In this document: positions 1-64,000 of the stretch, piece after piece
Layout of the letters: each line of letters begins with the position of its first letter
How positions within the stretch are numbered: position 1 is the stretch's first letter
From: Herpetosiphon aurantiacus DSM 785
Lineage (GTDB): Bacteria; Chloroflexota; Chloroflexia; Chloroflexales; Herpetosiphonaceae
Direction: 5' to 3'
DNA length: 64,000 nt
Assembly: GCA_000018565.1 (NCBI GenBank)
Contig: CP000875.1
Span: forward strand, 2,371,199 to 2,435,198
Program-made: the position numbers and the translations under genes
Notes under the pieces: generated by a model
Database searches by the model: none
What the model was told of the DNA's origin: nothing
What the model saw: the letters and a program-made list of their open reading frames with translations, nothing else

Positions 1-3000
1 GCCTCTGGGCTACGGCCTGAGCGTTGATGCCCACGATCCATGAGGTTGCGGGCTTCGCGCACTTGCTCGTCGGCAGCCCGATATAGCTCGCGCCAGCGCT
101 CACAGGCTGCATCGAACTGCATCGGAGCTTCAGCTAAGGTGCGCTCGACATACTGTGGGCCAAAGCTTTGCAAGGTCGCCAGATCAATCTGGCACTGATC
201 GATAATGCGCTGGCATGCCTCAATGCATTGAGCTTGTTGGGGCGGCGAAAGATGAATTTGGGCTTGAATCGCTGGCCAAAGTGGATACCCAACTTGGCTC
301 GTATCAACCAGATCCAACATTGAATGTTGCATGCCAAGGCCAGTTTTACTTAACCAGACTGCATGAATGTGTGCCCGCAGCAAATCTTCGTTGACCAAAT
401 CGATCTGTGGTGGGGCAACCACCCCAGCCACCATCGCTGGCTGACGATCAAAGAAGTATTGGTCGTGACCGCTGCCAACCGAGCAGTAGGTTTCGATCAG
501 GGCTGGTTGCCCTGAGCGTCCGGCGCGGCCTGAGCGTTGGGCATAATTGGCGGGGGTTGGGGGCACATTGCGCATATGCACCACATTCAAATCCCCAATA
601 TCAATGCCTAACTCCATCGTTGGCGAGCAAAACAAGACAGGCAAGGTTCCGGCACTAAAGCATTGCTCGCGGTCTTGGCGTTTTGCTTGAGCAACTTGCC
701 CGGTATGCTCGCGACTTTCCATCGCTTGCAGATTGTGGGCCATATGCTGATACAGATTTTGGAAAAAGCGATTGATTGGCCGTGGCGCTGGGCTAAAACC
801 CTTGAGCATCCGCGAACGAGCGAGATTGGGCGGCGGAGGTGTGCCATCGCCCGCTCGCCAGAGCAAGGCATCGCGGCTAATTTGCAGCTCGCGCGAGGCT
901 CCCGTGCCAACATCGGTCAAGATATTGCCAACTAAGGCTTCAACTAGCACTTCGAGCAGCGGCCAATATTCCTTTTCACTGAGGGTTTTGGTGAGGCTTG
1001 GCCAGGTTTGTTCCGCCCGTAAAAATCGACCTAAAGCTGAGCTAGCGCCTAAGCTCTGGCCGTCGCCCGAACCTCTACCGTCGGGAGTTGGCACAATAAA
1101 GCGTTTGGCTGAGGTGAATTCGCGTTCATTCATCTGCCACGATTCTTGGAGCAGGGCTTCGATGCTGGTGACCATGCGTTTTTGCTCCTGCTCTTGCAAA
1201 CATGGAGCATTGATCGCTAATCCATTACGCATATAATTAAGGATTGTCCGCAGAATTTGTTCCCGTTGGTGGGAGGGGGTTGCGGCAAGTAGCTCGTGTC
1301 TGGCCCAGAGGTCGGTTTGCTGGGCCAAATCGTCAAGCCCATCGTAATCAATCTGTAGCAAGCCAACTTGTTCGAGGTTGGGCTGGGTTACACGCCAACT
1401 TCGGCGTAAATCTTCGTAGATCCGATATTCAATCAAGCGAATCAAGGCATCGTCGATTTTTGCCCGCTTATTTGGCAGCGTAGTTTCTTCTTTGGCATAG
1501 GCTGTTTGAGGCAAATTAAGCGCCTCAAACACCGCTTGGGCAATCGTGGTGTAGTCGAGGGCGCGACCAGCAGGCTGTTGACGAACCGCGCTATAAATTG
1601 CTGCCCGCAGTTGGGCCACACTCACAAAATCATTGAAATGGCCCGCTTGAAGTGATGCATCTTGGCGGTTATCGGTAAAACTGAGCATCTTTTGGGCCGC
1701 AGGCTGCTCGGGCAAGGCCTGGCGTAGCTGCTGAACTGTGGCCAAGGCGAGGACCGTCGTGGCGGTGGAGCGGCCTTCGCTGCTGAGCCGCGCTAATTTA
1801 CTAAAATCGCTCTCACGTTTGGTATAGAGCGTGCCGCAGTTTAAACAACTCAGAAACGGGCTTGGAATAAACCATGCCGTTGGATCATGCTCGTTGCCAA
1901 GGCTGCCATTCGTCCGAACCGTAAGTCGTTGGGGGATAAACTGCTTAAAATCTTTTTTGACTGTTCCACGGCCATTGGTGCTTTTGTTAAACCAGCTATC
2001 TGGCAACATCTCAATCGCGTCGTCGCTCCAAACATCTTCGCCGAGCAAGGCATAGCCAGGCATGCTGGTGCTCTGCTCGTGGCTTTGGGCAAAGGGCTGA
2101 CGTGGCAGGAGCGTTTGCCTATGGGCATCGTAATTGCATTGATAATAGTGTTGACCACAGTTACGACAAAAGACCAGTGGAAATAACAGCTGTGGGTTAT
2201 CACGGTCGCCAATGGTATGTTGGCCTTCTGAGGTGAGTTTGCGCTCAGGCGGATGGGCTAGGGTTGCATAGATCGTGCCGCCCTGCGAGATGAACTGATG
2301 CAGTTTAAAGGTAAAGGCCTGCCGACCATTGAGCGCATCCTCAACGGTGCTACCAAGTTGCAACATTGCCTGAAGCTGGTGTAAACAGTGTGCCTGATCA
2401 ACTCCGGTCTCGTCAGCAAGCGCTTGTGCCCCTTGGGCAAGGGTTTTGGGTTTGGCGCGGCGCAGGGTATTGGTCTGATCGGTGGTGATGCCAAAGGTTT
2501 GTTCGATCCACGCGGCTAACGGATGATATTTGAAGGTATCCCATTCCATCGTGGCAGGAATTGGCTGGAGCAACGTTTCACGGAGTTGGCTCGCTGAGGG
2601 TTGGCCGAAAAATATCACCGATTTAATCAATTGCTCTTCGATAATCTGCGAAGCAGGAATGTTAACGCCAAAAATGGTGCTAGCAATTGCCGCAACTGCG
2701 CTTTTGCGATCATCAGCGACGGTGCTGCTGGCCATGGTTGCGCTGGTTCCGATACAAATCAATTCTGGATTGCCGCTGCGTTCGCGTAAACGACGCACCA
2801 ACAGCGCGACATCGCCACCTTGACGGCCTCGGTAGGTATGCAGCTCATCGAGCACCAGAAATTGTAAATTTGCCGTCTGCTGATCAACAAATGGCGCTTC
2901 GTCGGGCCGGGTGAGCATCAATTCGAGCATGACATAATTGGTGAGCAAAATATGCGGTGGGTTGGCTTGAATTGCTCGTTTGGTTGCTTCTTTATCTTGC

Positions 3001-3536
3001 CCGGTATAGCTTTCGACCCGAATTGGACAAGCGTCGCCTAGATGGCCTAAAAATTCCTTAATTGCTGCCATTTGCGAGTTGATCAAGGCATTCATTGGGT
3101 AGACGATAATTGCCCGAACTTTGCCTTGTTCTGGTTGATGTTTAAGCACATGATCGAAAATAGGCAGGATGTAGGTGAGACTTTTGCCCGAGCCAGTGCC
3201 AGTTGTTACGACATAATGGCGTTTTTCTTGCGCCAAGCCCAAAGCGGTGATTTGGTGGCTGTATAACTTGAGTGAACGCAGTTGTTGCTGGCGATCACGC
3301 TTTTGGAAAATATATTGACATAATGGATGGAGTTTCTGAGCGTTAACCAAATCCTCAACTGTGCCCCCTTGTTGGTAGGCCGGCGACAATTGAATTAGGG
3401 CATCGGGCCAGAGCGAACCACCCTGAATGTTGCTGGTTACAAACTGCTGAATCTCGGGATCAAGGATGCTAAGAAACCCTTGGGTATATTGACTGTATTG
3501 ATCAATAATCTGGTTGCGAAGCTGAAAAATATCCAT
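1..3536 (-). CDS. YprA/Druantia-like SF2 helicase, C-terminus outside window
   Basis: About 1178 residues are visible and the frame is still open at the left edge. The ATG at 3534-3536 follows GAGGG at good spacing. Walker A is TGTGSGKS (K118) and Walker B is DELH (D230-H233) inside DELHTYRGRQGGD. Two CxxC pairs, near residues 455 (CRNC) and 564 (CLNC), suggest a zinc ribbon. SFTDNRQDASLQAGHFNDF lies near 622, and CSPTMELGIDIGDLNVVH with QRSGRAGRSGQ (motifs V-VI) near 972-1010. This motif set is that of the large YprA/DUF1998-type helicases used in Druantia and related defence systems; it lacks the VGVD-type motif V of DISARM DrmA. It is the third gene of a minus-strand set behind the McrB-like and DUF2357-like genes, separated from them by a palindromic repeat. 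It probably translocates on or unwinds invading DNA. A DUF1998 tail is expected but lies outside the window. Confidence 0.88.
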   Translation of the reverse strand, partial: MDIFQLRNQIIDQYSQYTQGFLSILDPEIQQFVTSNIQGGSLWPDALIQLSPAYQQGGTVEDLVNAQKLHPLCQYIFQKRDRQQQLRSLKLYSHQITALGLAQEKRHYVVTTGTGSGKSLTYILPIFDHVLKHQPEQGKVRAIIVYPMNALINSQMAAIKEFLGHLGDACPIRVESYTGQDKEATKRAIQANPPHILLTNYVMLELMLTRPDEAPFVDQQTANLQFLVLDELHTYRGRQGGDVALLVRRLRERSGNPELICIGTSATMASSTVADDRKSAVAAIASTIFGVNIPASQIIEEQLIKSVIFFGQPSASQLRETLLQPIPATMEWDTFKYHPLAAWIEQTFGITTDQTNTLRRAKPKTLAQGAQALADETGVDQAHCLHQLQAMLQLGSTVEDALNGRQAFTFKLHQFISQGGTIYATLAHPPERKLTSEGQHTIGDRDNPQLLFPLVFCRNCGQHYYQCNYDAHRQTLLPRQPFAQSHEQSTSMPGYALLGEDVWSDDAIEMLPDSWFNKSTNGRGTVKKDFKQFIPQRLTVRTNGSLGNEHDPTAWFIPSPFLSCLNCGTLYTKRESDFSKLARLSSEGRSTATTVLALATVQQLRQALPEQPAAQKMLSFTDNRQDASLQAGHFNDFVSVAQLRAAIYSAVRQQPAGRALDYTTIAQAVFEALNLPQTAYAKEETTLPNKRAKIDDALIRLIEYRIYEDLRRSWRVTQPNLEQVGLLQIDYDGLDDLAQQTDLWARHELLAATPSHQREQILRTILNYMRNGLAINAPCLQEQEQKRMVTSIEALLQESWQMNEREFTSAKRFIVPTPDGRGSGDGQSLGASSALGRFLRAEQTWPSLTKTLSEKEYWPLLEVLVEALVGNILTDVGTGASRELQISRDALLWRAGDGTPPPPNLARSRMLKGFSPAPRPINRFFQNLYQHMAHNLQAMESREHTGQVAQAKRQDREQCFSAGTLPVLFCSPTMELGIDIGDLNVVHMRNVPPTPANYAQRSGRAGRSGQPALIETYCSVGSGHDQYFFDRQPAMVAGVVAPPQIDLVNEDLLRAHIHAVWLSKTGLGMQHSMLDLVDTSQVGYPLWPAIQAQIHLSPPQQAQCIEACQRIIDQCQIDLATLQSFGPQYVERTLAEAPMQFDAACERWRELYRAADEQVREARNLMDRGHQRSGRSPE

Positions 3537-3587
3537 ATCTTGCCCTCTAAATGCTAGTGCTGCCTTGTGGAAGTTTATATCGAAACC

Positions 3588-3694
3588 ATGCCCTCACCCC
3601 CGACCCCTCTCCCACTGCGGCGGGCGAGGGGAGCCTTTGGTTTAGTAGTTCCCCCTCGCTCGCCTGCGGGAGAGGGTGCTAGGGGGTGAGGGAA
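3588..3694. repeat. Palindromic GC-rich intergenic repeat, copy 1
   Basis: The segment opens with CATGCCCTCACCCCC and closes with GGGGGTGAGGGAAC, with internal arms of CCCTCTCCC and GGGAGAGGG type, so it can fold into a long GC-rich hairpin. It fills the gap between the helicase start and the stop of the DUF2357-type gene and may attenuate transcription between them. The family recurs at six further places in the first 26 kb. Confidence 0.85.
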
Positions 3695-3696
3695 CA

Positions 3697-6057
3697 CTAT
3701 CCTTGCCACGCAAGTAACAACACATCAAGCAACCCACGCCCAAGCGGACTCATTTGGCAAACGAGGTCTTGCATCGCACCATAGGCGGTCCGCGAAACAG
3801 GTTCCACGTGGGCGGCATTGTTGCGAGCATCTTTAACCCGATTGAGCAACTGAATAAATTTAATGAAATTGAAGCTATAGTCCATTTCGTTAAATGTTAC
3901 TTCAGGCTGCCAATGGCGCTTCACATGCTTCGTAATCAAGTCCCAATTGGCTTGATCGGCCCATGGTTTGTATTCTAAAAAGGTCAGTTTGCCCATAGTC
4001 TGGTTATGTGGTCTGGCCAAATCGCCTAGCAGCCTGACCCCTGTGAAAACTCGTTCTTTGAGCATACGCTCCATCACGCTGCCAATGTGAATCGCCGGAG
4101 CCGAAAAATCGGGCGCATTGATGCTATCAAGCTGATCGGTCAGGAAGATCGCGAGCGCCAACGACTCTTTGGCATAGGTATCAAGCCGATCAAAGGTTTG
4201 GCGCATCCCTAGATCACGCACTCGATTGAAGTAGTATTCCCATTGGATGTTGTTGATGCTGGCAAACTGACGAGTTAGCGATTCGACCTCTTTCACGATG
4301 CGAGCCAGGGTTTGCTCATCGAGTTCATCGGTGGTGGCGAGAATATGTTTGAGTTCGTTGAGCAGATCGGCGGCGGTGCGCAAGGGGCGAATTGGCTTGC
4401 GGCGATTGGGCCAGCCGATAATCTGACAAACATGGGGATCTTCACAACATTGCCGCCCACGATGCACTAGATCAATGCGCCACTCACCAATATGGGGTTT
4501 GGGGCAGAGCACAACTTCATCAAGCTCGTTGCCAGCAATGCCATACCTTGCCAGCAACGGCAAGCGATCGGTGGTGCTGAGGGTATCAAGAAACATCCCA
4601 TGACAGGCGATCTGGCGCGGTTGGCTCAGCTGCTTGTGGGCTGTTTCCAGCAGCTCGATCAGGGTTTGCTGGACGTTGGTTAATTGATTGCTGCTTTGCG
4701 GCTGAAGTTGGTGTAAATGCACCGCTTGGGTGGGCATCACATTGTGGGCTAAGCCTGGCGCTGGAGTAATCCTATAGTTTGCGGTTGATGGGCCGCTGTT
4801 GGCAGCTTGCTCGCTGTGATCATTCGTATTGGGCCGCAAAAAAGCAAACAGCAGCGTGCCATGCTCCTCGCCCAACAGCGCCAGATCGGCAATCATGCGC
4901 TTGATTGGCTCAGCCGGAACTTTATGCGGCTGATCAAGATCAAATGGTCGGTAGTATTTGGCATCCCAGATGATGCCTGGCTCGCGCCAAAATTGTTGCC
5001 CCTCATGGACTATTTTGAGCATGGGGGGATGGATACGGGTCAGATAAAAGTCGGGCCGCACGTTCGGCACTTGGTCGCGAGCTGCACTGGTGGTCCAGTT
5101 GGCGCTTGGATTAGGCACAGCTTGATCGTGGCGCAATTCGTAGCGCACCTCGTCGTCGCCCGAACCCCAGCGAAATTGGAGTCGCACGCTGGCTTTAACT
5201 TTTGGGTAAACAATCAGCTCAAGCTTTTGCTGTTCAGTTAATAAATCGGCTAGCTCGTAGAAAATCCAGAGCTGATAGAGATAATTGTCGCGATCGGGGT
5301 TGCTGCCCAATAGATCGTGATCGGGGCTGGTTGGGAGCCGCCGCAGTAACTGGAGATTGTGCAGCCGCTGATACCATTCGATCAGATCTTGGTAGGCGCT
5401 GTTGCTGCCAGGAATTAAATTATTGCTGACGTGTAGCACCAAATTTGGGCCATCGGAATATTCGCTATGCAGCCCAGCGATAATCTGGGTGGCTTGGCTG
5501 CGCAAGCTGGCAAATTGTGGAAATGCCAACTCACGCTCGCAGCGTTCTACAATCTCGGTCAGTGGGTGACGCAAGGCCGCCGCCCCAACCGCGAGATTTT
5601 CATCCCAAAGCAATGCTTCGCCCAATTGATGATATTCCAGCAGGGCCACAACCGTCAGCAAATTCTCGGGAATTGCAAAATCGCGGCGTTGTTGGCGAGT
5701 GACCATGGTTAAGGGCGGCTCGCCTGGCCGTTCATCCCAGGTTGCTGCTAGCGTGCGATCCCAGTCGATCTGGCCGCGAGCTGGTGGTTCTTCAACCACC
5801 AAACTGCGCGGCGCGGCAAAACTGAGGCGACGCACGATGCGCGGCAGAATATGCTCAAACAGCTCATCGCGTAGATGAAACATGGTGGCTAAATCGCGAT
5901 AGCGGGTCAGCGTTGGGTCATCTTCAATCGCAAAGCCTGCGAATGCCGCAACAAACTGCTGAAAATTGGCCTGATTGTGGCGTAGCAATAGCTCGATCAG
6001 GCGGGCTTGTATGGTGGCGAAGGTACTTTGCTCAATTGGCGTTGGGCTATACACCAT
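3697..6057 (-). CDS. DUF2357-type PD-(D/E)XK protein with C-terminal HEPN-like motif
   Basis: The protein has 786 residues from ATG 6057, which shares one base with the stop of the upstream McrB-like gene (TGATG); a GTG at 6060 is an alternative start. The central part carries RPDFYL (P335-D336) and, about 29 residues later, IIWDAKYY (D365-x-K367), the layout of a PD-(D/E)XK nuclease as in McrC and DUF2357 partners of McrB-type ATPases. Near the C-terminus, RVKDARNNAAHVEP holds R745-N-x3-H750, the RNxxxH signature of HEPN ribonucleases. The first 250 residues match nothing I recognise. Tight coupling to the AAA+ gene implies a McrBC-like complex in which this subunit cuts. DNA cleavage fits the family; RNA cleavage by the tail is inference from one short motif. 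Confidence 0.75.
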   Translation of the reverse strand: MVYSPTPIEQSTFATIQARLIELLLRHNQANFQQFVAAFAGFAIEDDPTLTRYRDLATMFHLRDELFEHILPRIVRRLSFAAPRSLVVEEPPARGQIDWDRTLAATWDERPGEPPLTMVTRQQRRDFAIPENLLTVVALLEYHQLGEALLWDENLAVGAAALRHPLTEIVERCERELAFPQFASLRSQATQIIAGLHSEYSDGPNLVLHVSNNLIPGSNSAYQDLIEWYQRLHNLQLLRRLPTSPDHDLLGSNPDRDNYLYQLWIFYELADLLTEQQKLELIVYPKVKASVRLQFRWGSGDDEVRYELRHDQAVPNPSANWTTSAARDQVPNVRPDFYLTRIHPPMLKIVHEGQQFWREPGIIWDAKYYRPFDLDQPHKVPAEPIKRMIADLALLGEEHGTLLFAFLRPNTNDHSEQAANSGPSTANYRITPAPGLAHNVMPTQAVHLHQLQPQSSNQLTNVQQTLIELLETAHKQLSQPRQIACHGMFLDTLSTTDRLPLLARYGIAGNELDEVVLCPKPHIGEWRIDLVHRGRQCCEDPHVCQIIGWPNRRKPIRPLRTAADLLNELKHILATTDELDEQTLARIVKEVESLTRQFASINNIQWEYYFNRVRDLGMRQTFDRLDTYAKESLALAIFLTDQLDSINAPDFSAPAIHIGSVMERMLKERVFTGVRLLGDLARPHNQTMGKLTFLEYKPWADQANWDLITKHVKRHWQPEVTFNEMDYSFNFIKFIQLLNRVKDARNNAAHVEPVSRTAYGAMQDLVCQMSPLGRGLLDVLLLAWQG

Positions 6058-8873
6058 CACAGGCCTCGTTCGCTGCTGAACGTGCGCAAGCGTTGGGCAA
6101 ATTGACTGGTTTGATCGAGCAGCAATTCTGTGCCGAGATCAAAAATTTGGCTAATGTGCGTCATCGTTAGCTCATCAATGTTGGCTATGTTGATCGAGCC
6201 ACTAGCATGCTTGGGGCTAGCTGTTTGGAGTTGGGTTAAATGGCTGGCTTGGCGCGGCAACGGCAGGCTCTTGATGATCGTTTTGAGCTGCTCACTAAAT
6301 TCTTTGGGATTGTGAGCATAGGCCAGATAGGCCAATAAGGCCCGCTGTTCATCGCGATTGAGCACTTGCAGTTGGTCGGCCAAGGTATCGGCAAGGGCGT
6401 AATCGAGCGCATCGTGCCAACTCAAGCCAATGGCATGGCCAGCAAAGGTTGCGGCATACACTGCCTCGGCCTGGGCAGTGCCAAGCTGGCGATAGACCCG
6501 AATTGCGCTGAAGATGCGCCAGAAACTATCCAATACATCTTTGGCATCCTGATTTTCGACCTCTAGCCGATAGTTGACCCGTGAGCCGTCACCATCGCGA
6601 TTGATCTCGCGATTAACATTGAGCACACCACGCCACGTGGCTCGTCCGGCTGCATCGTTGCTGGCGATGGTATCGAGTTTTTGGTCGCTCAGGCGTAAAA
6701 GGGCACGATAGGCCGCGATGCCTTGCTCTTCATCGGCATCGTCGCTGCTTGGTGGCAACAGATCAATAAAGACAAAACGCCGTTTCATGGCTTCGCTCAT
6801 TTGGTTGAGAAAGTGACGATCAAACGAGTTGAGCGTGCCGATGATGCGGAAATCGCGTGGCAAAGGCACTTGCACTACAACGCCATCGTCGGTTGGGATG
6901 CTGAGTGGGGCGTTGCGTTGGCCGCCAAGGGTCGTGAGCAAGCTGCCAAAAGCGGCATCAATATGCGCTCGGGTAAATTCGTCGATGACCAGCCAGCGAC
7001 CACGGTAGCGTTGCTGTTTAACCATCACCTCAGTGCGTTGCAGGGTTTCGGGGTTGGGCACGTTTTCGCCGTCGTAGCCCGCATAGTTCGAAAGCACTGC
7101 GCTGGTGAGGCAGCCATGGCGCACTCCATACACCAAGGTTTTGCCGCCAGCACTGCGCTGGAGTTGAGGCACGATGCCGCCAATAATATCTCGGCTGCTC
7201 CAGGTTTCGGTGGCAGTTTCAATTTGAACGGCATAGCCATGGCGGGTATGGCGCTCTTCAATTGGTGGCTCGGTCGGTGGTAAGGCAGGCGAGGTTGGCA
7301 TGCGCAAGCTGATACTGGCATCAGTATCGCGCCAGAAGATCTCGGGCAGCCGTTGGGCTAAGTGGGTTTTGCCAGTGCCTGGCGGGCCACTCAAAATCAC
7401 ATGCTGGCCTGCGATCAGGGCGCGGTAGATTCGCAGTAGGGTGACGCGGTTGACCAACAGTTCGCGTTGCAGTTCGGCGATGCGCTCGTTGAGCACGGCG
7501 GTGGTCAGTTGCGGCAGCGGTTGATCTTGCAAGGCGCTATCCATGGTGCTGCGTTGGCTGCGTTGCACGCGCTCGATATGCTCAAGAAAGCTATTGATCG
7601 CATGGGCAGTGGGGGTGGTTGGGTTGGCTATGGGTTGTAAGGCAGCGGGGCGACTGCGCAGCCAACTATGCTCGCCCTGCTCAATCAAGCCTGCCTCGCG
7701 ATACCAATCACGTAACAAGGCCGGGCCAGGCCATGCTTCGGCGGGGTGAGCTACTCCATCGAAGGGCATCGCCATAATTGGTAGCCAATAATCGTCGTTA
7801 GCTTCGCTATCGGGCAGCACGAGGGTTAGCGCACTATAGCGCAGCATGGTTTCCTCATGCAGATCGTTGAGGTGCGGCCAGCGCCGATAGCGGTCGTCGG
7901 GCAGTTGCTCAACTAAACGTAACAGTTGCAATACATCAAGCAGATCATCGGCATTCGGGCGGGCCGTGAGTTGTACTAAGGGTGGGTTGGCCTGCCCGAG
8001 CACATCAACGATTTGCTCGGCACTGTAACTGTTGGTGGAGAGCATGGCTACCAGCTGAATATAGGGGCGTAGTTTTGGCCCCAATGGCAGGGGCACAGGG
8101 AAATCAGGCCGCTGAGTTTCATCATGTTGAATGGCATAGAAGCTGAAGTTTGCCCCATACTGTGGGGTCAAGGCGCGGCGAATCTCCCACAACTGGCGAT
8201 CAATATCGTTGCTGGTGGTTTGTTTATGATGGGCATATTGGCGAGCATAATTAGCTTTATGATCACGCGAAACGATCGATTCAAAGCTATCGGGGTGTAC
8301 CAGATGCAGCAGCATTTCGCGGGCGGCATAGGCGGTTTTGATTGGCAGCGAGAATAAAATCTGCTTAAATTCCCATGGATCAGCCAATGCTGTTGTACGA
8401 GCTGCCTGCGATAGCCCTTTCCAGTGTTGCATAAATTCGATGATAAAGCTTAGTTGGTAAAATTTGTAGGTCTGATAGGCTGTGCCGGTGTTGGCGATGC
8501 CTTGATCAAGCGCTCCGTCAAGCTCATGGGGAATGCTGACTGGCTCGGGTGACCATTTGAGGATGGTATTAATCTGGTCGCGCTTGGCGCGTCCGGTGAT
8601 TTTGCGCGAAATCAGATAGTAGACAAATTGGAGTTCGGCAGCAAGCTGGATGATGGTTGGTTGCGCTTCATGCAGTTGGCGTTGGAATTTGATCATGAAG
8701 CTATCAGCTGATTCGTCGGGTTGGCCGACGAAGCGTTGGTAGAGATCATCAAGGTTGGCCGCACTCCAAACAGCAACGCCAGGCGTAAATAGCGAATCGT
8801 CAGCCCGCAATGCTCGATCAACAAAGCTCTGAGCGGCGGCGTAGAACAGCGGACGATCATCGACTCGGGCCAT
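6057..8873 (-). CDS. McrB-like AAA+ ATPase/GTPase
   Basis: The protein has 938 residues and starts at ATG 8871-8873 behind GGAG. Residues 1-470 form a domain I cannot assign; the DUF3578 DNA-binding domain of E. coli McrB is not evident. The AAA+ core has Walker A GPPGTGKT (K502), Walker B WLVIDEF (D631-E632) followed by TRAHIDAAFGSLLTTLGG, and a sensor segment IIGTLNSFDRHFLNQMSEAMKRRF, matching the McrB/MoxR group. An insertion between Walker A and B contains the EERHTRHGYAVQIETATETWSSRDIIGG region. It should form a ring motor that translocates nucleic acid and activates the DUF2357-type nuclease encoded immediately downstream. Its promoter is divergent from the SNF2 helicase gene, which suggests shared control of both arms of the defence locus. 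Confidence 0.85.
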   Translation of the reverse strand: MARVDDRPLFYAAAQSFVDRALRADDSLFTPGVAVWSAANLDDLYQRFVGQPDESADSFMIKFQRQLHEAQPTIIQLAAELQFVYYLISRKITGRAKRDQINTILKWSPEPVSIPHELDGALDQGIANTGTAYQTYKFYQLSFIIEFMQHWKGLSQAARTTALADPWEFKQILFSLPIKTAYAAREMLLHLVHPDSFESIVSRDHKANYARQYAHHKQTTSNDIDRQLWEIRRALTPQYGANFSFYAIQHDETQRPDFPVPLPLGPKLRPYIQLVAMLSTNSYSAEQIVDVLGQANPPLVQLTARPNADDLLDVLQLLRLVEQLPDDRYRRWPHLNDLHEETMLRYSALTLVLPDSEANDDYWLPIMAMPFDGVAHPAEAWPGPALLRDWYREAGLIEQGEHSWLRSRPAALQPIANPTTPTAHAINSFLEHIERVQRSQRSTMDSALQDQPLPQLTTAVLNERIAELQRELLVNRVTLLRIYRALIAGQHVILSGPPGTGKTHLAQRLPEIFWRDTDASISLRMPTSPALPPTEPPIEERHTRHGYAVQIETATETWSSRDIIGGIVPQLQRSAGGKTLVYGVRHGCLTSAVLSNYAGYDGENVPNPETLQRTEVMVKQQRYRGRWLVIDEFTRAHIDAAFGSLLTTLGGQRNAPLSIPTDDGVVVQVPLPRDFRIIGTLNSFDRHFLNQMSEAMKRRFVFIDLLPPSSDDADEEQGIAAYRALLRLSDQKLDTIASNDAAGRATWRGVLNVNREINRDGDGSRVNYRLEVENQDAKDVLDSFWRIFSAIRVYRQLGTAQAEAVYAATFAGHAIGLSWHDALDYALADTLADQLQVLNRDEQRALLAYLAYAHNPKEFSEQLKTIIKSLPLPRQASHLTQLQTASPKHASGSINIANIDELTMTHISQIFDLGTELLLDQTSQFAQRLRTFSSERGL

Positions 8874-8931
8874 GATGTCAACTCCTTTGGTGCTCGCGAG
8901 GTTGTAGGTTGCCTCTAGGTTGCTGGGCCTC

Positions 8932-8960
8932 AGTATACCATTAGCATGCGGTTCGGTGAA
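8932..8960 (-). promoter_or_regulatory. Sigma-70-like promoter for the McrB-like gene
   Basis: On the minus strand the sequence reads TTCACC (8960-8955), a 17-base spacer, then TATACT (8937-8932), about 60 bases before the ATG at 8873. The -10 lies within an inverted repeat, CAGTATACCA at 8931-8940 and TGGTATACTG at 8968-8977, whose right arm also puts a TATACT on the plus strand. One regulator could therefore bind both arms. The call is based on consensus similarity only. Confidence 0.55.
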
Positions 8961-8984
8961 ATTTTTTTGGTATACTGGGCTGGG

Positions 8985-9411
8985 ATGCCCTCACCCCCTA
9001 GCTCCTGCCTTACAAGGGTAGGTTTTTAACAATGATTGGGTGGGATGTGGAGTCGATGGTCATGCCCTCACCCCCTCGCCCCCTCTCCCGCAGGCGAGCG
9101 AGGGGGAAGCACCGAACCAAACGCCCCTCGCCCACACGCGAGGTAAGGGGGGACCACCGAACTAAACGCCCCTCGCCCGCCGCAGTGGGAGAGGGGTTGG
9201 GGGTGAGGGAACGCTTACAAATGATTGGGTGGGATGTGGAGTCGATGGTCATGCCCTCACCCCCTCGCCCCCTCTCCCGCAGGCGAGCGAGGGGGAAGCA
9301 CCGAACCAAACGCCCCTCGCCCACACGCGAGGTAAGGGGGAAGCATTCGATCATGAAGCTTGGAATGCCCCTCGCCCGCCGCAGTGGGAGAGGGGTTGGG
9401 GGTGAGGGGTC
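8985..9411. repeat. Palindromic repeat cluster 2 with an exact 121-bp direct duplication
   Basis: This stretch holds several CCCTCACCCCC ... GGGGGTGAGGG units and no gene. Bases 9031-9151 and 9220-9340 are identical over 121 bp (offset 189) and include unique-looking flank (AATGATTGGGTGGGATGTGG) as well as repeat core, so a unit has been duplicated in tandem. The cluster separates the divergent promoter region from the SNF2 helicase start. If transcription begins near 8980, it becomes a structured leader of about 450 nt. Confidence 0.9.
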
Positions 9412-9433
9412 TTAAAACCTTGAGGTGAATTGA

Positions 9434-12340
9434 ATGGCGCAGTTTCGGGTTGGCTCGATTGTTCGCTGTCGGAATCGTGAGTGGGTCGTGCAACCATCAA
9501 CCCATCCTGATATTTTGCAGCTGCGACCACTTGGTGGGATTGATGGCGAAAGCTGTGGGATTTATCTGCCAATCGAGGGCGATACGGTTACAACCGCCCA
9601 GTTTCCGCCACCTGATCCGGCCATGGCTGGCGATTTTGTGGCTGGGCAGTTGTTGCGGAACGCCGCCCGCCTGAGTTTGCGCAATGGGGCTGGGCCATTT
9701 CGGTCGTTGGGCCGCTTGGGTGCACGCCCACGCCCCTACCAGCTTGTGCCGTTGTTGATGGCGCTGCGCCTCGACCCAGTTCGTTTGCTGATTGCCGATG
9801 ATGTTGGGGTTGGTAAAACGGTTGAGGCGGCGTTGATTGTGCGCGAATTGCTCGATCGTGGCGAAATTAAGCGCTTTACGGTGCTGTGCCCGCCGCATCT
9901 CTGCGACCAGTGGAGCCGTGAGTTGGAGCAGAAATTTGGTATCGAGGCAACCGTCGTGCGTTCGAGCACTGCCGCCGCGCTTGATCGCACACTGCCCAAC
10001 GCCGATATTAGTGTCTTCGAGTATTATCCTTTTACGGTTGCTAGCATTGATTACATTAAACATGATCGGCATCGGGCGAACTTTTTGCGAGCTTGCCCCG
10101 AATTGGTGATTGTTGATGAGGTGCATACGGCGGCGCGGCCAAGCGGCCCTGGCTCCGGTCAACAACAACGCTATGATCTGATTCGGGCGGTAGCCGACGA
10201 TCAGGAACGGCATTTGTTGTTGTTGTCGGCCACGCCTCACAGTGGAATTGAGGATGCCTTTGTGTCGTTGTTGGGTTTGCTGCGCCCCGAATTTGAAACC
10301 TATTCGATGACCAACCTTAGCTCCAAGCAGCGCGATTTGCTGGCTCAACATTTTGTGCAGCGCCGCCGTGGCGATGTTGTGCGTTGGTTGGATGAAGAAA
10401 CGCCGTTTCCAAAGCGTGAACATATGTTGCGTGATGCCACTGGCAATCGTGATATTACCTACCGCCTCGCTCAATCATCGGCCTATCGCAGTTTGTTTAA
10501 TGAGGTGTTTGAGTTTGCCCGCGAGTTGGTGCACGAAAGCTTGCGCGAGGCTAATGCACCACGGGTTGCGGCCCGCACGCGGGTGCGCTATTGGGCGGCG
10601 CTCGCCTTGTTGCGCTGTGTGATGAGCAGCCCCGCCGCTGCTGAAAAAGCCTTGATGACTCGCGCTCGCAAAGATCCAACCACCCAAGCTGATGATCTGA
10701 GTTTAACGTTTGATGATGAGCTATTTAGTAGTGCGATTCACGACCGCAGCACACCCGCCGCTGATGATGATGTTGAGCCAACCCATGTGATCGAGGAAGG
10801 CAGCACTGCCAGCGAGGCCGCCCGCTTGCAAAAATTTGCTGAAAAGGCGCGACAATTGCGCGGCGCAAACGACCCCAAGTTGCAAAGTATTGTGCCGATC
10901 GTGGCGCGTTTGCTGAAGGATGATTTTCAGCCAATTATTTATTGTCGCTATATTGCAACCGCTAAGTATGTGGCCGAGGAGTTGACTCGTGCCCTGAAGC
11001 CTGGCAACGATACGCGCATTTTGGCGGTAACTGGCGACCATAGCGAGGAAGAACGCGAAAGTTTAATTGCTGAATTGAGCGCCAGCCCCCGCCGCCTGTT
11101 GGTGGCAACCGATTGTTTGAGCGAGGGCATCAATTTGCAAGAGGCTTTCAATGCGGTGATTCATTACGATTTGCCGTGGAATCCCAATCGTTTGGAGCAA
11201 CGGGAGGGGCGGGTTGATCGCTATGGTCAGCCAGCGCCAGTTGTGCGTATGGCTTTGGTGCGCGGCGAGGATAACCCCATCGACGAGGCGGTGATGCGGG
11301 TGTTGTTGCGCAAAGCAGTCACCATCCATCGCACGCTTGGCATTAGCGTGCCCTTGCCAGTCAGTAATGAAACCGTCGTCGATGCACTGATTGCAACCTT
11401 GTTTAAGCCGCCAGCAACTCAGCTGACCATGTTTGAAGCAATCGATCCGGCGACCTTTGCGGCGGCTGAACAAACCTTGGCCGAGGTCGAGTTGCAGTGG
11501 GCGCAGGCCGAACATCAAGCCGAGCAAAGCCGCACTCGTTTTGCTCAACATCGGATTCAGCCCCAAGAGGTGGCGCGTGAGCTTGAGGAAAGTGATGCGG
11601 TGCTGGGCGATGCTGATACGGTGCGCTCATTTGTGCGTGCTAGTTGTGAACGAATTGGTGCGCCATTGGTGGCGCTGGGTGCGCACGCTCCCGACCATTG
11701 GCGCGTGCCGATTATTCAATTGCCGCTGCCTGTGCGCGAACGGGTCGAGCCGTTGTTGCGTAATAAGGCGACTGAGTTAATCATCACGTTCACGGGGATT
11801 GCTGCTGAGGGCGTGCTGTTGGTTGGGCGTAATCATCCGCTGACGATGGCCTTGGCTGATTATGCCTTGGAAACTGCCTTGACTCCCGAGGATGGTTTGC
11901 CCGTTCCGGCGGCGCGATCAGGGGTGTTGCGTACAAAAGCGGTCGAACGGCGCACCTTTTTGGCCTTGTTGCGGGTGCGGATGCTGATTGCGACCAAACG
12001 CAATGAGCCGCTGTTGGCCGAGGAGTTGGTGGTGGCGGGGTTTGTGCGCGAGCCAGGCGGTTTTCGCAGCCTTGAGCCAGCAGCGGCCCTTGATCTGTTA
12101 ACCAATGCCTTGCCTGATGCTAATATTGCCCACGCTGATCGCGAACACCAATTGCATTCGGCGCTTGATCTGTTGCCGCAGCTCGCCGCCGATCTCACCA
12201 GTTTGGCCCATACTCGTGCCGAACGCTTGGCTGAATCGCACTCACGGGTGCGCACGGCTACGCGCATGGCAGGCAAAGTTAGCGTCGAGCCACATTTGCC
12301 GCCCGATGTGTTGGGTTTGTATGTGTTGTTGCCAGTGTAA
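9434..12340 (+). CDS. drmD: DISARM DrmD-like SNF2 helicase
   Basis: The protein has 968 residues and starts at ATG 9434 behind GAGGTGA. The N-terminus (VGSIVRCRNREWVV ... LRPLGGIDGE ... GIYLPIE) and the segment ARPRPYQLVPLLMALRLDP match my memory of DISARM DrmD. SF2/SNF2 motifs follow: Walker A ADDVGVGKT (K128), DEVH (D228-H231), LLLSATPHSG near 260, SEGINLQEA near 560, and the arginine-finger motif QREGRVDRYGQ (R590-R596). Residues 650-968 form an extended C-terminal domain. It is expected to be a DNA translocase of a restriction-like system and pairs with the methylase gene downstream. In class 1 DISARM this gene sits beside the methylase, as here, but drmA, drmB and drmC are replaced by the divergent McrB-like, nuclease and YprA-like genes. 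Confidence 0.88.
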   Translation: MAQFRVGSIVRCRNREWVVQPSTHPDILQLRPLGGIDGESCGIYLPIEGDTVTTAQFPPPDPAMAGDFVAGQLLRNAARLSLRNGAGPFRSLGRLGARPRPYQLVPLLMALRLDPVRLLIADDVGVGKTVEAALIVRELLDRGEIKRFTVLCPPHLCDQWSRELEQKFGIEATVVRSSTAAALDRTLPNADISVFEYYPFTVASIDYIKHDRHRANFLRACPELVIVDEVHTAARPSGPGSGQQQRYDLIRAVADDQERHLLLLSATPHSGIEDAFVSLLGLLRPEFETYSMTNLSSKQRDLLAQHFVQRRRGDVVRWLDEETPFPKREHMLRDATGNRDITYRLAQSSAYRSLFNEVFEFARELVHESLREANAPRVAARTRVRYWAALALLRCVMSSPAAAEKALMTRARKDPTTQADDLSLTFDDELFSSAIHDRSTPAADDDVEPTHVIEEGSTASEAARLQKFAEKARQLRGANDPKLQSIVPIVARLLKDDFQPIIYCRYIATAKYVAEELTRALKPGNDTRILAVTGDHSEEERESLIAELSASPRRLLVATDCLSEGINLQEAFNAVIHYDLPWNPNRLEQREGRVDRYGQPAPVVRMALVRGEDNPIDEAVMRVLLRKAVTIHRTLGISVPLPVSNETVVDALIATLFKPPATQLTMFEAIDPATFAAAEQTLAEVELQWAQAEHQAEQSRTRFAQHRIQPQEVARELEESDAVLGDADTVRSFVRASCERIGAPLVALGAHAPDHWRVPIIQLPLPVRERVEPLLRNKATELIITFTGIAAEGVLLVGRNHPLTMALADYALETALTPEDGLPVPAARSGVLRTKAVERRTFLALLRVRMLIATKRNEPLLAEELVVAGFVREPGGFRSLEPAAALDLLTNALPDANIAHADREHQLHSALDLLPQLAADLTSLAHTRAERLAESHSRVRTATRMAGKVSVEPHLPPDVLGLYVLLPV

Positions 12341-12346
12341 GGGATC

Positions 12347-12600
12347 ATGCCCTCACCCCCTGACCCCCTCTCCCGCCCAGCAGGCGAGGGGGAAACGAGA
12401 AACCAAAAGCCCCTCGCCCGCCGCAGTGGGAGAGGGGTTGGGGTGAGGGAACGCCCCTCTCCCGCCGAGCGAGCGAGGGAGAAGCATGCGAGCATGAAGG
12501 GTGGAACGCCCCCTCGCCCGCCGCAGTGGGAGCGGGGTTGGGGGTGAGGGCATGCCCCTCGCCCGCCGCAGTGGGAGCGGGGGTTGGGGGTGAGGGAACG
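12347..12600. repeat. Palindromic repeat cluster 3
   Basis: Three or four units of the same family (CATGCCCTCACCCCC start, GGGGGTGAGGGAACG ends) fill the 293-base gap between the SNF2 helicase and methylase genes. The first unit begins seven bases after the helicase stop. Any co-transcript of the two genes would carry this structure between cistrons. A GGGGG Shine-Dalgarno outside the repeat serves the methylase. Confidence 0.88.
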
Positions 12601-12633
12601 CTCATAGCCATATTCTAAGTTTGGGGGAATTTG

Positions 12634-15600
12634 ATGAAATATACGGCGATTATCACCGAGGGCGGGTTGTTGCCTGCCGATATGCTTCAAGCGATTGCTG
12701 AGGGTGAGCAGGGCAGCCTCGCTGGTCAGCGCCCAGCCGATTTTGGCTTGCCTGCCAATCGCCGTATGAGCGATGATATTGCCGCTGCTTGGGGCCAGGT
12801 GCGGGCGCAATGGCAGATTTTTCAGGCGGCAATCGAGCGCCGCCCCCAAGATTCGCACACAACCTTGACCCGCCGTTATTGGGTCGAGCCGTTTTTGCAG
12901 TTGATCGGCTATGAGCCAACCAGCACCAAAAGCGCTCGCCGCGTTGATAATCGCACCTATGCTATCAGTCATTCCGCCGATGAGCACGATGATTCGCCGC
13001 CTATTCATATCGAGGGGATTAAGACTGATATCGACCGCCGCCCCGAAAGTGGTCGCCCACGGATTTCGCCCCACGCTTTGATGCAGGAATATCTCAATAG
13101 CACTGAACATACTTGGGGGATTGTGACCAACGGCAGGCGTTTGCGTTTGCTGCGTGATTCGTCGCAAACTACCCGCCCAAGTTTTGTCGAGTTCGATTTG
13201 GAGTCGCTGGTGACTGGCCAGTTGTTCAATGAGTTTGCGCTGCTTTATCGGATTTTGCATCGCACGCGCTTGCCAATTACCAGCGCCGATACCGCCCAAT
13301 CGTTGCTCGAACAGTATCATCAGCAGGCGCGTGAGGCTGGCGGTCGGGTGCGCGAGGGCTTGCGCGAAGGGGTTGAACGGGCGCTCAAGTTGCTGGGCCA
13401 AGGCTTGTTGCGCCATCCACGCAACAGCGATTTGCGCCAGCGCTTTGCCACCAATCAATTAACTCCGCTGGAATATTATCGCCAGTTGCTCAAGTTGGTC
13501 TATCGCTTGCTGTTTTTGATGGTCGCCGAGGATCGCGGGTTGATCGAGGCCGAAACTGCTAGCGATAAATTATCGGAGTTGGCGCAGCGTGGCACGCCCA
13601 GCGAACGGCTGAAATTGTATTATGAGCATTATAGCGTTGGCCGTTTGCGGCGTTTGGCCGAGGTGCGCGGCGCTGGTCGCGGCCCTTACGATGATATTTG
13701 GATGGCGCTGCAACAAACGTTTCGGATTTTTGAGGGTACTGATCTTAAAGCCAATCGCTTGGGCATCGCAGCGCTCGATGGCGATTTGTTTGGCGAAGGC
13801 GCGATTGGGGCGCTCGAAACTGCTCATTTGCGTAATGCCGATGTTTTAGCGGCGCTGCGGGCGCTCTCGATCTATGCCGATCCGCAGTCGCGGGCTTTGC
13901 GGCGGGTCAATTATGCGGCGCTCGATGTCGAGGAGCTGGGTAGTGTCTATGAGTCGTTGCTCGATTATCGTCCGGTGGTCGCTGGCACAAGCTTCGATTT
14001 GGTCGCTGGCACCGAGCGCAAAACCACAGGCTCGTATTACACTCGCCCCGAATTGGTGCAGGAGCTGATCAAGAGTGCGCTTGAGCCAATTATTGCTGAA
14101 CGCTTGCGCGATAAAAACCCGGAACAGGCACTGCTCTCAATTACGGTCTGCGACCCCGCTTGTGGTTCGGGCCACTTTTTGCTGGCCGCTGCTCGCCGCA
14201 TTGGGCGCGAACTGGCACGGGTGCGCTCCGGCGAGGATCAGCCAACGCCCGATCAGTTTCGCCATGCGGTGCGCGATGTGATTACTCACTGTATTTATGG
14301 AGTCGATTTCAATCCGTTGGCGGTCGATTTGTGTAAATTGGCGCTGTGGATCGAGGGCCATTGCGCGGGCATGCCGCTTTCGTTTATTGATTATCATATT
14401 CGTTGGGGCAATAGTTTGGTTGGCGCAACTGAAGAACTGGTTAATCAAGGGATTCCCGATGATGCGTTTAAACCGGTGACTGGCGACGATAAAACGATCG
14501 CGAGCAATTTGCGCAAACGCAACAAGCGCGAACGTGAGGATATTGCCAGCGGCCAAATTACCATGAATCTTGCGCCCAGCCAGCTTGATCATGCGACGCT
14601 CGGTCGGGCCACACGCCAACTTGAGGCCTTGCCCGATGATAGTGTGGCGGCAGTGCGGGCCAAAGCGGCTCGCTACGCCCGCATGCGCGAGCAAGAACGC
14701 CCAAACTGGACGCGCTACAATCTTTGGACGGCGGCTTTTTTCCAGCCGATTACCAAGGATACGCTGCCGCTGATTCCAACTAGCGCTACCTTGCACGCCT
14801 TTGATACGGCCCGCCAAAGCGTCAGCGCTGGCCTGCTGGCTTGGGTCGATGGCCTTGCCGACCAGCCTGAAATGCGCTTTTTTCATTGGGAGTTGGAGTT
14901 TCCGCATATTTGTGGCGAAGGTAGCCCGCGTGGTTTTGATGTGATTTTGGGCAACCCGCCGTGGGAGCGGATTAAGCTGCAAGAGCAAGAGCATTGGGTC
15001 GATGTAGCCGAGATTCGCGAGGCGGCCAATAAAGCGGCGCGTGAGAAGTTGCTCAAGGCGTGGGCCAGCAGCAGCGAACCAAGCAAGCAACAGCGTTATG
15101 CCAAATTTGAGCATGCCAAATATATTGCCGAGGCTGCTAGCCGCTTTATTCGGGTTTCGCAGCGCTACCCACTGACGGCGGTTGGCGATGTTAATACCTA
15201 TGCCTTGTTTTCCGAGCTTGATCGCGATTTGATCAATCGTAAAGGCCGCGCAGGCATTATTGTGCCAACTGGCATCGCCACCGATGATACAACTAAAGCC
15301 TTTTTTGGCGATTTAATCAAGAAACAATCATTAGAAAGGTTGATTGGTTTTGAAAATGAAGCATTTATTTTTCCTGAAGTACATAACGCTTTCAAATTCT
15401 GTGCACTTACAATGGTAGGAAATGATATTTCTAGCGAAACCCCTGACTTCATTTTCTTATGTAGGTATTTTAGTGATATAGAACAGGATGCTAGACATTT
15501 TAATATGACTAGCGATGAATTCGCCTTAATTAATCCCAATACTTTGAATTGCCCTATATTTCGTACTAAAACTGATGCACAGTTAACGAAAAAAATTTAT

Positions 15601-16635
15601 CGGATTGCCCCAATCTTAGATAACCAAAAAACGAAACGAAATCCTTGGAATATATCGTTTGGTACAATGTTTCATATGGCAAATGATAGTGGTTTATTTA
15701 AAAACGAATCCTCACGCGATAGAATGCCTTTATATGAAGCAAAAATGATATGGCAATTTGATCATCGATTTGCATCACTCATAGGCAAAGAAAATGCAGG
15801 CAACAGATTATCCAGAAAATATGAAGGCTGGTATGGTGCAGATTATGGCAACCCAGAAGATCTTCCAATTCCTACATACTGGATTGATAGAGAGAGTATA
15901 GAGGATCGTATTCCAAGTAAGCATCAAAATAAGTGGTTATTGGTATTTCGTGATATTACTAGCAGTGTTGTTGAACGAACGGCGATTTTTAGCCTGATTC
16001 CACGAGTGGCGGTAGGCCATACCGCACCTTTGATTTTCCTAACAGATATTAATTCTAGTTTGTTTTCCTGCTTCTTAAGCATAGTTAATAGCCTTTGCTT
16101 TGACTACATAGTACGACAGAAGATTGGTGGCACACATTTAACCTTTGGCTATGTCAAACAACTGCCCGTGCTGCCACCCGAACGCTTTGATGCAGCCCAG
16201 CTAGCCTTCATCGTGCCACGGGTTTTAGAGCTGGTCTATACCGCGTGGGATCTGCAACCGTTCGCCGCAGATGTTTGGGCCGAACTTGATGAAACGGGGC
16301 GGCAGGCACTTTTAGCCCAAAACGCCGAGTGCAACCGAGATGCGCCGCCGGAGTGGTTCAGCCCACGTGATGGTTTTGCTTTGCCACCCTTCCGCTGGAG
16401 CGACGAACGGCGGGCGGTGTTGCGAGCCGAGCTTGATGCGCGGATTGCGCGATTGTATGGGCTAAGCCGCGACGAACTGCGCTACATCCTCGATCCGGCT
16501 GAAGTCTATGGCCCCGACTTCCCGGGCGAAACCTTCCGCGTGTTGAAAGAAAAAGAGCTGAAACAGTATGGTGAGTATCGCACGCGGCGTTTAGTGCTCG
16601 AAGCGTGGGATGGGGAGGATGCCCTCACCCCCTAG
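12634..16635 (+). CDS. N6-adenine DNA methyltransferase, DISARM/BREX-like (DrmMI-type)
   Basis: The protein has 1333 residues from ATG 12634 (GGGG seven bases upstream; a TTG at 12631 is in frame). A long N-terminal domain precedes the Rossmann methylase core, with SAM motif DPACGSG (D507-G513) and catalytic motif IV NPPW (N774-W777), an Eco57I/PglX-type gamma-class adenine methylase. Residues about 892-1170 (15310-16145), just after the catalytic core where target recognition domains sit, are much more AT-rich than both flanks. By hand count, GC is 21 of 60 in bases 15361-15420 against 31 of 60 in 14701-14760. It most likely marks host DNA as self for the helicase and nuclease genes around it. 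The last codons (ALTP) and the TAG stop come from the palindromic repeat starting at 16619, so the original C-terminus may have been altered. Confidence 0.88.
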   Translation: MKYTAIITEGGLLPADMLQAIAEGEQGSLAGQRPADFGLPANRRMSDDIAAAWGQVRAQWQIFQAAIERRPQDSHTTLTRRYWVEPFLQLIGYEPTSTKSARRVDNRTYAISHSADEHDDSPPIHIEGIKTDIDRRPESGRPRISPHALMQEYLNSTEHTWGIVTNGRRLRLLRDSSQTTRPSFVEFDLESLVTGQLFNEFALLYRILHRTRLPITSADTAQSLLEQYHQQAREAGGRVREGLREGVERALKLLGQGLLRHPRNSDLRQRFATNQLTPLEYYRQLLKLVYRLLFLMVAEDRGLIEAETASDKLSELAQRGTPSERLKLYYEHYSVGRLRRLAEVRGAGRGPYDDIWMALQQTFRIFEGTDLKANRLGIAALDGDLFGEGAIGALETAHLRNADVLAALRALSIYADPQSRALRRVNYAALDVEELGSVYESLLDYRPVVAGTSFDLVAGTERKTTGSYYTRPELVQELIKSALEPIIAERLRDKNPEQALLSITVCDPACGSGHFLLAAARRIGRELARVRSGEDQPTPDQFRHAVRDVITHCIYGVDFNPLAVDLCKLALWIEGHCAGMPLSFIDYHIRWGNSLVGATEELVNQGIPDDAFKPVTGDDKTIASNLRKRNKREREDIASGQITMNLAPSQLDHATLGRATRQLEALPDDSVAAVRAKAARYARMREQERPNWTRYNLWTAAFFQPITKDTLPLIPTSATLHAFDTARQSVSAGLLAWVDGLADQPEMRFFHWELEFPHICGEGSPRGFDVILGNPPWERIKLQEQEHWVDVAEIREAANKAAREKLLKAWASSSEPSKQQRYAKFEHAKYIAEAASRFIRVSQRYPLTAVGDVNTYALFSELDRDLINRKGRAGIIVPTGIATDDTTKAFFGDLIKKQSLERLIGFENEAFIFPEVHNAFKFCALTMVGNDISSETPDFIFLCRYFSDIEQDARHFNMTSDEFALINPNTLNCPIFRTKTDAQLTKKIYRIAPILDNQKTKRNPWNISFGTMFHMANDSGLFKNESSRDRMPLYEAKMIWQFDHRFASLIGKENAGNRLSRKYEGWYGADYGNPEDLPIPTYWIDRESIEDRIPSKHQNKWLLVFRDITSSVVERTAIFSLIPRVAVGHTAPLIFLTDINSSLFSCFLSIVNSLCFDYIVRQKIGGTHLTFGYVKQLPVLPPERFDAAQLAFIVPRVLELVYTAWDLQPFAADVWAELDETGRQALLAQNAECNRDAPPEWFSPRDGFALPPFRWSDERRAVLRAELDARIARLYGLSRDELRYILDPAEVYGPDFPGETFRVLKEKELKQYGEYRTRRLVLEAWDGEDALTP

Positions 16636-16778
16636 TCCCCTCTCCCGCCGAGCGAGCGAGGGGGAAGGGAAGCCCTCACCCCCTGACCCCCTCTCCCGCT
16701 GCGGCGAGCGAGGGGGAACCACTAATCGAAAAGCCCCTCGCCCATCGCAATGGGAGAGGGGTTGGGGGTGAGGGAACA
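16619..16778. repeat. Palindromic repeat cluster 4
   Basis: Two units of the CCCTCACCCCC/GGGGGTGAGGG family. The first 17 bases overlap the end of the methylase gene and supply its stop codon (CCCCCTAG). The 3' edge lies 22 bases before the DUF559 gene. With cluster 5 it brackets that gene. Confidence 0.88.
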
Positions 16779-16800
16779 CTCAATCAAAGGAATACGTTGT

Positions 16801-17166
16801 ATGGATCGGTTGCAAATTCCTTATCACCTAGCTCAAAAAATTCAAGCGATTGCCCAGACATTTCGTAAAGTGGCAACGCCGAGCGAAGCGCTTTTGTGGG
16901 AGGCAATCCGTGGGCGAAAACTTGATGGGCGAAAGTTTCGGCGGCAACATCCAATTGGCAGTTTTATTGTCGATTTTATCTGTATTGAGGAAATGCTGAT
17001 TGTCGAGGTTGATGGAGCGATTCATTCCGACCAATACGAGGCCGATGCTGAACGGCAAGCCTTGTTAGAATGTTTGGGCTATCGGGTGTTGCGGTTGACT
17101 GCAGATAGCGTTGAACACGATTTACCCAATGCATTAGCGGCAATTCAGGGAATGTGGTGTATTTGA
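16801..17166 (+). CDS. DUF559 (Vsr-like) small endonuclease-domain protein
   Basis: The protein has 121 residues from ATG 16801 with AAAGGA about ten bases upstream; an earlier in-frame ATG at 16750 lies inside the palindromic repeat and is unlikely. The pattern TPSEALLWEAIRGRKLDGRKFRRQHPIGSFIVDF followed by LIVEVDGAIH is that of DUF559 proteins, a compact PD-(D/E)XK/Vsr-like fold; the D of VDF and the E of VEVDG are candidate catalytic residues. DUF559 proteins occur in many copies in Chloroflexota and cyanobacteria, and I know of no settled function. Here the gene sits between two clusters of the palindromic repeat, at the edge of the defence island. It could be a nicking or repair enzyme, a defence accessory, or the enzyme that moves the repeats. 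Confidence 0.85.
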   Translation: MDRLQIPYHLAQKIQAIAQTFRKVATPSEALLWEAIRGRKLDGRKFRRQHPIGSFIVDFICIEEMLIVEVDGAIHSDQYEADAERQALLECLGYRVLRLTADSVEHDLPNALAAIQGMWCI

Positions 17167-17168
17167 GC

Positions 17169-17273
17169 ATGCCCTCACCCCCTAACCCCCTCTCCCGCCG
17201 AGCGAGCGAGGGGGAACCACGAAACGAACGCCCCTCGCCCGCCGCAGTGGGAGAGGGGTTGGGGTGAGGGAAC
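17169..17273. repeat. Palindromic repeat cluster 5
   Basis: A full-length unit running from CATGCCCTCACCCCC to GGGGTGAGGGAAC, starting four bases after the DUF559 stop codon. The remaining 84 bases before the next gene contain its Shine-Dalgarno (AAGGAGG) and no other feature I can support. Confidence 0.88.
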
Positions 17274-17357
17274 GCCACTTGGTAGGAAATGTCAAGTTTT
17301 TTGGGCTGCGCTCAGCTAGAGTAACTGCATCTGAGATTCGTTCAAGGAGGCAGCTCT

Positions 17358-20300
17358 ATGCGTTGGCGCAAATTCTATCTCGTGATGATCGTTATATTGT
17401 GGCTTGGTTGGCTCGTGCCACCGCGTGCCACCCACATTGCACCAGTCCAAGCGGCTGAAGCTCAACTCCAAACTAGCCAAGCCAGCAGTAGCGATGCTGG
17501 TCAAGCCGCCGGATTCAGCAACAGCTATGCAGCTGTTCCATTGGCGGCAACCCCCAATTTTGCTGGCAATTGGTCGCTTGAAGCCTGGGTTTACCCAACC
17601 ACAACCTCAGGCTGCCGCAATATTTTGGGCATGAATTATAACAATGGCCTGTGGTTTGGCCTGTGTGGCGGCTTCTTGCGGGCGCATCGCGGCACGGCCA
17701 CGTTTGCCCAAAGTGCCGCTGCCGTGCCAGCCAACCAATGGTCGCATGTGGCGGTCAGCACCTACTACGATAACGACGGCGAGCAATATATCGCCGAATT
17801 TTTTATCAATGGCGAGCGCGAGGGTTTTTATCCGCTCGATGGTGATGGCACGGTTTCAACCGCCCGCGAACTGCGGATTGGCAACGATGCAGGCGATTTT
17901 TGGCTGGGGCAGTTGGCCGAAATTCGGGTGTGGAATTATAGTCGAGGTGAATACAACATTCGGCGCGATATGCACTCGACGCTTGATCAAGCTCCAGCTG
18001 GTTTGCTGGCGCAATGGCATTTAACCAATGGCTCGTTGCGCGATAGCATCAGCGATGTGGCGGCAGTGGCCCAAGGCTCAATCAGTTTTTCGGGCTTTGT
18101 CTCGCCTGCCTTGCCCGCAACCACGCCAGTTGATCAATATTTTAATAGCTTGGAGCTTCGCAGCTACGGCGCGACCAGCGTTTATCTGCCTAGTAGCGAT
18201 GAGGCGTTGTTGATTGGCGGCTATCGCGAAGGCTCAGTGAGCGCCACAATTCATGCGATTAACGCTGGCGATGGCAGTAGCCAAATTCGCGGCAACTTGC
18301 CAGTGCCGTTGGCCTTGACCAGCGCGGCCTATGCCGAATCCAACAATACGGTCTATGTTTTTGGGGGCAGCCTCGACAACCAACATGCCACCGTCGATAC
18401 AATTTATGCGCTCAATCCACAAACTGGCGAGGTACGCACCCTCGCCGCCCGCTTGCCGCAGGCGCTTGATCTCGCGGCGGTGGTCTATCATCCAATTCTC
18501 AACAAAATTGTTATTTTAGGTGGTTATACCCCGGCGCTTGGCCCGCTCGATCAGATTGTGGTGTTTGATGTAGCTACTGAATCAATTTCTATATCAGCTA
18601 GTATTCTGCCAGACAGAATTTATGCTGCAAATGCCGTTTATTCTAGCGCAACCCAAAATATCTATTTAATTGGCGGAACTAACGCAAGCGCTAATTTCGC
18701 TACGATTACTGAATTGGTGCTTAATGCTGATTCAAGCGTTAGCGCGACAGTGCTGGCTGCCCAATTGCCCAAGCCTGATACAGCCTTAGTAAGTTTTGAA
18801 GATCCAATCAGCAAATTGATTTATGTGATGAATGGACGGGCAACCAATCGGGTTGTGGCGTTTGATCCCCAAACTGCGCAAGTTTGGCGCACGCCCTTAG
18901 AATTACCGACCAATAGTGTTAACACGGCAGCAGCCTATTTGCCAGCAGGCTCGAAAATCCAACCATTTGCCAGCGCGATCTATTCGCCACGCCAGCGCCA
19001 TGCCCTGATTCTGGGCGGCGGCGAGTTTGGCGGCTTCGGCACCAATAGCATTTGGCGCATTTATTTGGGCGATGGGCCGTTGGTGCAGCTAGGGCGTTGG
19101 GATTTCCAAGGCTTTGCGGGCGGCACGGTTCAATCGATTGATGGTGATGGAGCCAATTTGTTGGTTGGCAATAGCGATGGTATGTGGCATTTCAGCGAAT
19201 CAGCCAGCATCCCAACCAATGCCCCAACCCAGCAATTTTACCCAGCCACTGCCGCCGTTGGCAGCGTTAACTGGGATACATTCAACAGCGTGGCCTATTT
19301 TGGCGCAGGCAAAAACGTCTATCGCGGCCAAAACGGCGGTTCTACGCTGATCTACGATGGCAGTTGGATGGCCAATGGTACGGTGAAGGCACTGCATACT
19401 TTGGCGAATGGCTTGCCAGCGATTGGGCGCGACACGATTGGCAGCACAGCAATCGCCTCGTATCAAGTGCCCAATGGCTCGTTGGGTAACTACACCTACC
19501 AAAATGTTGGGCCTGGCTGCTCGCAAACTACCTCAATTCGCACCAGCCCGCGCTCAACTCCACTCTTTCTAGAATATTGGGCGATTAACCAGTTGGTCAA
19601 TAATTGTGGCCCGCATCGCCAGAATTTTGGCGCACAGCTGCCACCCGAAGATTATTACCCACGGCTGTATCGCGTGCGTAAGCTTGCCGCAGCCAACACG
19701 AGTTGGGCGGTGGTTGATTTTGGGGTCTTGTGTAATGCCTTGCCATTTCAGGCTCGCACCATGGCAATTGGCCAAAATGGCGATTTATGGGTTGCTGGCG
19801 ATACGGGCGTTTGTCGCTATCCAGCCGCCAATTTGCCCGATAGTGCCAACCCAGTTTTCAATATTTTCGATCTGCCCTATGCCAACAACGCCCATCAGGT
19901 CGATGTTGATGCTGATGGCCGCATTTGGTTTAGCAGCGACAATGGCCTAAGTGCTTTTGAAGTGCGCCGCGATGGTCAAGCCCCGGTTGCCAGCCTTCGT
20001 GCCAGCGATTTTACCCATCTAAACGCCCCAATTGGCGCAAAAACAGGCTTGAGTGGGCTGGCTGCGCTGAGTGCGGTTGGCGAAAAAGTTTATACGGCCC
20101 GCAACAATATGCTCTATAGCCATGCCCCGCGCTGGAATCAATTTGATATGGGTGCTGAAATTGAGCGTTTATGGACGGTGCGTGGGCGCTTGTTTGCCGC
20201 AACCGCCACGATGCTGCATGTGCTTGAGCCAGATGGCCTGACGTGGCGACATTATGCCGTGACTGCCTATGATGTTGAAGCCGACCACCAAGGCCGAATT

Positions 20301-23300
20301 TGGGTCGCGCATAGCAACGGCGTTCAGCTTTGGCAGCCAACCGCAGCTTGGCAGGATGTAGCAAATCTCAGCCTGAGCGAACCTGTCTATAGCCTTGCCG
20401 CTGATGCTACTGGCCGCATGTGGCTGGGCTTGGGCGATGGCGTAGGCTTGTATGATCGTGGGCGCTTGGTAACTCGCTTGGCGTTGCCATTGGTTGGAAC
20501 TCACGCAACCAGCTTATTGGTTGGCATTGATAACGCCTTGTGGGCAGGAACGAGTAATGGGATAGCCCGTTTCGATGCAGTTACGGCCACATGGCAGGAG
20601 TTTAGCGTAGCCAATGGTGGCTTGCCAGCCAGCGATACAATTACTGATCTGTTGGAACGCCCTGATGGCAGCATTATTGCCAGCACAACCACTGGCTTGG
20701 TGCGTAAATCGCTGACAGCCAATAGTTTTGTTGCGGTTGCGGGGAGCACTCGCCCTGCACGATTAGCCAACGACGAACGCGGGCGTTTGTGGGCGGGAGC
20801 CAGCGTCGAAACCCAAGCCAACGTTTGGCAATGGTTTTATTGGGCCAACAGTGGCATTCGTTCGAACAACGTGCGAGCAATCGCCGCCGATCAGAGCGAT
20901 CGGGTTTGGTTTGCCCATCCTGATGGTGGCATTAGCGTGCGTGGAGCATTCTTGCCACCGTTGGCCGAAGAAATTCCAGTCATCAGCCAGATTACCCCAA
21001 CCAGCGCGGCCTATGGTCAGGTCGTTGAGATTATTGGCTCGGGTTTTGGCAACGACCTGAATTTAGATGTTCAGATTGGTGGAGCCACTCCATCATTAAT
21101 TTCAGTCTCGCCGACGCTGATTCGCGTGGCGATTACTAAACATAATCTGAGTGGCACGGTGAATGTGCGGCGTGGCTTGCGACGAGCGAGCCTTGGCACA
21201 AGCAGCAATCCAGCGTTTTGTGCCATTCCAACAATTAAACATATTTTCCCGACTGGTACAAATGTTGGTGGCATTATCACAATCAACGGCTCTAATTTTG
21301 ATCCCAATGCGATGATTAGTATGGGAACTGGCACGCCACGCCGTGGAGTGCAAAGCTCGATCGCCGCGCAGCATCAGGTAACCAGCGGCGATACATCGGG
21401 CAACTTATTGGTGCAAAATAGCTGTGCTGGTATGCAAGCTCAGGTTGGCGATGTGCGCCGAATTAACCTGGGAATTAATCAGGTGCAATTAAATCAAGGC
21501 TATCTCGGCTTTGCCCCGCTGGACAGTAATAACCCTCAGCGCCAAAAATTATGGTCGAATAACGCCACCATGGCTTCGGTGTTTGTGCATACCAGCCAAG
21601 CTTTGCGTCCAACCGATCGCTTGATGCTTGATCAAGTACTGGTGCGCATGGGACAGACTGGCCAGCCGAATCGGCGCGATTATGCTGTGCCAGTTTCGTA
21701 TAGCGCCTTGCCAACTACGGTTGGGCTACCGCCAGCCGCTACGTATCGCGATGTGGCGAATGCGCTGAATGTGCCAAATATTATTTATCCCGCTGATGGC
21801 CCGACCACAGTTGATGTGTTGCTCAAGAATGGTAGTGCCATTGCGACGAGTACCAGTTTTGAGGTCGATGTTACCCCAACTGATCCCATTCGCTTGCTGT
21901 TGGTGCCGGTTGTGCCCGACGCAATGAGTGCTAGCGCGATTAAGCAATGGCTCGACGCAATCGAACCAAACATGGCGGATTTTCGCTGGCGGGTGTTTCC
22001 TGGTGGCATTGCTCCAATCCGGTCGAGTATTACGATTCCGTCAACTGCGATTAGTGAATCTGGGATGTTTAAGGTTGAAGATGGCGATGCCTTTGACGAA
22101 TTTGGTATGCAGCTTGAAAATAGCCGTTTACGCTATAACGCCTTAAACAAGGATCGGATTATGGTCGCGATGGGCGTGATACATCCAAGCGTGGTTGATC
22201 CTGAGAGTAAAGCCGCTGGGATGGGACGGCTAGGCCAAAATGGCGATTGGTCGCCAGACCCTGAGTGTGAAAACGCTGGTTATTATCTTAGCCAAGCAGG
22301 GCAAGACGATTGTAATGATGAAGATCCGCGCTTTTTGGGCTGGGGGGTTGGCGATGGCAATATTGGCAAAACGCTAGCCCACGAGCTAGGCCATATGATG
22401 GGGATGGTTGAGGAAGATCAGCCTACCTATATCGATTATGGCATGCCTGGAGGTGATAATCACTCCAAGACGAGCGAGCTACGCTACATCACCAGTCTTT
22501 TGCCATCAAATTGTGGCGGCGTTGATCCGGCGATCTTTTCAGCGGATTTGACCTTGGTGCGCCAACCAGGTGTCAGTGAGCCGATGGTCAATCCAATTAC
22601 TGGAGCACAATTGCCCAATGTTTTGGATGGAACCAGCGAATCATCGGTGAATCGGCCCAAGGCTATTTTGAGTTATGCCTGTAATCGTGGCAATGCTAAT
22701 AGCTTTTTCGAGCCAACCGATATTAGTTTTATGCGCCGCGAACGTTTCGGCGTGCTCCGCCCGCTGTATGAATTTGCCCCTGAGCGTGAACGGTTGGCAA
22801 CGCCCAACGACGAGCCAGAACGTTTACACATCGCAGGCAGTATTTCACCAATTGCTGGAGCAATCGCTGGCACAATTGACCATGTTGAATTAAAGCCCGC
22901 TACCAGTGCCAAAAGCCTCGATTATCAAACCAATTATCAGTTGGTGCAATACGATGCTGAGGGCAACGAACTTGCGCGACGCGGTGTACTGGCAACCTTC
23001 CATGTGCCGCCGCATAACCACGAGCCTGGCACGCCAATTATTCACGATCATCCAAATCAACTCAAAGGCTTGTTCTCGGCCACAATTCCCAAGGCCGAGG
23101 GCGTGGTGCGGGTTGATTTAGTGCATCAACAAAGCCAATTAGCCACTTGGAGCGCCGGCCCGACTATTCCCAGCGTGAGCATTAGCAGCAATTTGGCGCA
23201 GCGCTATCTAGCTGATCAACAAATTGGCTTTGCTTGGCAAGTTACTGATGCCGATGGCGATCCGTTGGCAGTTTCGATTGAATGGAGCGCTGATGATGGC

Positions 23301-24482
23301 GCAACCTGGCAAGCGATCGCCAGTGCTACAACCAGCGGTAGCCGCGAGATCGATCTGGCCCAGTTGGCTGGTACGAGTAGTGGGCGTTTGCGGGTTTGGG
23401 TCAGCGATGGCTTGCATGCTAACAGTGCTACCAGCGAATTGTTGAGCATCGCCGATCAAGCGCCGAGTGCGGCGATTATTGCGCCAAGTGCGAACGCCCA
23501 GTTGCTCGAAAACCAAGCGATCAGCTTCTTGGGCATGGCCAACGATCCGCAAACTGGCGTATTGAGCACGAGTGCTAGTTTGCATTGGTTTAGCGACCGC
23601 GACGGCGATCTTGGCAGTGGCGCGGAATTGTATCGCCAACTCAGCGTTGGCCAGCATACAATTAGCCTGACCGCGATCAATCCGGCTGGCCTGCAAACCG
23701 TTAGCACTACCACGATCGAAGTGCTGGCCGATTACGATGGCGATGGCTTGCGCGATCAACAGGAGCTTGATTTAGGCCTGAATTTGCTGAACGATCACGA
23801 TGCCTTGGGCGATGCTGATGGTGATGGCTTGAGCTATCGAGTCGAACTAGTGCGCCAGACTGATCCGAACAATCCGGATACTGATGGCGATGGTCGCTCT
23901 GATGCTAGCGAAGTTGAGGATGGTGGCGATCCCTTGACGAGCGATGGAGCGCCCGTTGATCAATTGCATATTTGGCCGCCAAGCCTTGAATTTGAGGTCG
24001 ATTTGGCCCAAGATATTCAGTTGCCCCAACGCGCCTTAACCTTGCTGAGTCGAGCGGGAACCGATGTAACCCTCTCCAGCGATGCTGCTTGGCTTGATCT
24101 CAGCCAAGTCAGTGGCACAACGCCACTGGCGATCACGGCGGTGCTGAACCCAAGCTTATTGCGCAACGGCAGCCAAACCGCCAACATTAGCATAAACTCA
24201 AGCCTTGGCAATTTCAGCATTCCAGTCACGGTTAATGCTAGCAACAAAGCCGATTTCTGCGATGCCAATGGCACTGGCGGCCTGACCGCAGCAGATGTGG
24301 CGGCAGTGCAGGCCTTGGTTGGGGCTAGTGTTGGTGATGAATTGTATGATTATCGCGCTGATATTAATCGTGATGGCACGATTGACCAAAGCGATGTCAA
24401 TGCGCTCAACAGTTGTATTCAAGAACTGAGCAACGCAACGCCGCATATCATCTATCTGCCAGCAATTCAGCGCCACTGGTAA
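17358..24482 (+). CDS. Giant secreted multidomain protein with HELGH metalloprotease motif
   Basis: The protein has 2374 residues with AAGGAGG before ATG 17358. An N-terminal hydrophobic signal segment (about 5-35) is followed by a LamG/concanavalin-like domain (about 50-240), Kelch-type repeats (about 270-560, with LLIGGY, VYVFGG, IVILGG, IYLIGG), propeller repeats of the two-component-regulator kind (about 850-1200, RIWFSSDNGLS, MWLGLGDGV), and one or two IPT/TIG domains (about 1207-1360). Then come HELGHMMGM (H1675, E1676, H1679), PKD/Ig-like segments, DxDxDG thrombospondin-3-like calcium repeats (about 2124-2195), and a dockerin-like pair (about 2300-2354, INRDGTIDQSDVNALNSC). It ends in IIYLPAIQRHW. 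The metalloprotease motif is HExxHxxGxxE, with Glu at the usual third His. It probably acts outside the cell in adhesion or degradation; the substrate is unknown. Confidence 0.85.
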   Translation: MRWRKFYLVMIVILWLGWLVPPRATHIAPVQAAEAQLQTSQASSSDAGQAAGFSNSYAAVPLAATPNFAGNWSLEAWVYPTTTSGCRNILGMNYNNGLWFGLCGGFLRAHRGTATFAQSAAAVPANQWSHVAVSTYYDNDGEQYIAEFFINGEREGFYPLDGDGTVSTARELRIGNDAGDFWLGQLAEIRVWNYSRGEYNIRRDMHSTLDQAPAGLLAQWHLTNGSLRDSISDVAAVAQGSISFSGFVSPALPATTPVDQYFNSLELRSYGATSVYLPSSDEALLIGGYREGSVSATIHAINAGDGSSQIRGNLPVPLALTSAAYAESNNTVYVFGGSLDNQHATVDTIYALNPQTGEVRTLAARLPQALDLAAVVYHPILNKIVILGGYTPALGPLDQIVVFDVATESISISASILPDRIYAANAVYSSATQNIYLIGGTNASANFATITELVLNADSSVSATVLAAQLPKPDTALVSFEDPISKLIYVMNGRATNRVVAFDPQTAQVWRTPLELPTNSVNTAAAYLPAGSKIQPFASAIYSPRQRHALILGGGEFGGFGTNSIWRIYLGDGPLVQLGRWDFQGFAGGTVQSIDGDGANLLVGNSDGMWHFSESASIPTNAPTQQFYPATAAVGSVNWDTFNSVAYFGAGKNVYRGQNGGSTLIYDGSWMANGTVKALHTLANGLPAIGRDTIGSTAIASYQVPNGSLGNYTYQNVGPGCSQTTSIRTSPRSTPLFLEYWAINQLVNNCGPHRQNFGAQLPPEDYYPRLYRVRKLAAANTSWAVVDFGVLCNALPFQARTMAIGQNGDLWVAGDTGVCRYPAANLPDSANPVFNIFDLPYANNAHQVDVDADGRIWFSSDNGLSAFEVRRDGQAPVASLRASDFTHLNAPIGAKTGLSGLAALSAVGEKVYTARNNMLYSHAPRWNQFDMGAEIERLWTVRGRLFAATATMLHVLEPDGLTWRHYAVTAYDVEADHQGRIWVAHSNGVQLWQPTAAWQDVANLSLSEPVYSLAADATGRMWLGLGDGVGLYDRGRLVTRLALPLVGTHATSLLVGIDNALWAGTSNGIARFDAVTATWQEFSVANGGLPASDTITDLLERPDGSIIASTTTGLVRKSLTANSFVAVAGSTRPARLANDERGRLWAGASVETQANVWQWFYWANSGIRSNNVRAIAADQSDRVWFAHPDGGISVRGAFLPPLAEEIPVISQITPTSAAYGQVVEIIGSGFGNDLNLDVQIGGATPSLISVSPTLIRVAITKHNLSGTVNVRRGLRRASLGTSSNPAFCAIPTIKHIFPTGTNVGGIITINGSNFDPNAMISMGTGTPRRGVQSSIAAQHQVTSGDTSGNLLVQNSCAGMQAQVGDVRRINLGINQVQLNQGYLGFAPLDSNNPQRQKLWSNNATMASVFVHTSQALRPTDRLMLDQVLVRMGQTGQPNRRDYAVPVSYSALPTTVGLPPAATYRDVANALNVPNIIYPADGPTTVDVLLKNGSAIATSTSFEVDVTPTDPIRLLLVPVVPDAMSASAIKQWLDAIEPNMADFRWRVFPGGIAPIRSSITIPSTAISESGMFKVEDGDAFDEFGMQLENSRLRYNALNKDRIMVAMGVIHPSVVDPESKAAGMGRLGQNGDWSPDPECENAGYYLSQAGQDDCNDEDPRFLGWGVGDGNIGKTLAHELGHMMGMVEEDQPTYIDYGMPGGDNHSKTSELRYITSLLPSNCGGVDPAIFSADLTLVRQPGVSEPMVNPITGAQLPNVLDGTSESSVNRPKAILSYACNRGNANSFFEPTDISFMRRERFGVLRPLYEFAPERERLATPNDEPERLHIAGSISPIAGAIAGTIDHVELKPATSAKSLDYQTNYQLVQYDAEGNELARRGVLATFHVPPHNHEPGTPIIHDHPNQLKGLFSATIPKAEGVVRVDLVHQQSQLATWSAGPTIPSVSISSNLAQRYLADQQIGFAWQVTDADGDPLAVSIEWSADDGATWQAIASATTSGSREIDLAQLAGTSSGRLRVWVSDGLHANSATSELLSIADQAPSAAIIAPSANAQLLENQAISFLGMANDPQTGVLSTSASLHWFSDRDGDLGSGAELYRQLSVGQHTISLTAINPAGLQTVSTTTIEVLADYDGDGLRDQQELDLGLNLLNDHDALGDADGDGLSYRVELVRQTDPNNPDTDGDGRSDASEVEDGGDPLTSDGAPVDQLHIWPPSLEFEVDLAQDIQLPQRALTLLSRAGTDVTLSSDAAWLDLSQVSGTTPLAITAVLNPSLLRNGSQTANISINSSLGNFSIPVTVNASNKADFCDANGTGGLTAADVAAVQALVGASVGDELYDYRADINRDGTIDQSDVNALNSCIQELSNATPHIIYLPAIQRHW

Positions 24483-24486
24483 TTGG

Positions 24487-24713
24487 CATGCCCTCACCCC
24501 CTAGCCCCCTCTCCCGCACGCGAGGCGAGGCGAGGGGGAAACCATCCTTTGGAACGCCCCTCTCCCGCCGCAGTGGGAGAGGGGTTGGGGTGAGGGAACT
24601 TAAACCTACCCTTGGAACGCCCCTCTCCCGCACGCGAGGCGAGGGGGAAACCATCCCTCATGATCATTAGAACGCCCCTCTCCCGCCGCCGTGGGAGAGG
24701 GGTTGGGGTGAGG
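24487..24713. repeat. Palindromic repeat cluster 6
   Basis: Several CCCTCACCCCC / GGGGTGAGG units fill the gap between two convergent genes, starting four bases after the stop of the giant secreted protein. One arm (CGCACGCGAGGCGAGG) is locally duplicated. It could act as a two-way transcription terminator. Confidence 0.85.
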
Positions 24714-24725
24714 TGTGGGTTGGCT

Positions 24726-25727
24726 TTAAGCCGTATTGGCTGTTAAATAATCTTGGAGCCAGCCTGCGACATTATCTTGATACTCTTGCGTTTGAGCTGG
24801 ATCGAGGCCGTCCAAGGCTTGCCGCCACGAAAGCGCCCGATTGATCATCCCAAGCCGATAGGCAATCTCCACCGCTTGATCAAGCTGCGAGCGCGGCGCA
24901 AAGCGTGTCCATGGCTCCAAATAGGCAGCACGCAGCCGTTGTAACTCGGGGCCATGCTCATCGAGCTTGAGCCAATGGGCAGCGGCTCGCAACGTGACTA
25001 GCAGCGAAAAAAAGGGATGGCTCACGCTGCAATCGCTCCAATCGGTAAAGGTATAGCCGCGCTCGCCGTAAAGCACATTATTTTCATGAATTTCTTCGTG
25101 GGTCAGCGTTTCTGGCAAGCCAAATTCGGCTAATTGGGCAGCCTGTGCTTGTACCATTGGCGCTAATGCTTGCAATTGTTGATATTCGCTGCTACTCAAG
25201 CCAAGTTCTTGATCAATCAATAAATGCTGGCGATCGTTCAAGAGTTCGCGAAACAACGTTGGGAACTGGCTTAATCGCCGATCGGGAACGCCGAGTGCTA
25301 ACAAAGCTGGAACCCGTTGAGCGAGGTTTATTTGTAGCTCGCTGTACTGTGGCAACAACGCATACCAATGCTCAAGCTGGGTCAGATTTTGGCCAAGTTG
25401 ACGTAAGGTTGTGCCAGCATCGGCTGAGAGAATCCAAGCCTGGGTTGGTTCGATCGCTAAAACTGGCACATTGCAATCAGGTTGCCAATCGGCCAAGGCT
25501 TGGGTCAAGGCCGCTTCATAGTGGAAGGCTGGAGCTGGCGCTTTGCAATAGACCATACCTTGATTAGTCTGGATTTGGGCAAAGGCCGACCATGGGCGTT
25601 GATGTACGAGTTGAATTGGCTCAAGCATGCTGCGTTGATGGCTCGCTAACTGCTGCTCAATCCATGTGCTCAAACGGTCGAACCAATCGGCATGCTCCCA
25701 GGGTAATTGATTAATTGGTTGCGACAT
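24726..25727 (-). CDS. APH-family phosphotransferase
   Basis: The protein has 333 residues with AGGAG seven bases before ATG 25727. It carries the catalytic loop THEEIHENNVLYG (H210), a variant of the HxDxxxxN Brenner motif with Glu at the usual Asp position, and the metal-binding segment YTFTDWSDCSVSHPF (near residue 228), where D-W-S-D replaces the more common IDW/DFG. It therefore belongs to the aminoglycoside phosphotransferase / choline kinase-like fold. The substrate cannot be told, and antibiotic resistance should not be assumed. It stands alone, convergent with the giant secreted protein. Confidence 0.8.
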   Translation of the reverse strand: MSQPINQLPWEHADWFDRLSTWIEQQLASHQRSMLEPIQLVHQRPWSAFAQIQTNQGMVYCKAPAPAFHYEAALTQALADWQPDCNVPVLAIEPTQAWILSADAGTTLRQLGQNLTQLEHWYALLPQYSELQINLAQRVPALLALGVPDRRLSQFPTLFRELLNDRQHLLIDQELGLSSSEYQQLQALAPMVQAQAAQLAEFGLPETLTHEEIHENNVLYGERGYTFTDWSDCSVSHPFFSLLVTLRAAAHWLKLDEHGPELQRLRAAYLEPWTRFAPRSQLDQAVEIAYRLGMINRALSWRQALDGLDPAQTQEYQDNVAGWLQDYLTANTA

Positions 25728-25887
25728 AACTTACTCCTGCTACGTTTGCCGGGTGTATGTTACCCCAACCAGGATTGAGCGGTATCCAACGGAGGGCCGA
25801 CAATCGAACTGCCTAGTCGATGTTTTGACGATCTGGGAGCATGGCCTCGCCTTAACAATGGTTGGCTGGAATGCAACGTTGCTATTC

Positions 25888-25955
25888 ATGCCCTCACCCC
25901 CTCACCCCCAACCCCTCGCCCACTGCGGCGGGCGAGGGGTTGGGGGTGAGGGAAC
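25888..25955. repeat. Palindromic repeat copy 7, in the gap 25728-26063
   Basis: A short near-perfect unit: CCCTCACCCCCTCACCCCC on the left and GGGGTTGGGGGTGAGGG on the right. The 336-base gap holds no gene. The 35 bases before the repeat (AACAATGGTTGGCTGGAATGC ... ATTCATGCCC) resemble the flank before the duplicated unit at 9031 (AACAATGATTGGGTGGGATG), so the element may be longer than its GC-rich core. The rest of the gap should contain the promoters of the phosphotransferase and sensor genes; I see no strong consensus. Confidence 0.8.
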
Positions 25956-26063
25956 TTAAAGCCTATCCAAATTTAGCACGATGTATGCTACCATAGCAGG
26001 AATCGCCGCACGTTCAAGCAGTTCAGCCAATAGTATCTCGGTATCCTTTGGGGGAGGCCCATA

Positions 26064-27680
26064 ATGGGAAGCAATCTGGATCAGGATGGGGCGCAACCAC
26101 CTCGCGACGTTCAGCAGACGATTGACAGCTTGCGGGCACAACTCTTAATCTATGAACAAATTTTAGATACACTCCCCGATTTGATTTTATACAAAGGCCC
26201 AGGCTCGCATATTCGCTATGCCAATCGCGCTTTTCGCGATTACTATGGCATGGACAAGCAGCAGCTCCAAGATGTGATCGATGCCGATTTCAATCAGCCT
26301 GATTATACCCAGCAGTATATTCGTGATGATGCGCAGGTGTTTCAAACTGGTCAAACATTAGTGATCGAGTGCGAGCCAGTCACCCATCATAGCGGTGATG
26401 TCCATCTATTTGCGACCACCAAGCATGCAATTCGCAGTCACGAGGGGGAAATCATTGGCACGGTTGGCATCTCACGCGATCTGAGCACAACCAGCGAATC
26501 TGCGGCGGTGCGCACTAATAACGAGATTCGTTTGCAGCGGATTATCGACAACGTGCCTGGCATGGTCTATCAATTATTGCTGAATCCCGATACAACCATC
26601 AGCTTTCCATTTGTCAGCACAGGCAGTCGCGATCTGTATGCCCACGAGCCAGAAGCGATTATGCATCAGGCCAACATTGTGACGGAGGCGATGCATCCTG
26701 CCGACCGTAGCCGTTTTCAGGAAGGAATGTTGGCTTCGGCCCAAAGCCTTACTGCTTGGCATTGGGAAGGCCGGATTGTGATCAATGGCCACGAGCGTTG
26801 GTTGCAAAGCGCCTCGCGACCTAGCAAATTGGATAATGGAGCCATTTTGTGGGATGGTGTGTTGCTGGATATTACCCAGCAAAAGCAAGCCGAAGCACTG
26901 TTAATCCGCTTTGATAGTATTTTAAGCGCGACCCCTGATCTGGTAATGATTGCTGATGCTGCTGGTCAGATCCAATATCTCAATCCAGCCGCTCGCCACG
27001 TTATCCAATCCGAACCAACCACAGCAGCTGAGCCATTAACGTGGCAACAGCTTTACCGCACCGCCCCCGACCAAGCTTGGATTAGCCAAACCTTGCAGCA
27101 TGCCCAAACCCATGGCTCATGGATGGGCGATTATCATTTGCAAACGGCCCAAGGCAGCCAGCTGCCGCTGCATTATCAAGTGTTGTGTCATTATGATTAT
27201 GATCAGCAGCCCAGCTTTTTTTCATTGATCGCCCACGATATTCGCGATCAGCAACAGGCTGATGCCGAACGTCAGCGCTTGCACGAAGAAATTATTCGGA
27301 CTCAACAGCAAGCCTTGATTGATCTTTCAACTCCATTGATCCCAATTGCGGATACGGTTGTGTTGATGCCCTTGATTGGTAGCGTTGATACGGCGCGGGC
27401 GCAGCGCTTGATGGAAACCTTGTTGGAAGGCGTGCATACTCACAAAGCCCAGATGGCGATCGTTGATGTGACGGGTGTTCCGATTATGGATACCCAGGTG
27501 GCTGGATTACTCATTCGGGCCGCTACAAGTGTACAATTGCTTGGTGCTCAGGTTATTATCACCGGCATTCGCCCCGAGTTGGCCCAAACCCTCGTGACCT
27601 TGGGCATTGATTTCCGATCCATCATTACCCAAAGTAGTCTGCAACAAGGCATTACCTATGCAATCCAATCACTAAAATAG
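26064..27680 (+). CDS. PAS-PAS-STAS sensor protein, RsbR-like
   Basis: The protein has 538 residues with GGGGGAGG before ATG 26064. There is no transmembrane segment. PAS domains are visible at about 25-140 (EQILDTLPDLILYKGPGSHIRYANRAF), 155-275 (RIIDNVPGMVYQL, PAC-like end LDITQQKQAEALL) and 280-405 (FDSILSATPDLVMIADAAGQIQYLNPAA, DIRDQQQADAERQ). The C-terminal STAS domain starts at TPLIPIADTVVLMPLIGSVDTARA and has IVDVTGVPIMDTQVAGLLIRA and ITGIRPELAQTLVTLGID, the RsbR-type pattern whose threonines are phosphorylated by RsbT-like kinases. It probably senses a cytoplasmic signal and acts in a stressosome or anti-anti-sigma pathway. No partner kinase or RsbS is encoded next to it. Confidence 0.85.
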   Translation: MGSNLDQDGAQPPRDVQQTIDSLRAQLLIYEQILDTLPDLILYKGPGSHIRYANRAFRDYYGMDKQQLQDVIDADFNQPDYTQQYIRDDAQVFQTGQTLVIECEPVTHHSGDVHLFATTKHAIRSHEGEIIGTVGISRDLSTTSESAAVRTNNEIRLQRIIDNVPGMVYQLLLNPDTTISFPFVSTGSRDLYAHEPEAIMHQANIVTEAMHPADRSRFQEGMLASAQSLTAWHWEGRIVINGHERWLQSASRPSKLDNGAILWDGVLLDITQQKQAEALLIRFDSILSATPDLVMIADAAGQIQYLNPAARHVIQSEPTTAAEPLTWQQLYRTAPDQAWISQTLQHAQTHGSWMGDYHLQTAQGSQLPLHYQVLCHYDYDQQPSFFSLIAHDIRDQQQADAERQRLHEEIIRTQQQALIDLSTPLIPIADTVVLMPLIGSVDTARAQRLMETLLEGVHTHKAQMAIVDVTGVPIMDTQVAGLLIRAATSVQLLGAQVIITGIRPELAQTLVTLGIDFRSIITQSSLQQGITYAIQSLK

Positions 27681-27703
27681 CTGTGTTTTGAAGGTTTTCT
27701 TGC

Positions 27704-27737
27704 AAAGGCCTGCGATCAACCATAATCGCAGGCCTTT
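27704..27737. terminator. Bidirectional intrinsic terminator
   Basis: A perfect 13-bp stem, AAAGGCCTGCGAT (27704-27716) with ATCGCAGGCCTTT (27725-27737), and an 8-base loop. It has an A-run on one side and a T-run on the other, between the convergent sensor and antiporter genes, so it can stop both. Confidence 0.9.
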
Positions 27738-27740
27738 AAT

Positions 27741-29795
27741 TTAGGCTCCGCTGGGGGCGAAGGTTGCAGCGGATGGTTGGTTGGTGCTCTGCTCGCTCGC
27801 TTGGCTGCGACTGATCAGGCTATCGGCGGCATTAATTTGGCTTTCATCGCCAATCAAGCCGAGTAAATCACCTGGCGCGAGGGTCAATTGCGATTCAGGG
27901 TTGCTAATCAATTGCTGATCGCGAATGACTGCGATCACGGAAGCACCAGTTTGAGCACGGAAGTTGAGGGCGGCCAAGCTTTGGCCAATCATGGTGCTGC
28001 TGGCGGCAATGCCACGCCAAGCAATCTCAAAGCCGCGCACGCTTTGAATCAGTTGTTCAAGGATGAGATGCTCAGTCGGCGTGATATCTGTGTGATATTG
28101 ATCACGTCGGACGGCATCGGTATAGCCTTGAACTTGAGTTGCAGGATAGCCCAAGCGCAACAAGGTATGCCGAATAATTTCCAAACCACCCTCTAATTCT
28201 GGATGAATCACATCTTGTGCGCCCAAATCGGCGAGCCGTTGTACCCCTGAATTGGTTGCCGCCCGTGCAATAATCGGCAAATTTGGTGCGAGATCGCGGG
28301 CAGCCGCCACGACTAACTCACTAGCCGCCTCGTTGGGCAAGGTCACCACCAAGGCTTTGGCTTGCTCAAGTTTGGCGTGGGTGAGCACATCGGAGTTGGC
28401 TGCATCGCCGATCAACGTTGGAATATGCTTGGTCATAAAATCGTCAGCGCGATGATTGTCGGCTTCGACCACCAAAAAGGGAATTTGCAGCCGATTTAAG
28501 ACTGTGCCAATGTGCTCGCCAACCCGCCCATAGCCGACGACGACGACATGTTCGGCCTGAGGCAATGTGGTTGGTTGCGGCTCAGTCGTGGCGTGGCGCT
28601 CAAAACGTGCCCATAGTTTTGGATAACGCTTGAGCCATGTTTCAACATGCGGAATCGACCAAAACATCACTGGATTGAGCATAATCGAGAACATTGCTCC
28701 CGCCAACACCAGCGAATATTGATCTTGGGTCAATACCCCCAAACCAACCCCAGCCTGCCCAACGATAAACGAGAATTCACCAATTTGGCTGAGGCCAGCG
28801 GCGACCACAATCATCGTGCGGCCAGTTGAAGGCAGAATCAAGCCCAAAAAGAGCGTGAAAATAGCCTTGCCAATGACGATCAACGCGGTTAAGGCCACGA
28901 CTTGGCCGATGTGATCCCACAGGTATTGCGGGTTGACCAACATACCCACTGAAACAAAGAAGATCACCGCAAAGATTTCGCGGAAGGGCAGCACTTCATC
29001 GCCAACTTGATGGCTAATTTCCGATTCGCCCAGCACTACGCCAGCTAAGAACGCGCCTAGTGCTAATGAAACGCCAAAGGCGGCGGTTGCGGCAAAGGCT
29101 GTGCCAAGCGCGACGGCTACGGCTGCCAAAATAAACAGTTCGCGCGAACGTGAATGGGCAATCGAGGTCAGTAGCCATGGCAAGAAACGCCCGCCAACGA
29201 ACAGAATAATCAATACAAAGGCGGTGGTTTTGAGCAAGGCCAAGCCGCCTGTCACCCACGGATTACCGCCCTCGCTGCCGAACAAGGCTGGTAACAAGAC
29301 CAAAATCAGCACGGTGGCTAAATCTTCAAGCACCAACCAGCCAACTGCGGTTTGGCCAGCGGGCGTATTGAGTTGGCCTGCATCCATCAAGCCACGCAGC
29401 AACACCACTGTACTCGCAATTGAAATCGCCAAGCCGACGACCAAACCTGCGGCGGTTGTCCAACCCCACAAACGAGTTAGCCCAAAGCCCAAGCCAGTCG
29501 CCAAGAGCATTTGCAGGGCTGCTCCTGGAATCGCCACCTTGCGCACCGACCAAAGATCCTTGAGCGAGAAGTGTAAACCAACCCCAAACATGAGGAAGAT
29601 TACGCCAATTTCTGCAAGCTGGCTAATATCGCCAATATCGCCGACGAAGCCAGGCGTAAATGGCCCGATCAGCATTCCCGCTAAAAGATAGCCGACAATT
29701 GTGGGTAGACCTAAGCGGCGAGCCAGCAAACCGCCAGCGAAAGCCACGACCAACGCGACCGAAATATTGGTGATCAACGATATATCATGGGGCAT
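27741..29795 (-). CDS. KefB/YbaL-like cation:proton antiporter (CPA2) with TrkA domains
   Basis: The protein has 684 residues. ATG 29795 is chosen because AGGAGG lies five bases upstream; the GTG at 29801 would overlap it. About a dozen transmembrane helices form the Na/H-exchanger domain (residues 1-390), starting ISVALVVAFAGGLLARRLGLPTIVGYLLAG as in YbaL/KefB. A cytoplasmic TrkA-N/RCK domain follows (HVVVVGYGRVGEHIG near 415, nucleotide-binding GxGxxG) and then a TrkA-C domain (about 570-660). It should exchange K+ or Na+ for protons across the membrane, gated by NAD(H) or another ligand. It is a single gene with its own terminator. Confidence 0.9.
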   Translation of the reverse strand: MPHDISLITNISVALVVAFAGGLLARRLGLPTIVGYLLAGMLIGPFTPGFVGDIGDISQLAEIGVIFLMFGVGLHFSLKDLWSVRKVAIPGAALQMLLATGLGFGLTRLWGWTTAAGLVVGLAISIASTVVLLRGLMDAGQLNTPAGQTAVGWLVLEDLATVLILVLLPALFGSEGGNPWVTGGLALLKTTAFVLIILFVGGRFLPWLLTSIAHSRSRELFILAAVAVALGTAFAATAAFGVSLALGAFLAGVVLGESEISHQVGDEVLPFREIFAVIFFVSVGMLVNPQYLWDHIGQVVALTALIVIGKAIFTLFLGLILPSTGRTMIVVAAGLSQIGEFSFIVGQAGVGLGVLTQDQYSLVLAGAMFSIMLNPVMFWSIPHVETWLKRYPKLWARFERHATTEPQPTTLPQAEHVVVVGYGRVGEHIGTVLNRLQIPFLVVEADNHRADDFMTKHIPTLIGDAANSDVLTHAKLEQAKALVVTLPNEAASELVVAAARDLAPNLPIIARAATNSGVQRLADLGAQDVIHPELEGGLEIIRHTLLRLGYPATQVQGYTDAVRRDQYHTDITPTEHLILEQLIQSVRGFEIAWRGIAASSTMIGQSLAALNFRAQTGASVIAVIRDQQLISNPESQLTLAPGDLLGLIGDESQINAADSLISRSQASEQSTNQPSAATFAPSGA

Positions 29796-29944
29796 CGGCA
29801 CCTCCTGAATGAGTTGTTGTGGTTAAGAATGTTAGAATAGACGCTAATTTGGCCAAGGTTCCGCCACAGCCGAAGCGCTGATCAGACTGGCACTATTTGA
29901 TGAATCTGTTTCTATCAGTAGAATAAGGAGCTTTATGGTCGTTG

Positions 29945-30037
29945 TCAAGTTCAATCTGCTTGAAAATATTTTTTTGTTATTATAGTTTTATGCCGAAAAA
30001 TAAAGCCTGTATTTATAAAAATCATCAAGTAACTTGA
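29945..30037 (+). promoter_or_regulatory. Candidate MarR operator sites
   Basis: A perfect palindrome TCAAGTAACTTGA lies at 30025-30037, 15 bases before the MarR start. The same half-sites, TCAAG (29945-29949) and CTTGA (29959-29963), recur as an inverted pair upstream. The region between is AT-rich and likely holds the promoter. MarR proteins usually bind such palindromes and repress their own genes, so autoregulation is inferred. Confidence 0.5.
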
Positions 30038-30052
30038 AGAATAAGGATAATT

Positions 30053-30505
30053 ATGCAGCGGCATTATATTGATCGACTGGTCGAAGATTTATTCACACTT
30101 GCGCCTCAACTGCATCGTTTGGTTGATCTTGAGGTGCGGCGGCAGCTCGATGGGGCTACCAGCGCCGCCCAATTGCGCATGTTGAACGAGCTTCAGCATG
30201 GCCCACAATCGCTGAGTAGTTTGGCGCGTCAACAGCATGTTAGCCCGCAAGCGATCAGCGAACTGCTGCCAGCACTGGTTGAGCGCGGTTGGATCGAGCG
30301 CATTCCCCACCCCCAAGATCGGCGACAACAGCTTTTACAATTAACCAACGCAGGCTTGGATGCAGTTCGTCAAGCCCAAACTCAAGCCCACAAACAGCTG
30401 ACAGCCCATGTTGCAAGTTTGAGTGAAGTCGAATTAAGCATCGTCGCGGCGGCTTTGCCGGCCTTGCAGCGCTTGCTCGATTTGGCTAAATGCGCCGATG
30501 AGTAG
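30053..30505 (+). CDS. MarR-family transcriptional regulator
   Basis: The protein has 150 residues with AAGGA seven bases before ATG 30053. The winged helix is clear: LRMLNELQHGPQSLSSLARQQHVSPQAISELLPALVERGWIERIPHPQDRRQQLLQLTNAG (about 42-103), with the wing motif DRRQ. Flanking helices give the dimer interface. It stands between the divergent antiporter gene and the TetR-P450 operon, so either could be a target; nothing in the sequence fixes the ligand. Confidence 0.9.
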   Translation: MQRHYIDRLVEDLFTLAPQLHRLVDLEVRRQLDGATSAAQLRMLNELQHGPQSLSSLARQQHVSPQAISELLPALVERGWIERIPHPQDRRQQLLQLTNAGLDAVRQAQTQAHKQLTAHVASLSEVELSIVAAALPALQRLLDLAKCADE

Positions 30506-30509
30506 TCAG

Positions 30510-30640
30510 GGATCAGGATTCAGGGACTAGGGGTCAGAAGTTTAGACCTTAACGCAGAGGCGCAGAGCGACCGAAAGGATGAGGGATGAGGAATGAAAAC
30601 TTTCGTGCAATTCGTGTAATTCGTGGCTAAAAATAACATG
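30510..30640. repeat. Probable remnant of a second dispersed repeat family
   Basis: Short, low-complexity direct repeats (CAGGGATCAGGATTCAGGG, GATGAGGGATGAGGAATG, TTCGTGCAATTCGTGTAATTCGTGG) follow the MarR gene and encode nothing. Similar strings are scattered in Chloroflexota and cyanobacterial genomes as I remember them. Only this copy is seen in the window. Confidence 0.45.
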
Positions 30641-30653
30641 GATCAAGAACTGA

Positions 30654-30682
30654 TTGACAATCAATATACTTAATTCTATACT
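30654..30682 (+). promoter_or_regulatory. Consensus sigma-70 promoter of the TetR-P450 operon
   Basis: TTGACA (30654-30659), a 17-base spacer, and TATACT (30677-30682): a perfect -35 and near-perfect -10. Transcription should start near 30689, at the edge of the operator. Confidence 0.85.
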
Positions 30683-30688
30683 CATAGC

Positions 30689-30714
30689 AAAATGAATGAA
30701 TGTTCATTCATTTT
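30689..30714. promoter_or_regulatory. TetR operator, perfect 26-bp palindrome
   Basis: AAAATGAATGAA, a TG centre, then TTCATTCATTTT: two 12-base arms with no mismatch. It covers the expected transcription start of the promoter just upstream and ends 12 bases before the TetR ATG. The TGAATGAA-type half-sites are common for TetR/AcrR proteins. Autorepression of the operon is the simple reading. Confidence 0.85.
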
Positions 30715-30726
30715 ATAGGAACCTGT

Positions 30727-31347
30727 ATGGCAACCCAAAACCCTGAAGCATCGCTCAACCAACGCCGCCGAAGCCAAATTCTTGATGCTGCTGCCCAGGT
30801 GTTTGCTCAGCAAGGCTTTCATCAAACCACGATTCGCCAAGTTGCCAAGGCCGCAGGCATTGCTGATGGCACAATTTATCTCTATTTTGCCAGCAAGCAC
30901 GAGTTACTACTAGGGATTTTGGAGCGTTTGAACGATCGCGAACAACGAGAAATTGATTTCACCCAAGCTCTGGATAGTCGGCCCAGTGGTTTTATTGCCA
31001 GCTATTTCGAAGAACGGGTGGGGCGGCTGATGGAGCAAATGACTGATTTGCAGGCAGCTCTGCCAGCGGTGCTGAGCGATGTAAGTCTGCGCGAGCGGTA
31101 TTTTCGCGAAATTTTTGGCCCAACCTTTGAGCTTGCCAATCCAGTTGTCCAGTTATGGATTGATCAGGGGATTTTGCGGCCAGCCCAAGCTGAATTATTG
31201 ACCCGCTCGCTGGCAAGCAGCATCCTTGGTTTGGTGCTCTTGCGCATGTTGGGCGATGAGGTTGCCATCAATCAATGGCCTGAATTAGCTCGTACCACCA
31301 TCAATTTGGTGTTGTATGGCATTCTCCAGGAGCCGCCACATGAGTAG
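30727..31347 (+). CDS. TetR/AcrR-family transcriptional regulator
   Basis: The protein has 206 residues from ATG 30727 (AGGA six bases upstream). An ATG at 30700 lies inside the operator and is rejected. The N-terminal helix-turn-helix is typical: RRSQILDAAAQVFAQQGFHQTTIRQVAKAAGIADGTIYLYFASKHELLLGILE. The C-terminal ligand-binding domain is generic. Its stop overlaps the start of the P450 gene by eight bases, so the two are translated together and the regulator probably responds to a substrate or product of the P450. Confidence 0.93.
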   Translation: MATQNPEASLNQRRRSQILDAAAQVFAQQGFHQTTIRQVAKAAGIADGTIYLYFASKHELLLGILERLNDREQREIDFTQALDSRPSGFIASYFEERVGRLMEQMTDLQAALPAVLSDVSLRERYFREIFGPTFELANPVVQLWIDQGILRPAQAELLTRSLASSILGLVLLRMLGDEVAINQWPELARTTINLVLYGILQEPPHE

Positions 31348-32575
31348 TGTATCGCGTGAAACCAAGCCCACTCAACCAGTCTTGAATTTGACTGATCGCC
31401 AATTCAAGGCTGATCCGTTTAGTATTTATGCTCAGTTACGCCGTGATAATCCAGTTGCTAAAGCTAAACTTGGCTCGCTGCCGACATGGATTGTTACCCG
31501 CTACGATGATGTCGTTGAAATTTTGAAAAACGATCGGGTCTTTGTCAAAAACTATAAGAATGCCCAATCGTTGGAGCAACAACGCAAACGCCCATGGATG
31601 CCCGCATCGCTTCGAGCGCTCGAAAGCAATATGCTCGATCAAGATAACCCTGACCATCTGCGCTTACGTTCATTGGTCCACAAAGCTTTTACCCCTCAGC
31701 GCATGGAAGAAATGCGGCCACGCATTCAGTCAATTGCTGAATCATTATTAATCAGCAGCCAACAACGTGGTCGCGGCGATTTGATTGCCGATTTTGCCTT
31801 GCCCCTGCCTTTGACCGTGATCGTCGAATTGCTTGGCATTCCAACTGAGGATCGCCAAAAATTTCATCGTTGGGCCAAATATGTACTGAACAGCCCAACC
31901 ATGCTGAATATGCTATTGGCAATTCCGGCAATTATGGCTCAGATGAAATATCTCAAACAACTTTTTGCCAAGCGGCGCAGCAACCCCCAAGACGATTTGC
32001 TGACGGCGTTGGTGCAAGCTGAGGCCGATGGTGATCGTTTCAGTGAAGATGAATTAGTCGCCATGGTCTTTTTGCTGATGCTCGCAGGCCACGAAACCAC
32101 GGTCAATCTGATTTCATCGGGAACCCTAGCGTTATTGCAGCATCCTGAGCAGTTGGCCTTGTTGCGACGTTCGCCAGAGTTGATCAAATCGGCAGTTGAG
32201 GAATTGGTGCGGTTTACTGCGCCAGTTGAAACCGCGACCGAGCGCTACGCTGCTGAAGATGTGATTATTGCCGACACCAAGATTGCCAAAGGCGAAATGG
32301 TTTTGGTCGCGCTGGCCTCAGCCAATCGGGATGAACGCCAATTTACTAACCCTGATCAACTCGACATAACCCGAGAAAAGAATCGCCATGTTGGTTTTGG
32401 TTTGGGCATTCACTATTGCTTAGGTGCGCCTTTAGCCCGCATGGAAGCCCAAATTGGCCTGCAATTATTGACTGATCTGCGCCCAAACTTGCGCTTAGCC
32501 GTGCCCGCTGAGCAGTTGCGTTGGCGTTCGACCGCAGTTGTGCGCGGCCTCGAAGCCTTGCCTGTGGAGTGGTAA
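31340..32575 (+). CDS. Cytochrome P450
   Basis: The protein has 411 residues from ATG 31340, with AGGAG eight bases upstream and an overlap with the tetR stop. Bacterial soluble class: I-helix oxygen-activation motif AGHETTV (near 249), EELVRF (the ExxR pair, near 286), and heme loop FGLGIHYCLGAPLARM (near 353; Cys is the axial ligand). There is no membrane anchor or fused reductase, so it needs a separate ferredoxin and reductase, which are not in the window. It hydroxylates an unknown small molecule, perhaps a fatty acid, terpenoid or xenobiotic sensed by the TetR protein. Confidence 0.94.
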   Translation: MSSVSRETKPTQPVLNLTDRQFKADPFSIYAQLRRDNPVAKAKLGSLPTWIVTRYDDVVEILKNDRVFVKNYKNAQSLEQQRKRPWMPASLRALESNMLDQDNPDHLRLRSLVHKAFTPQRMEEMRPRIQSIAESLLISSQQRGRGDLIADFALPLPLTVIVELLGIPTEDRQKFHRWAKYVLNSPTMLNMLLAIPAIMAQMKYLKQLFAKRRSNPQDDLLTALVQAEADGDRFSEDELVAMVFLLMLAGHETTVNLISSGTLALLQHPEQLALLRRSPELIKSAVEELVRFTAPVETATERYAAEDVIIADTKIAKGEMVLVALASANRDERQFTNPDQLDITREKNRHVGFGLGIHYCLGAPLARMEAQIGLQLLTDLRPNLRLAVPAEQLRWRSTAVVRGLEALPVEW

Positions 32576-32585
32576 GTTCTGGTTG

Positions 32586-32630
32586 GGGTATGGCGAGCAT
32601 AATGGAATGGCTCGCCATACCCTTATTATA
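32586..32630 (+). terminator. Intrinsic terminator of the TetR-P450 operon
   Basis: A perfect 13-bp stem, GGGTATGGCGAGC (32586-32598) with GCTCGCCATACCC (32610-32622), an 11-base loop, then TTATTATA. It lies ten bases after the P450 stop. Confidence 0.88.
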
Positions 32631-32703
32631 GAATTTGCCGATTAAATTCAATTCAATGTCTCAAAACTTAGCGGTTTATCAGTGAAAAACGTCTGGAGAG
32701 CAG

Positions 32704-33072
32704 TCAATGCCATACTGTTAGTACAATGATCGGAATTCCATCGAAATTTTCCCATTCTTCGGCAACATAGCAATATCCCCCTGGGAATGAGTCATACCGA
32801 ATCCACACGGCAGCATCCTCTGGTTCAATAAGACGATCTCGAATCTCGGTTTTCCACCATATATAACACATGTCCAACGGAATCCAGGATGGTTTATCGC
32901 CTACGTTCGCAATCATAAACCATACAAGTCCACGACGAAGCAATTCAATAATCGCTTTACGTCCGCGCGAACCATGATTTATCGTGCTGACTACACCCGT
33001 AGTATTCCACAACTCACTTAATGGCATCTGGCGAATCAGTCTTTGATCGAAGTTCATCTTTGTTCCAACCAT
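32704..33072 (-). CDS. Candidate immunity protein for the RHS toxin
   Basis: The protein has 122 residues (117 if the second ATG at 33057 is used). It has no recognisable family, no signal peptide, many Trp and acidic residues, and a C-terminal segment EEWENFDGIPIIVLTVWH. It lies directly downstream of the RHS toxin gene on the same strand, after a 212-base gap with a possible own promoter (minus-strand TATAAT at 33137-33132). Position, small size, AT-rich composition and orphan status are those of a polymorphic-toxin immunity gene. The function is inferred from position only. Confidence 0.6.
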   Translation of the reverse strand: MVGTKMNFDQRLIRQMPLSELWNTTGVVSTINHGSRGRKAIIELLRRGLVWFMIANVGDKPSWIPLDMCYIWWKTEIRDRLIEPEDAAVWIRYDSFPGGYCYVAEEWENFDGIPIIVLTVWH

Positions 33073-33284
33073 TTCTATCTTTGGTTGTAGGAAGTACAGA
33101 GAAAATTTAATTGATAATGTGTAATATTAAGATTATAGTTCTTTACCCCTAGCCTCCTTTCATATGAACCATTACTACATTTATGGAATAGCCACTCTCA
33201 GAAAGAGTGACTATTCCATAATATAAATCCTTTAATATTTTCTTTATTAATTGTCTCGAGTACTAATTTAAATAATTTTCATAA

Positions 33285-36200
33285 TTATTTTCTCCAACGT
33301 AAGTGTAGGTTGATAAGTACATCGCCTGTCTTGGGATCTAGTTTTTCCAAATGAATGTGTGGGCCTTGGTTATCACCTGCTAAATCTCCTGGTTTTGCAC
33401 GATATTGCCATGTACCATCCCTGCGCCGTAGCTTATTTGGTTCAATTTCAACAGGATTATGTCCCATTTTTTGACGTGCCATTTGGCGTGCCTGCGCTTG
33501 AGTATCATACCAAATAGAGTCATTTTTGGTTTGGTTAGTTGGTTTATCGACAGGATATTCGACACCATCAATACAAACATTATGGACTAACCAGCGACCA
33601 TCACCAACAAAGAAGGTATGAGCTTCGGCAACCGTAAGGTTGTACATAAAGCGTTGGTCGCCACGTAGGCGCAACGCGGTGATTTTTCCCCACTCGCCAT
33701 CAGCGCTGGCAACCCAGTCGCTAAGTTCAAGGTTTTCAGCATCTGTCCAGCCATCGGCGGTGAAGAAGGGATGCTCGGGAGTTGTGTTGATCCATTCATT
33801 GTCAATGGCAACGTCAACTAAGACTGGATCACTATGCACAAAGCTGGCGGTAACGGTGTAGTAGTCAGTTGTGCCAGTAGCTTCGTCGTAGGCTAAGACC
33901 AGATCGCCAACTTGAATCGTGGCAATTGGAACCAGCCCTTCATCGGTCGCAACCAACGTTGTCGCATCAAAGCTACAAGATTCTCCGACTTTGGGTGATA
34001 TGCTTGGGGCTGGATTGTCAACATCGACATCGGGGTCATTACTAGGTTTTGGCGATTTCGCTGGAGCCGGATCATCAACATCGGTCGATGGATTATTCTG
34101 CCGTGGTGTAGATGGGACTACCGGGACATCGGCAAGCCCTGGGCTTATCGAGTCAATTGGATCAAGATGATTGCCATCAGCAAGATTTGTTTCAATGAAA
34201 TAGTTGAGATATGCCTCATCACCCAAGGCATCCATCGCATCTTCGATACTATCATAGCGATGCAATGGAACCGATGGCAGCCGATCATGGTAAAAGTGTT
34301 CTGACCATGTTTCGGCATTTGACCATAGATTCTCTAAGGCTCCGTATTGTTGGATCGAACAACCCCATAAGAAGTTCTTGAGATAGTAGATGAAATCGAG
34401 GGATGAGCGAGTCGCATGGGCATAGTTATCGAAGACCGTTGCATCACCCATCCGATCAAATGGATGATTGATCAACGCCCCTACAAACCCTGAATAGGTT
34501 ACATCATACAGATCAACATATTGATGCCATTGATCGCGGGTTACCCCTGCTGGTTGACAGCCTTCACAGGTGCGCCCGGTTGGGTCGCTATTAGTGGTTG
34601 GGTTATTGCCTGCGTAGATGTAGGGATGTTGTGATTGAGGTTGATTGGCGAAACCAGCAAATGGATCTTTGCTCAACAAGGTTCCGCTAGCAGGGTTGTA
34701 CCAGCGTGCCCGTAAGAACACCAAGCCTGTGTCACGGTCGGTGTATTCGCCGGTGTAGCGAATTGACGATGGTGCTAGGGTTTGGCCTGCCGCAGGCACA
34801 AAATTGCCCCAAGCATCACTATCTTGTTTAGTGCGTGCGCCATTGCTAGCATTCACCAACATCCGTACTGTGCTTTGGTTATCACTAATTAGGAAGAGCT
34901 TCCCATTGGTTTGTGGTGCGCCATTAAAGGTTGCTTCCGATTGAATGATATCGCCACCAAGCCCGGTGATATAGGTGGTATACAGCGTATCGGTTGGTTG
35001 GATCGTATGAATCCGAAGGATGCTACTTAATGACGTTCCAACCCGATCGTAATTAAAGGCTTGCGTCCGCGTGCCATTGACGAACCGGCTGGTCAGCGTT
35101 TCCTCATGGTAGCGATAACTATAGACATTCGCTCCCTTGATGACGCTCTTGAGGCGGTTGAAGCCATCATAACTAAAGACATTTTGGCCGTCACCAGTGA
35201 CATTGCCATACACATCATAGGCGAATCCTACTCGCTCATTGGCGGCATTGTAACTGGAGTTTTGGCTGTTAACTTTAATCCGATTACCAGCTGCATCAAA
35301 GCGAAAAGTGGTGGTTGTGCCACTGGCATTTTCGCTGATCAGGCGATTGAGTTTGTCGTAGGTATAGCTATGCGTTTCATTGGTTGTGGCTGTGCCCGCG
35401 CTATTGAGTTGGGTTTCGGTAAAACTCGTTGGCTGATCAGCGCGATCATAGGCATAGGTGAATTGCGCCAACTGAGGTGCTGTTGGCGTTGGCATGGCCG
35501 CAGCCGTGGTTGCTCCGGTGATGCTGCGACTGGTTACGCGGCCACGGGTATCATAGCCAAGGCTTTCAATCAGTCGATTGTTTCCGGCCTCTAAGCGGGT
35601 GATACTTGCTACGCGACCTGTTGACCCCTGATACGCATATTGTGCTAAGGGTGAACCACCTCGAATAACCGAGCTTAAACGTCCAGCGGTATCATAGGAA
35701 TAGCTTGTTCCCCCGATTGCTGTGGTACGTCCGGCTGCATCATAGCCATAGGTCAGCGTCCAATTGCCTTGAGGATCACCTTCAAGTGATTGGGCGACGC
35801 TCGATATCCGATTCAGGACATCATATTTGTAGCTGATGGTGCCTGTTCGTCCGGCGGCGGCATCTTGTGCCGATGCATCATAGACTGATGATAACCGTCC
35901 TGCGAGGTCGTAGGTCCATTGTTGAACGGCGGTTGAATCCCAGCCTGTTGCTTGGATTTGATGACCCACCTCATCGTAACTATAGGAGATTGGATTGCCT
36001 GTTGCTGGGGCAATGGTTGCTACAGTATCATCTTGGTTATAGGTCAAGAGTGTATGGCGGTTTAAGCCATCGGTTGTGCGCCGTACCCGCCCAAGGCTAT
36101 CGTAACTCTTGGTGGTACTGTAGCCGCGGGCATCGATCGTTTTGATTAGGTTGCCGACCCGATCATAGCGATATTCGGTGGTTACTTGACAGTCATTCGT

Positions 36201-39200
36201 ATCGCTGGCGGTACATGTGCCAAGATCATTCTCAATAATCCGAATTAAGTTATCGCGTAAGTCATAATCGTAGCGCGTTCGAATATTGAGGCTATTGGTC
36301 ACGGCAACTTGGCGACCACCAACATCATAGCGGGTGAGGGTGATGATATCGTGGGTGGTGGTATCGGTTGCTGGAACGTAGACCCCATCCTGATAATTGC
36401 TCACCGTTTTGATTGTGCGGCCAAGGCCATCAATCATCGCCACACGAACTTGACCATCGGGTGTTTTTGTCCAGCGTGGTCCGCTCAGCGTGATCAATCC
36501 AGCTGGATCGATAACTTTGTTGACTTGTCCAAACCCATCGGTTTCGTATTGGGTTATTTTGCCGGTCGGGTCGGTTTCATTCCAGCGACTGCCGGCAGCA
36601 TCGAGATAGGTGGTGGTCGATTTGACATTGACTGTTGCGGATGCAGCTTGGCCTGGTTGGCTATTGACAATAGTTTCGACCAACTGTCCAAGCCCATCAT
36701 AGCTATATTGGGTGGGTGGTCCATTAAAGCCTAACCCACCTATCGCATCAACGCTCAAGGTTTGGCTTAGCCGCCCTAGCTGATCGTAGACCGATAAAGG
36801 TGAGGGAAGATTGCGCTGCGAGGTTGTACTGGCACATGTGTTGCGATTGTACGTTGGAACACCGCTGCTGGTGCGACAATTCGTTACGCTGCTGACTGAT
36901 CGTCCAAGTTGATCATATTCATAGACCGTATATTGATTCCATGCGTCGGTTACTCCAAGCGTTCGTCCAGTTGCTTGATCGTAAATAGTGTTTGCAACGC
37001 GGTTAAACTCAGGGTCAGTTGCTCCAGCAACATAATTTGAGATCGTTTGATCCATCCGACCAGCCTGGTCGTAATGGTAGCGTGTAACCACATCCGTGAC
37101 AACATCAGTGATCTGCCATGGGATAGAACTATCTGGAATCGTGGTATCGCGCACCCCATCGACGAAATTACGAATGGTATGGTCGATCTGTCCACCCTGA
37201 TCATAGTGGGTAATCGAGATAATATCGGTGTCGTTTGTGCTTGCCCAGGTTGCATTGACTGGATCAACCGTTAGTGGGTCGCCATTTTCATAATTGAGCG
37301 TCGTCGTTACTGGACGGCCAAGCTGATCATATTCAAAATGATTCCAACGTCGTAATCCATCGCGTGTCCAAGTAACTTTCCCTGCCCCATCGTAATAGGT
37401 ATAGGTTGGAACATTGACATCGGGATGATTCGTGTTGAATTGACCCGCATAGATATCAGGTCGGTAATTGTAGGTTGTTGTGACAGGTCGGCTTAATTGA
37501 TCATACTCGATGCGAGTGACCCGTGAAGTACTGGATTGCCATTGTAAGGTTGCGACATTAAATGTGCCGGTGACAATCCCTGTTTGGGTAATCAGGGTGG
37601 TGCGTCCATGCCAATCGTAGCCATACATGGTGACAATATTGGCATCGGGGCGTTGTGGGCTAAAGCTTGGTGGCAGGCTGGTGCTGGAGGTATCAGCAAT
37701 CGCAATTGCTCCAGTGCTGGGGTTGACCGTATTATCGGCGACCCAACGAACGCGACCTAAAGCATCATAGCTGGTCACGCCACGATAGCGACCATCGGGA
37801 GTCTTTGTCCAAATCAATTGCCCTTTGGCATTGTAGCCATACTCGGTCACCACATTTTTACGCGGATCAGTGGTATTGCCCGCCACATAATTGCGGGTGA
37901 TTTTCGCAATTTGATTATCGGGGCGATACTCGGTAACCGTTGTTGTTGCATTGGGCAGACCATCACCTAGGGTCATATGGGTTTGTCGACCAAGACTATC
38001 GTATTGATAGGTGGTCTTTTGAACACTGCTGGTGCCGTATCCCACTTCTGTCGAGGCCACTTGACCAGCAGCGGTATAGGTATAGCGGGTGACAATCCCG
38101 TCAGGACTGGTGATCGTTTGCGGTTGCTTGGTTGCCGCGTCATAGGTCCAGGTTTGGGTTGGAACGAGGGTTCCTGTACCGGCTTTGGTCGTGAGCGGCT
38201 GATTAGCACTATTATAGGTCGTGTAGGTTTCTAGCCCATTGGTGTTGGTGACAATTGCCGGATAACCAGTGGGCGTATAACTAATCGCAAACGTGCGTTG
38301 AGTTGTCCCAAGTATAGCGCCTTCAATTGCGCCTGCATACACTTCAACTGGTTGCCCTTTAGGATTATTATGATGTAGCGCAATGCTTTTATCAGCCTTT
38401 ACCCCTGCAGTTGGGGCGAGCATTCGGTCATTAGCCACATATTCAAGCAAGGCATCGTTGCGTTCTTGCCAAGCGAATGTCCCATCCGCACGATAATGTG
38501 AGCGTTGGACATCAAGCACAATGCCGCCACGACTGACGGTCATGGTCGTGGTTTGGGCTTGATTTGCGCCCGTTCCAGTATAGGTATATGCCCAGACCGT
38601 ATTATCGGCAGGAGCAGTTTGCTGAGTGACCCGCCCATTGGTATAACTCATCACAAGGTCGGCGGTTGGTAAAGGACTTTTGCTGGTTGCGTTGCGGGTA
38701 ACGCTGCTCATGAGCAAACTTGTTGGATCATAGGTATAGCGGCTGAGGATGCTTTGGGGCGAGGTAACCCATTCCAAACGGCCTTGGGTATACTCATAGA
38801 CGGTTGCCTGATTCAAATCATTGAGCAGGCGATACAACCGAACAACACCGCTCGTGGTGGTATATTCAAGCCGCAGCTTGCGTTGGCTCAAATCGTCACG
38901 CACTTCGACCGGCAGTCCGGTTTGAATTCCGCTGGTTCCGAGGGTAATCGTTTGGGTGCGGCCATAGACATCGCGTAGTTGGAGGAGACGGCCTTGCAGA
39001 TCAAAAGTTTTAGCTGATTGATCGGCAGCTTGCAAGGTATAGCTAGTGGCATTTTTGGTCAACGTTAAGCGAATACCACGTGCTGCTACAAAATCATTGC
39101 CATGGCGCTTGAAGCGATAGCGATTGCCATCGGCTGCTTCGTAAATGACGGTGTTGGATTCAGCGCCAACTGTTGTTACGCCCGTAATTTCTACCGGCAA

Positions 39201-40745
39201 AGTCAAGCTTTCGGCATAATTAAAACGCCACCCAAGCCCAAGCGAACTTTGTGGATAGAGGCTACTATTGGCCAAGGTTGAGACGTAGGTACGTTGCAGA
39301 CTGAGAGCCGTGCCACCGGTGGGAATCTGCTGATCAACCCCATGCTCGATATAGGCTCCCGATAAGGTATTGACCGGATCGCCAACAATCATGGTGCTTT
39401 CGCCCGCAGCCGTACATGGGGCACAACTCCCACCATTTTGGTCGGCGGGAATGCGATCCTCAATCGAGGAGAAATTCATTAATTTCCCGTTGCGATAGAA
39501 TTGAATCGAATCAATCCCTGCTAAATACGGATAATACTGGCTGTCTGCTGATTGAGGCGCAAGGTTAATCCGAATAGTTTTATTGGAGATTTGAGAATAT
39601 ATATTTTGGTTCAGGGTAATCGATCCACTACGCCACGGAATATAGCTATAGGTAGAAAAGCCTGGTATGGGGATGTTTATAGGATTAGTTAGATCTCGCG
39701 ACAATGTGTCCCAGCCGAACACATCATAGGTAGAACTGTTTGCATCGCTAAAGAATAGGTTGATATGTGAGCCAAAACTATTAGCTGGAGTAGTTCCTGG
39801 CCATGAGAATGCCGAATAGCGAAAGTTAATCGTAATCGTATCGTTTGGTTGGAGGGCTGGAAAATTAAAAGCCTTAGTTTGATAAAGAAATTTTTCGTCA
39901 ATTCCTTGAACTGGTGGTAAATAGCCGTACATGAAGAAGGGATTGCCTGCTCCATCTGCGGGTAAGTATTTACCTGTATTTACTTGATTAATATAGCTGG
40001 GGAGAAGTTTTTTTGGATGATCATACGCTGGATCAGGAATGCGTGTCAAAACGTCGCTATCAAGGTAGAATTGGAAATTCGTATAGCGACAGTTATTATA
40101 TCCCCCTGGCTGAGGGTTGAAACACCCAACATAGATATGAATTGGTTGATTACGAGGGATCGAAGGTCCGATCGTAAAATGCATATCATGAGGATTGCCT
40201 TGGGGTGTGGTGAACGCAGCTTTTTGATATATTTGAGGATTATTGACAGATTGGATATAAATAAAACCTATATTCCCGACTGCAACTTCAACATTCACTG
40301 TGAAACTATCACGGGGAAGGTTCATGAAAATCCCAGTATCTTCATAATAGCTGAGGTTATCTGAATTATAGTGGGGTTGACCATTAACGATGTAAAGGTC
40401 GTTTACCGTTGCTTGGGCTACATAGACTGCCGCATTGGTTGCAGCAACTGGGACTTGGCTGATAGTGTCGCCCGTGAAGGTCAGGTCAATCCCGCTAAAC
40501 GAATGCTGGGATTCAGCGACGGGTGCGATATTCTGAGCTTCTTCTTTGGGCGTTACTGCTGATTGAGCTGGGGAAGGGCGGTTATTGACGGGTGGTTCAT
40601 CAAGAATCTCTGGAACACGCTTGGTCAGGGCATCCGATTGTGGAAGCATGGGAATCGCTGATGTTGATTGAAGCGGCAATAACGACACAATTACTATCAG
40701 CAAGAGTGCGAGCGGTATCCAACGGCGACGACGAATAGGCAGCAT
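33285..40745 (-). CDS. Secreted RHS/YD-repeat polymorphic toxin with Hint domain
   Basis: The protein has 2486 residues and AAAGAGGG before ATG 40745. Signal peptide RRRRWIPLALLLIVIVSLLP at residues 5-24, then a beta-rich N-terminal region, a DUF6531-like segment (DPVNTLSGAYIEHGVD, near 460), and a long series of YD repeats (for example YDQLGR, YDAAGR, YDTAGR) up to the RHS core YTGEYTDRDTGLVFLRARWYNP ... LSKDPF (near 2000). After a Pro/Asp-rich linker comes a Hint domain from C2257 (SCSFDATTLVATDEG) to N2389 (LVHN|VC), predicted to cut itself and free the last 97 residues. That tip has GPHIHLEKLDPKTGDVLINLHLRW, a His-rich end like small polymorphic nuclease toxins; I cannot name the family with certainty. 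The RHS shell encloses the toxin for contact-dependent killing. The neighbour at 32704 is the likely antidote. Confidence 0.88.
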   Translation of the reverse strand: MLPIRRRRWIPLALLLIVIVSLLPLQSTSAIPMLPQSDALTKRVPEILDEPPVNNRPSPAQSAVTPKEEAQNIAPVAESQHSFSGIDLTFTGDTISQVPVAATNAAVYVAQATVNDLYIVNGQPHYNSDNLSYYEDTGIFMNLPRDSFTVNVEVAVGNIGFIYIQSVNNPQIYQKAAFTTPQGNPHDMHFTIGPSIPRNQPIHIYVGCFNPQPGGYNNCRYTNFQFYLDSDVLTRIPDPAYDHPKKLLPSYINQVNTGKYLPADGAGNPFFMYGYLPPVQGIDEKFLYQTKAFNFPALQPNDTITINFRYSAFSWPGTTPANSFGSHINLFFSDANSSTYDVFGWDTLSRDLTNPINIPIPGFSTYSYIPWRSGSITLNQNIYSQISNKTIRINLAPQSADSQYYPYLAGIDSIQFYRNGKLMNFSSIEDRIPADQNGGSCAPCTAAGESTMIVGDPVNTLSGAYIEHGVDQQIPTGGTALSLQRTYVSTLANSSLYPQSSLGLGWRFNYAESLTLPVEITGVTTVGAESNTVIYEAADGNRYRFKRHGNDFVAARGIRLTLTKNATSYTLQAADQSAKTFDLQGRLLQLRDVYGRTQTITLGTSGIQTGLPVEVRDDLSQRKLRLEYTTTSGVVRLYRLLNDLNQATVYEYTQGRLEWVTSPQSILSRYTYDPTSLLMSSVTRNATSKSPLPTADLVMSYTNGRVTQQTAPADNTVWAYTYTGTGANQAQTTTMTVSRGGIVLDVQRSHYRADGTFAWQERNDALLEYVANDRMLAPTAGVKADKSIALHHNNPKGQPVEVYAGAIEGAILGTTQRTFAISYTPTGYPAIVTNTNGLETYTTYNSANQPLTTKAGTGTLVPTQTWTYDAATKQPQTITSPDGIVTRYTYTAAGQVASTEVGYGTSSVQKTTYQYDSLGRQTHMTLGDGLPNATTTVTEYRPDNQIAKITRNYVAGNTTDPRKNVVTEYGYNAKGQLIWTKTPDGRYRGVTSYDALGRVRWVADNTVNPSTGAIAIADTSSTSLPPSFSPQRPDANIVTMYGYDWHGRTTLITQTGIVTGTFNVATLQWQSSTSRVTRIEYDQLSRPVTTTYNYRPDIYAGQFNTNHPDVNVPTYTYYDGAGKVTWTRDGLRRWNHFEYDQLGRPVTTTLNYENGDPLTVDPVNATWASTNDTDIISITHYDQGGQIDHTIRNFVDGVRDTTIPDSSIPWQITDVVTDVVTRYHYDQAGRMDQTISNYVAGATDPEFNRVANTIYDQATGRTLGVTDAWNQYTVYEYDQLGRSVSSVTNCRTSSGVPTYNRNTCASTTSQRNLPSPLSVYDQLGRLSQTLSVDAIGGLGFNGPPTQYSYDGLGQLVETIVNSQPGQAASATVNVKSTTTYLDAAGSRWNETDPTGKITQYETDGFGQVNKVIDPAGLITLSGPRWTKTPDGQVRVAMIDGLGRTIKTVSNYQDGVYVPATDTTTHDIITLTRYDVGGRQVAVTNSLNIRTRYDYDLRDNLIRIIENDLGTCTASDTNDCQVTTEYRYDRVGNLIKTIDARGYSTTKSYDSLGRVRRTTDGLNRHTLLTYNQDDTVATIAPATGNPISYSYDEVGHQIQATGWDSTAVQQWTYDLAGRLSSVYDASAQDAAAGRTGTISYKYDVLNRISSVAQSLEGDPQGNWTLTYGYDAAGRTTAIGGTSYSYDTAGRLSSVIRGGSPLAQYAYQGSTGRVASITRLEAGNNRLIESLGYDTRGRVTSRSITGATTAAAMPTPTAPQLAQFTYAYDRADQPTSFTETQLNSAGTATTNETHSYTYDKLNRLISENASGTTTTFRFDAAGNRIKVNSQNSSYNAANERVGFAYDVYGNVTGDGQNVFSYDGFNRLKSVIKGANVYSYRYHEETLTSRFVNGTRTQAFNYDRVGTSLSSILRIHTIQPTDTLYTTYITGLGGDIIQSEATFNGAPQTNGKLFLISDNQSTVRMLVNASNGARTKQDSDAWGNFVPAAGQTLAPSSIRYTGEYTDRDTGLVFLRARWYNPASGTLLSKDPFAGFANQPQSQHPYIYAGNNPTTNSDPTGRTCEGCQPAGVTRDQWHQYVDLYDVTYSGFVGALINHPFDRMGDATVFDNYAHATRSSLDFIYYLKNFLWGCSIQQYGALENLWSNAETWSEHFYHDRLPSVPLHRYDSIEDAMDALGDEAYLNYFIETNLADGNHLDPIDSISPGLADVPVVPSTPRQNNPSTDVDDPAPAKSPKPSNDPDVDVDNPAPSISPKVGESCSFDATTLVATDEGLVPIATIQVGDLVLAYDEATGTTDYYTVTASFVHSDPVLVDVAIDNEWINTTPEHPFFTADGWTDAENLELSDWVASADGEWGKITALRLRGDQRFMYNLTVAEAHTFFVGDGRWLVHNVCIDGVEYPVDKPTNQTKNDSIWYDTQAQARQMARQKMGHNPVEIEPNKLRRRDGTWQYRAKPGDLAGDNQGPHIHLEKLDPKTGDVLINLHLRWRK

Positions 40746-40805
40746 ATGACCCTCTTTCCTTCATGGGAAAAATCCGTGCAAAGAGAGAGGATGTATGTAT
40801 AGAGG

Positions 40806-40819
40806 TATCCTAGGGGATA
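40806..40819 (-). promoter_or_regulatory. CCCCTAGG motif upstream of the RHS gene
   Basis: Read toward the RHS gene the sequence is TATCCCCTAGGATA, about 60 bases before the start codon. Similar strings occur at 46932-46945 before the five-gene operon and, in part, at 33143-33154 before the immunity candidate. It may be a regulator site. The protein that binds it is unknown. Confidence 0.35.
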
Positions 40820-40918
40820 AAATTTCCCTCAAACTCACTCACTCTCACTTGCTCATGGACGATTATACCGATCTTTCATAATTGTGCAACTTAACCATTA
40901 ACACTCTTATACACTTGC

Positions 40919-40924
40919 TATAAT
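40919..40924 (+). promoter_or_regulatory. -10 element of the monooxygenase gene
   Basis: A perfect TATAAT about 30 bases before the ATG at 40954. No good -35 is seen at 16-18 bases, so an activator or extended contacts may be needed. Confidence 0.5.
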
Positions 40925-40953
40925 GAGCCATTGACTTGGTTATGAGGTGAGCG

Positions 40954-42411
40954 ATGCAAGCGATCGATCTTGATGTGCTGATTGTGGGCGCTGGTTTGTC
41001 GGGCATTAGTGCAGCCTATTATCTGCAAACCCGCTGCCCACACAAACGCTATACGATTCTCGAAGGCCGCAAGGCGATTGGCGGTACATGGGATCTGTTT
41101 CGCTACCCCGGCATTCGCTCGGATTCGGATATGTACACGCTGGGCTATGCTTTTCGCCCGTGGCATAGCTCGCAGGCAATCGCCGATGGTGCGTCAATTT
41201 TGCAGTATATTCATGAAACGGCCCAAATCTATGGCATCGATCAACAAATTAACTTTGAACATATGGTTCGCCGGATCAGTTGGTCATCGAAGCAGGCGCT
41301 CTGGACGGTTGAAGTTGAGCGCTTGGCCGAGGGCGATTGGGTGCAATATCGCTGTAATTTTTTGTATATGTGCGGCGGCTATTACGATTACGCCCAAGGC
41401 TACACCCCTGAATGGCCGAGCTTGAGCCAATTTCAAGGGCGGGTGGTGCATCCCCAAGCTTGGCCGCAAAATCTCGATTATCGCGATCAACGGGTGGTAG
41501 TGATTGGTAGCGGTGCGACGGCAATTACCTTAGTGCCAGCCATGGCTGAGCAAGCGCACCATGTGACGATGTTGCAACGTTCGCCAACCTATGTCGTGGC
41601 CCAACCTGCCAGTGATGCTCGTGCCGAGCAGTTGCGGCGTTGGTTGCCTGCCAAATTGGCCTTTCACGTGATCCGCTGGCGAGCAATTATTCAAGGTATT
41701 ATCTATTATTTATTGATGCGAACGCTGCCCAAAGTTGCCAAACGCGCCTTGGTGAACATGGCGCAGCAAGAACTTGGCGATAGCTATGATGCCAACATCC
41801 ACTTTAGCCCAAGCTATAACCCGTGGGATCAGCGACTCTGTTTAGCGCCCGATGGTGATTTTTTCAAGGCGCTCAAATCGGGCCAAGCCAGCGTTATAAC
41901 TGACCAAATTGCTCAATTCACCGCTACAGGTATTCAACTGCAATCGGGCCAGCATTTGGCGGCTGATCTGATTGTCACGGCAACGGGCTTGAATTTGCGC
42001 TTGCTCAGCGGAATTGAAATTGTGGTTGATGGGCGCACGGTTGAATTGGGCACAACTCTGAATTACAAAGGCATGATGCTCAGCGATGTGCCTAATCTGG
42101 CCTTGGCGTTTGGCTATACCAACGCTTCGTGGACGCTCAAATGCGAACTAACCTCGATGTATGTCTGCCGCTTGCTGAATTATATGGATCGCCATGGCTA
42201 TGTCAGTTGTATGCCCAAGAATTTTAACCCCACCATGGCGACCGAGCCAGCGCTTAGTTTCACCTCAAGCTATGTTCAACGGGTGATCAAGCATTTGCCC
42301 CGTCAAGGTCGCCAACGCCCATGGCGGCTCTACCAAAACTACCTGCTCGATTTGCTGATGTTGCGGCTTGGCTCGCTCGATGATGGCAATATGGAGTTTT
42401 TTCGCGCTTGA
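40954..42411 (+). CDS. Flavin-containing monooxygenase, Baeyer-Villiger type
   Basis: The protein has 485 residues with GAGGTGAGCG before ATG 40954. The first dinucleotide fold is DVLIVGAGLSGISAAYYL (FAD, GxGxxG) and the second is VVVIGSGATAITL near 183 (NADPH). Between them, FQGRVVHPQAWP (about 160-171) matches the FxGxxxHxxxWP fingerprint of Baeyer-Villiger monooxygenases. GGTWDLFRYPGIRSDSDMYTLGY is also typical of the family. It oxidises ketones, sulfides or amines with NADPH and O2; the substrate is unknown. It stands alone, divergent from the RHS gene and convergent with the photolyase gene 25 bases away. Confidence 0.92.
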   Translation: MQAIDLDVLIVGAGLSGISAAYYLQTRCPHKRYTILEGRKAIGGTWDLFRYPGIRSDSDMYTLGYAFRPWHSSQAIADGASILQYIHETAQIYGIDQQINFEHMVRRISWSSKQALWTVEVERLAEGDWVQYRCNFLYMCGGYYDYAQGYTPEWPSLSQFQGRVVHPQAWPQNLDYRDQRVVVIGSGATAITLVPAMAEQAHHVTMLQRSPTYVVAQPASDARAEQLRRWLPAKLAFHVIRWRAIIQGIIYYLLMRTLPKVAKRALVNMAQQELGDSYDANIHFSPSYNPWDQRLCLAPDGDFFKALKSGQASVITDQIAQFTATGIQLQSGQHLAADLIVTATGLNLRLLSGIEIVVDGRTVELGTTLNYKGMMLSDVPNLALAFGYTNASWTLKCELTSMYVCRLLNYMDRHGYVSCMPKNFNPTMATEPALSFTSSYVQRVIKHLPRQGRQRPWRLYQNYLLDLLMLRLGSLDDGNMEFFRA

Positions 42412-42436
42412 CCTAGCCAACGCCAAGTTGAGTAAC

Positions 42437-43897
42437 CTAATCATTGGTTTGCAGGGCTGTGCGATAGGCTGCCAAGGCGCGTTCACGGGCAAAACTATGC
42501 TCAACTAGCGGCGCAGGATAATCGCGCCCAATCACGCAGCCAACATGTGCTTGCACGGCTGGCGGCATGGTCCATGGCTCGTGAATATAGTGATCGGGCA
42601 CGTTAGCTAATTCGGGCACAAATCGCCGAATATACTGGCCGTCTGGGTCGTGCTTTTTGCTCTGGGCAATTGGGTTGAAGATGCGAAAATAGGGTTGGGC
42701 TGATGGCCCACTTGAACCTGCTGCCCACTGCCAACCGCCGTTATTGGCGGTCGGGTCGCCATCACATAACTGCTGCATAAAATAGCGCTCACCCCAACGC
42801 CAATCGATCAGCAAATCTTTGATCAAAAATGAGGCGCTGATCATGCGCACTCGATTATGCATCCACGCCATTTGGTTGAGCTGGCGCTGGCCTGCATCAA
42901 CAATTGGATACCCAGTTTGGCCCTGTTGCCACGCCAAAAACTCACTTGGATCGTTGCGCCAAATGATCTGATCGTAGCGTGGATCGAGCGAGCCGTTGAG
43001 CATATATGGGTTGTGGTAGATCAATTGGGTGTAGTAATCGCGCCAAGCCAATTCTTTGAGCCAAGTATCGACTCCTTGACGTTGCTCAGCGTTTAATGGC
43101 TCGGTCAGCAGATCGACAGCCTGTTTCAAACATTGGCGAATCGAAATCGTGCCCATGCGCAAATCAACTGAAAGCTGCGAGGTTCCGGCCTCGGCAGGCA
43201 CTTCGCGGGCTTTGGTATACTTGAGTACCGAAAGTTTCTGCCGCCGATCAAAAAACTGCGCCAAACGTTGTTGGGCAATTGTTTCGCCAACCTGTGGAAT
43301 CGTTTGTTGTAGCTCAAAGCCCAAATCAGCCAAGCTTGGAATTGGCAAACTCGCCAAATCGCTTGGCGGGGCCACGAATTTGCTGGGGGCGGGCACAAGT
43401 TGCTCGGCTTGGTGATAGGCTAATTCACTCCAGCGCTTGACATATGATCCATAGACCACATAGGGTTTTTGCTCAGTTTTGGTTTTTAGCCCCTCTGGCT
43501 CAACTAAAACGCTATCGTGAAACGAATGGGCTTGCAAGCCTTGTTCACGTAACCAGTGCTTAACTGCGCTATCACGCTTGATCGCATAAGGCAAATAATC
43601 GCGATTCCAGTACACGCCGCTGGCCTGAGTTTCGCTCACGAGGCGTTGCAATTCGGCTAATGGCTGGCCATGGCGCACAATCAAACGACTGCCTCGTTGC
43701 TGCAAATCGTGATCGAGTGCTTCGAGCATGGCAAGCGTTACGGCGATCAGGGCTGCTCCAACATAGCCATCGTGCAGAATCGTATCATCCAAAATAAAGA
43801 CTGGAATAACTGCCCCAGCGCTGGCCTCGGCGGCGGCATACAAGGCGCGATGATCGGTTAGGCGTAAATCGCGGCGGAACCAACAAATCACAGGCAT
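42437..43897 (-). CDS. phrB: Deoxyribodipyrimidine photolyase, class I
   Basis: The protein has 486 residues from ATG 43897 (GGGGAG six bases upstream); an earlier ATG at 43924 sits in the loop of a hairpin and is unlikely. The N-terminal antenna-binding domain starts MPVICWFRRDLRLTDHRAL. The FAD/DNA-binding helical domain holds WMHNRVRMISASFLIKDL, DWRWGERYFMQQLCDGD, ANNGGWQWAAG and PYFRIFNPIAQSKKHDPDGQYIRRFVPEL, all hallmarks of class I CPD photolyases. It repairs UV-induced cyclobutane pyrimidine dimers with blue light. Its ribosome-binding site is part of the terminator stem of the upstream gene, so translation may depend on read-through and unfolding. Confidence 0.95.
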   Translation of the reverse strand: MPVICWFRRDLRLTDHRALYAAAEASAGAVIPVFILDDTILHDGYVGAALIAVTLAMLEALDHDLQQRGSRLIVRHGQPLAELQRLVSETQASGVYWNRDYLPYAIKRDSAVKHWLREQGLQAHSFHDSVLVEPEGLKTKTEQKPYVVYGSYVKRWSELAYHQAEQLVPAPSKFVAPPSDLASLPIPSLADLGFELQQTIPQVGETIAQQRLAQFFDRRQKLSVLKYTKAREVPAEAGTSQLSVDLRMGTISIRQCLKQAVDLLTEPLNAEQRQGVDTWLKELAWRDYYTQLIYHNPYMLNGSLDPRYDQIIWRNDPSEFLAWQQGQTGYPIVDAGQRQLNQMAWMHNRVRMISASFLIKDLLIDWRWGERYFMQQLCDGDPTANNGGWQWAAGSSGPSAQPYFRIFNPIAQSKKHDPDGQYIRRFVPELANVPDHYIHEPWTMPPAVQAHVGCVIGRDYPAPLVEHSFARERALAAYRTALQTND

Positions 43898-43945
43898 AAA
43901 AAACTCCCCAATTGTACGCAGCATACTACGTACAATTGGGGAGTT
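43898..43945 (-). terminator. Terminator hairpin that contains the photolyase ribosome-binding site
   Basis: A perfect 17-bp stem: AACTCCCCAATTGTACG (43902-43918) with CGTACAATTGGGGAGTT (43929-43945) and a 10-base loop. On the minus strand it follows the metalloprotease stop by seven bases and is followed by a six-T run (43903-43898) and at once by the photolyase ATG. The GGGGAG of the 3' arm is the only Shine-Dalgarno for the photolyase. Confidence 0.88.
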
Positions 43946-43952
43946 GGATGGT

Positions 43953-46157
43953 TTAATTTTTGATTGCGACAGGCAGATAAACGCTATAGTTCTCAGGGGT
44001 TGGTGTAACGCTCGCCGTCGGCGTAACGCTGACGGTTGGGCTAGCTGTTGGGGTCGCCGTCGCGGTTTGGGTTGGGGTTGATGTTTGAGTTGGGGTTAAT
44101 GTTGGCGTGCGAGTGGGAGTATTGGTTGGGGTTAATGTTGGTGTAACTGGAGTTGGTGTGATATTGACCCCGTTGATCGCAAAGTTGGCGTTAGAAATAT
44201 CAAAGAAGATATTGTTAGCACAACGCACTTTGATCCGCGCAGCAGCAGCATTAACGTTTGGCGCAACAACAGTTTCATCGCCATCGTTGGGGGTGTTGCT
44301 GACCAAGGCTTCAAAGCTTGTGCCGCCATCTTTCGAGAGCAAAATATCAACATTAGCACAGCTAATTGGCGCAGCGGTGGTGTTGGCAACATTCCACGTG
44401 ACCGACTCGTTCGCGCCGCCTGTCCAGGCGATTGCCGTGTTTGGTGCAGTTACCAAGAATGGTCCAGCAGTATTGTTGACAGTCAGAACCGCCGTATCCA
44501 AGCCATAACCACCAGCCCCAGCGTGGTTATCACGCACGGTCAAGCGGAAGGTCAGGTTGCGGTTAGTAGTTGGCAACGATTCGCCAATCGTCGTGGTATT
44601 GTTCAAAATATCGCTCAGTTTTGGCAAGGTACGCACATTGCTGGCGGTTGAATTGAAGCTACGGAAGATTGGGCGATTGCCGTTATCGGTGTTTGGTGGT
44701 GAGGCCGCACCCAAATCGTATTGTTCCCAATCGTAGGTCAAACTATTGTCTTCAGCATCGTTAGCGCTAGCAGTCAATTCGAATGGCGTATTGGCTGGGA
44801 TGGTGTAATCGCTGCCTGCATTGGCGACTGGTGGGGTATTGCCAGTGGCTTGAGTTGTGCCACAGGTTGCGCCGCCGCCAGTGGTGATGAAGGCTGAAAT
44901 TTCTTCTAAGCTCTTGACGTGGAAGTCGAAGTCGCTGTTTGGTTGCAAGTTTTCCGAGCCACAAATCCCGGCATAAGCCATAATGGTTGTACCACTACCT
45001 GGTTCGTAGGCAGCGCTGCTGGAACGATTGCCACCACTACAACTGCCAGTTGAGCCATTGAAGGTGTGAAGACCACCAAATTGGTGACCAATTTCGTGCG
45101 CGACATAATCGACATCGAAGGCATCGCCAACTGGTGAGCCTGAGCCAGTAACCCCACGCGCTTTGCTGCCTGAAGAACAGACTGATTGTAAAGTAGCGAC
45201 CCCACCGCCGCCAGTGCTGAACACGTGGCCAATATCATAGTTGGCCCCGCCAATCACGTTGGTCAAATTGGTTTGGTTTTGGCCAAGCATCGTACCACCA
45301 CTATTGTTGGTATAGGGGTCGCTGCTCGCATTGGTATACACAATCAGATCATTGTTGGCGATTAATTGCATGCGCACTGAAAGATCGCGTTCGTAGATTC
45401 CGTTAACCCGATTCATGCTGGTGACGATTGCCGCCATCGCGCCATTGACCGTGCCACCGTGGAATGCGGTGTATTCGCCAGTGGCAGCCATGGCCAAGCG
45501 ATAGGTGCGCAAGGTTTCACCAATCGAGTAGCGTTCAGGAATGATCGACGATGGATTTCCTAATGGATTTGGCTCGTAATCGTTGCCAGTCCGTTCGGCC
45601 AATTTGCTAGGGTCGGCCACAAAATTGCGAGCATCGTACACAATATAGTTAGCCGTATCATTGCGGCTATATGGATCGATAAAAATCCGACCTGATTCGC
45701 TCAAGATCATGCCATGAAAGCCGCGTGGCGTGATATCAAGCCGAGCGCTGGTTGCAGGCTGATCAACTGATTGGGCCAAGAAGGTGCGAATTTCAGGAAA
45801 CTTGGCGGCTAATTCGGGAGCCATAATTGGCGATTCGACGACGCGAAATTTGCCAAATTGGCCATCTGGTAGCGGTAAATCTAACATAAAGCCAGATTTT
45901 TGCACCTTGGTTTGGGCTTCTTGAGGCACTTGACGTAAGTGTTGTTGTAGCAAATTAAGATCCAAGGCGACCGTGCGATACACTACTGGAATGATTTCGC
46001 GTGAGCCTTTTTGTTGAATGTCCTGTTCAGCAACATTCTGCCAAAGCCCATCCGATGAGCTGACACTGGGGCTGACCATGGCGGTTGCAGTGATCACACT
46101 GAGCAGCGCAATGATCATAACTGCAACGATGATCATCCATGAACGACCAAGACGCAT
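43953..46157 (-). CDS. Secreted reprolysin-like zinc metalloprotease
   Basis: The protein has 734 residues from ATG 46157 (AGGAA six bases upstream); an ATG at 46190 overlaps the -10 box. Signal/anchor segment SWMIIVAVMIIALLSVITATAM, a propeptide-like region (about 35-210), then a catalytic metzincin domain with HEIGHQFGGLH (H354, E355, H358, H364), the full HExxHxxGxxH zinc site. A PKD-like segment (PPVANAGSDYTIPANTPFELTASANDAEDNSLTYDW) and further beta domains follow, then a Thr/Pro-rich linker of TPTxTP repeats and the tail YSVYLPVAIKN. It should be exported, matured by propeptide removal and held at or released from the cell surface, degrading proteins, perhaps of prey. The Thr/Pro stretch is probably a wall-spanning or glycosylated stalk. 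Confidence 0.92.
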   Translation of the reverse strand: MRLGRSWMIIVAVMIIALLSVITATAMVSPSVSSSDGLWQNVAEQDIQQKGSREIIPVVYRTVALDLNLLQQHLRQVPQEAQTKVQKSGFMLDLPLPDGQFGKFRVVESPIMAPELAAKFPEIRTFLAQSVDQPATSARLDITPRGFHGMILSESGRIFIDPYSRNDTANYIVYDARNFVADPSKLAERTGNDYEPNPLGNPSSIIPERYSIGETLRTYRLAMAATGEYTAFHGGTVNGAMAAIVTSMNRVNGIYERDLSVRMQLIANNDLIVYTNASSDPYTNNSGGTMLGQNQTNLTNVIGGANYDIGHVFSTGGGGVATLQSVCSSGSKARGVTGSGSPVGDAFDVDYVAHEIGHQFGGLHTFNGSTGSCSGGNRSSSAAYEPGSGTTIMAYAGICGSENLQPNSDFDFHVKSLEEISAFITTGGGATCGTTQATGNTPPVANAGSDYTIPANTPFELTASANDAEDNSLTYDWEQYDLGAASPPNTDNGNRPIFRSFNSTASNVRTLPKLSDILNNTTTIGESLPTTNRNLTFRLTVRDNHAGAGGYGLDTAVLTVNNTAGPFLVTAPNTAIAWTGGANESVTWNVANTTAAPISCANVDILLSKDGGTSFEALVSNTPNDGDETVVAPNVNAAAARIKVRCANNIFFDISNANFAINGVNITPTPVTPTLTPTNTPTRTPTLTPTQTSTPTQTATATPTASPTVSVTPTASVTPTPENYSVYLPVAIKN

Positions 46158-46188
46158 AGGTATTCCTTTCCACAAAACAGCATGGCCC

Positions 46189-46216
46189 ATTATACAATTA
46201 ATTAACAGGTCTTAAA
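46189..46216 (-). promoter_or_regulatory. Promoter of the metalloprotease gene
   Basis: On the minus strand a perfect TATAAT (46194-46189) follows TTTAAG (46216-46211) at 16 bases. The -35 is weak. It lies 32 bases before the chosen ATG and overlaps the alternative upstream ATG, which supports the shorter start. Confidence 0.55.
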
Positions 46217-46300
46217 GCAAGCGGGCATGCAACCAACCTTAGTTTATAAAAAAAGCCGGCAGCCATTCATTAAGAAAGATTCAAGGGGATTGATTTTAAG

Positions 46301-46861
46301 ATGCTACTTCAGACAAGTTTAAATTGTTGGAAACATCACGCTCGCTGGGTACTCCAGGCTTTGACCACGCTCCAGCCTGATGATCAACCACGGTTGCTCC
46401 ATGCCTTGCAAACAATCGGCAATTCGCAGATGGATTTGTATCTTGGTGATTTAGACCCAGTAGCTATCGATAGCCAAATTATTGCCCAACTGCAACAGCG
46501 TGGGATTGCTGCCCCCACTCACTATGCTGAATGGTTGGCGAGCAATGGTCACTATCAACTGTTGCAGCTCGATGATCACTCGGAATGGGTGCTACGCTGG
46601 GGTGAAATTGACCAACAGCGGGTGCATTTGCATCCTGCTCGATATAGCCCGTTGAGTGTCCGAGTGCGTGCTCCAGTCTTACGATCAGCCTATGCGATCA
46701 TGGTTTGGCAGGGTTGGTATGGTGGCGATTTATTTGATCTGCAACTGATCAATCGGGTGCGCACAGCATGGTTGCACCTTAGCCCAATTGCCAAATTGCC
46801 GCCAAATGATGGCCTTGCGGCGCTATTGAGCTTACTACGCGAGCTAAACCAGCCAAATTAA
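46301..46861 (+). CDS. Hypothetical protein, 186 aa
   Basis: I do not recognise this family. It is a soluble protein without signal peptide or membrane segment, rich in Leu, Gln, His and Trp (for example WHHARWVLQALTTLQPDDQPRLLHALQTIG-like helical start and AYAIMVWQGWYGGDLFDL in the second half). The Shine-Dalgarno AAGGGG is about eleven bases from ATG 46301, rather far. Codon use is like its neighbours and the frame is clean over its whole length, which supports a real gene. It precedes the five-gene operon by 178 bases and may or may not be related to it. Confidence 0.6.
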   Translation: MLLQTSLNCWKHHARWVLQALTTLQPDDQPRLLHALQTIGNSQMDLYLGDLDPVAIDSQIIAQLQQRGIAAPTHYAEWLASNGHYQLLQLDDHSEWVLRWGEIDQQRVHLHPARYSPLSVRVRAPVLRSAYAIMVWQGWYGGDLFDLQLINRVRTAWLHLSPIAKLPPNDGLAALLSLLRELNQPN

Positions 46862-46931
46862 CCCCAATCAGCCCCAAAAATTCAGCAATTCGATTATTCC
46901 AACGTTTTAGTAATAGCAATGGCTGCGTAGC

Positions 46932-46945
46932 TACCCCCTAGGCTA
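46932..46945 (+). promoter_or_regulatory. CCCCTAGG motif upstream of the five-gene operon
   Basis: TACCCCCTAGGCTA lies 95 bases before the first gene and resembles TATCCCCTAGGATA before the RHS gene. The 178-base leader 46862-47039 has no other feature I can support; a weak GGGAT serves as ribosome-binding site. Confidence 0.35.
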
Positions 46946-47039
46946 TTTCAAGCGGCTGCTGTAACCCGTAATTTGCCCGTGATCGCGTCACAACAAGTTT
47001 GGTAGGGCAAGTTCCTGCCATAATTTCGGGGATGGGATA

Positions 47040-50000
47040 ATGAATAGTGTGTTGCTGGTTCCGCTGTATCTTGATGCGTTGGTCCTGCCGACTGAACAGG
47101 CCGTCGCTCAAGCAATGACCGATTTTAGTCGTTTGCCCTATAGTAATGGACAGCACGATATTAATGCTGATGTGGCCAATGTTAGCGAAGAGATCGTGCG
47201 TCAGCCATTTGCTCAATCGACCCTCAAGGCGGGGGTGCATTTGCACTGGGCGTTGCCCGATAGCCTGACGCGTGGGACGCAAGTTGGCACAACCACCAAT
47301 TTTCCGAGTGTGCCCAATCGTTGGTTGGTGTTGCGGGCGCGAGGTGGTGGCAATACGCCCTTACAGATTGAAGAACAATGGATTGTCGAGAGCGATTATC
47401 TTTACCCTGCTGGGCAATTTGCCAGTAGTGTGACGACCCCGGTTGCTGCTGAGGGCAATCAACAGCCGTTTCGCTATTTGGGGCGGCGTATGCCCTTTTC
47501 AATCTGGCAAGAGCACGATCCGCAGGCTGAATATTTGGCACAACTCACGGCGGTGGGCTATGGCGAGCCAACCTTTGCGGCGTTTTACCCCAATTGTTAT
47601 AGTGTGTTTGGTTTCTACGACGATAGCTACACCGACGATGTGCCCAGCGATTTGCAATACCTTGTGCTTGGTTGGTACAACGATATTAATCAAGATGTTG
47701 TGCATAGTTTGGTCAATAGCCTGCAAGGATCGAGCAATACTGATTTAAGTGCAGCGTTGTTGGCCCAATTGGGCTGGGCCGTGAATGTGCCTGATGGGAG
47801 CGATTTCCCCGATGCCCTGTGCTGTTATTGCCAAATTCAATTGAGCAACCCCGCTGCGGCTTCAACTCCAAGTAGCCCCTTGCAAATTGCCGTTGGTAAT
47901 ACTGGCACGGAAGCGCTTTCGGCATTTTTAGCTAATACGCTCAACCCTAGCCAGCCAGCCGCGATTGAAGATCATTTAGAGGCTGTGCTCATGGCCTCGT
48001 TTCTTGATCAGCAGTATCTTGATGTGGGAGCGAGCTTTTTAGCCGCCCGTCATGAAAAAAGTTTCAACGCGATTCCAAGCGGTTCATTATGGTCGGTTCG
48101 CCCGCAATCAACCAGCGGCAGCGCCGATTCGGCCAATGCAACGGTCTTGGTGAATTTGCCCGAGAGCTTGGCCCATCAACTCAATCAATTAAATAGCCTA
48201 CAACACGATTACGATCGGGCGCTTGAACTGATCGAACAACAACGTGAACAGTTGTTTTTTGATTGGTATAAATATATGTTGGCGGCCTATCCGCCAGCCG
48301 AGAGCCGCGATGATTTCCCTGATGTCGATTTGGTGCGCTATTTTGTTGAACAAAAAGATCTTGTGCCATTGGCAAATTTGCTGAATAGTGCTGGCGCACT
48401 GAGTTTGCAGTGGGATGAGGTTGGCAATGTGATCGCGGCTTCAGCTGGTAATTCGGCGAGTAATGCGATTGCCAGCGGTCTGGCTCAGCAAATTAATCTG
48501 GTGTTGCAAGCAGTCGCCGATTTTAATGCGAGCACTGAGGTGCAAGCGATTAACCAACAATATCTGTTGTTGATTACCGGTGGACCACGCTATTGGCAGC
48601 CTAACGAGCCTGTGCTGTTGCTGTCTGGGGCCGCGCTTGAGCCAACTGATCGCCATGGCAGCGATGGCGAATTAGCCTGTCAGTATGTTGCCAACCTGAG
48701 CTTGCACCCCATGACTACGAGTGTGGTTGAGCAATTGGCCAATGCAGTGGCGGCGATCAAAGCTAATGCCACGCCGCAGCAAGTCGGCTTTTTCAGCTAC
48801 GATCAAGTGCCATGGAATCCAATTTTGTTGGAATGGGGCGTTGAAGTCTTTCCCTTGGATCATCATAGTAATCTCGACCCCAACACCAGCGCCTACAACC
48901 CCGATTTTATTTTCAGCAACTACAGCTTGTCCGAAAATGCCGTTGATTTGGCGATCTTGCCCAGCCAAGTTGCGATTGCTCAATCCGCCAACTTGTACAG
49001 TGGCTGGAGCATTCTTTCATCGCGGGCTGAAACGCAATATCAACAACAACTTAATAGCTACTTAGCCCAATATCCCGATGATACGACGGTACAACAGGCC
49101 GCCGCCTTGGTCAACGACCCCACGTTTCATTGTTTGGCTCAGTCGTTAGGTGGTTTCAATCAAGCCTTGTTGATGCGCAAACAAACCTATCAATTGGCCA
49201 TGGCCGATCCGTTGGGGTTTAGCGATTATCAAGCTTGGACTGACCAAGTTGCCTCGGCAGTCGCCAATCATAATCGTAGTGCGCCGCGTATGTTCAGCGA
49301 TTTCAACCCGATTCGTAGCGGGGCCATGCGCCTCAATCGGCTGCGATTGGTTGATAGCTTTGGCCAATTGCGTGATGTTGCCGCCGAGCAAATTATTCGG
49401 ACTCAGCAAATGACTACTGCTGGCAGCGATTATCTGATTTGGCTGCCGCCACGCTTGATGCAACCGGCCCGCGTGAATTTGCGCTGGCTTTCGGCCAATC
49501 AAGGCGATATGGAGATGAACGATGCGCCGATTACCACGCCAATTTGTGGCTGGGTCGTGCCAAATAATCTCGATGGTAGTTTGATGATCTATGCAACCTC
49601 AGGCGCAGCACTAGGCTTTATCGATGCCCAAGTGCGTTGGCAATATGTGCCAGGTGGGCCAAATGTCGAGCCTACGGCAATCGAAAATCGCTATTTACGC
49701 CAAATGGTGCAGTATGTCTTGCAACGCACCAGCGACTTTTTACGCGATTTTATTGTAACGATCGACAATGCACTTGATACCATCGACCCCGAAAATGCTG
49801 CCGCTCACACCGATTTGGCCTTGCTACTTGGTCGCCCGATTGCCTTGGTGCGCACCTCGCTTGATTTGGAGTTGCAAGGAGCGCCAGCAATTCACCAAAG
49901 TTGGAGCGCCCTACGCCTCGATTTGCAGCAAGCTAGCCGCGACGACGACGGCTTTGCTGAAGTCGAATTCCCCATTCGGATCGGCGAATATCAACAATTA

Positions 50001-50498
50001 AATGATGGTGTGGTGGGCTATTGGCAAGAACTTAGCGATGGTAGTTATGCCGACAATATTTTCTATGCGCCGCAAAGTAGCGATTTGCCAGTTGATGACC
50101 CGCTAATTCGGACCCACGACCAAGCAGATATGGCGATTAGGCAAACGGTCAACGCTGCTCCGCGCTATCTGACAATGTTGTTTGATCCACGGGGCAGCGT
50201 GCATGCCACCAGCGGTATTCAGCCAGTCAAGGCGATTACGATTCCTGCCGATCAATATGCTGATGCCTTGGGCGCAATTGCGATCACTTTCCTGACTGCG
50301 CCAATTTTGACCAATCAGGGAGCGATCAATTTGCCATTGCCAGTTGAGGCGGGCTATCGCTGGAGTTGGCTCGAACAACCAACCAGCGAATGGCAAGAAA
50401 CCAGCGAGATCGGCCAAGTTAGCCCCAAAGCCACCTTTGAAGCACCGCAAACCTTGCACGATGGTTGGCTCAAATTAAGCCCAACCAACGAGAATTAA
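47040..50498 (+). CDS. Unknown large protein, first gene of five-gene operon
   Basis: The protein has 1152 residues with no signal peptide, no membrane segment and no known catalytic motif that I can see. The N-terminus (LLVPLYLDALVLPTEQAV) leads into GVHLHWALPDSLTRG and FPSVPNRWLVLR, segments I faintly associate with other uncharacterised large proteins. Two predicted helical regions (about 380-420 and 640-760, Gln-rich) alternate with beta-rich parts. VPGGPNVEPTAIENRYLRQMVQYVLQ near 870 starts a further conserved-looking block. It begins an operon of five genes spaced by 10-23 bases, so it probably acts with the tail-collar, MBL-fold and DUF6603-like products. It could be a structural or scaffold component; no function should be assigned. 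Confidence 0.85.
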   Translation: MNSVLLVPLYLDALVLPTEQAVAQAMTDFSRLPYSNGQHDINADVANVSEEIVRQPFAQSTLKAGVHLHWALPDSLTRGTQVGTTTNFPSVPNRWLVLRARGGGNTPLQIEEQWIVESDYLYPAGQFASSVTTPVAAEGNQQPFRYLGRRMPFSIWQEHDPQAEYLAQLTAVGYGEPTFAAFYPNCYSVFGFYDDSYTDDVPSDLQYLVLGWYNDINQDVVHSLVNSLQGSSNTDLSAALLAQLGWAVNVPDGSDFPDALCCYCQIQLSNPAAASTPSSPLQIAVGNTGTEALSAFLANTLNPSQPAAIEDHLEAVLMASFLDQQYLDVGASFLAARHEKSFNAIPSGSLWSVRPQSTSGSADSANATVLVNLPESLAHQLNQLNSLQHDYDRALELIEQQREQLFFDWYKYMLAAYPPAESRDDFPDVDLVRYFVEQKDLVPLANLLNSAGALSLQWDEVGNVIAASAGNSASNAIASGLAQQINLVLQAVADFNASTEVQAINQQYLLLITGGPRYWQPNEPVLLLSGAALEPTDRHGSDGELACQYVANLSLHPMTTSVVEQLANAVAAIKANATPQQVGFFSYDQVPWNPILLEWGVEVFPLDHHSNLDPNTSAYNPDFIFSNYSLSENAVDLAILPSQVAIAQSANLYSGWSILSSRAETQYQQQLNSYLAQYPDDTTVQQAAALVNDPTFHCLAQSLGGFNQALLMRKQTYQLAMADPLGFSDYQAWTDQVASAVANHNRSAPRMFSDFNPIRSGAMRLNRLRLVDSFGQLRDVAAEQIIRTQQMTTAGSDYLIWLPPRLMQPARVNLRWLSANQGDMEMNDAPITTPICGWVVPNNLDGSLMIYATSGAALGFIDAQVRWQYVPGGPNVEPTAIENRYLRQMVQYVLQRTSDFLRDFIVTIDNALDTIDPENAAAHTDLALLLGRPIALVRTSLDLELQGAPAIHQSWSALRLDLQQASRDDDGFAEVEFPIRIGEYQQLNDGVVGYWQELSDGSYADNIFYAPQSSDLPVDDPLIRTHDQADMAIRQTVNAAPRYLTMLFDPRGSVHATSGIQPVKAITIPADQYADALGAIAITFLTAPILTNQGAINLPLPVEAGYRWSWLEQPTSEWQETSEIGQVSPKATFEAPQTLHDGWLKLSPTNEN

Positions 50499-50515
50499 TA
50501 AAAGGAACGCTAACC

Positions 50516-53320
50516 ATGACAACAATTGATGATGGGTTAATCGTTTATTTGCAATTAGATGCGTTAAGTGCGGGCCAAACCGTTTTAGATATTTCGGGCA
50601 ACAACAACAATGCTATCGCCCATGGCTCACTCCAACTCGTTTCCGATGACGTGTTTGGCAGTGTACTGGATTTTGATGGCAACGGCTATCTCGAATTGAA
50701 TCCCGCTAGCATTCCGGCTGGTAATGCGATCACTGTGAGTTTTTGGGCCTGTGGGGCAGAAAATTTGCCTGGCGCAGGCGTTTCGGCGATTGCTGCCTTG
50801 ACCGCTGCTGATGAGCGTTCGCTGAATGTGCATTTGCCATGGAGCGATGGCCAAGTTTATTTCGATTGTGGAGCCGAAGGTAATACTTGGGATCGTATGA
50901 ACCAAGCGGCCAATGCGAGCGATTACAAAGGCAGCTGGACCTATTGGGCATTTACCAAAGATGTTGCCACCGGCACGATGCAAATTTATGCTAATGGCAC
51001 GTTGTGGGCGCAAGCCACTGGCAAAACCTTGCCGATTAAGGCTGTGAGCCAAGCCACCTTTGGTGCATATAGCCCCAATACAGCGCCTTACTACGGCAAA
51101 CTTTCCAGCCTACGGATCTACAATCGCGCTTTGTCGGGCGATGAAATTCTGCAGGTGATGGCGGCTGATCCAGCGGCGGCAGCAACTTTCGATAGTTTGT
51201 ATCCGGTTGGTTTTAATTTGCTTGATGATGATGGTCATGCGACGATGTACATCGACGATAATCCCCAAGGCTACAACCTCTTTTTGACCATCAGCAATAA
51301 CTCGCCGCGCACAATTAATCTGGTTGCGCCGAATGATCAAACACCCTCGGCGAGCAATCACCATTTTGTGCTGAATTTTCGGCCTGGCACACTCTCAACC
51401 GCGACGCTGAGCCAAGTTAAGCTGACCGACCAAACGTGGCAACTCAGCACAGGGCAAGCGGTTGATGGCACGACAAGTTTGTATTTGCTGAGCACTCAGG
51501 CACGGAGTTTGACCCCCAATCAAAGCCTGAATTTGGCCTTACAATCAATCAGTGCCTCGGCGAGCAGCGGCGCACGCAATACGCGAGTCGAATTAAGCTA
51601 CCAGCAATTGCAATATGCCAACAGCCTCACGCCATTAATTGGCAGCCGTTTGCAAAACATGGTGGTGTTGAATGCTCAAGGTGCACATACACCGCCGTTG
51701 CATGTAGGCTTTGTTGGGCCAAATATGGTGCTAAATAATGGCACGACGGCGAATCAACTGACCTTACATATTACCAACCTGCTTGATGATGCAGCGTTGG
51801 CGCTTAGCCCAAGCACCAGCAATAGCCCAACCACCTTCATCGTAGCCTTTGACAGCCAGGATAACCAAAATAATCGTGATTGGGCCTTGGGCACGACCAG
51901 CCAAGTTAATGCGATTGCAATCACGCTTGATAATTGGACAGGTGGCAAAGATCCTGAATCGGCAGAATGGATTTTCACCACGACCCAAACCTCGCTGGCA
52001 GCAGAAGCCTTTATTCAAATGAACCTGAGCAACATCGTTTCATCGCTGCCAAGCGGCGCGGCCAACCTCTACTTGCTCTATGAAAATTTGCCAGGCTATC
52101 GTGATGGCTACTTTGTGGTAGCGATTGAAAAAACGCCATTGATCATTACTAGCAATCAACGAGTTGGGGTTGGCACGAATGCCCCAACGCGGCCATTGGC
52201 GATTCGTGGCAGCGGCGCAGGCGAAGAAGCTATTAGTTTTGAAAATAGCAGTGGCACAACCAAATGGCATATTAACCAAAAAGTTACGACCCAAGGTGGC
52301 TTCAATATTGCCGAAACAGGCGTGAAAGATGGGCGTTTATTTCTCCAAACAGGTGGTAATACTGGAATTGGTACTGTCACACCACGGACTGGTTTAGATA
52401 CTGGCACTGGCGTGCTGAGTGGTGCTGCCAACGACTATACCAAAGCCCAATTTGCCTTTACTGGCGGTGGTCGTGTAACCTGGAACGGGATTAATAATCG
52501 CTTGAAATGGAGCCAACGCTTTATTGCGATTTCGATGGAACGATCAGTTTCGTTTGCAGGTGGCCACGTGAATGTCATTCAACCAACCAGCGATCTTCCC
52601 GCGGCCCAAGTCTATGACAACCAAGTGCGTTCGTGTACTGCCGATGGAATTGTGCTCAAGGCATGGGAAGCCTTATATGCGGTGCACACGGTTGGGGGCA
52701 ACGAAAATGCCGTCAGCTATCAGATCACCTGTTATACCACAGCCTCGTTCTTTGTGCCGAGCAATTGGCTGTTGGTGGCGGTAGTTAATGGCGATGATGG
52801 CACAGTGCGTTTGGCTAATGGGCTTGTGCTCAATCCTGGGGCTAGCTCGCTGAATGGTAGTTCAATTCCATCGGGCACAATTAATATGTGGTCGGGGGCA
52901 GATAATGCCCTACCTGGTGGTTGGCTCTTGTGTAATGGCCAAAATGGCACGCCCGATTTGCGCAATCGCTTTGTGGTTGGCGCTGGGGCTGCCTACCCTG
53001 TTGGTACAACTGGTGGTGCGGATAGCGTGACGCTAGCGGTGAATCAGATGCCTTCCCATAACCATGCAGCCAGTACATCAAACGATGGTCAGCATAACCA
53101 TACCCTCTACTTCGATACTGGTGGTGGTGGTAACGGCCCTGGTGGCGATATGGCAAAAACCAATGATGGCTTGCAAAAAAATGTGATTGCTAATTTCAGC
53201 GTCAAAACCGATAAGGATGGTAATCACTCACATAGCGTTACGATCCAAAATAATGGTGGCAACCAAGCCCATGAAAATCGCCCGCCCTTCTACGCGCTTT
53301 GCTACATTATGAAACAATAG
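50516..53320 (+). CDS. LamG / tail-fibre / phage tail-collar protein
   Basis: The protein has 934 residues from ATG 50516 (AAGGA eight bases upstream, 17 bases after the previous gene). Residues 1-220 are a LamG-like concanavalin fold (LIVYLQLDALSAGQTVLDISGNNNNAIAHG, LSSLRIYNRALSGDEI). The centre is beta-rich. Near 551 and 620 are VGVGTNAPTRPLAIRG and TGIGTVTPRTGLDTG, the 'GIGTxxP' signature of tail-fibre and S74-type proteins. Residues 780-934 are a phage tail-collar domain (IPSGTINMWSG ... LPGGWLLCNGQNGTPDLRNRFVVGAG, ending AHENRPPFYALCYIMK). Tail-collar domains of this kind also occur in bacterial surface or exported fibres. It has no signal peptide. It is likely the receptor-binding or display fibre of whatever the operon builds. 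Confidence 0.88.
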   Translation: MTTIDDGLIVYLQLDALSAGQTVLDISGNNNNAIAHGSLQLVSDDVFGSVLDFDGNGYLELNPASIPAGNAITVSFWACGAENLPGAGVSAIAALTAADERSLNVHLPWSDGQVYFDCGAEGNTWDRMNQAANASDYKGSWTYWAFTKDVATGTMQIYANGTLWAQATGKTLPIKAVSQATFGAYSPNTAPYYGKLSSLRIYNRALSGDEILQVMAADPAAAATFDSLYPVGFNLLDDDGHATMYIDDNPQGYNLFLTISNNSPRTINLVAPNDQTPSASNHHFVLNFRPGTLSTATLSQVKLTDQTWQLSTGQAVDGTTSLYLLSTQARSLTPNQSLNLALQSISASASSGARNTRVELSYQQLQYANSLTPLIGSRLQNMVVLNAQGAHTPPLHVGFVGPNMVLNNGTTANQLTLHITNLLDDAALALSPSTSNSPTTFIVAFDSQDNQNNRDWALGTTSQVNAIAITLDNWTGGKDPESAEWIFTTTQTSLAAEAFIQMNLSNIVSSLPSGAANLYLLYENLPGYRDGYFVVAIEKTPLIITSNQRVGVGTNAPTRPLAIRGSGAGEEAISFENSSGTTKWHINQKVTTQGGFNIAETGVKDGRLFLQTGGNTGIGTVTPRTGLDTGTGVLSGAANDYTKAQFAFTGGGRVTWNGINNRLKWSQRFIAISMERSVSFAGGHVNVIQPTSDLPAAQVYDNQVRSCTADGIVLKAWEALYAVHTVGGNENAVSYQITCYTTASFFVPSNWLLVAVVNGDDGTVRLANGLVLNPGASSLNGSSIPSGTINMWSGADNALPGGWLLCNGQNGTPDLRNRFVVGAGAAYPVGTTGGADSVTLAVNQMPSHNHAASTSNDGQHNHTLYFDTGGGGNGPGGDMAKTNDGLQKNVIANFSVKTDKDGNHSHSVTIQNNGGNQAHENRPPFYALCYIMKQ

Positions 53321-53331
53321 GAGGGCTGCAT

Positions 53332-55722
53332 ATGCCGTGGGAACTGCAAATTCATCATCTTGATATTCGCTCAGTCGGCGATGCCACTGTTATTCTGGCG
53401 CTCGATAATAATGTCGTCCAACGTTCAGTATTAATCGATGGCGGGCGAGCTGATGCTGCGCCAATCGTGCATAATTATTTGGCGAATACCCTTAACCTCA
53501 ATACGTTGGATGTGATCGTTAATACCCACTACGATGACGATCATTTGAGTGGCTTAATTAGCTTAATGGCGACTGCCAATACAAATGTATATGATAATGT
53601 TCGCTGCTTTGATCAAGGCCGACCGCCAAATAATAGTGATTACTATGCTAATGCTCCATATAGAGCAAATGGCGCGAATACTTCATTTAAAAGGGGAAAA
53701 GATCAGTATGGTAATGAGTACATTATTCGAGCAGCACCTAAAAAATATGAGCAATATGTAACTGAGATTGCCCGAGTTAATACACGAGTACGAGTTACTA
53801 GTACTGTTAATAGTTTTTACCTGACAACCTATGATCAAAATGATATTCCAACTAATCCAGGTAATCGTAATGGATATACCGATACGATTCTGATGCAATG
53901 GAATTATTATGCGGCTTATCCGACAATTAACTACCCTGCGGGAGGCCTACCTAATGTGGTGAATTTCGATAATCCAGCATGGCTCATTGGTCAAGAGATT
54001 ATGTGGAATGGTGCTGTATATGTACCAGGTGCACCAACAATTACCTGTATCGCAGCTAATAAATATGTTTCCCGGGCTGGAGTTAATGCGGCTCCTGCCT
54101 TTATCTCGACTGCTAGTATTTATAATGGGCCAAATCGTCGGATGAGTGATGCTGACATTAACGATCAAGAAAATAAAAATGATAATGCCAAGAGCCTTGC
54201 ATTTATCATTGAGTTTAATAACCATCGTTATTATGTTGGTGGCGATATTGAGCGCCCACAAGAGGATGGCTTTACGAATCCTAACACTGGCAATTTTCAG
54301 CTTGGCATTCGCGATTACTTGGTTCCGCAGAGCCGAATTGATCAACGGGTGCTGAGCATGAAAACCAGCCATCATGGTTCAGCTACAGCCTCGTCGCGAA
54401 CATTTATTAGCCAGCTGATGCCAATGGCGACGTTTATTTCAACTGGCTCTGGTAACCATCATGATCATCCTGCCCAAAGTACGGTCAATACGCTCGATGG
54501 CTATCCTGAGCAGCCAATTTTGGGTGATCCAAATCAGCGATTGCGCCACCCACCTGCGCCACCACAATCACCGCAACAACCTAACCCATATTATTTAACG
54601 GGCTATCAGAATGTGCTGGTTAATCCGCCATTGAGCTATGGTGGGATTGCATCGCGTACAGCAGGTGATCCGGCGAACAATATAGCTGGTCATATTAAAT
54701 TAACCGTGACTGAGGCGCAATCGCAGCTAGCGATTGTTGGTCAGGTGTATCGCGGGGTAGTTGCGGTTGTTAATCAAATTAATCAGTCGCAAAATCAAAA
54801 CGTTGATCCAGTTCCGATTGCCACCGCAGCGACCAAAATTGGTACTGCCGCCGCAGTAGCCGCAGTTTTAGGGGTTAATGATCAAGGTCTTCAAGCGATC
54901 ATTAATAGTTGTGCTTGGGTAGGCAACGATATTAATAACCTATCGGTGGTCGGTGCGGCAATTACTGCTATGAATACGTTTGTTCCAACTAATCCCAATG
55001 ACCCCAACGATACGGCGGCTGAGGCTGCCAAAAATGCTGCGCAGAATGTTGATAACGGTGCGCGGGTTGGCCATGTTGGAGTGGGAGCTTCGACCGCAAT
55101 TGGCTATGCGGTGACTGGGGCGAATGCCAATGTGATCAGTGTAGCGACCAGCAATGCTGGAGCGACCCAAACAGCGGCAACTGCTGCTGGTAATGCTGCC
55201 ACGTATATCTATAACCATATTGCTAATTCGATCAATGGGCCTGACGTAGCCTATGCCGATCGACAGGCTGGTTTTGCTGCCGCCGCTGCACTTGGTGGTG
55301 TTGCGAATGGCAATCTCACAGCAGCCAACGCGACAATTTTGGCCTGTGCTCATGCTTTAGCAATGCCAATAGGAGCCGATCCGAATAATGCAGCCCTCTA
55401 TGCTGGCGCTGATCAAATTGCCCAATGGATTACGGCGGTGGCTTTAGCAATGAACCTTAATAATAATCTTGCTTGTTTGGCTGGTGCTGTCGCTAGTGCT
55501 AGTTATTATTTAGGCAACCCAGCCGATGTTGATTTGGCGGTTAGTGAAGCGCTTAAAGCGATAGCAGTGGCGAATAATACGGCAGATCAGGCAGGAAACG
55601 CTGCACTACAAGCTGCAACCTTGGTCCAAAATGATCTCTGTAATGTTCAGTTCGATGAAATTGATCCAAATCCCCTAAACCTTGCGGGTTTTGTTGCTGA
55701 GAATATAGCAGTGACATATTAG
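53332..55722 (+). CDS. ComEC-like metallo-beta-lactamase-fold protein with Ala-rich tail
   Basis: The protein has 796 residues with GGAGG before ATG 53332, 11 bases after the previous stop. The MBL core is split: VIVNTHYDDDHLSGL (H66-x-D-x-D-H71) and, after an AT-rich insert (about residues 85-290), FNNHRYYVGGD (G304-D305) and KTSHHGSATAS (H347-H348), as in the hydrolase domain of ComEC and related nucleases. Residues 450-796 are an Ala/Asn-rich helical tail (AAATKIGTAAAVAAVLGVN, AANATILACAHALAM) of unknown role. There is no signal peptide or membrane segment. It may hydrolyse a phosphodiester or other ester; the metal-binding residues look intact. It could be an effector or processing enzyme of the operon. 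Confidence 0.85.
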   Translation: MPWELQIHHLDIRSVGDATVILALDNNVVQRSVLIDGGRADAAPIVHNYLANTLNLNTLDVIVNTHYDDDHLSGLISLMATANTNVYDNVRCFDQGRPPNNSDYYANAPYRANGANTSFKRGKDQYGNEYIIRAAPKKYEQYVTEIARVNTRVRVTSTVNSFYLTTYDQNDIPTNPGNRNGYTDTILMQWNYYAAYPTINYPAGGLPNVVNFDNPAWLIGQEIMWNGAVYVPGAPTITCIAANKYVSRAGVNAAPAFISTASIYNGPNRRMSDADINDQENKNDNAKSLAFIIEFNNHRYYVGGDIERPQEDGFTNPNTGNFQLGIRDYLVPQSRIDQRVLSMKTSHHGSATASSRTFISQLMPMATFISTGSGNHHDHPAQSTVNTLDGYPEQPILGDPNQRLRHPPAPPQSPQQPNPYYLTGYQNVLVNPPLSYGGIASRTAGDPANNIAGHIKLTVTEAQSQLAIVGQVYRGVVAVVNQINQSQNQNVDPVPIATAATKIGTAAAVAAVLGVNDQGLQAIINSCAWVGNDINNLSVVGAAITAMNTFVPTNPNDPNDTAAEAAKNAAQNVDNGARVGHVGVGASTAIGYAVTGANANVISVATSNAGATQTAATAAGNAATYIYNHIANSINGPDVAYADRQAGFAAAAALGGVANGNLTAANATILACAHALAMPIGADPNNAALYAGADQIAQWITAVALAMNLNNNLACLAGAVASASYYLGNPADVDLAVSEALKAIAVANNTADQAGNAALQAATLVQNDLCNVQFDEIDPNPLNLAGFVAENIAVTY

Positions 55723-55732
55723 GAGGGAGCTT

Positions 55733-58700
55733 ATGCCAACGGTAACGACCCTCGCCGAACTGTCAAGCTACTTGGCAGCAGCCACTATCAATGAAAGCCT
55801 GCGTTTGACTCCGGATATGGAGCTTGGTAGCCAACTCAAAAGCTTTTTGGCGACCGTGCCCAATCAGGTTATTACACTCAATCAGCCAAATAATCAACTC
55901 AATCAAGCCTCAACTGCCTTGACCTTGCAAGGTGCAAGCAGTGAACAATGGCCAATTCCTGGTACTGATAATCAACGACTCACGGTGACCTTTGTTACGA
56001 TTGTGTTTACTCAACCAGCCCAAGATTTTGTGGTCAGCTTAACTGCCCAAGCGTCGATGTTGGTTGGTACATCAACCGCCTACTTGGCAGGTACACTTCA
56101 ACCTAATAACCAGCTTATCTGGAACATGACTTCGGCTCAGCCAGCGACCCTTGATCTCGTGACGATTGCCAATGTGATTAGCCATAATCGATTAGCAGCC
56201 TACTTGCCGATCGATATTCCCATTTTTCAGCTTGTGCCACTATCGGGTTTGAATTTAACCTTTGGCTTTCGCCGCGGCCCAGTCACAACGCTGACGGCAA
56301 GCTCAGATATCAATCAGCCTTGGACAATTATCGAGAATCTTGCGGTGATTGAACAGGTTGGAGTTAGTTTAGTTAGCCAAACCAGCTATGTCGATGGTTT
56401 AGGCCTGCAATCAAGCCTTGGCGGTAATATCCATGGCACCTTTGTCTTGGGCCAACCCTATCAAGTGATTGTGAGCCTGCGCGGGCAAAATGCGTGGGAA
56501 CTCGCGATTATTCCTGCCGATGGAAATGTTGTGCCAGGTTTAATCGAGTTGGCGGGGTTTGCTGGTGGTCCAAGTCTGCAGGCAAGTGTTCAGCAAGGGC
56601 TCGATGCCTTAGGGATGAGTGCAATTGCCCTCGATCAGGTCGCGATTGGCTTTGATCCATATGCTTTGGCTTTGCGTAGCATCGGCATGTTTGGCCATGT
56701 AACCCTGAATGGCATTACCTTTGATATCAAAGTGTTTTTGCCCAATTTCGCTTTTTATGGCGGTTTGAATCCAACCACACCAATCGACCTCAAGGCGTTG
56801 GTGACGATCTACTTTGCTGATCCTGATACATTTCCGGCAATTAGCTTAACAACTTTGAATATTTCGGCTCAGCCAAATATTGAACGCTATGATCTTAAAG
56901 CGGGCATTACGACTGATTGGACGATGGATGTTGGCTCAATTAGTTTTGGAATGCGCACGTTCGATCTTTGGATCAGTTATCAAACTGGGGCAATTCTTGG
57001 TGGCGTTGAATGTAGCTTAATTTTGGTGGATGTTGAATTTGATGCCAAGGCGGAACATCAAACTGTTGATGGTGGTTGGCAATTTTCGGGTACAACCCCG
57101 CCTGATCAAATTATGCCAATTGGCCAATTTATTCAGAGTGTCGCCACCATGTTTGGGGTTGAGGCAACTCTGCCAGCACCAATTGCAGGGTTAACGTTAC
57201 AGGCAATCAATGTCTTTTTTGATACAAGTAGCCAAGATTTTAGTTTTTCCTGTGAAGCAAAATTTCCAATTGATGACCAAACGTTGGATATGATCATCCA
57301 TATTGATCTGCTTTATGCTGGAAATAGCTATACCAGACAGCTTAGTGCCAATATTGTGATTGGGAATTTAATTTTTACGCTTGAATTTGATAGTAACCCC
57401 AACTCAAACTTGTTTATCGCGACCTATAGCCATACCAGCGATCAAGCTAGCATCAGCGTCAAGCAGCTGCTTGGATTTGTTTCGACAGCTGTGGCCGCCT
57501 ACATTCCTGAGAGTCTCACGATTGATCTCAAGGATGTGCTGTTTGCCTATCAGCAAGATACCCAAACCCGCTTTGCCTTTGGCTTCGATTTAGCAGCCAG
57601 CCTCAATCTCTCCGATTTGCCACTAGTTGGCAAGGCCTTCCCAAGTAATCAAACTCTGGCAGTGCAAGATCTACAGGTGCTGATTACCTCGCTAGACTTC
57701 CCCGCTGCTGTCGTAACCCAGTTGAATACTGTGTTGGCAACCCAGCAAATCTTAGCCTTGCCCAACCCGTTGGTCGAAGGCATTACCGTCTCGGCCTTGA
57801 TCGATTTTGGTACTTCAACCCAAGCCTTGAGTATGCCGCTAGCTGGTGATAGCAGCACGGTTACGCCGCCAACCCCACCAACCAGTACCACCAGCGTGGT
57901 GACCAGTAATGCTAGCGCCAAGTGGTTCGATGTTAAAAAAGGCTTTGGTCCAGTCTACTTTGAACGCATCGGGGTGCAATATCAAGATTCGGCCTTGTGG
58001 TTTTTGCTCGATGCCTCGCTAACAGCGGCTGGCTTAACCCTCACGGTTGAGGGCTTGGGCTTTGGCTCGCCGTTGAATGTGTTTAGCCCAAGTTTCCGCA
58101 TCCAAGGCTTAGGCTTGGATTATCGCAATGCAGTGGTGGAAATCGGCGGCGCATTCGTGCATACGTTGGTTTCTAATCAAGGCAAAACCTACGATGAATA
58201 TGATGGCATGGCCACGCTACGGGTCAAACAATTCAATCTTGGGGCGATTGGCTCGTATGCCTATCTTGATGACCATCCTTCGTTGTTTGTGTATGCGGTG
58301 CTGGATTTTCCACTCGGCGGCCCAGCCTTCTTCTTTGTCACGGGCTTAAGTGCAGGTTTTGGCTACAACCGAAGCCTGATTGTGCCGCCGATTGAGCAAA
58401 TTGCCAGTTTTCCGTTGGTGGCCGAGGCGATCAGCGGGCCGCCATCGACAGTCAATAGCGATCCGCAACAAACGATCCAAACCGAGTTGGCTCTGCTGCG
58501 CCAGTATATTCCGCCTTCAATTGGCGAAATGTTCTTGACTGCTGGGATTCGCTTCAACTCATTCCGCTTGATCGATTCATTTGCCTTGTTGACGGTCTCG
58601 TTTGGCCAACATTTTGAAGTTGATTTGCTCGGGCTTTCAACCGCAATTATTCCTACGCCCGATCTGGCTAGCACTATCAGCCCCTTGGCCGAGATTCAAA

Positions 58701-60025
58701 TGGCCTTGGTGGCGAGTTTCATCCCCGATCAGGGCTTTTTGGGTGTGCGAGCACAACTCACATCAGCGTCGTATCTGCTCTCGCGCAGTTGCCATCTGAC
58801 GGGCGGATTTGCCTTCTATGCCTGGTTTGCCAAAGAGCATGCTGGCGATTTTGTGCTGACCTTGGGTGGTTACCATCCCAGCTTTACCATTCCGCCGCAT
58901 TATCCCCAAGTGCCACGGCTTGGCTTCAATTGGCAAATTGATAGCTCGCTGATTCTCAAAGGCGGGATGTATTTTGCCTTGACTGGCTCGTTGTTGATGG
59001 CGGGTGGTAGTTTGCAAGCAACATGGCAGAGCGGCAACCTAAAAGCATGGTTCAATGCTGCTGCCGATTTCTTGCTTGGCTGGAAGCCCTATCATTATGA
59101 TGCCCATTTGAGCGTTGATATTGGGGTATCGTATACCTTCCATTTATTTGGAACCCACCATATCACAGCCGATGTTGGAGCCGATTTGCACATTTGGGGG
59201 CCAGATTTCTCGGGCACAGCGCGAATCGACCTCGATATTATTAGCTTTGATATTAGTTTTGGAGCCGCTGCGTCCAAAACTCCTAACCCAATCGATTGGA
59301 CTAGCTTTAGCAGCTCGTTCCTGCCTGATCCGACAGCGGTTTGTGGGGTGGCGGTTGGCGCGGGGCTTGTCCAAACGCCCCAAGGCGATCCTACCTGTGA
59401 TTGGGTGATCAATCCAGCGAGCTTTTTGCTTACAACCAACAGCCTAATTCCAACCACGAGTGCCAGTTTTGGCCAAACTAGCATCAGTTTAGGTTCAAGC
59501 TACGATCTGGATGTGGGGGTTGCGCCAATGGCGGTAGCGCCCAGCAGCCTAACCTCGCATCAGATTATTCAGATTACCCATAATGATGCATCGTTTGAGC
59601 ATGATTTTGCGCTTACGCCGATTGCCAAGGGTATGCCTAATGCCTTGTGGGGTACGGAATTTCAACCCAATTTGCAGAGTGCCCCAATTTTGCCGAATGC
59701 GATTGCTGGCTTTGAAATTCGGCCTCAGCAACCACCAGCACCTGGCAGCACCAGCGCAATCAACCAAGGCTACTTGGAATACAACACCCAAACGGTAGCC
59801 GATGGTTTTGCTTGGCAAGCTGATCGACCATTTGTGGTCGAATCGGCTGATGATGCCCAACGGCGTACCACGATTAGCACAACCCTGAATGCTTCAGAAC
59901 CAAGTGCTACCCGTGAGAGCTTACTGGCTGCTTTTGGTCTAGATTGTCCGCTTAACCTGCAATCGAGCTTGGCACAAAGTTATGTGATTGCGCCGCAAGT
60001 TGGCAGTTATGCTGATGAGCACTAA
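55733..60025 (+). CDS. DUF6603-like giant beta-rich protein
   Basis: The protein has 1430 residues with GGAGGGAG before ATG 55733, 10 bases after the previous stop. There is no signal peptide. Residues 1-720 are repeated beta-strand-rich segments (for example LDLSSLPLVG-like and LTLQGASSEQWPIPG blocks). From about 732 (KKGFGPVYFERIGVQYQD) to 1210 the pattern fits what I remember as DUF6603: GYNRSLIVPPIEQIASFPLV, FLTAGIRFNSFRLIDSFALLTVSFG, HAGDFVLTLGGYHPSF, LGFNWQIDSSLILKGGMYFALTGS, LLGWKPYHYDAHLSVDIGVSYTFHLFG. The alternating polar and non-polar strands resemble barrel- or groove-forming lipid-contact proteins, but that is a guess. The family name is from memory and needs a profile search. 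The role is unknown, perhaps a membrane-active or structural part of the operon product. Confidence 0.82.
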   Translation: MPTVTTLAELSSYLAAATINESLRLTPDMELGSQLKSFLATVPNQVITLNQPNNQLNQASTALTLQGASSEQWPIPGTDNQRLTVTFVTIVFTQPAQDFVVSLTAQASMLVGTSTAYLAGTLQPNNQLIWNMTSAQPATLDLVTIANVISHNRLAAYLPIDIPIFQLVPLSGLNLTFGFRRGPVTTLTASSDINQPWTIIENLAVIEQVGVSLVSQTSYVDGLGLQSSLGGNIHGTFVLGQPYQVIVSLRGQNAWELAIIPADGNVVPGLIELAGFAGGPSLQASVQQGLDALGMSAIALDQVAIGFDPYALALRSIGMFGHVTLNGITFDIKVFLPNFAFYGGLNPTTPIDLKALVTIYFADPDTFPAISLTTLNISAQPNIERYDLKAGITTDWTMDVGSISFGMRTFDLWISYQTGAILGGVECSLILVDVEFDAKAEHQTVDGGWQFSGTTPPDQIMPIGQFIQSVATMFGVEATLPAPIAGLTLQAINVFFDTSSQDFSFSCEAKFPIDDQTLDMIIHIDLLYAGNSYTRQLSANIVIGNLIFTLEFDSNPNSNLFIATYSHTSDQASISVKQLLGFVSTAVAAYIPESLTIDLKDVLFAYQQDTQTRFAFGFDLAASLNLSDLPLVGKAFPSNQTLAVQDLQVLITSLDFPAAVVTQLNTVLATQQILALPNPLVEGITVSALIDFGTSTQALSMPLAGDSSTVTPPTPPTSTTSVVTSNASAKWFDVKKGFGPVYFERIGVQYQDSALWFLLDASLTAAGLTLTVEGLGFGSPLNVFSPSFRIQGLGLDYRNAVVEIGGAFVHTLVSNQGKTYDEYDGMATLRVKQFNLGAIGSYAYLDDHPSLFVYAVLDFPLGGPAFFFVTGLSAGFGYNRSLIVPPIEQIASFPLVAEAISGPPSTVNSDPQQTIQTELALLRQYIPPSIGEMFLTAGIRFNSFRLIDSFALLTVSFGQHFEVDLLGLSTAIIPTPDLASTISPLAEIQMALVASFIPDQGFLGVRAQLTSASYLLSRSCHLTGGFAFYAWFAKEHAGDFVLTLGGYHPSFTIPPHYPQVPRLGFNWQIDSSLILKGGMYFALTGSLLMAGGSLQATWQSGNLKAWFNAAADFLLGWKPYHYDAHLSVDIGVSYTFHLFGTHHITADVGADLHIWGPDFSGTARIDLDIISFDISFGAAASKTPNPIDWTSFSSSFLPDPTAVCGVAVGAGLVQTPQGDPTCDWVINPASFLLTTNSLIPTTSASFGQTSISLGSSYDLDVGVAPMAVAPSSLTSHQIIQITHNDASFEHDFALTPIAKGMPNALWGTEFQPNLQSAPILPNAIAGFEIRPQQPPAPGSTSAINQGYLEYNTQTVADGFAWQADRPFVVESADDAQRRTTISTTLNASEPSATRESLLAAFGLDCPLNLQSSLAQSYVIAPQVGSYADEH

Positions 60026-60048
60026 ATTGTGATACTGAGGATGAATGT

Positions 60049-61932
60049 ATGGCAGACCCAATAGAAGTACCCAACGACAAACTGCAATTTAGCCAATTTC
60101 ATCAGCCCAGCCTCAAAACTGGTTTGTATCAGATTGTCGTAACCCATCAAATTTCGACCAACGAGCCAGCACAACCCAAGATTCCGCAGACAGAATTTAG
60201 CGCGACGCGCAAATTTTATGTTGCTGGCGAACGATTTAGCCTTGATCCCAAGGATATTTATGCAGTCTACCCACCTGACGGTAGCCTAAGCGACCATTCG
60301 ACGATTTTGCCGCACCTGATTTTGAACCGCTCGACCTTGCCTTGGGAGCGTCAAGCTGACCCTAATAATGAAGATTTGCCGTGGCTGAGCTTATTGATGT
60401 TTACCGCCGATCAAACTCCGCTTGCCCAAACCATGACCTTGGGTGAGTTGCAGCAATCAGCTAGCGTTGGCGTGAAATTTCCCAGCTTCGATTTAGAGCC
60501 GGGCCAAACGAGCGATGATCGAGTGGTGGTGATTGACGTTGCCAAACAGTTGTTAGCGCGTTTGTTACCAAGCAATACCGATTTAGCCTATCAAGCCCAT
60601 ATTCGCCAAGCGATTGCCAACGATGGCACACCAACCGGACAGGAGCGAGCGGTGATTTTGGGTAATCGCCTGCCCGGCCCGAATCAGATTAATACGGTGT
60701 TTTTGGTTTCGTTGGAAAACCGCTATACCAGTGCTGGCTTCGATTTTCAACAAGCCAGCGATTCAGATTTGATTCGCTTGGTGGTGCTGAGCAGTTGGCG
60801 TTTTGCGTCGCCACCAGCCGCCCAACAGCAATTTGCTGATCTCATGCTTGGCTTGAATTATAGCCCCAGTAATCTCCGGCTAGCCACCAATGCCAACCCT
60901 TTGGCTGAACACTATGCGGCCCAAGGCTATGCATTACTGCCTCACAACATGCGCCAAGCCAACCAATCGATCTCGTGGTATCGTGGGCCGTTGGGAGTTG
61001 GCCAACATACTGCCCAATTGCCTTTGCCGGCCTTAGCCGCCGATAGTTTACTGGCCTATGATTCAACCACGGGCATGTTTGATGTTTCGTATGCAGCGGC
61101 ATGGGAATTAGGGCGCTTGATGATGTTGCAGACCAAGCAAATTTCAACCAGTTTGTATGCTTGGAAGCGTGGGCAAATTCAACAGAAAAAGAGCCAAAAC
61201 ACCCCAACTGCCCGCTTCCAACCGCAACGTTTACAAAGCCGCAGTCTGGCAAGCGCTGCTCCCGCCGATGTTCAAGCGTGGTTTAAAGGGCTAGCCCAAT
61301 TGCAAGGCGTGCCATTCAACTACCTTGTGCCCGATGAAACGATGCTGCCAAATGAAGCAATTCGCTTCTTCCAGCTTGATCCAGCTTGGATGGCTTGTTT
61401 ATGTGATGGAGCGCTAAGCATTGGCCGCGCGACCACGGGCGATTTGACCCATGAGCAAGCGCTTGATCTACCGACGTTGCTCGGTGGACTGCCTACCGTA
61501 ACTGGCTTTATCATGCGCTCGGCAGTTGTGGCAGGCTGGCCCAATATTATTATCGAAGCGAGCGATGCTGCTGGCGGGAACATTGATCAGATTCGGCTGG
61601 AAAAATTGGCTGATAGCGTTTTGATTGGCTTGTTTGCTGGCGAGGTGGCGCGTTTTAGCTTCAAGCTGCACGCCGAAACCCTGCACTTTGGCTTTGATCC
61701 GGCTAATCAACAATACCCTACGCTGCATAAACAATTGCGTGATAGCAATGGCGTTGAAACTGATCAAGTGATTGCAACTATTCCCTGGCAAGATGAGGCT
61801 TATTCGGTGGTGGGTTTAGCTCAACTCGCTAGTTCAATGCAACAAATTGTGCCACAAGCCTCCTTTACATCGGCCCAATTTGCCCTGCAAATGATCGAAG
61901 GCAGTGCAAGCGTTTGCTTTGAACAGGCTTGA
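60049..61932 (+). CDS. Unknown protein, last gene of five-gene operon
   Basis: The protein has 627 residues with GAGG nine bases before ATG 60049, 23 bases after the DUF6603-like gene. I do not recognise a named domain. The N-terminal third contains FYVAGERFSLDPKDIYAVYPPDGSLSDHSTILPHLILNRSTLPWER and LSLLMFTADQ, which look like a conserved core. The middle has WELGRLMMLQTKQISTSLYAWKRG, an amphipathic helical stretch. There is no signal peptide. It closes the operon and is followed by a hairpin at 61949. Its close linkage to the tail-collar and DUF6603-like genes suggests a partner or assembly role. Confidence 0.82.
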   Translation: MADPIEVPNDKLQFSQFHQPSLKTGLYQIVVTHQISTNEPAQPKIPQTEFSATRKFYVAGERFSLDPKDIYAVYPPDGSLSDHSTILPHLILNRSTLPWERQADPNNEDLPWLSLLMFTADQTPLAQTMTLGELQQSASVGVKFPSFDLEPGQTSDDRVVVIDVAKQLLARLLPSNTDLAYQAHIRQAIANDGTPTGQERAVILGNRLPGPNQINTVFLVSLENRYTSAGFDFQQASDSDLIRLVVLSSWRFASPPAAQQQFADLMLGLNYSPSNLRLATNANPLAEHYAAQGYALLPHNMRQANQSISWYRGPLGVGQHTAQLPLPALAADSLLAYDSTTGMFDVSYAAAWELGRLMMLQTKQISTSLYAWKRGQIQQKKSQNTPTARFQPQRLQSRSLASAAPADVQAWFKGLAQLQGVPFNYLVPDETMLPNEAIRFFQLDPAWMACLCDGALSIGRATTGDLTHEQALDLPTLLGGLPTVTGFIMRSAVVAGWPNIIIEASDAAGGNIDQIRLEKLADSVLIGLFAGEVARFSFKLHAETLHFGFDPANQQYPTLHKQLRDSNGVETDQVIATIPWQDEAYSVVGLAQLASSMQQIVPQASFTSAQFALQMIEGSASVCFEQA

Positions 61933-61948
61933 TTAGGTGGTTAATCTT

Positions 61949-61980
61949 GAACGAGGTGAATGCTGCTACTCACCTCGTTC
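61949..61980. terminator. Hairpin between the five-gene operon and the WYL gene
   Basis: An 11-bp perfect stem, GAACGAGGTGA (61949-61959) with TCACCTCGTTC (61970-61980), and a 10-base loop. The right arm overlaps the last codons of the WYL gene. There is no clear T-run on either side, so termination strength is uncertain. Confidence 0.5.
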
Positions 61981-62943
61981 GCGAGCCGATTGGTGCAGAT
62001 AATTGGCATACATTGCCTCAACCACCCGGCGTAGCTCGTTGAATAATGAATCAGGCCCGCTGACCAGCTGGGCATGTTCGCCATAGCCCAATAATGTGCG
62101 AATAATTTGAAATTCACTAAACTCGCTAGCATCAATTTCAATGTGCTCACCAAGATGGCGAATGGCCTTAATCGTGAAGCGTTCGCTGACCCCTTGCGGC
62201 GCAAATGAGGCTGGCAAGCGATAGGTGAAGTCAATCGTTGGGCGTTTGCGTTGCATTGGTTGGATTCCAGGCCGGAGATATGGTAATTCTTTGCTATGAT
62301 CAATGATCATTCGATCAAGCCGGAAGGTCAAAATCATGCCATGGCGGTAGCAATAGGCCAAGAGATAATAATGGCGATCACGATATTCTAGTTCATACGG
62401 GTCAAGTCGTGGGTAATGCTGGGGCTGATCATGCCTTCGAGCTTGATAGTAGAAGCCTACTTGGCGGCGTTGCCGAATCGCCTGCGCAAAAAATTCGATC
62501 CAATCGGTGTAGGGCGTATAGTCAATCGCAGGGTTAAATGCCACCCGCATGACTGGCATTTGTCGCCATTGCTTTTGCTGCGCATCACTAAGATTCGTGG
62601 TCAATCGATCTAAAAGTTGACTTACTTTGGGAGCCATCGGGTGTCCAGCGCCAAAAAGATCACGGATGGCAGCCAAGGCCTCAAGCTCTTGATCGGGTAT
62701 CACATGCTGGGTTGCGACAATGCGCCAACGCTTAGGTTTGGTGGCAATTTCAAGCTGATAGCCTAATGCCCGTAAACTATGCAGATCACGGCGAAAGGCC
62801 CGTTGACCTGATGTTTCAGCCTGATACAGGGTAGGCTCCAATCGACAGATCGATTGAAATGTCTGTGGCTCGATTAACAGGAGATCACGCACCTGCAATA
62901 ATCGTCGAATAAGGCTGGGAACTTCAGATTCTTGGTATTCCAT
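61966..62943 (-). CDS. WYL-domain transcriptional regulator
   Basis: The protein has 325 residues from ATG 62943; a TTG at 62961 is in frame but has no ribosome-binding site. The N-terminal helix-turn-helix region includes SGQRAFRRDLHSLRALGYQLEI (about 45-66). The WYL domain follows (about 130-230: RQRRQVGFYYQARRHDQPQHYPRLDPYELEYRDRHYYLLAYCYRHG; R-F-R at ILTFRLDRM), then the WCX-like C-terminal part. WYL regulators sense nucleic acid or nucleotide ligands and often control defence or DNA-damage genes. It is co-directional with the SRPBCC gene 51 bases upstream and lies back to back with the five-gene operon's end, so it is a possible regulator of either. Confidence 0.92.
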   Translation of the reverse strand: MEYQESEVPSLIRRLLQVRDLLLIEPQTFQSICRLEPTLYQAETSGQRAFRRDLHSLRALGYQLEIATKPKRWRIVATQHVIPDQELEALAAIRDLFGAGHPMAPKVSQLLDRLTTNLSDAQQKQWRQMPVMRVAFNPAIDYTPYTDWIEFFAQAIRQRRQVGFYYQARRHDQPQHYPRLDPYELEYRDRHYYLLAYCYRHGMILTFRLDRMIIDHSKELPYLRPGIQPMQRKRPTIDFTYRLPASFAPQGVSERFTIKAIRHLGEHIEIDASEFSEFQIIRTLLGYGEHAQLVSGPDSLFNELRRVVEAMYANYLHQSARERGE

Positions 62944-62994
62944 GCTCTGGCTTTCTTGCAAGGTTTTGCCGTCATCCAGCCCTATCGATTAACC

Positions 62995-63456
62995 CTAAGC
63001 CTCCACAGCAGCGAGCATCTCGATCTGCTGTTTGAGAATGGCGAAATGGCTGGTTACTTGTTGAATCAGGAGACCCTTGAAAATAGGGGCAATCAAGCGA
63101 ATCCACATTGGTAGAAAGCTGATAGTGCTGCTCATCGTGAAGGTCGTAATTCCTCCATGGTCACTAAAATCATACTGTACTTGGCAATGCATAACCCCAT
63201 GCGATGTGATTGTAAAGGCCATTGACTGCTCAGGATGATAGGCAGTGATTTCGATTAACGAAGAAAAATGCAATACCCCAACGCTGGCAACTTGCTCGTA
63301 GATAGCTCCTAGCCCTTGGCCACAAATGCGTTGCGATGAGGTAACTGGCAGCCACCATTCTGGATCGTGAGTAAAGTCGCTGATATAGCGAAAACATAAT
63401 TCGCGAGGTGCGGCGATGTCACAGTGATTAACGAACGCTACCTGACCGATAGGCAT
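62995..63456 (-). CDS. SRPBCC (START-like) family protein
   Basis: The protein has 153 residues from ATG 63456 (AGGAGA six bases upstream). The pattern VAFVNHCDIAAPRELCFRYISDFTHDPEWWLPVTSS with a C-terminal long helix (MWIRLIAPIFKGLLIQQVTSHFAILKQQIEML) is that of polyketide-cyclase/SRPBCC proteins, which bind hydrophobic ligands in a deep pocket. The ligand is unknown. It is the first gene of a probable two-gene unit with the WYL regulator. Confidence 0.88.
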   Translation of the reverse strand: MPIGQVAFVNHCDIAAPRELCFRYISDFTHDPEWWLPVTSSQRICGQGLGAIYEQVASVGVLHFSSLIEITAYHPEQSMAFTITSHGVMHCQVQYDFSDHGGITTFTMSSTISFLPMWIRLIAPIFKGLLIQQVTSHFAILKQQIEMLAAVEA

Positions 63457-63487
63457 ACGAGTCTCCTTGCTAAACTGGGCATATGTT

Positions 63488-63516
63488 AGTATAGACCTAG
63501 CCGCAGATTGATGCAA
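63488..63516 (-). promoter_or_regulatory. Sigma-70-like promoter of the SRPBCC-WYL operon
   Basis: Minus strand TTGCAT (63516-63511), 17 bases, TATACT (63493-63488), about 30 bases before the ATG at 63456. Good consensus and correct spacing. Confidence 0.7.
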
Positions 63517-63550
63517 AATGGTTGTTTTTGTTGGCACTATGAGGAGTTGT

Positions 63551-64000
63551 ATGCCTAAATTTGCTTTACCAGCGATTGTTCACTCGACAAGTCGTTGCTT
63601 AATTCTTGGAACCTTACCAGGTGATCAGTCGCTAGCTGCTCAGTTCTACTATCTGCATCCACGCAATCAATTTTGGCGGATTATGCAGGCAGTTTTTGCT
63701 GACGAGCCTGGCCTTACGAGTGTGACGCGAGCCGCTTTCTTAGCGCGGCATCAGCTGGCGCTGTGGGATGTGCTGCATGCAGCGGAGCGGGTTGGCAGCC
63801 TCGATACCGCGATTACCAACCCAATTCCCAATGATTTTCAAACTTTTTTCACGGCCAATCCAGCGATTCAGAAGGTTGGATTGAATGGCATGAAAGCCCA
63901 GCAGCTTTTTATGCGCTTAGTTTGGCCAAACCTTACGAGTGAACTTCAATCGCGGCTTGAACTGGTGGGTTTGCCATCGACAAGCCCAGCCAATACCCAA
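63551..64000 (+). CDS. Family 6 DNA glycosylase (hypoxanthine/uracil), C-terminus outside window
   Basis: 150 residues are visible, open at the right edge; GAGGAG precedes ATG 63551. The motifs LILGTLPGDQSLAAQFYYLHPRNQFWRIM, LALWDVLHAAERVGSLDTAI, NPIPNDFQTFF and LPSTSPANT match the DNA-deoxyinosine (hypoxanthine) glycosylase family of the uracil-DNA glycosylase superfamily. The LPSTSPAN motif is the one expected near the C-terminus, so only a few tens of residues should be missing. It removes deaminated bases to start base-excision repair. Confidence 0.9.
   Translation, partial: MPKFALPAIVHSTSRCLILGTLPGDQSLAAQFYYLHPRNQFWRIMQAVFADEPGLTSVTRAAFLARHQLALWDVLHAAERVGSLDTAITNPIPNDFQTFFTANPAIQKVGLNGMKAQQLFMRLVWPNLTSELQSRLELVGLPSTSPANTQ

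Follow-up and report, generated by a model that had tools for sequence, protein, structure and literature searches.

An ARMADA Type I island in Herpetosiphon aurantiacus with a degenerate helicase nuclease site and an attached McrB-McrC pair bearing a probable HEPN-like domain

Analyzing a window of 64,000 nucleotides from Herpetosiphon aurantiacus DSM 785, we found a five-gene island that we read, with a probability of roughly 60%, as an ARMADA Type I anti-phage system in which an attached McrB-McrC pair has taken over DNA cutting from the helicase and probably adds RNase activity. The island consists of a YprA-family helicase, McrC, McrB, an SNF2 helicase, and a methylase, all of them present as open reading frames at the positions and on the strands given in an earlier note made from the sequence alone. 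The 2025 description of ARMADA places the nuclease within the helicase (Bell et al. 2025, PMC12458937). For Type II, anti-phage action has been tested in E. coli and depends on the helicase ATPase and methylase motifs (PMC12458937). In both types a C-terminal Vsr nuclease of the helicase is predicted to be active, a feature that is typical rather than defining (PMC12458937); a BrxA-like helical insertion following RecA1 belongs to the description of Type I helicases.

The assignment to Type I rests on the helicase. This ArmC-like protein is encoded on the minus strand at 3..3536, where the window holds the first 1178 of its 1695 residues, and continues 1554 bp past the left window edge (L005:11648-16735). 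Phylogenetic analysis groups it with loci from D. radiodurans MP1, Rhodococcus, Mesorhizobium, and Dolichospermum in an ARMADA I clade of 48 rows (SH-aLRT 100), to which MrfA, Druantia III, and ARMADA II do not belong; the reference loci for this clade were assigned by gene order following the published description, not from the sequences of that paper, and DrmA rows, which in the first tree fell within ARMADA on a branch of length 5.1, were removed. Housekeeping MrfA/YprA proteins, which are helicases of about 800 residues, are ruled out by their separate branch (SH-aLRT 100); a grouping of the helicase with them was the tree outcome that the earlier note had named as refuting its idea. Its wording of a YprA/Druantia-like giant helicase holds for the family and for the best PADLOC match, which is DruE (323 bits, over parts), but the tree places the protein outside Druantia; DrmA models give only 57 bits. 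Beyond the window, the MZB/DUF1998 zinc domain expected near the C-terminus of ARMADA I helicases is present (PF09369, residues 1464-1555, 30.1 bits against a cut-off of 24.2), followed at about residues 1585-1695 by a degenerate Vsr-like region recognizable by alignment.

The two plus-strand genes encode the ARMADA partners of this helicase, a BrxHII/DrmD-like and a PglX/DrmMI-like protein. The first, an ArmA-like, BrxHII/DrmD/DpdE-like SNF2 helicase of the RapA type (9434..12340), called DrmD-like in the earlier note, hits the PADLOC model of DpdE first (644 bits, full length) and that of DrmD second (309), and scores 343 against the NCBIfam DrmD model, under its cut-off of 610. The second, an ArmB-like N6-adenine DNA methyltransferase (12631..16635), matches DrmMI at 247 bits and carries the motifs DPACGSG and NPPW, in agreement with the DISARM-type adenine methylase proposed before. 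The ARMADA-branch YprA helicase, the BrxHII-like helicase, and the PglX-like methylase are shared with ARMADA I, in the order YprA-BrxHII-methylase in most relatives; in contrast, this genus has rearranged the gene order and strands, the Vsr motif is lost, and the McrB-McrC pair is attached. These results support an ARMADA Type I system and not DISARM, Druantia, or housekeeping MrfA.

The unit itself starts about 1.77 kb beyond the left window edge and ends at window position 17276. In a genome of the same genus, an empty site replaces a 19.0-kb block, comprising the five genes and one DUF559 gene, with about 105 bp, showing that the island was gained or lost as one block within the genus. Its facing-strand layout is a local rearrangement in the genus; elsewhere the five genes share a single strand. 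The region between the divergent halves (8874-9433), which had been taken for one shared control region, does separate them but is largely made up of copies of a dispersed palindromic repeat that the genome carries about 308 times, with tandem copies at 9054..9409. Further copies lie between McrC and the YprA helicase (3587..3692), between the SNF2 helicase and the methylase (12343..12595), over the methylase stop codon (16611..16774), and at the right end of the island (17165..17276), where the last copy reaches the empty-site breakpoint. Repeats at every gene junction, the missing Vsr site, and stops or frameshifts in some related loci (L154, L156, and L238) might be taken for signs of a decayed or non-functional defense island. 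We consider this very improbable, because all five open reading frames are intact in two species, and each of the genes has a dN/dS of 0.05-0.14 relative to the sister species, which shows that none of them is decaying.

The Vsr active site has been lost from the helicase throughout the ARMADA clade of the window: the PDFxY...DGxxH signature is replaced, and DGxxH is missing from every row with an intact C-terminus, whereas most other ARMADA I helicases keep DGxxH. Outside this clade it is also missing from L087, L090, L092-L094, L106, L122, and L182, so that on the tree the loss amounts to essentially one event plus scattered ones. The reverse case is found in Ktedonobacter SOSP1-85, in which the helicase keeps its Vsr site (L189) and McrC has lost its PD-(D/E)xK site (L160). 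With the cutting site gone from the helicase, the McrBC part is suggested to do the cutting now; given so few independent losses, the case for tying Vsr loss to McrBC depends mainly on the window clade and the Ktedonobacter reversal. The DUF559 gene (16750-17166) was considered as a replacement for the Vsr nuclease and rejected, because the sister species carries 2.6 kb of other sequence at this position.

Both members of the attached pair lie on the minus strand and overlap by 4 bp. McrB (6057..8873, 938 aa) has the Walker A motif GPPGTGKT and the GTPase motif NxxD (GTLNSFDR), and among AAA+ families McrB alone gives a clear PDB match, which confirms the earlier call of a McrB-like AAA+ ATPase; its long N-terminal part is a putative specificity region. 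McrC (3697..6060, 787 aa) had been called a DUF2357-type nuclease. The window copy has no match in Pfam, PADLOC, NCBIfam, or a phmmer search against PDB, and Pfam DUF2357 is detected in only 1 of 33 relatives; its identity therefore comes from an AF2 model built on 33 rows, residues 8-480 of which match the McrC fold (Foldseek E 5e-8), a single-sequence model having been discarded at pLDDT 35. The PD-(D/E)xK motif (D337 ... D366-x-K368, 4957..5052, minus strand) is intact in 29 of the 33 relatives and lost in four. The protein agrees with the description of Type IV McrBC in this motif, as its partner does in the Walker A/B and Nx(xx)D motifs.

Past the McrC fold, a Cys/His-rich module (486-545) leads into a C-terminal domain (556-787; 3700..4395, minus strand) that is probably HEPN-like and a predicted RNase. 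Neither this domain nor the loss of the helicase nuclease site appears in the earlier note. The RNxxxH motif (R746-N747-x3-H751) is invariant in all 33 relatives, as is E664, and residues 556-784 of the model are structurally closest to the RNases RnlA (Z 10.9 and 10.7) and LsoA (10.4), although a Z of about 11 does not settle the matter when the fold is helical. Pfam HEPN matches are weak (best E 0.013), and hhalign found no significant similarity to any of four RnlA sequences (probability 0.3%); in this non-significant alignment, R746/H751 and E664 fell on the RxxxxH and E258 of RnlA. The domain could instead be HEPN-like but not an RNase, serving as a dimerization or RNA-binding platform that places McrC, as the moderate helical match, the missing profile connection to RnlA, and the existence of non-catalytic HEPN domains (PMC3710099) would allow. 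We regard this as improbable, since neither RxxxxH, the hallmark of catalytic HEPN domains, nor E664 varies among the 33 relatives, most of which share 22-49% identity with the window protein, and since RxxxxH is retained even where PD-(D/E)xK is lost. RnlA and LsoA, the anti-T4 HEPN RNases of the RNase LS type, share the structural match and RxxxxH with McrC but are stand-alone toxins held by RnlB, and no RnlB gene adjoins McrC in the island.

At least eight related loci have the order YprA-BrxHII-methylase, zero to several extra genes, then McrB-McrC, all on a single strand and contig: those of G142, Herpetosiphonaceae KatS3mg057, Chloroflexi 54-19, Chloroploca Khr17, Oscillochloris KT5, and Ktedonobacter SOSP1-85, and two of ZM16-3. 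A Chlorohelix plasmid has the same gene order but a different, EVE-type McrBC, and no relatives of the island McrC were found in the plasmids or viral contigs searched. The same pair also lies 3' of DISARM, BREX, Gabija, and PLD-SNF2 genes, or alone, and may therefore be autonomous. The earlier proposal of a Chloroflexota ARMADA variant with a McrBC pair thus holds in that the pair is attached in many Chloroflexota, though it is not exclusive to ARMADA, and loci with the halves apart, which the note had named as a refuting outcome, do exist. Counted by genome, the co-occurrence of McrC with ARMADA is significant over the phylum as a whole (p 1.6e-5) but vanishes within the order (10/15 versus 7/14, p 0.46) and so was not taken as evidence of linkage.

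These patterns leave some room for two independent systems, namely an ARMADA whose helicase blocks without cutting, and a hitchhiking Type IV McrBC that destroys modified phage DNA. The occurrence of the pair beside other systems, the lack of co-occurrence within the order, and the fact that most Chloroflexota ARMADA loci are without the pair all favor such independence. We nevertheless consider it unlikely, because McrB is repeatedly found just 3' of the ARMADA methylase or a short way beyond it, even in McrC lineages with as little as 28% identity, both halves are present or absent together in the genus, and the nuclease losses are reciprocal between the window clade and Ktedonobacter; moreover, a lone Type IV cutter of methylated DNA beside a resident methylase would have to avoid the host mark. 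More tentatively, and with somewhat less than even confidence, the pair looks like a portable effector, given its place 3' of unrelated defense genes: a two-gene unit of McrB and an McrC-HEPN RNase, cutting DNA and RNA, that plugs into the 3' end of unrelated defense operons (ARMADA, DISARM, BREX, Gabija, PLD-SNF2) across Chloroflexota, with one DNA nuclease, the helicase Vsr or the McrC PD-(D/E)xK, lost when docked on ARMADA.

For the preferred reading, an ARMADA system cutting through McrBC, we infer the activities, the order of steps, and the joint working of the two halves as follows. The PglX-like methylase would mark host DNA, and phage DNA that is unmarked or replicating would be bound by the BrxHII-like and YprA helicases, which would then translocate along it. 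The McrB GTPase ring would be triggered by helicase action or by direct recognition through its variable N-terminal part, and would activate McrC, whose PD-(D/E)xK domain would cut phage DNA. The HEPN-like domain would cut RNA, either as a second defense against phage mRNA or to arrest the cell. If true, the fusion would combine DNA and RNA attack in one polypeptide. With a natural ARMADA branch that has no Vsr site but does have McrC-HEPN, the component responsible for killing can be sought directly through changes to a single gene, and the occurrence of this pair next to DISARM, BREX, and Gabija points to sensors and effectors that can be exchanged among these large systems.

That McrBC can be linked to ARMADA-like cassettes has been published before in outline: McrBC next to a DISARM-like cassette was reported by Bell et al. 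2024 (PMC11090510), who deferred the details of this branch, and was mentioned again in PMC12458937. An NxxD McrB and McrC adjoining a YprA-containing cassette are common to that report and the island, but the island McrC adds the Cys/His module and HEPN-like domain, and its pair is common to BREX, Gabija, DISARM, and PLD-SNF2 loci. New here are the HEPN-like domain of McrC, the Vsr loss in the window clade with its Ktedonobacter reverse, and the pair beside other systems; neither the McrC-HEPN fusion nor the nuclease swap was found described in the literature searched. CoCoNuTs (PMC11090510) likewise combine McrBC-type proteins with HEPN RNases, with the McrC nuclease sometimes inactive, but have an NxD McrB (CnuB) with long coiled coils and HEPN on a separate CnuE, whereas the island has NxxD, which sets it apart from them, and a HEPN-like domain fused to McrC. 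ARMADA II, with a GajB-RelE helicase after YprA, does not fit, as the island has no UvrD gene and its helicase lies outside the Type II clade. DISARM Class 1 shares DrmD and DrmMI homologues but differs in that the island helicase is of the ARMADA clade and none of DrmA, DrmB, and DrmC is among the island genes, as had been noted. No NERD nuclease, TPR-CSD, or TBP gene, which accompany an ARMADA-like YprA in TALON, is among its open reading frames. In addition to its helicase lying outside Druantia, the island differs from Druantia III in having no DruH-like gene; a separate DruH-DruE-like locus, its DruE scoring 1012 bits, is present in the same genome.

All five ORFs claimed in the earlier note are present as described in the 6.79-Mb genome of this Chloroflexota bacterium, with the YprA helicase (1695 aa at full length) running past the left edge of the window, and all five are under purifying selection. 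Among the genomes searched, its nearest named relatives belong to Herpetosiphonaceae, and its genus is inferred from them. ARMADA, described by Bell et al., has as its defining parts a BrxHII-like helicase, a PglX-like methylase and a YprA helicase that belongs to one particular clade (PMC12458937), and in most Chloroflexota these form a standard YprA-BrxHII-methylase operon. In a tree of 63 helicases, with reference members recognised by gene order (Type I from Deinococcus, Rhodococcus, Mesorhizobium and Dolichospermum plasmids, Type II from E. coli and Streptomyces plasmids), the window helicase falls inside a 48-row Type I clade (SH-aLRT 100), apart from Type II, Druantia III and MrfA. The same genome also carries a Druantia III-like locus (L006:969-10527; G000:C1:1943968-1953526) with a DruH-like gene (1054 aa, no PADLOC hit), a gene of 335 aa and DruE (1784 aa, 1012 bits), a co-occurrence with ARMADA like that reported for E. 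coli ARMADA II.

The other half of the locus is a McrB-McrC pair. McrB has the motif GPPGTGKT and the NxxD signature, preceded by a region whose length is highly variable among relatives. Sequence searches with McrC gave no significant match, and its fold is seen in a structure model built from 33 relatives (pLDDT 84), in which residues 8-480 match McrC (Foldseek E 5e-8). Residues 556-784 match the HEPN RNases RnlA (Z 10.9 and 10.7) and LsoA (Z 10.4), scores whose weight is limited by chance matches of helical folds, which reach middling Z; unrelated helical proteins scored near 5-6 in the same comparison. The profile match of this HEPN-like domain to RnlA is not significant, and Pfam HEPN matches are weak (best E 0.013). 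RNxxxH is invariant across all 33 relatives, and the DNA nuclease motif PD-(D/E)xK is lost in 4 of them.

Apart from the window and its sister, the order YprA-BrxHII-methylase-McrB-McrC, with none to several extra genes ahead of McrB, is found in at least eight places. Methylase and McrB are separated by no gene as long as 150 aa in G142 (a relative), KatS3mg057 and Chloroflexi 54-19, and by at least one extra ORF in Chloroploca Khr17, two ZM16-3 loci, Oscillochloris KT5 and Ktedonobacter SOSP1-85. On a Candidatus Chlorohelix plasmid (L234:4420-9976, NZ_CP128401), the ARMADA operon is followed in unchanged order by McrBC of another type: its McrB has an EVE domain, and its McrC, a canonical DUF2357 protein of 566 aa, ends without the HEPN part.

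In the genome collection searched, the McrB-McrC family of the window is confined to Chloroflexota, except for one MAG labelled Gracilibacteria. The pair also lies 3' of GajB-like/DrmA/DrmB genes, of PglZ-BrxL (BREX), of a PLD-SNF2 helicase, and of GajA-GajB, themselves 3' of an ARMADA methylase. These partner types require at least four changes on the McrC tree; the pair looks portable, and because it adjoins such other partners, its link with ARMADA is not exclusive. At genome level, ARMADA and McrBC are not significantly associated within the order. In Candidatus Viridilinea halotolerans (L139:324-10590), these two effector genes close a BREX operon tail, PglZ-BrxL-McrB-McrC(HEPN). Three Ktedonobacteria loci (L161, L164 and L170, first ~12.2 kb) read GajB-like UvrD-DrmA-DrmB-McrB-McrC, combining DISARM-like genes with a helicase of Gabija type and the McrBC pair; their DrmA/DrmB were assigned by similarity to L163, a further compared locus, and similarity is the sole basis for calling GajB in L170.

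Canonical ARMADA helicases end in a Vsr-type nuclease (PDFxY...DGxxH), in place of which helicases of the window clade have RPHLxY...CxExGE or similar. Ktedonobacter SOSP1-85 is the reverse, with the helicase motif intact and PD-(D/E)xK of McrC gone. We read this pattern, seen in one clade and one reverse case, as suggesting that one DNA nuclease is kept per system. DGxxH is also missing from some ARMADA I helicases outside the window clade. McrBC adjoining a DISARM-like YprA cassette was reported earlier by Bell et al. (PMC11090510; PMC12458937); our literature search, which may have missed reports, found no description of a fusion of McrC to HEPN, of McrBC-linked ARMADA that has lost Vsr, or of this McrBC pair on BREX and Gabija.

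A same-genus genome (G078) is without the locus, its flanks matching the window genome as far as positions 2369430 and 2388475 and separated by ~105 bp. Besides the five genes, the inserted block of 19,044 bp, whose right end is at window 17276, contains one DUF559 gene and repeats. In the closest species (G274), all five genes recur in the rearranged order of the window, but the DUF559 position is taken by a different sequence, an RCC1-repeat gene; DUF559 is therefore ruled out as a system component. Adjoining the methylase end in this sister species is a fragment resembling a serine recombinase (L248:6748-7002, STKGKLIFHIFGALAEFERTLI), by its sequence a possible relic of an element that carried the island. 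In three genomes (L144, L145 and L248), RCC1-repeat proteins, probably secreted, are neighbours of McrBC or ARMADA loci, a proximity that may reflect only their abundance in Chloroflexota.

A palindromic repeat with the core CCCCTCGCCCGCCGCAGTGGGAGAGGGG is dispersed in ~308 copies in G000:C1 (at most 3 mismatches; reversed-pattern control 0). It occupies window 3587-3692, 9054-9409, 12343-12595, 16611-16774 and 17165-17271, with copies in both orientations between McrC and YprA, between McrB and SNF2, between SNF2 and the methylase, and shortly after the methylase. Through these copies, the divergent layout of the five genes could have arisen in a simple way. The DUF559 (Vsr-like) gene at window 16750-17166, the only DUF559 in the genome, has the repeat on both flanks and first codons derived from it. 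Most of the listed copies are on the plus strand over the first 2.4 Mb and on the minus strand around 3.0-3.7 Mb, as if the repeat were oriented by replichore.
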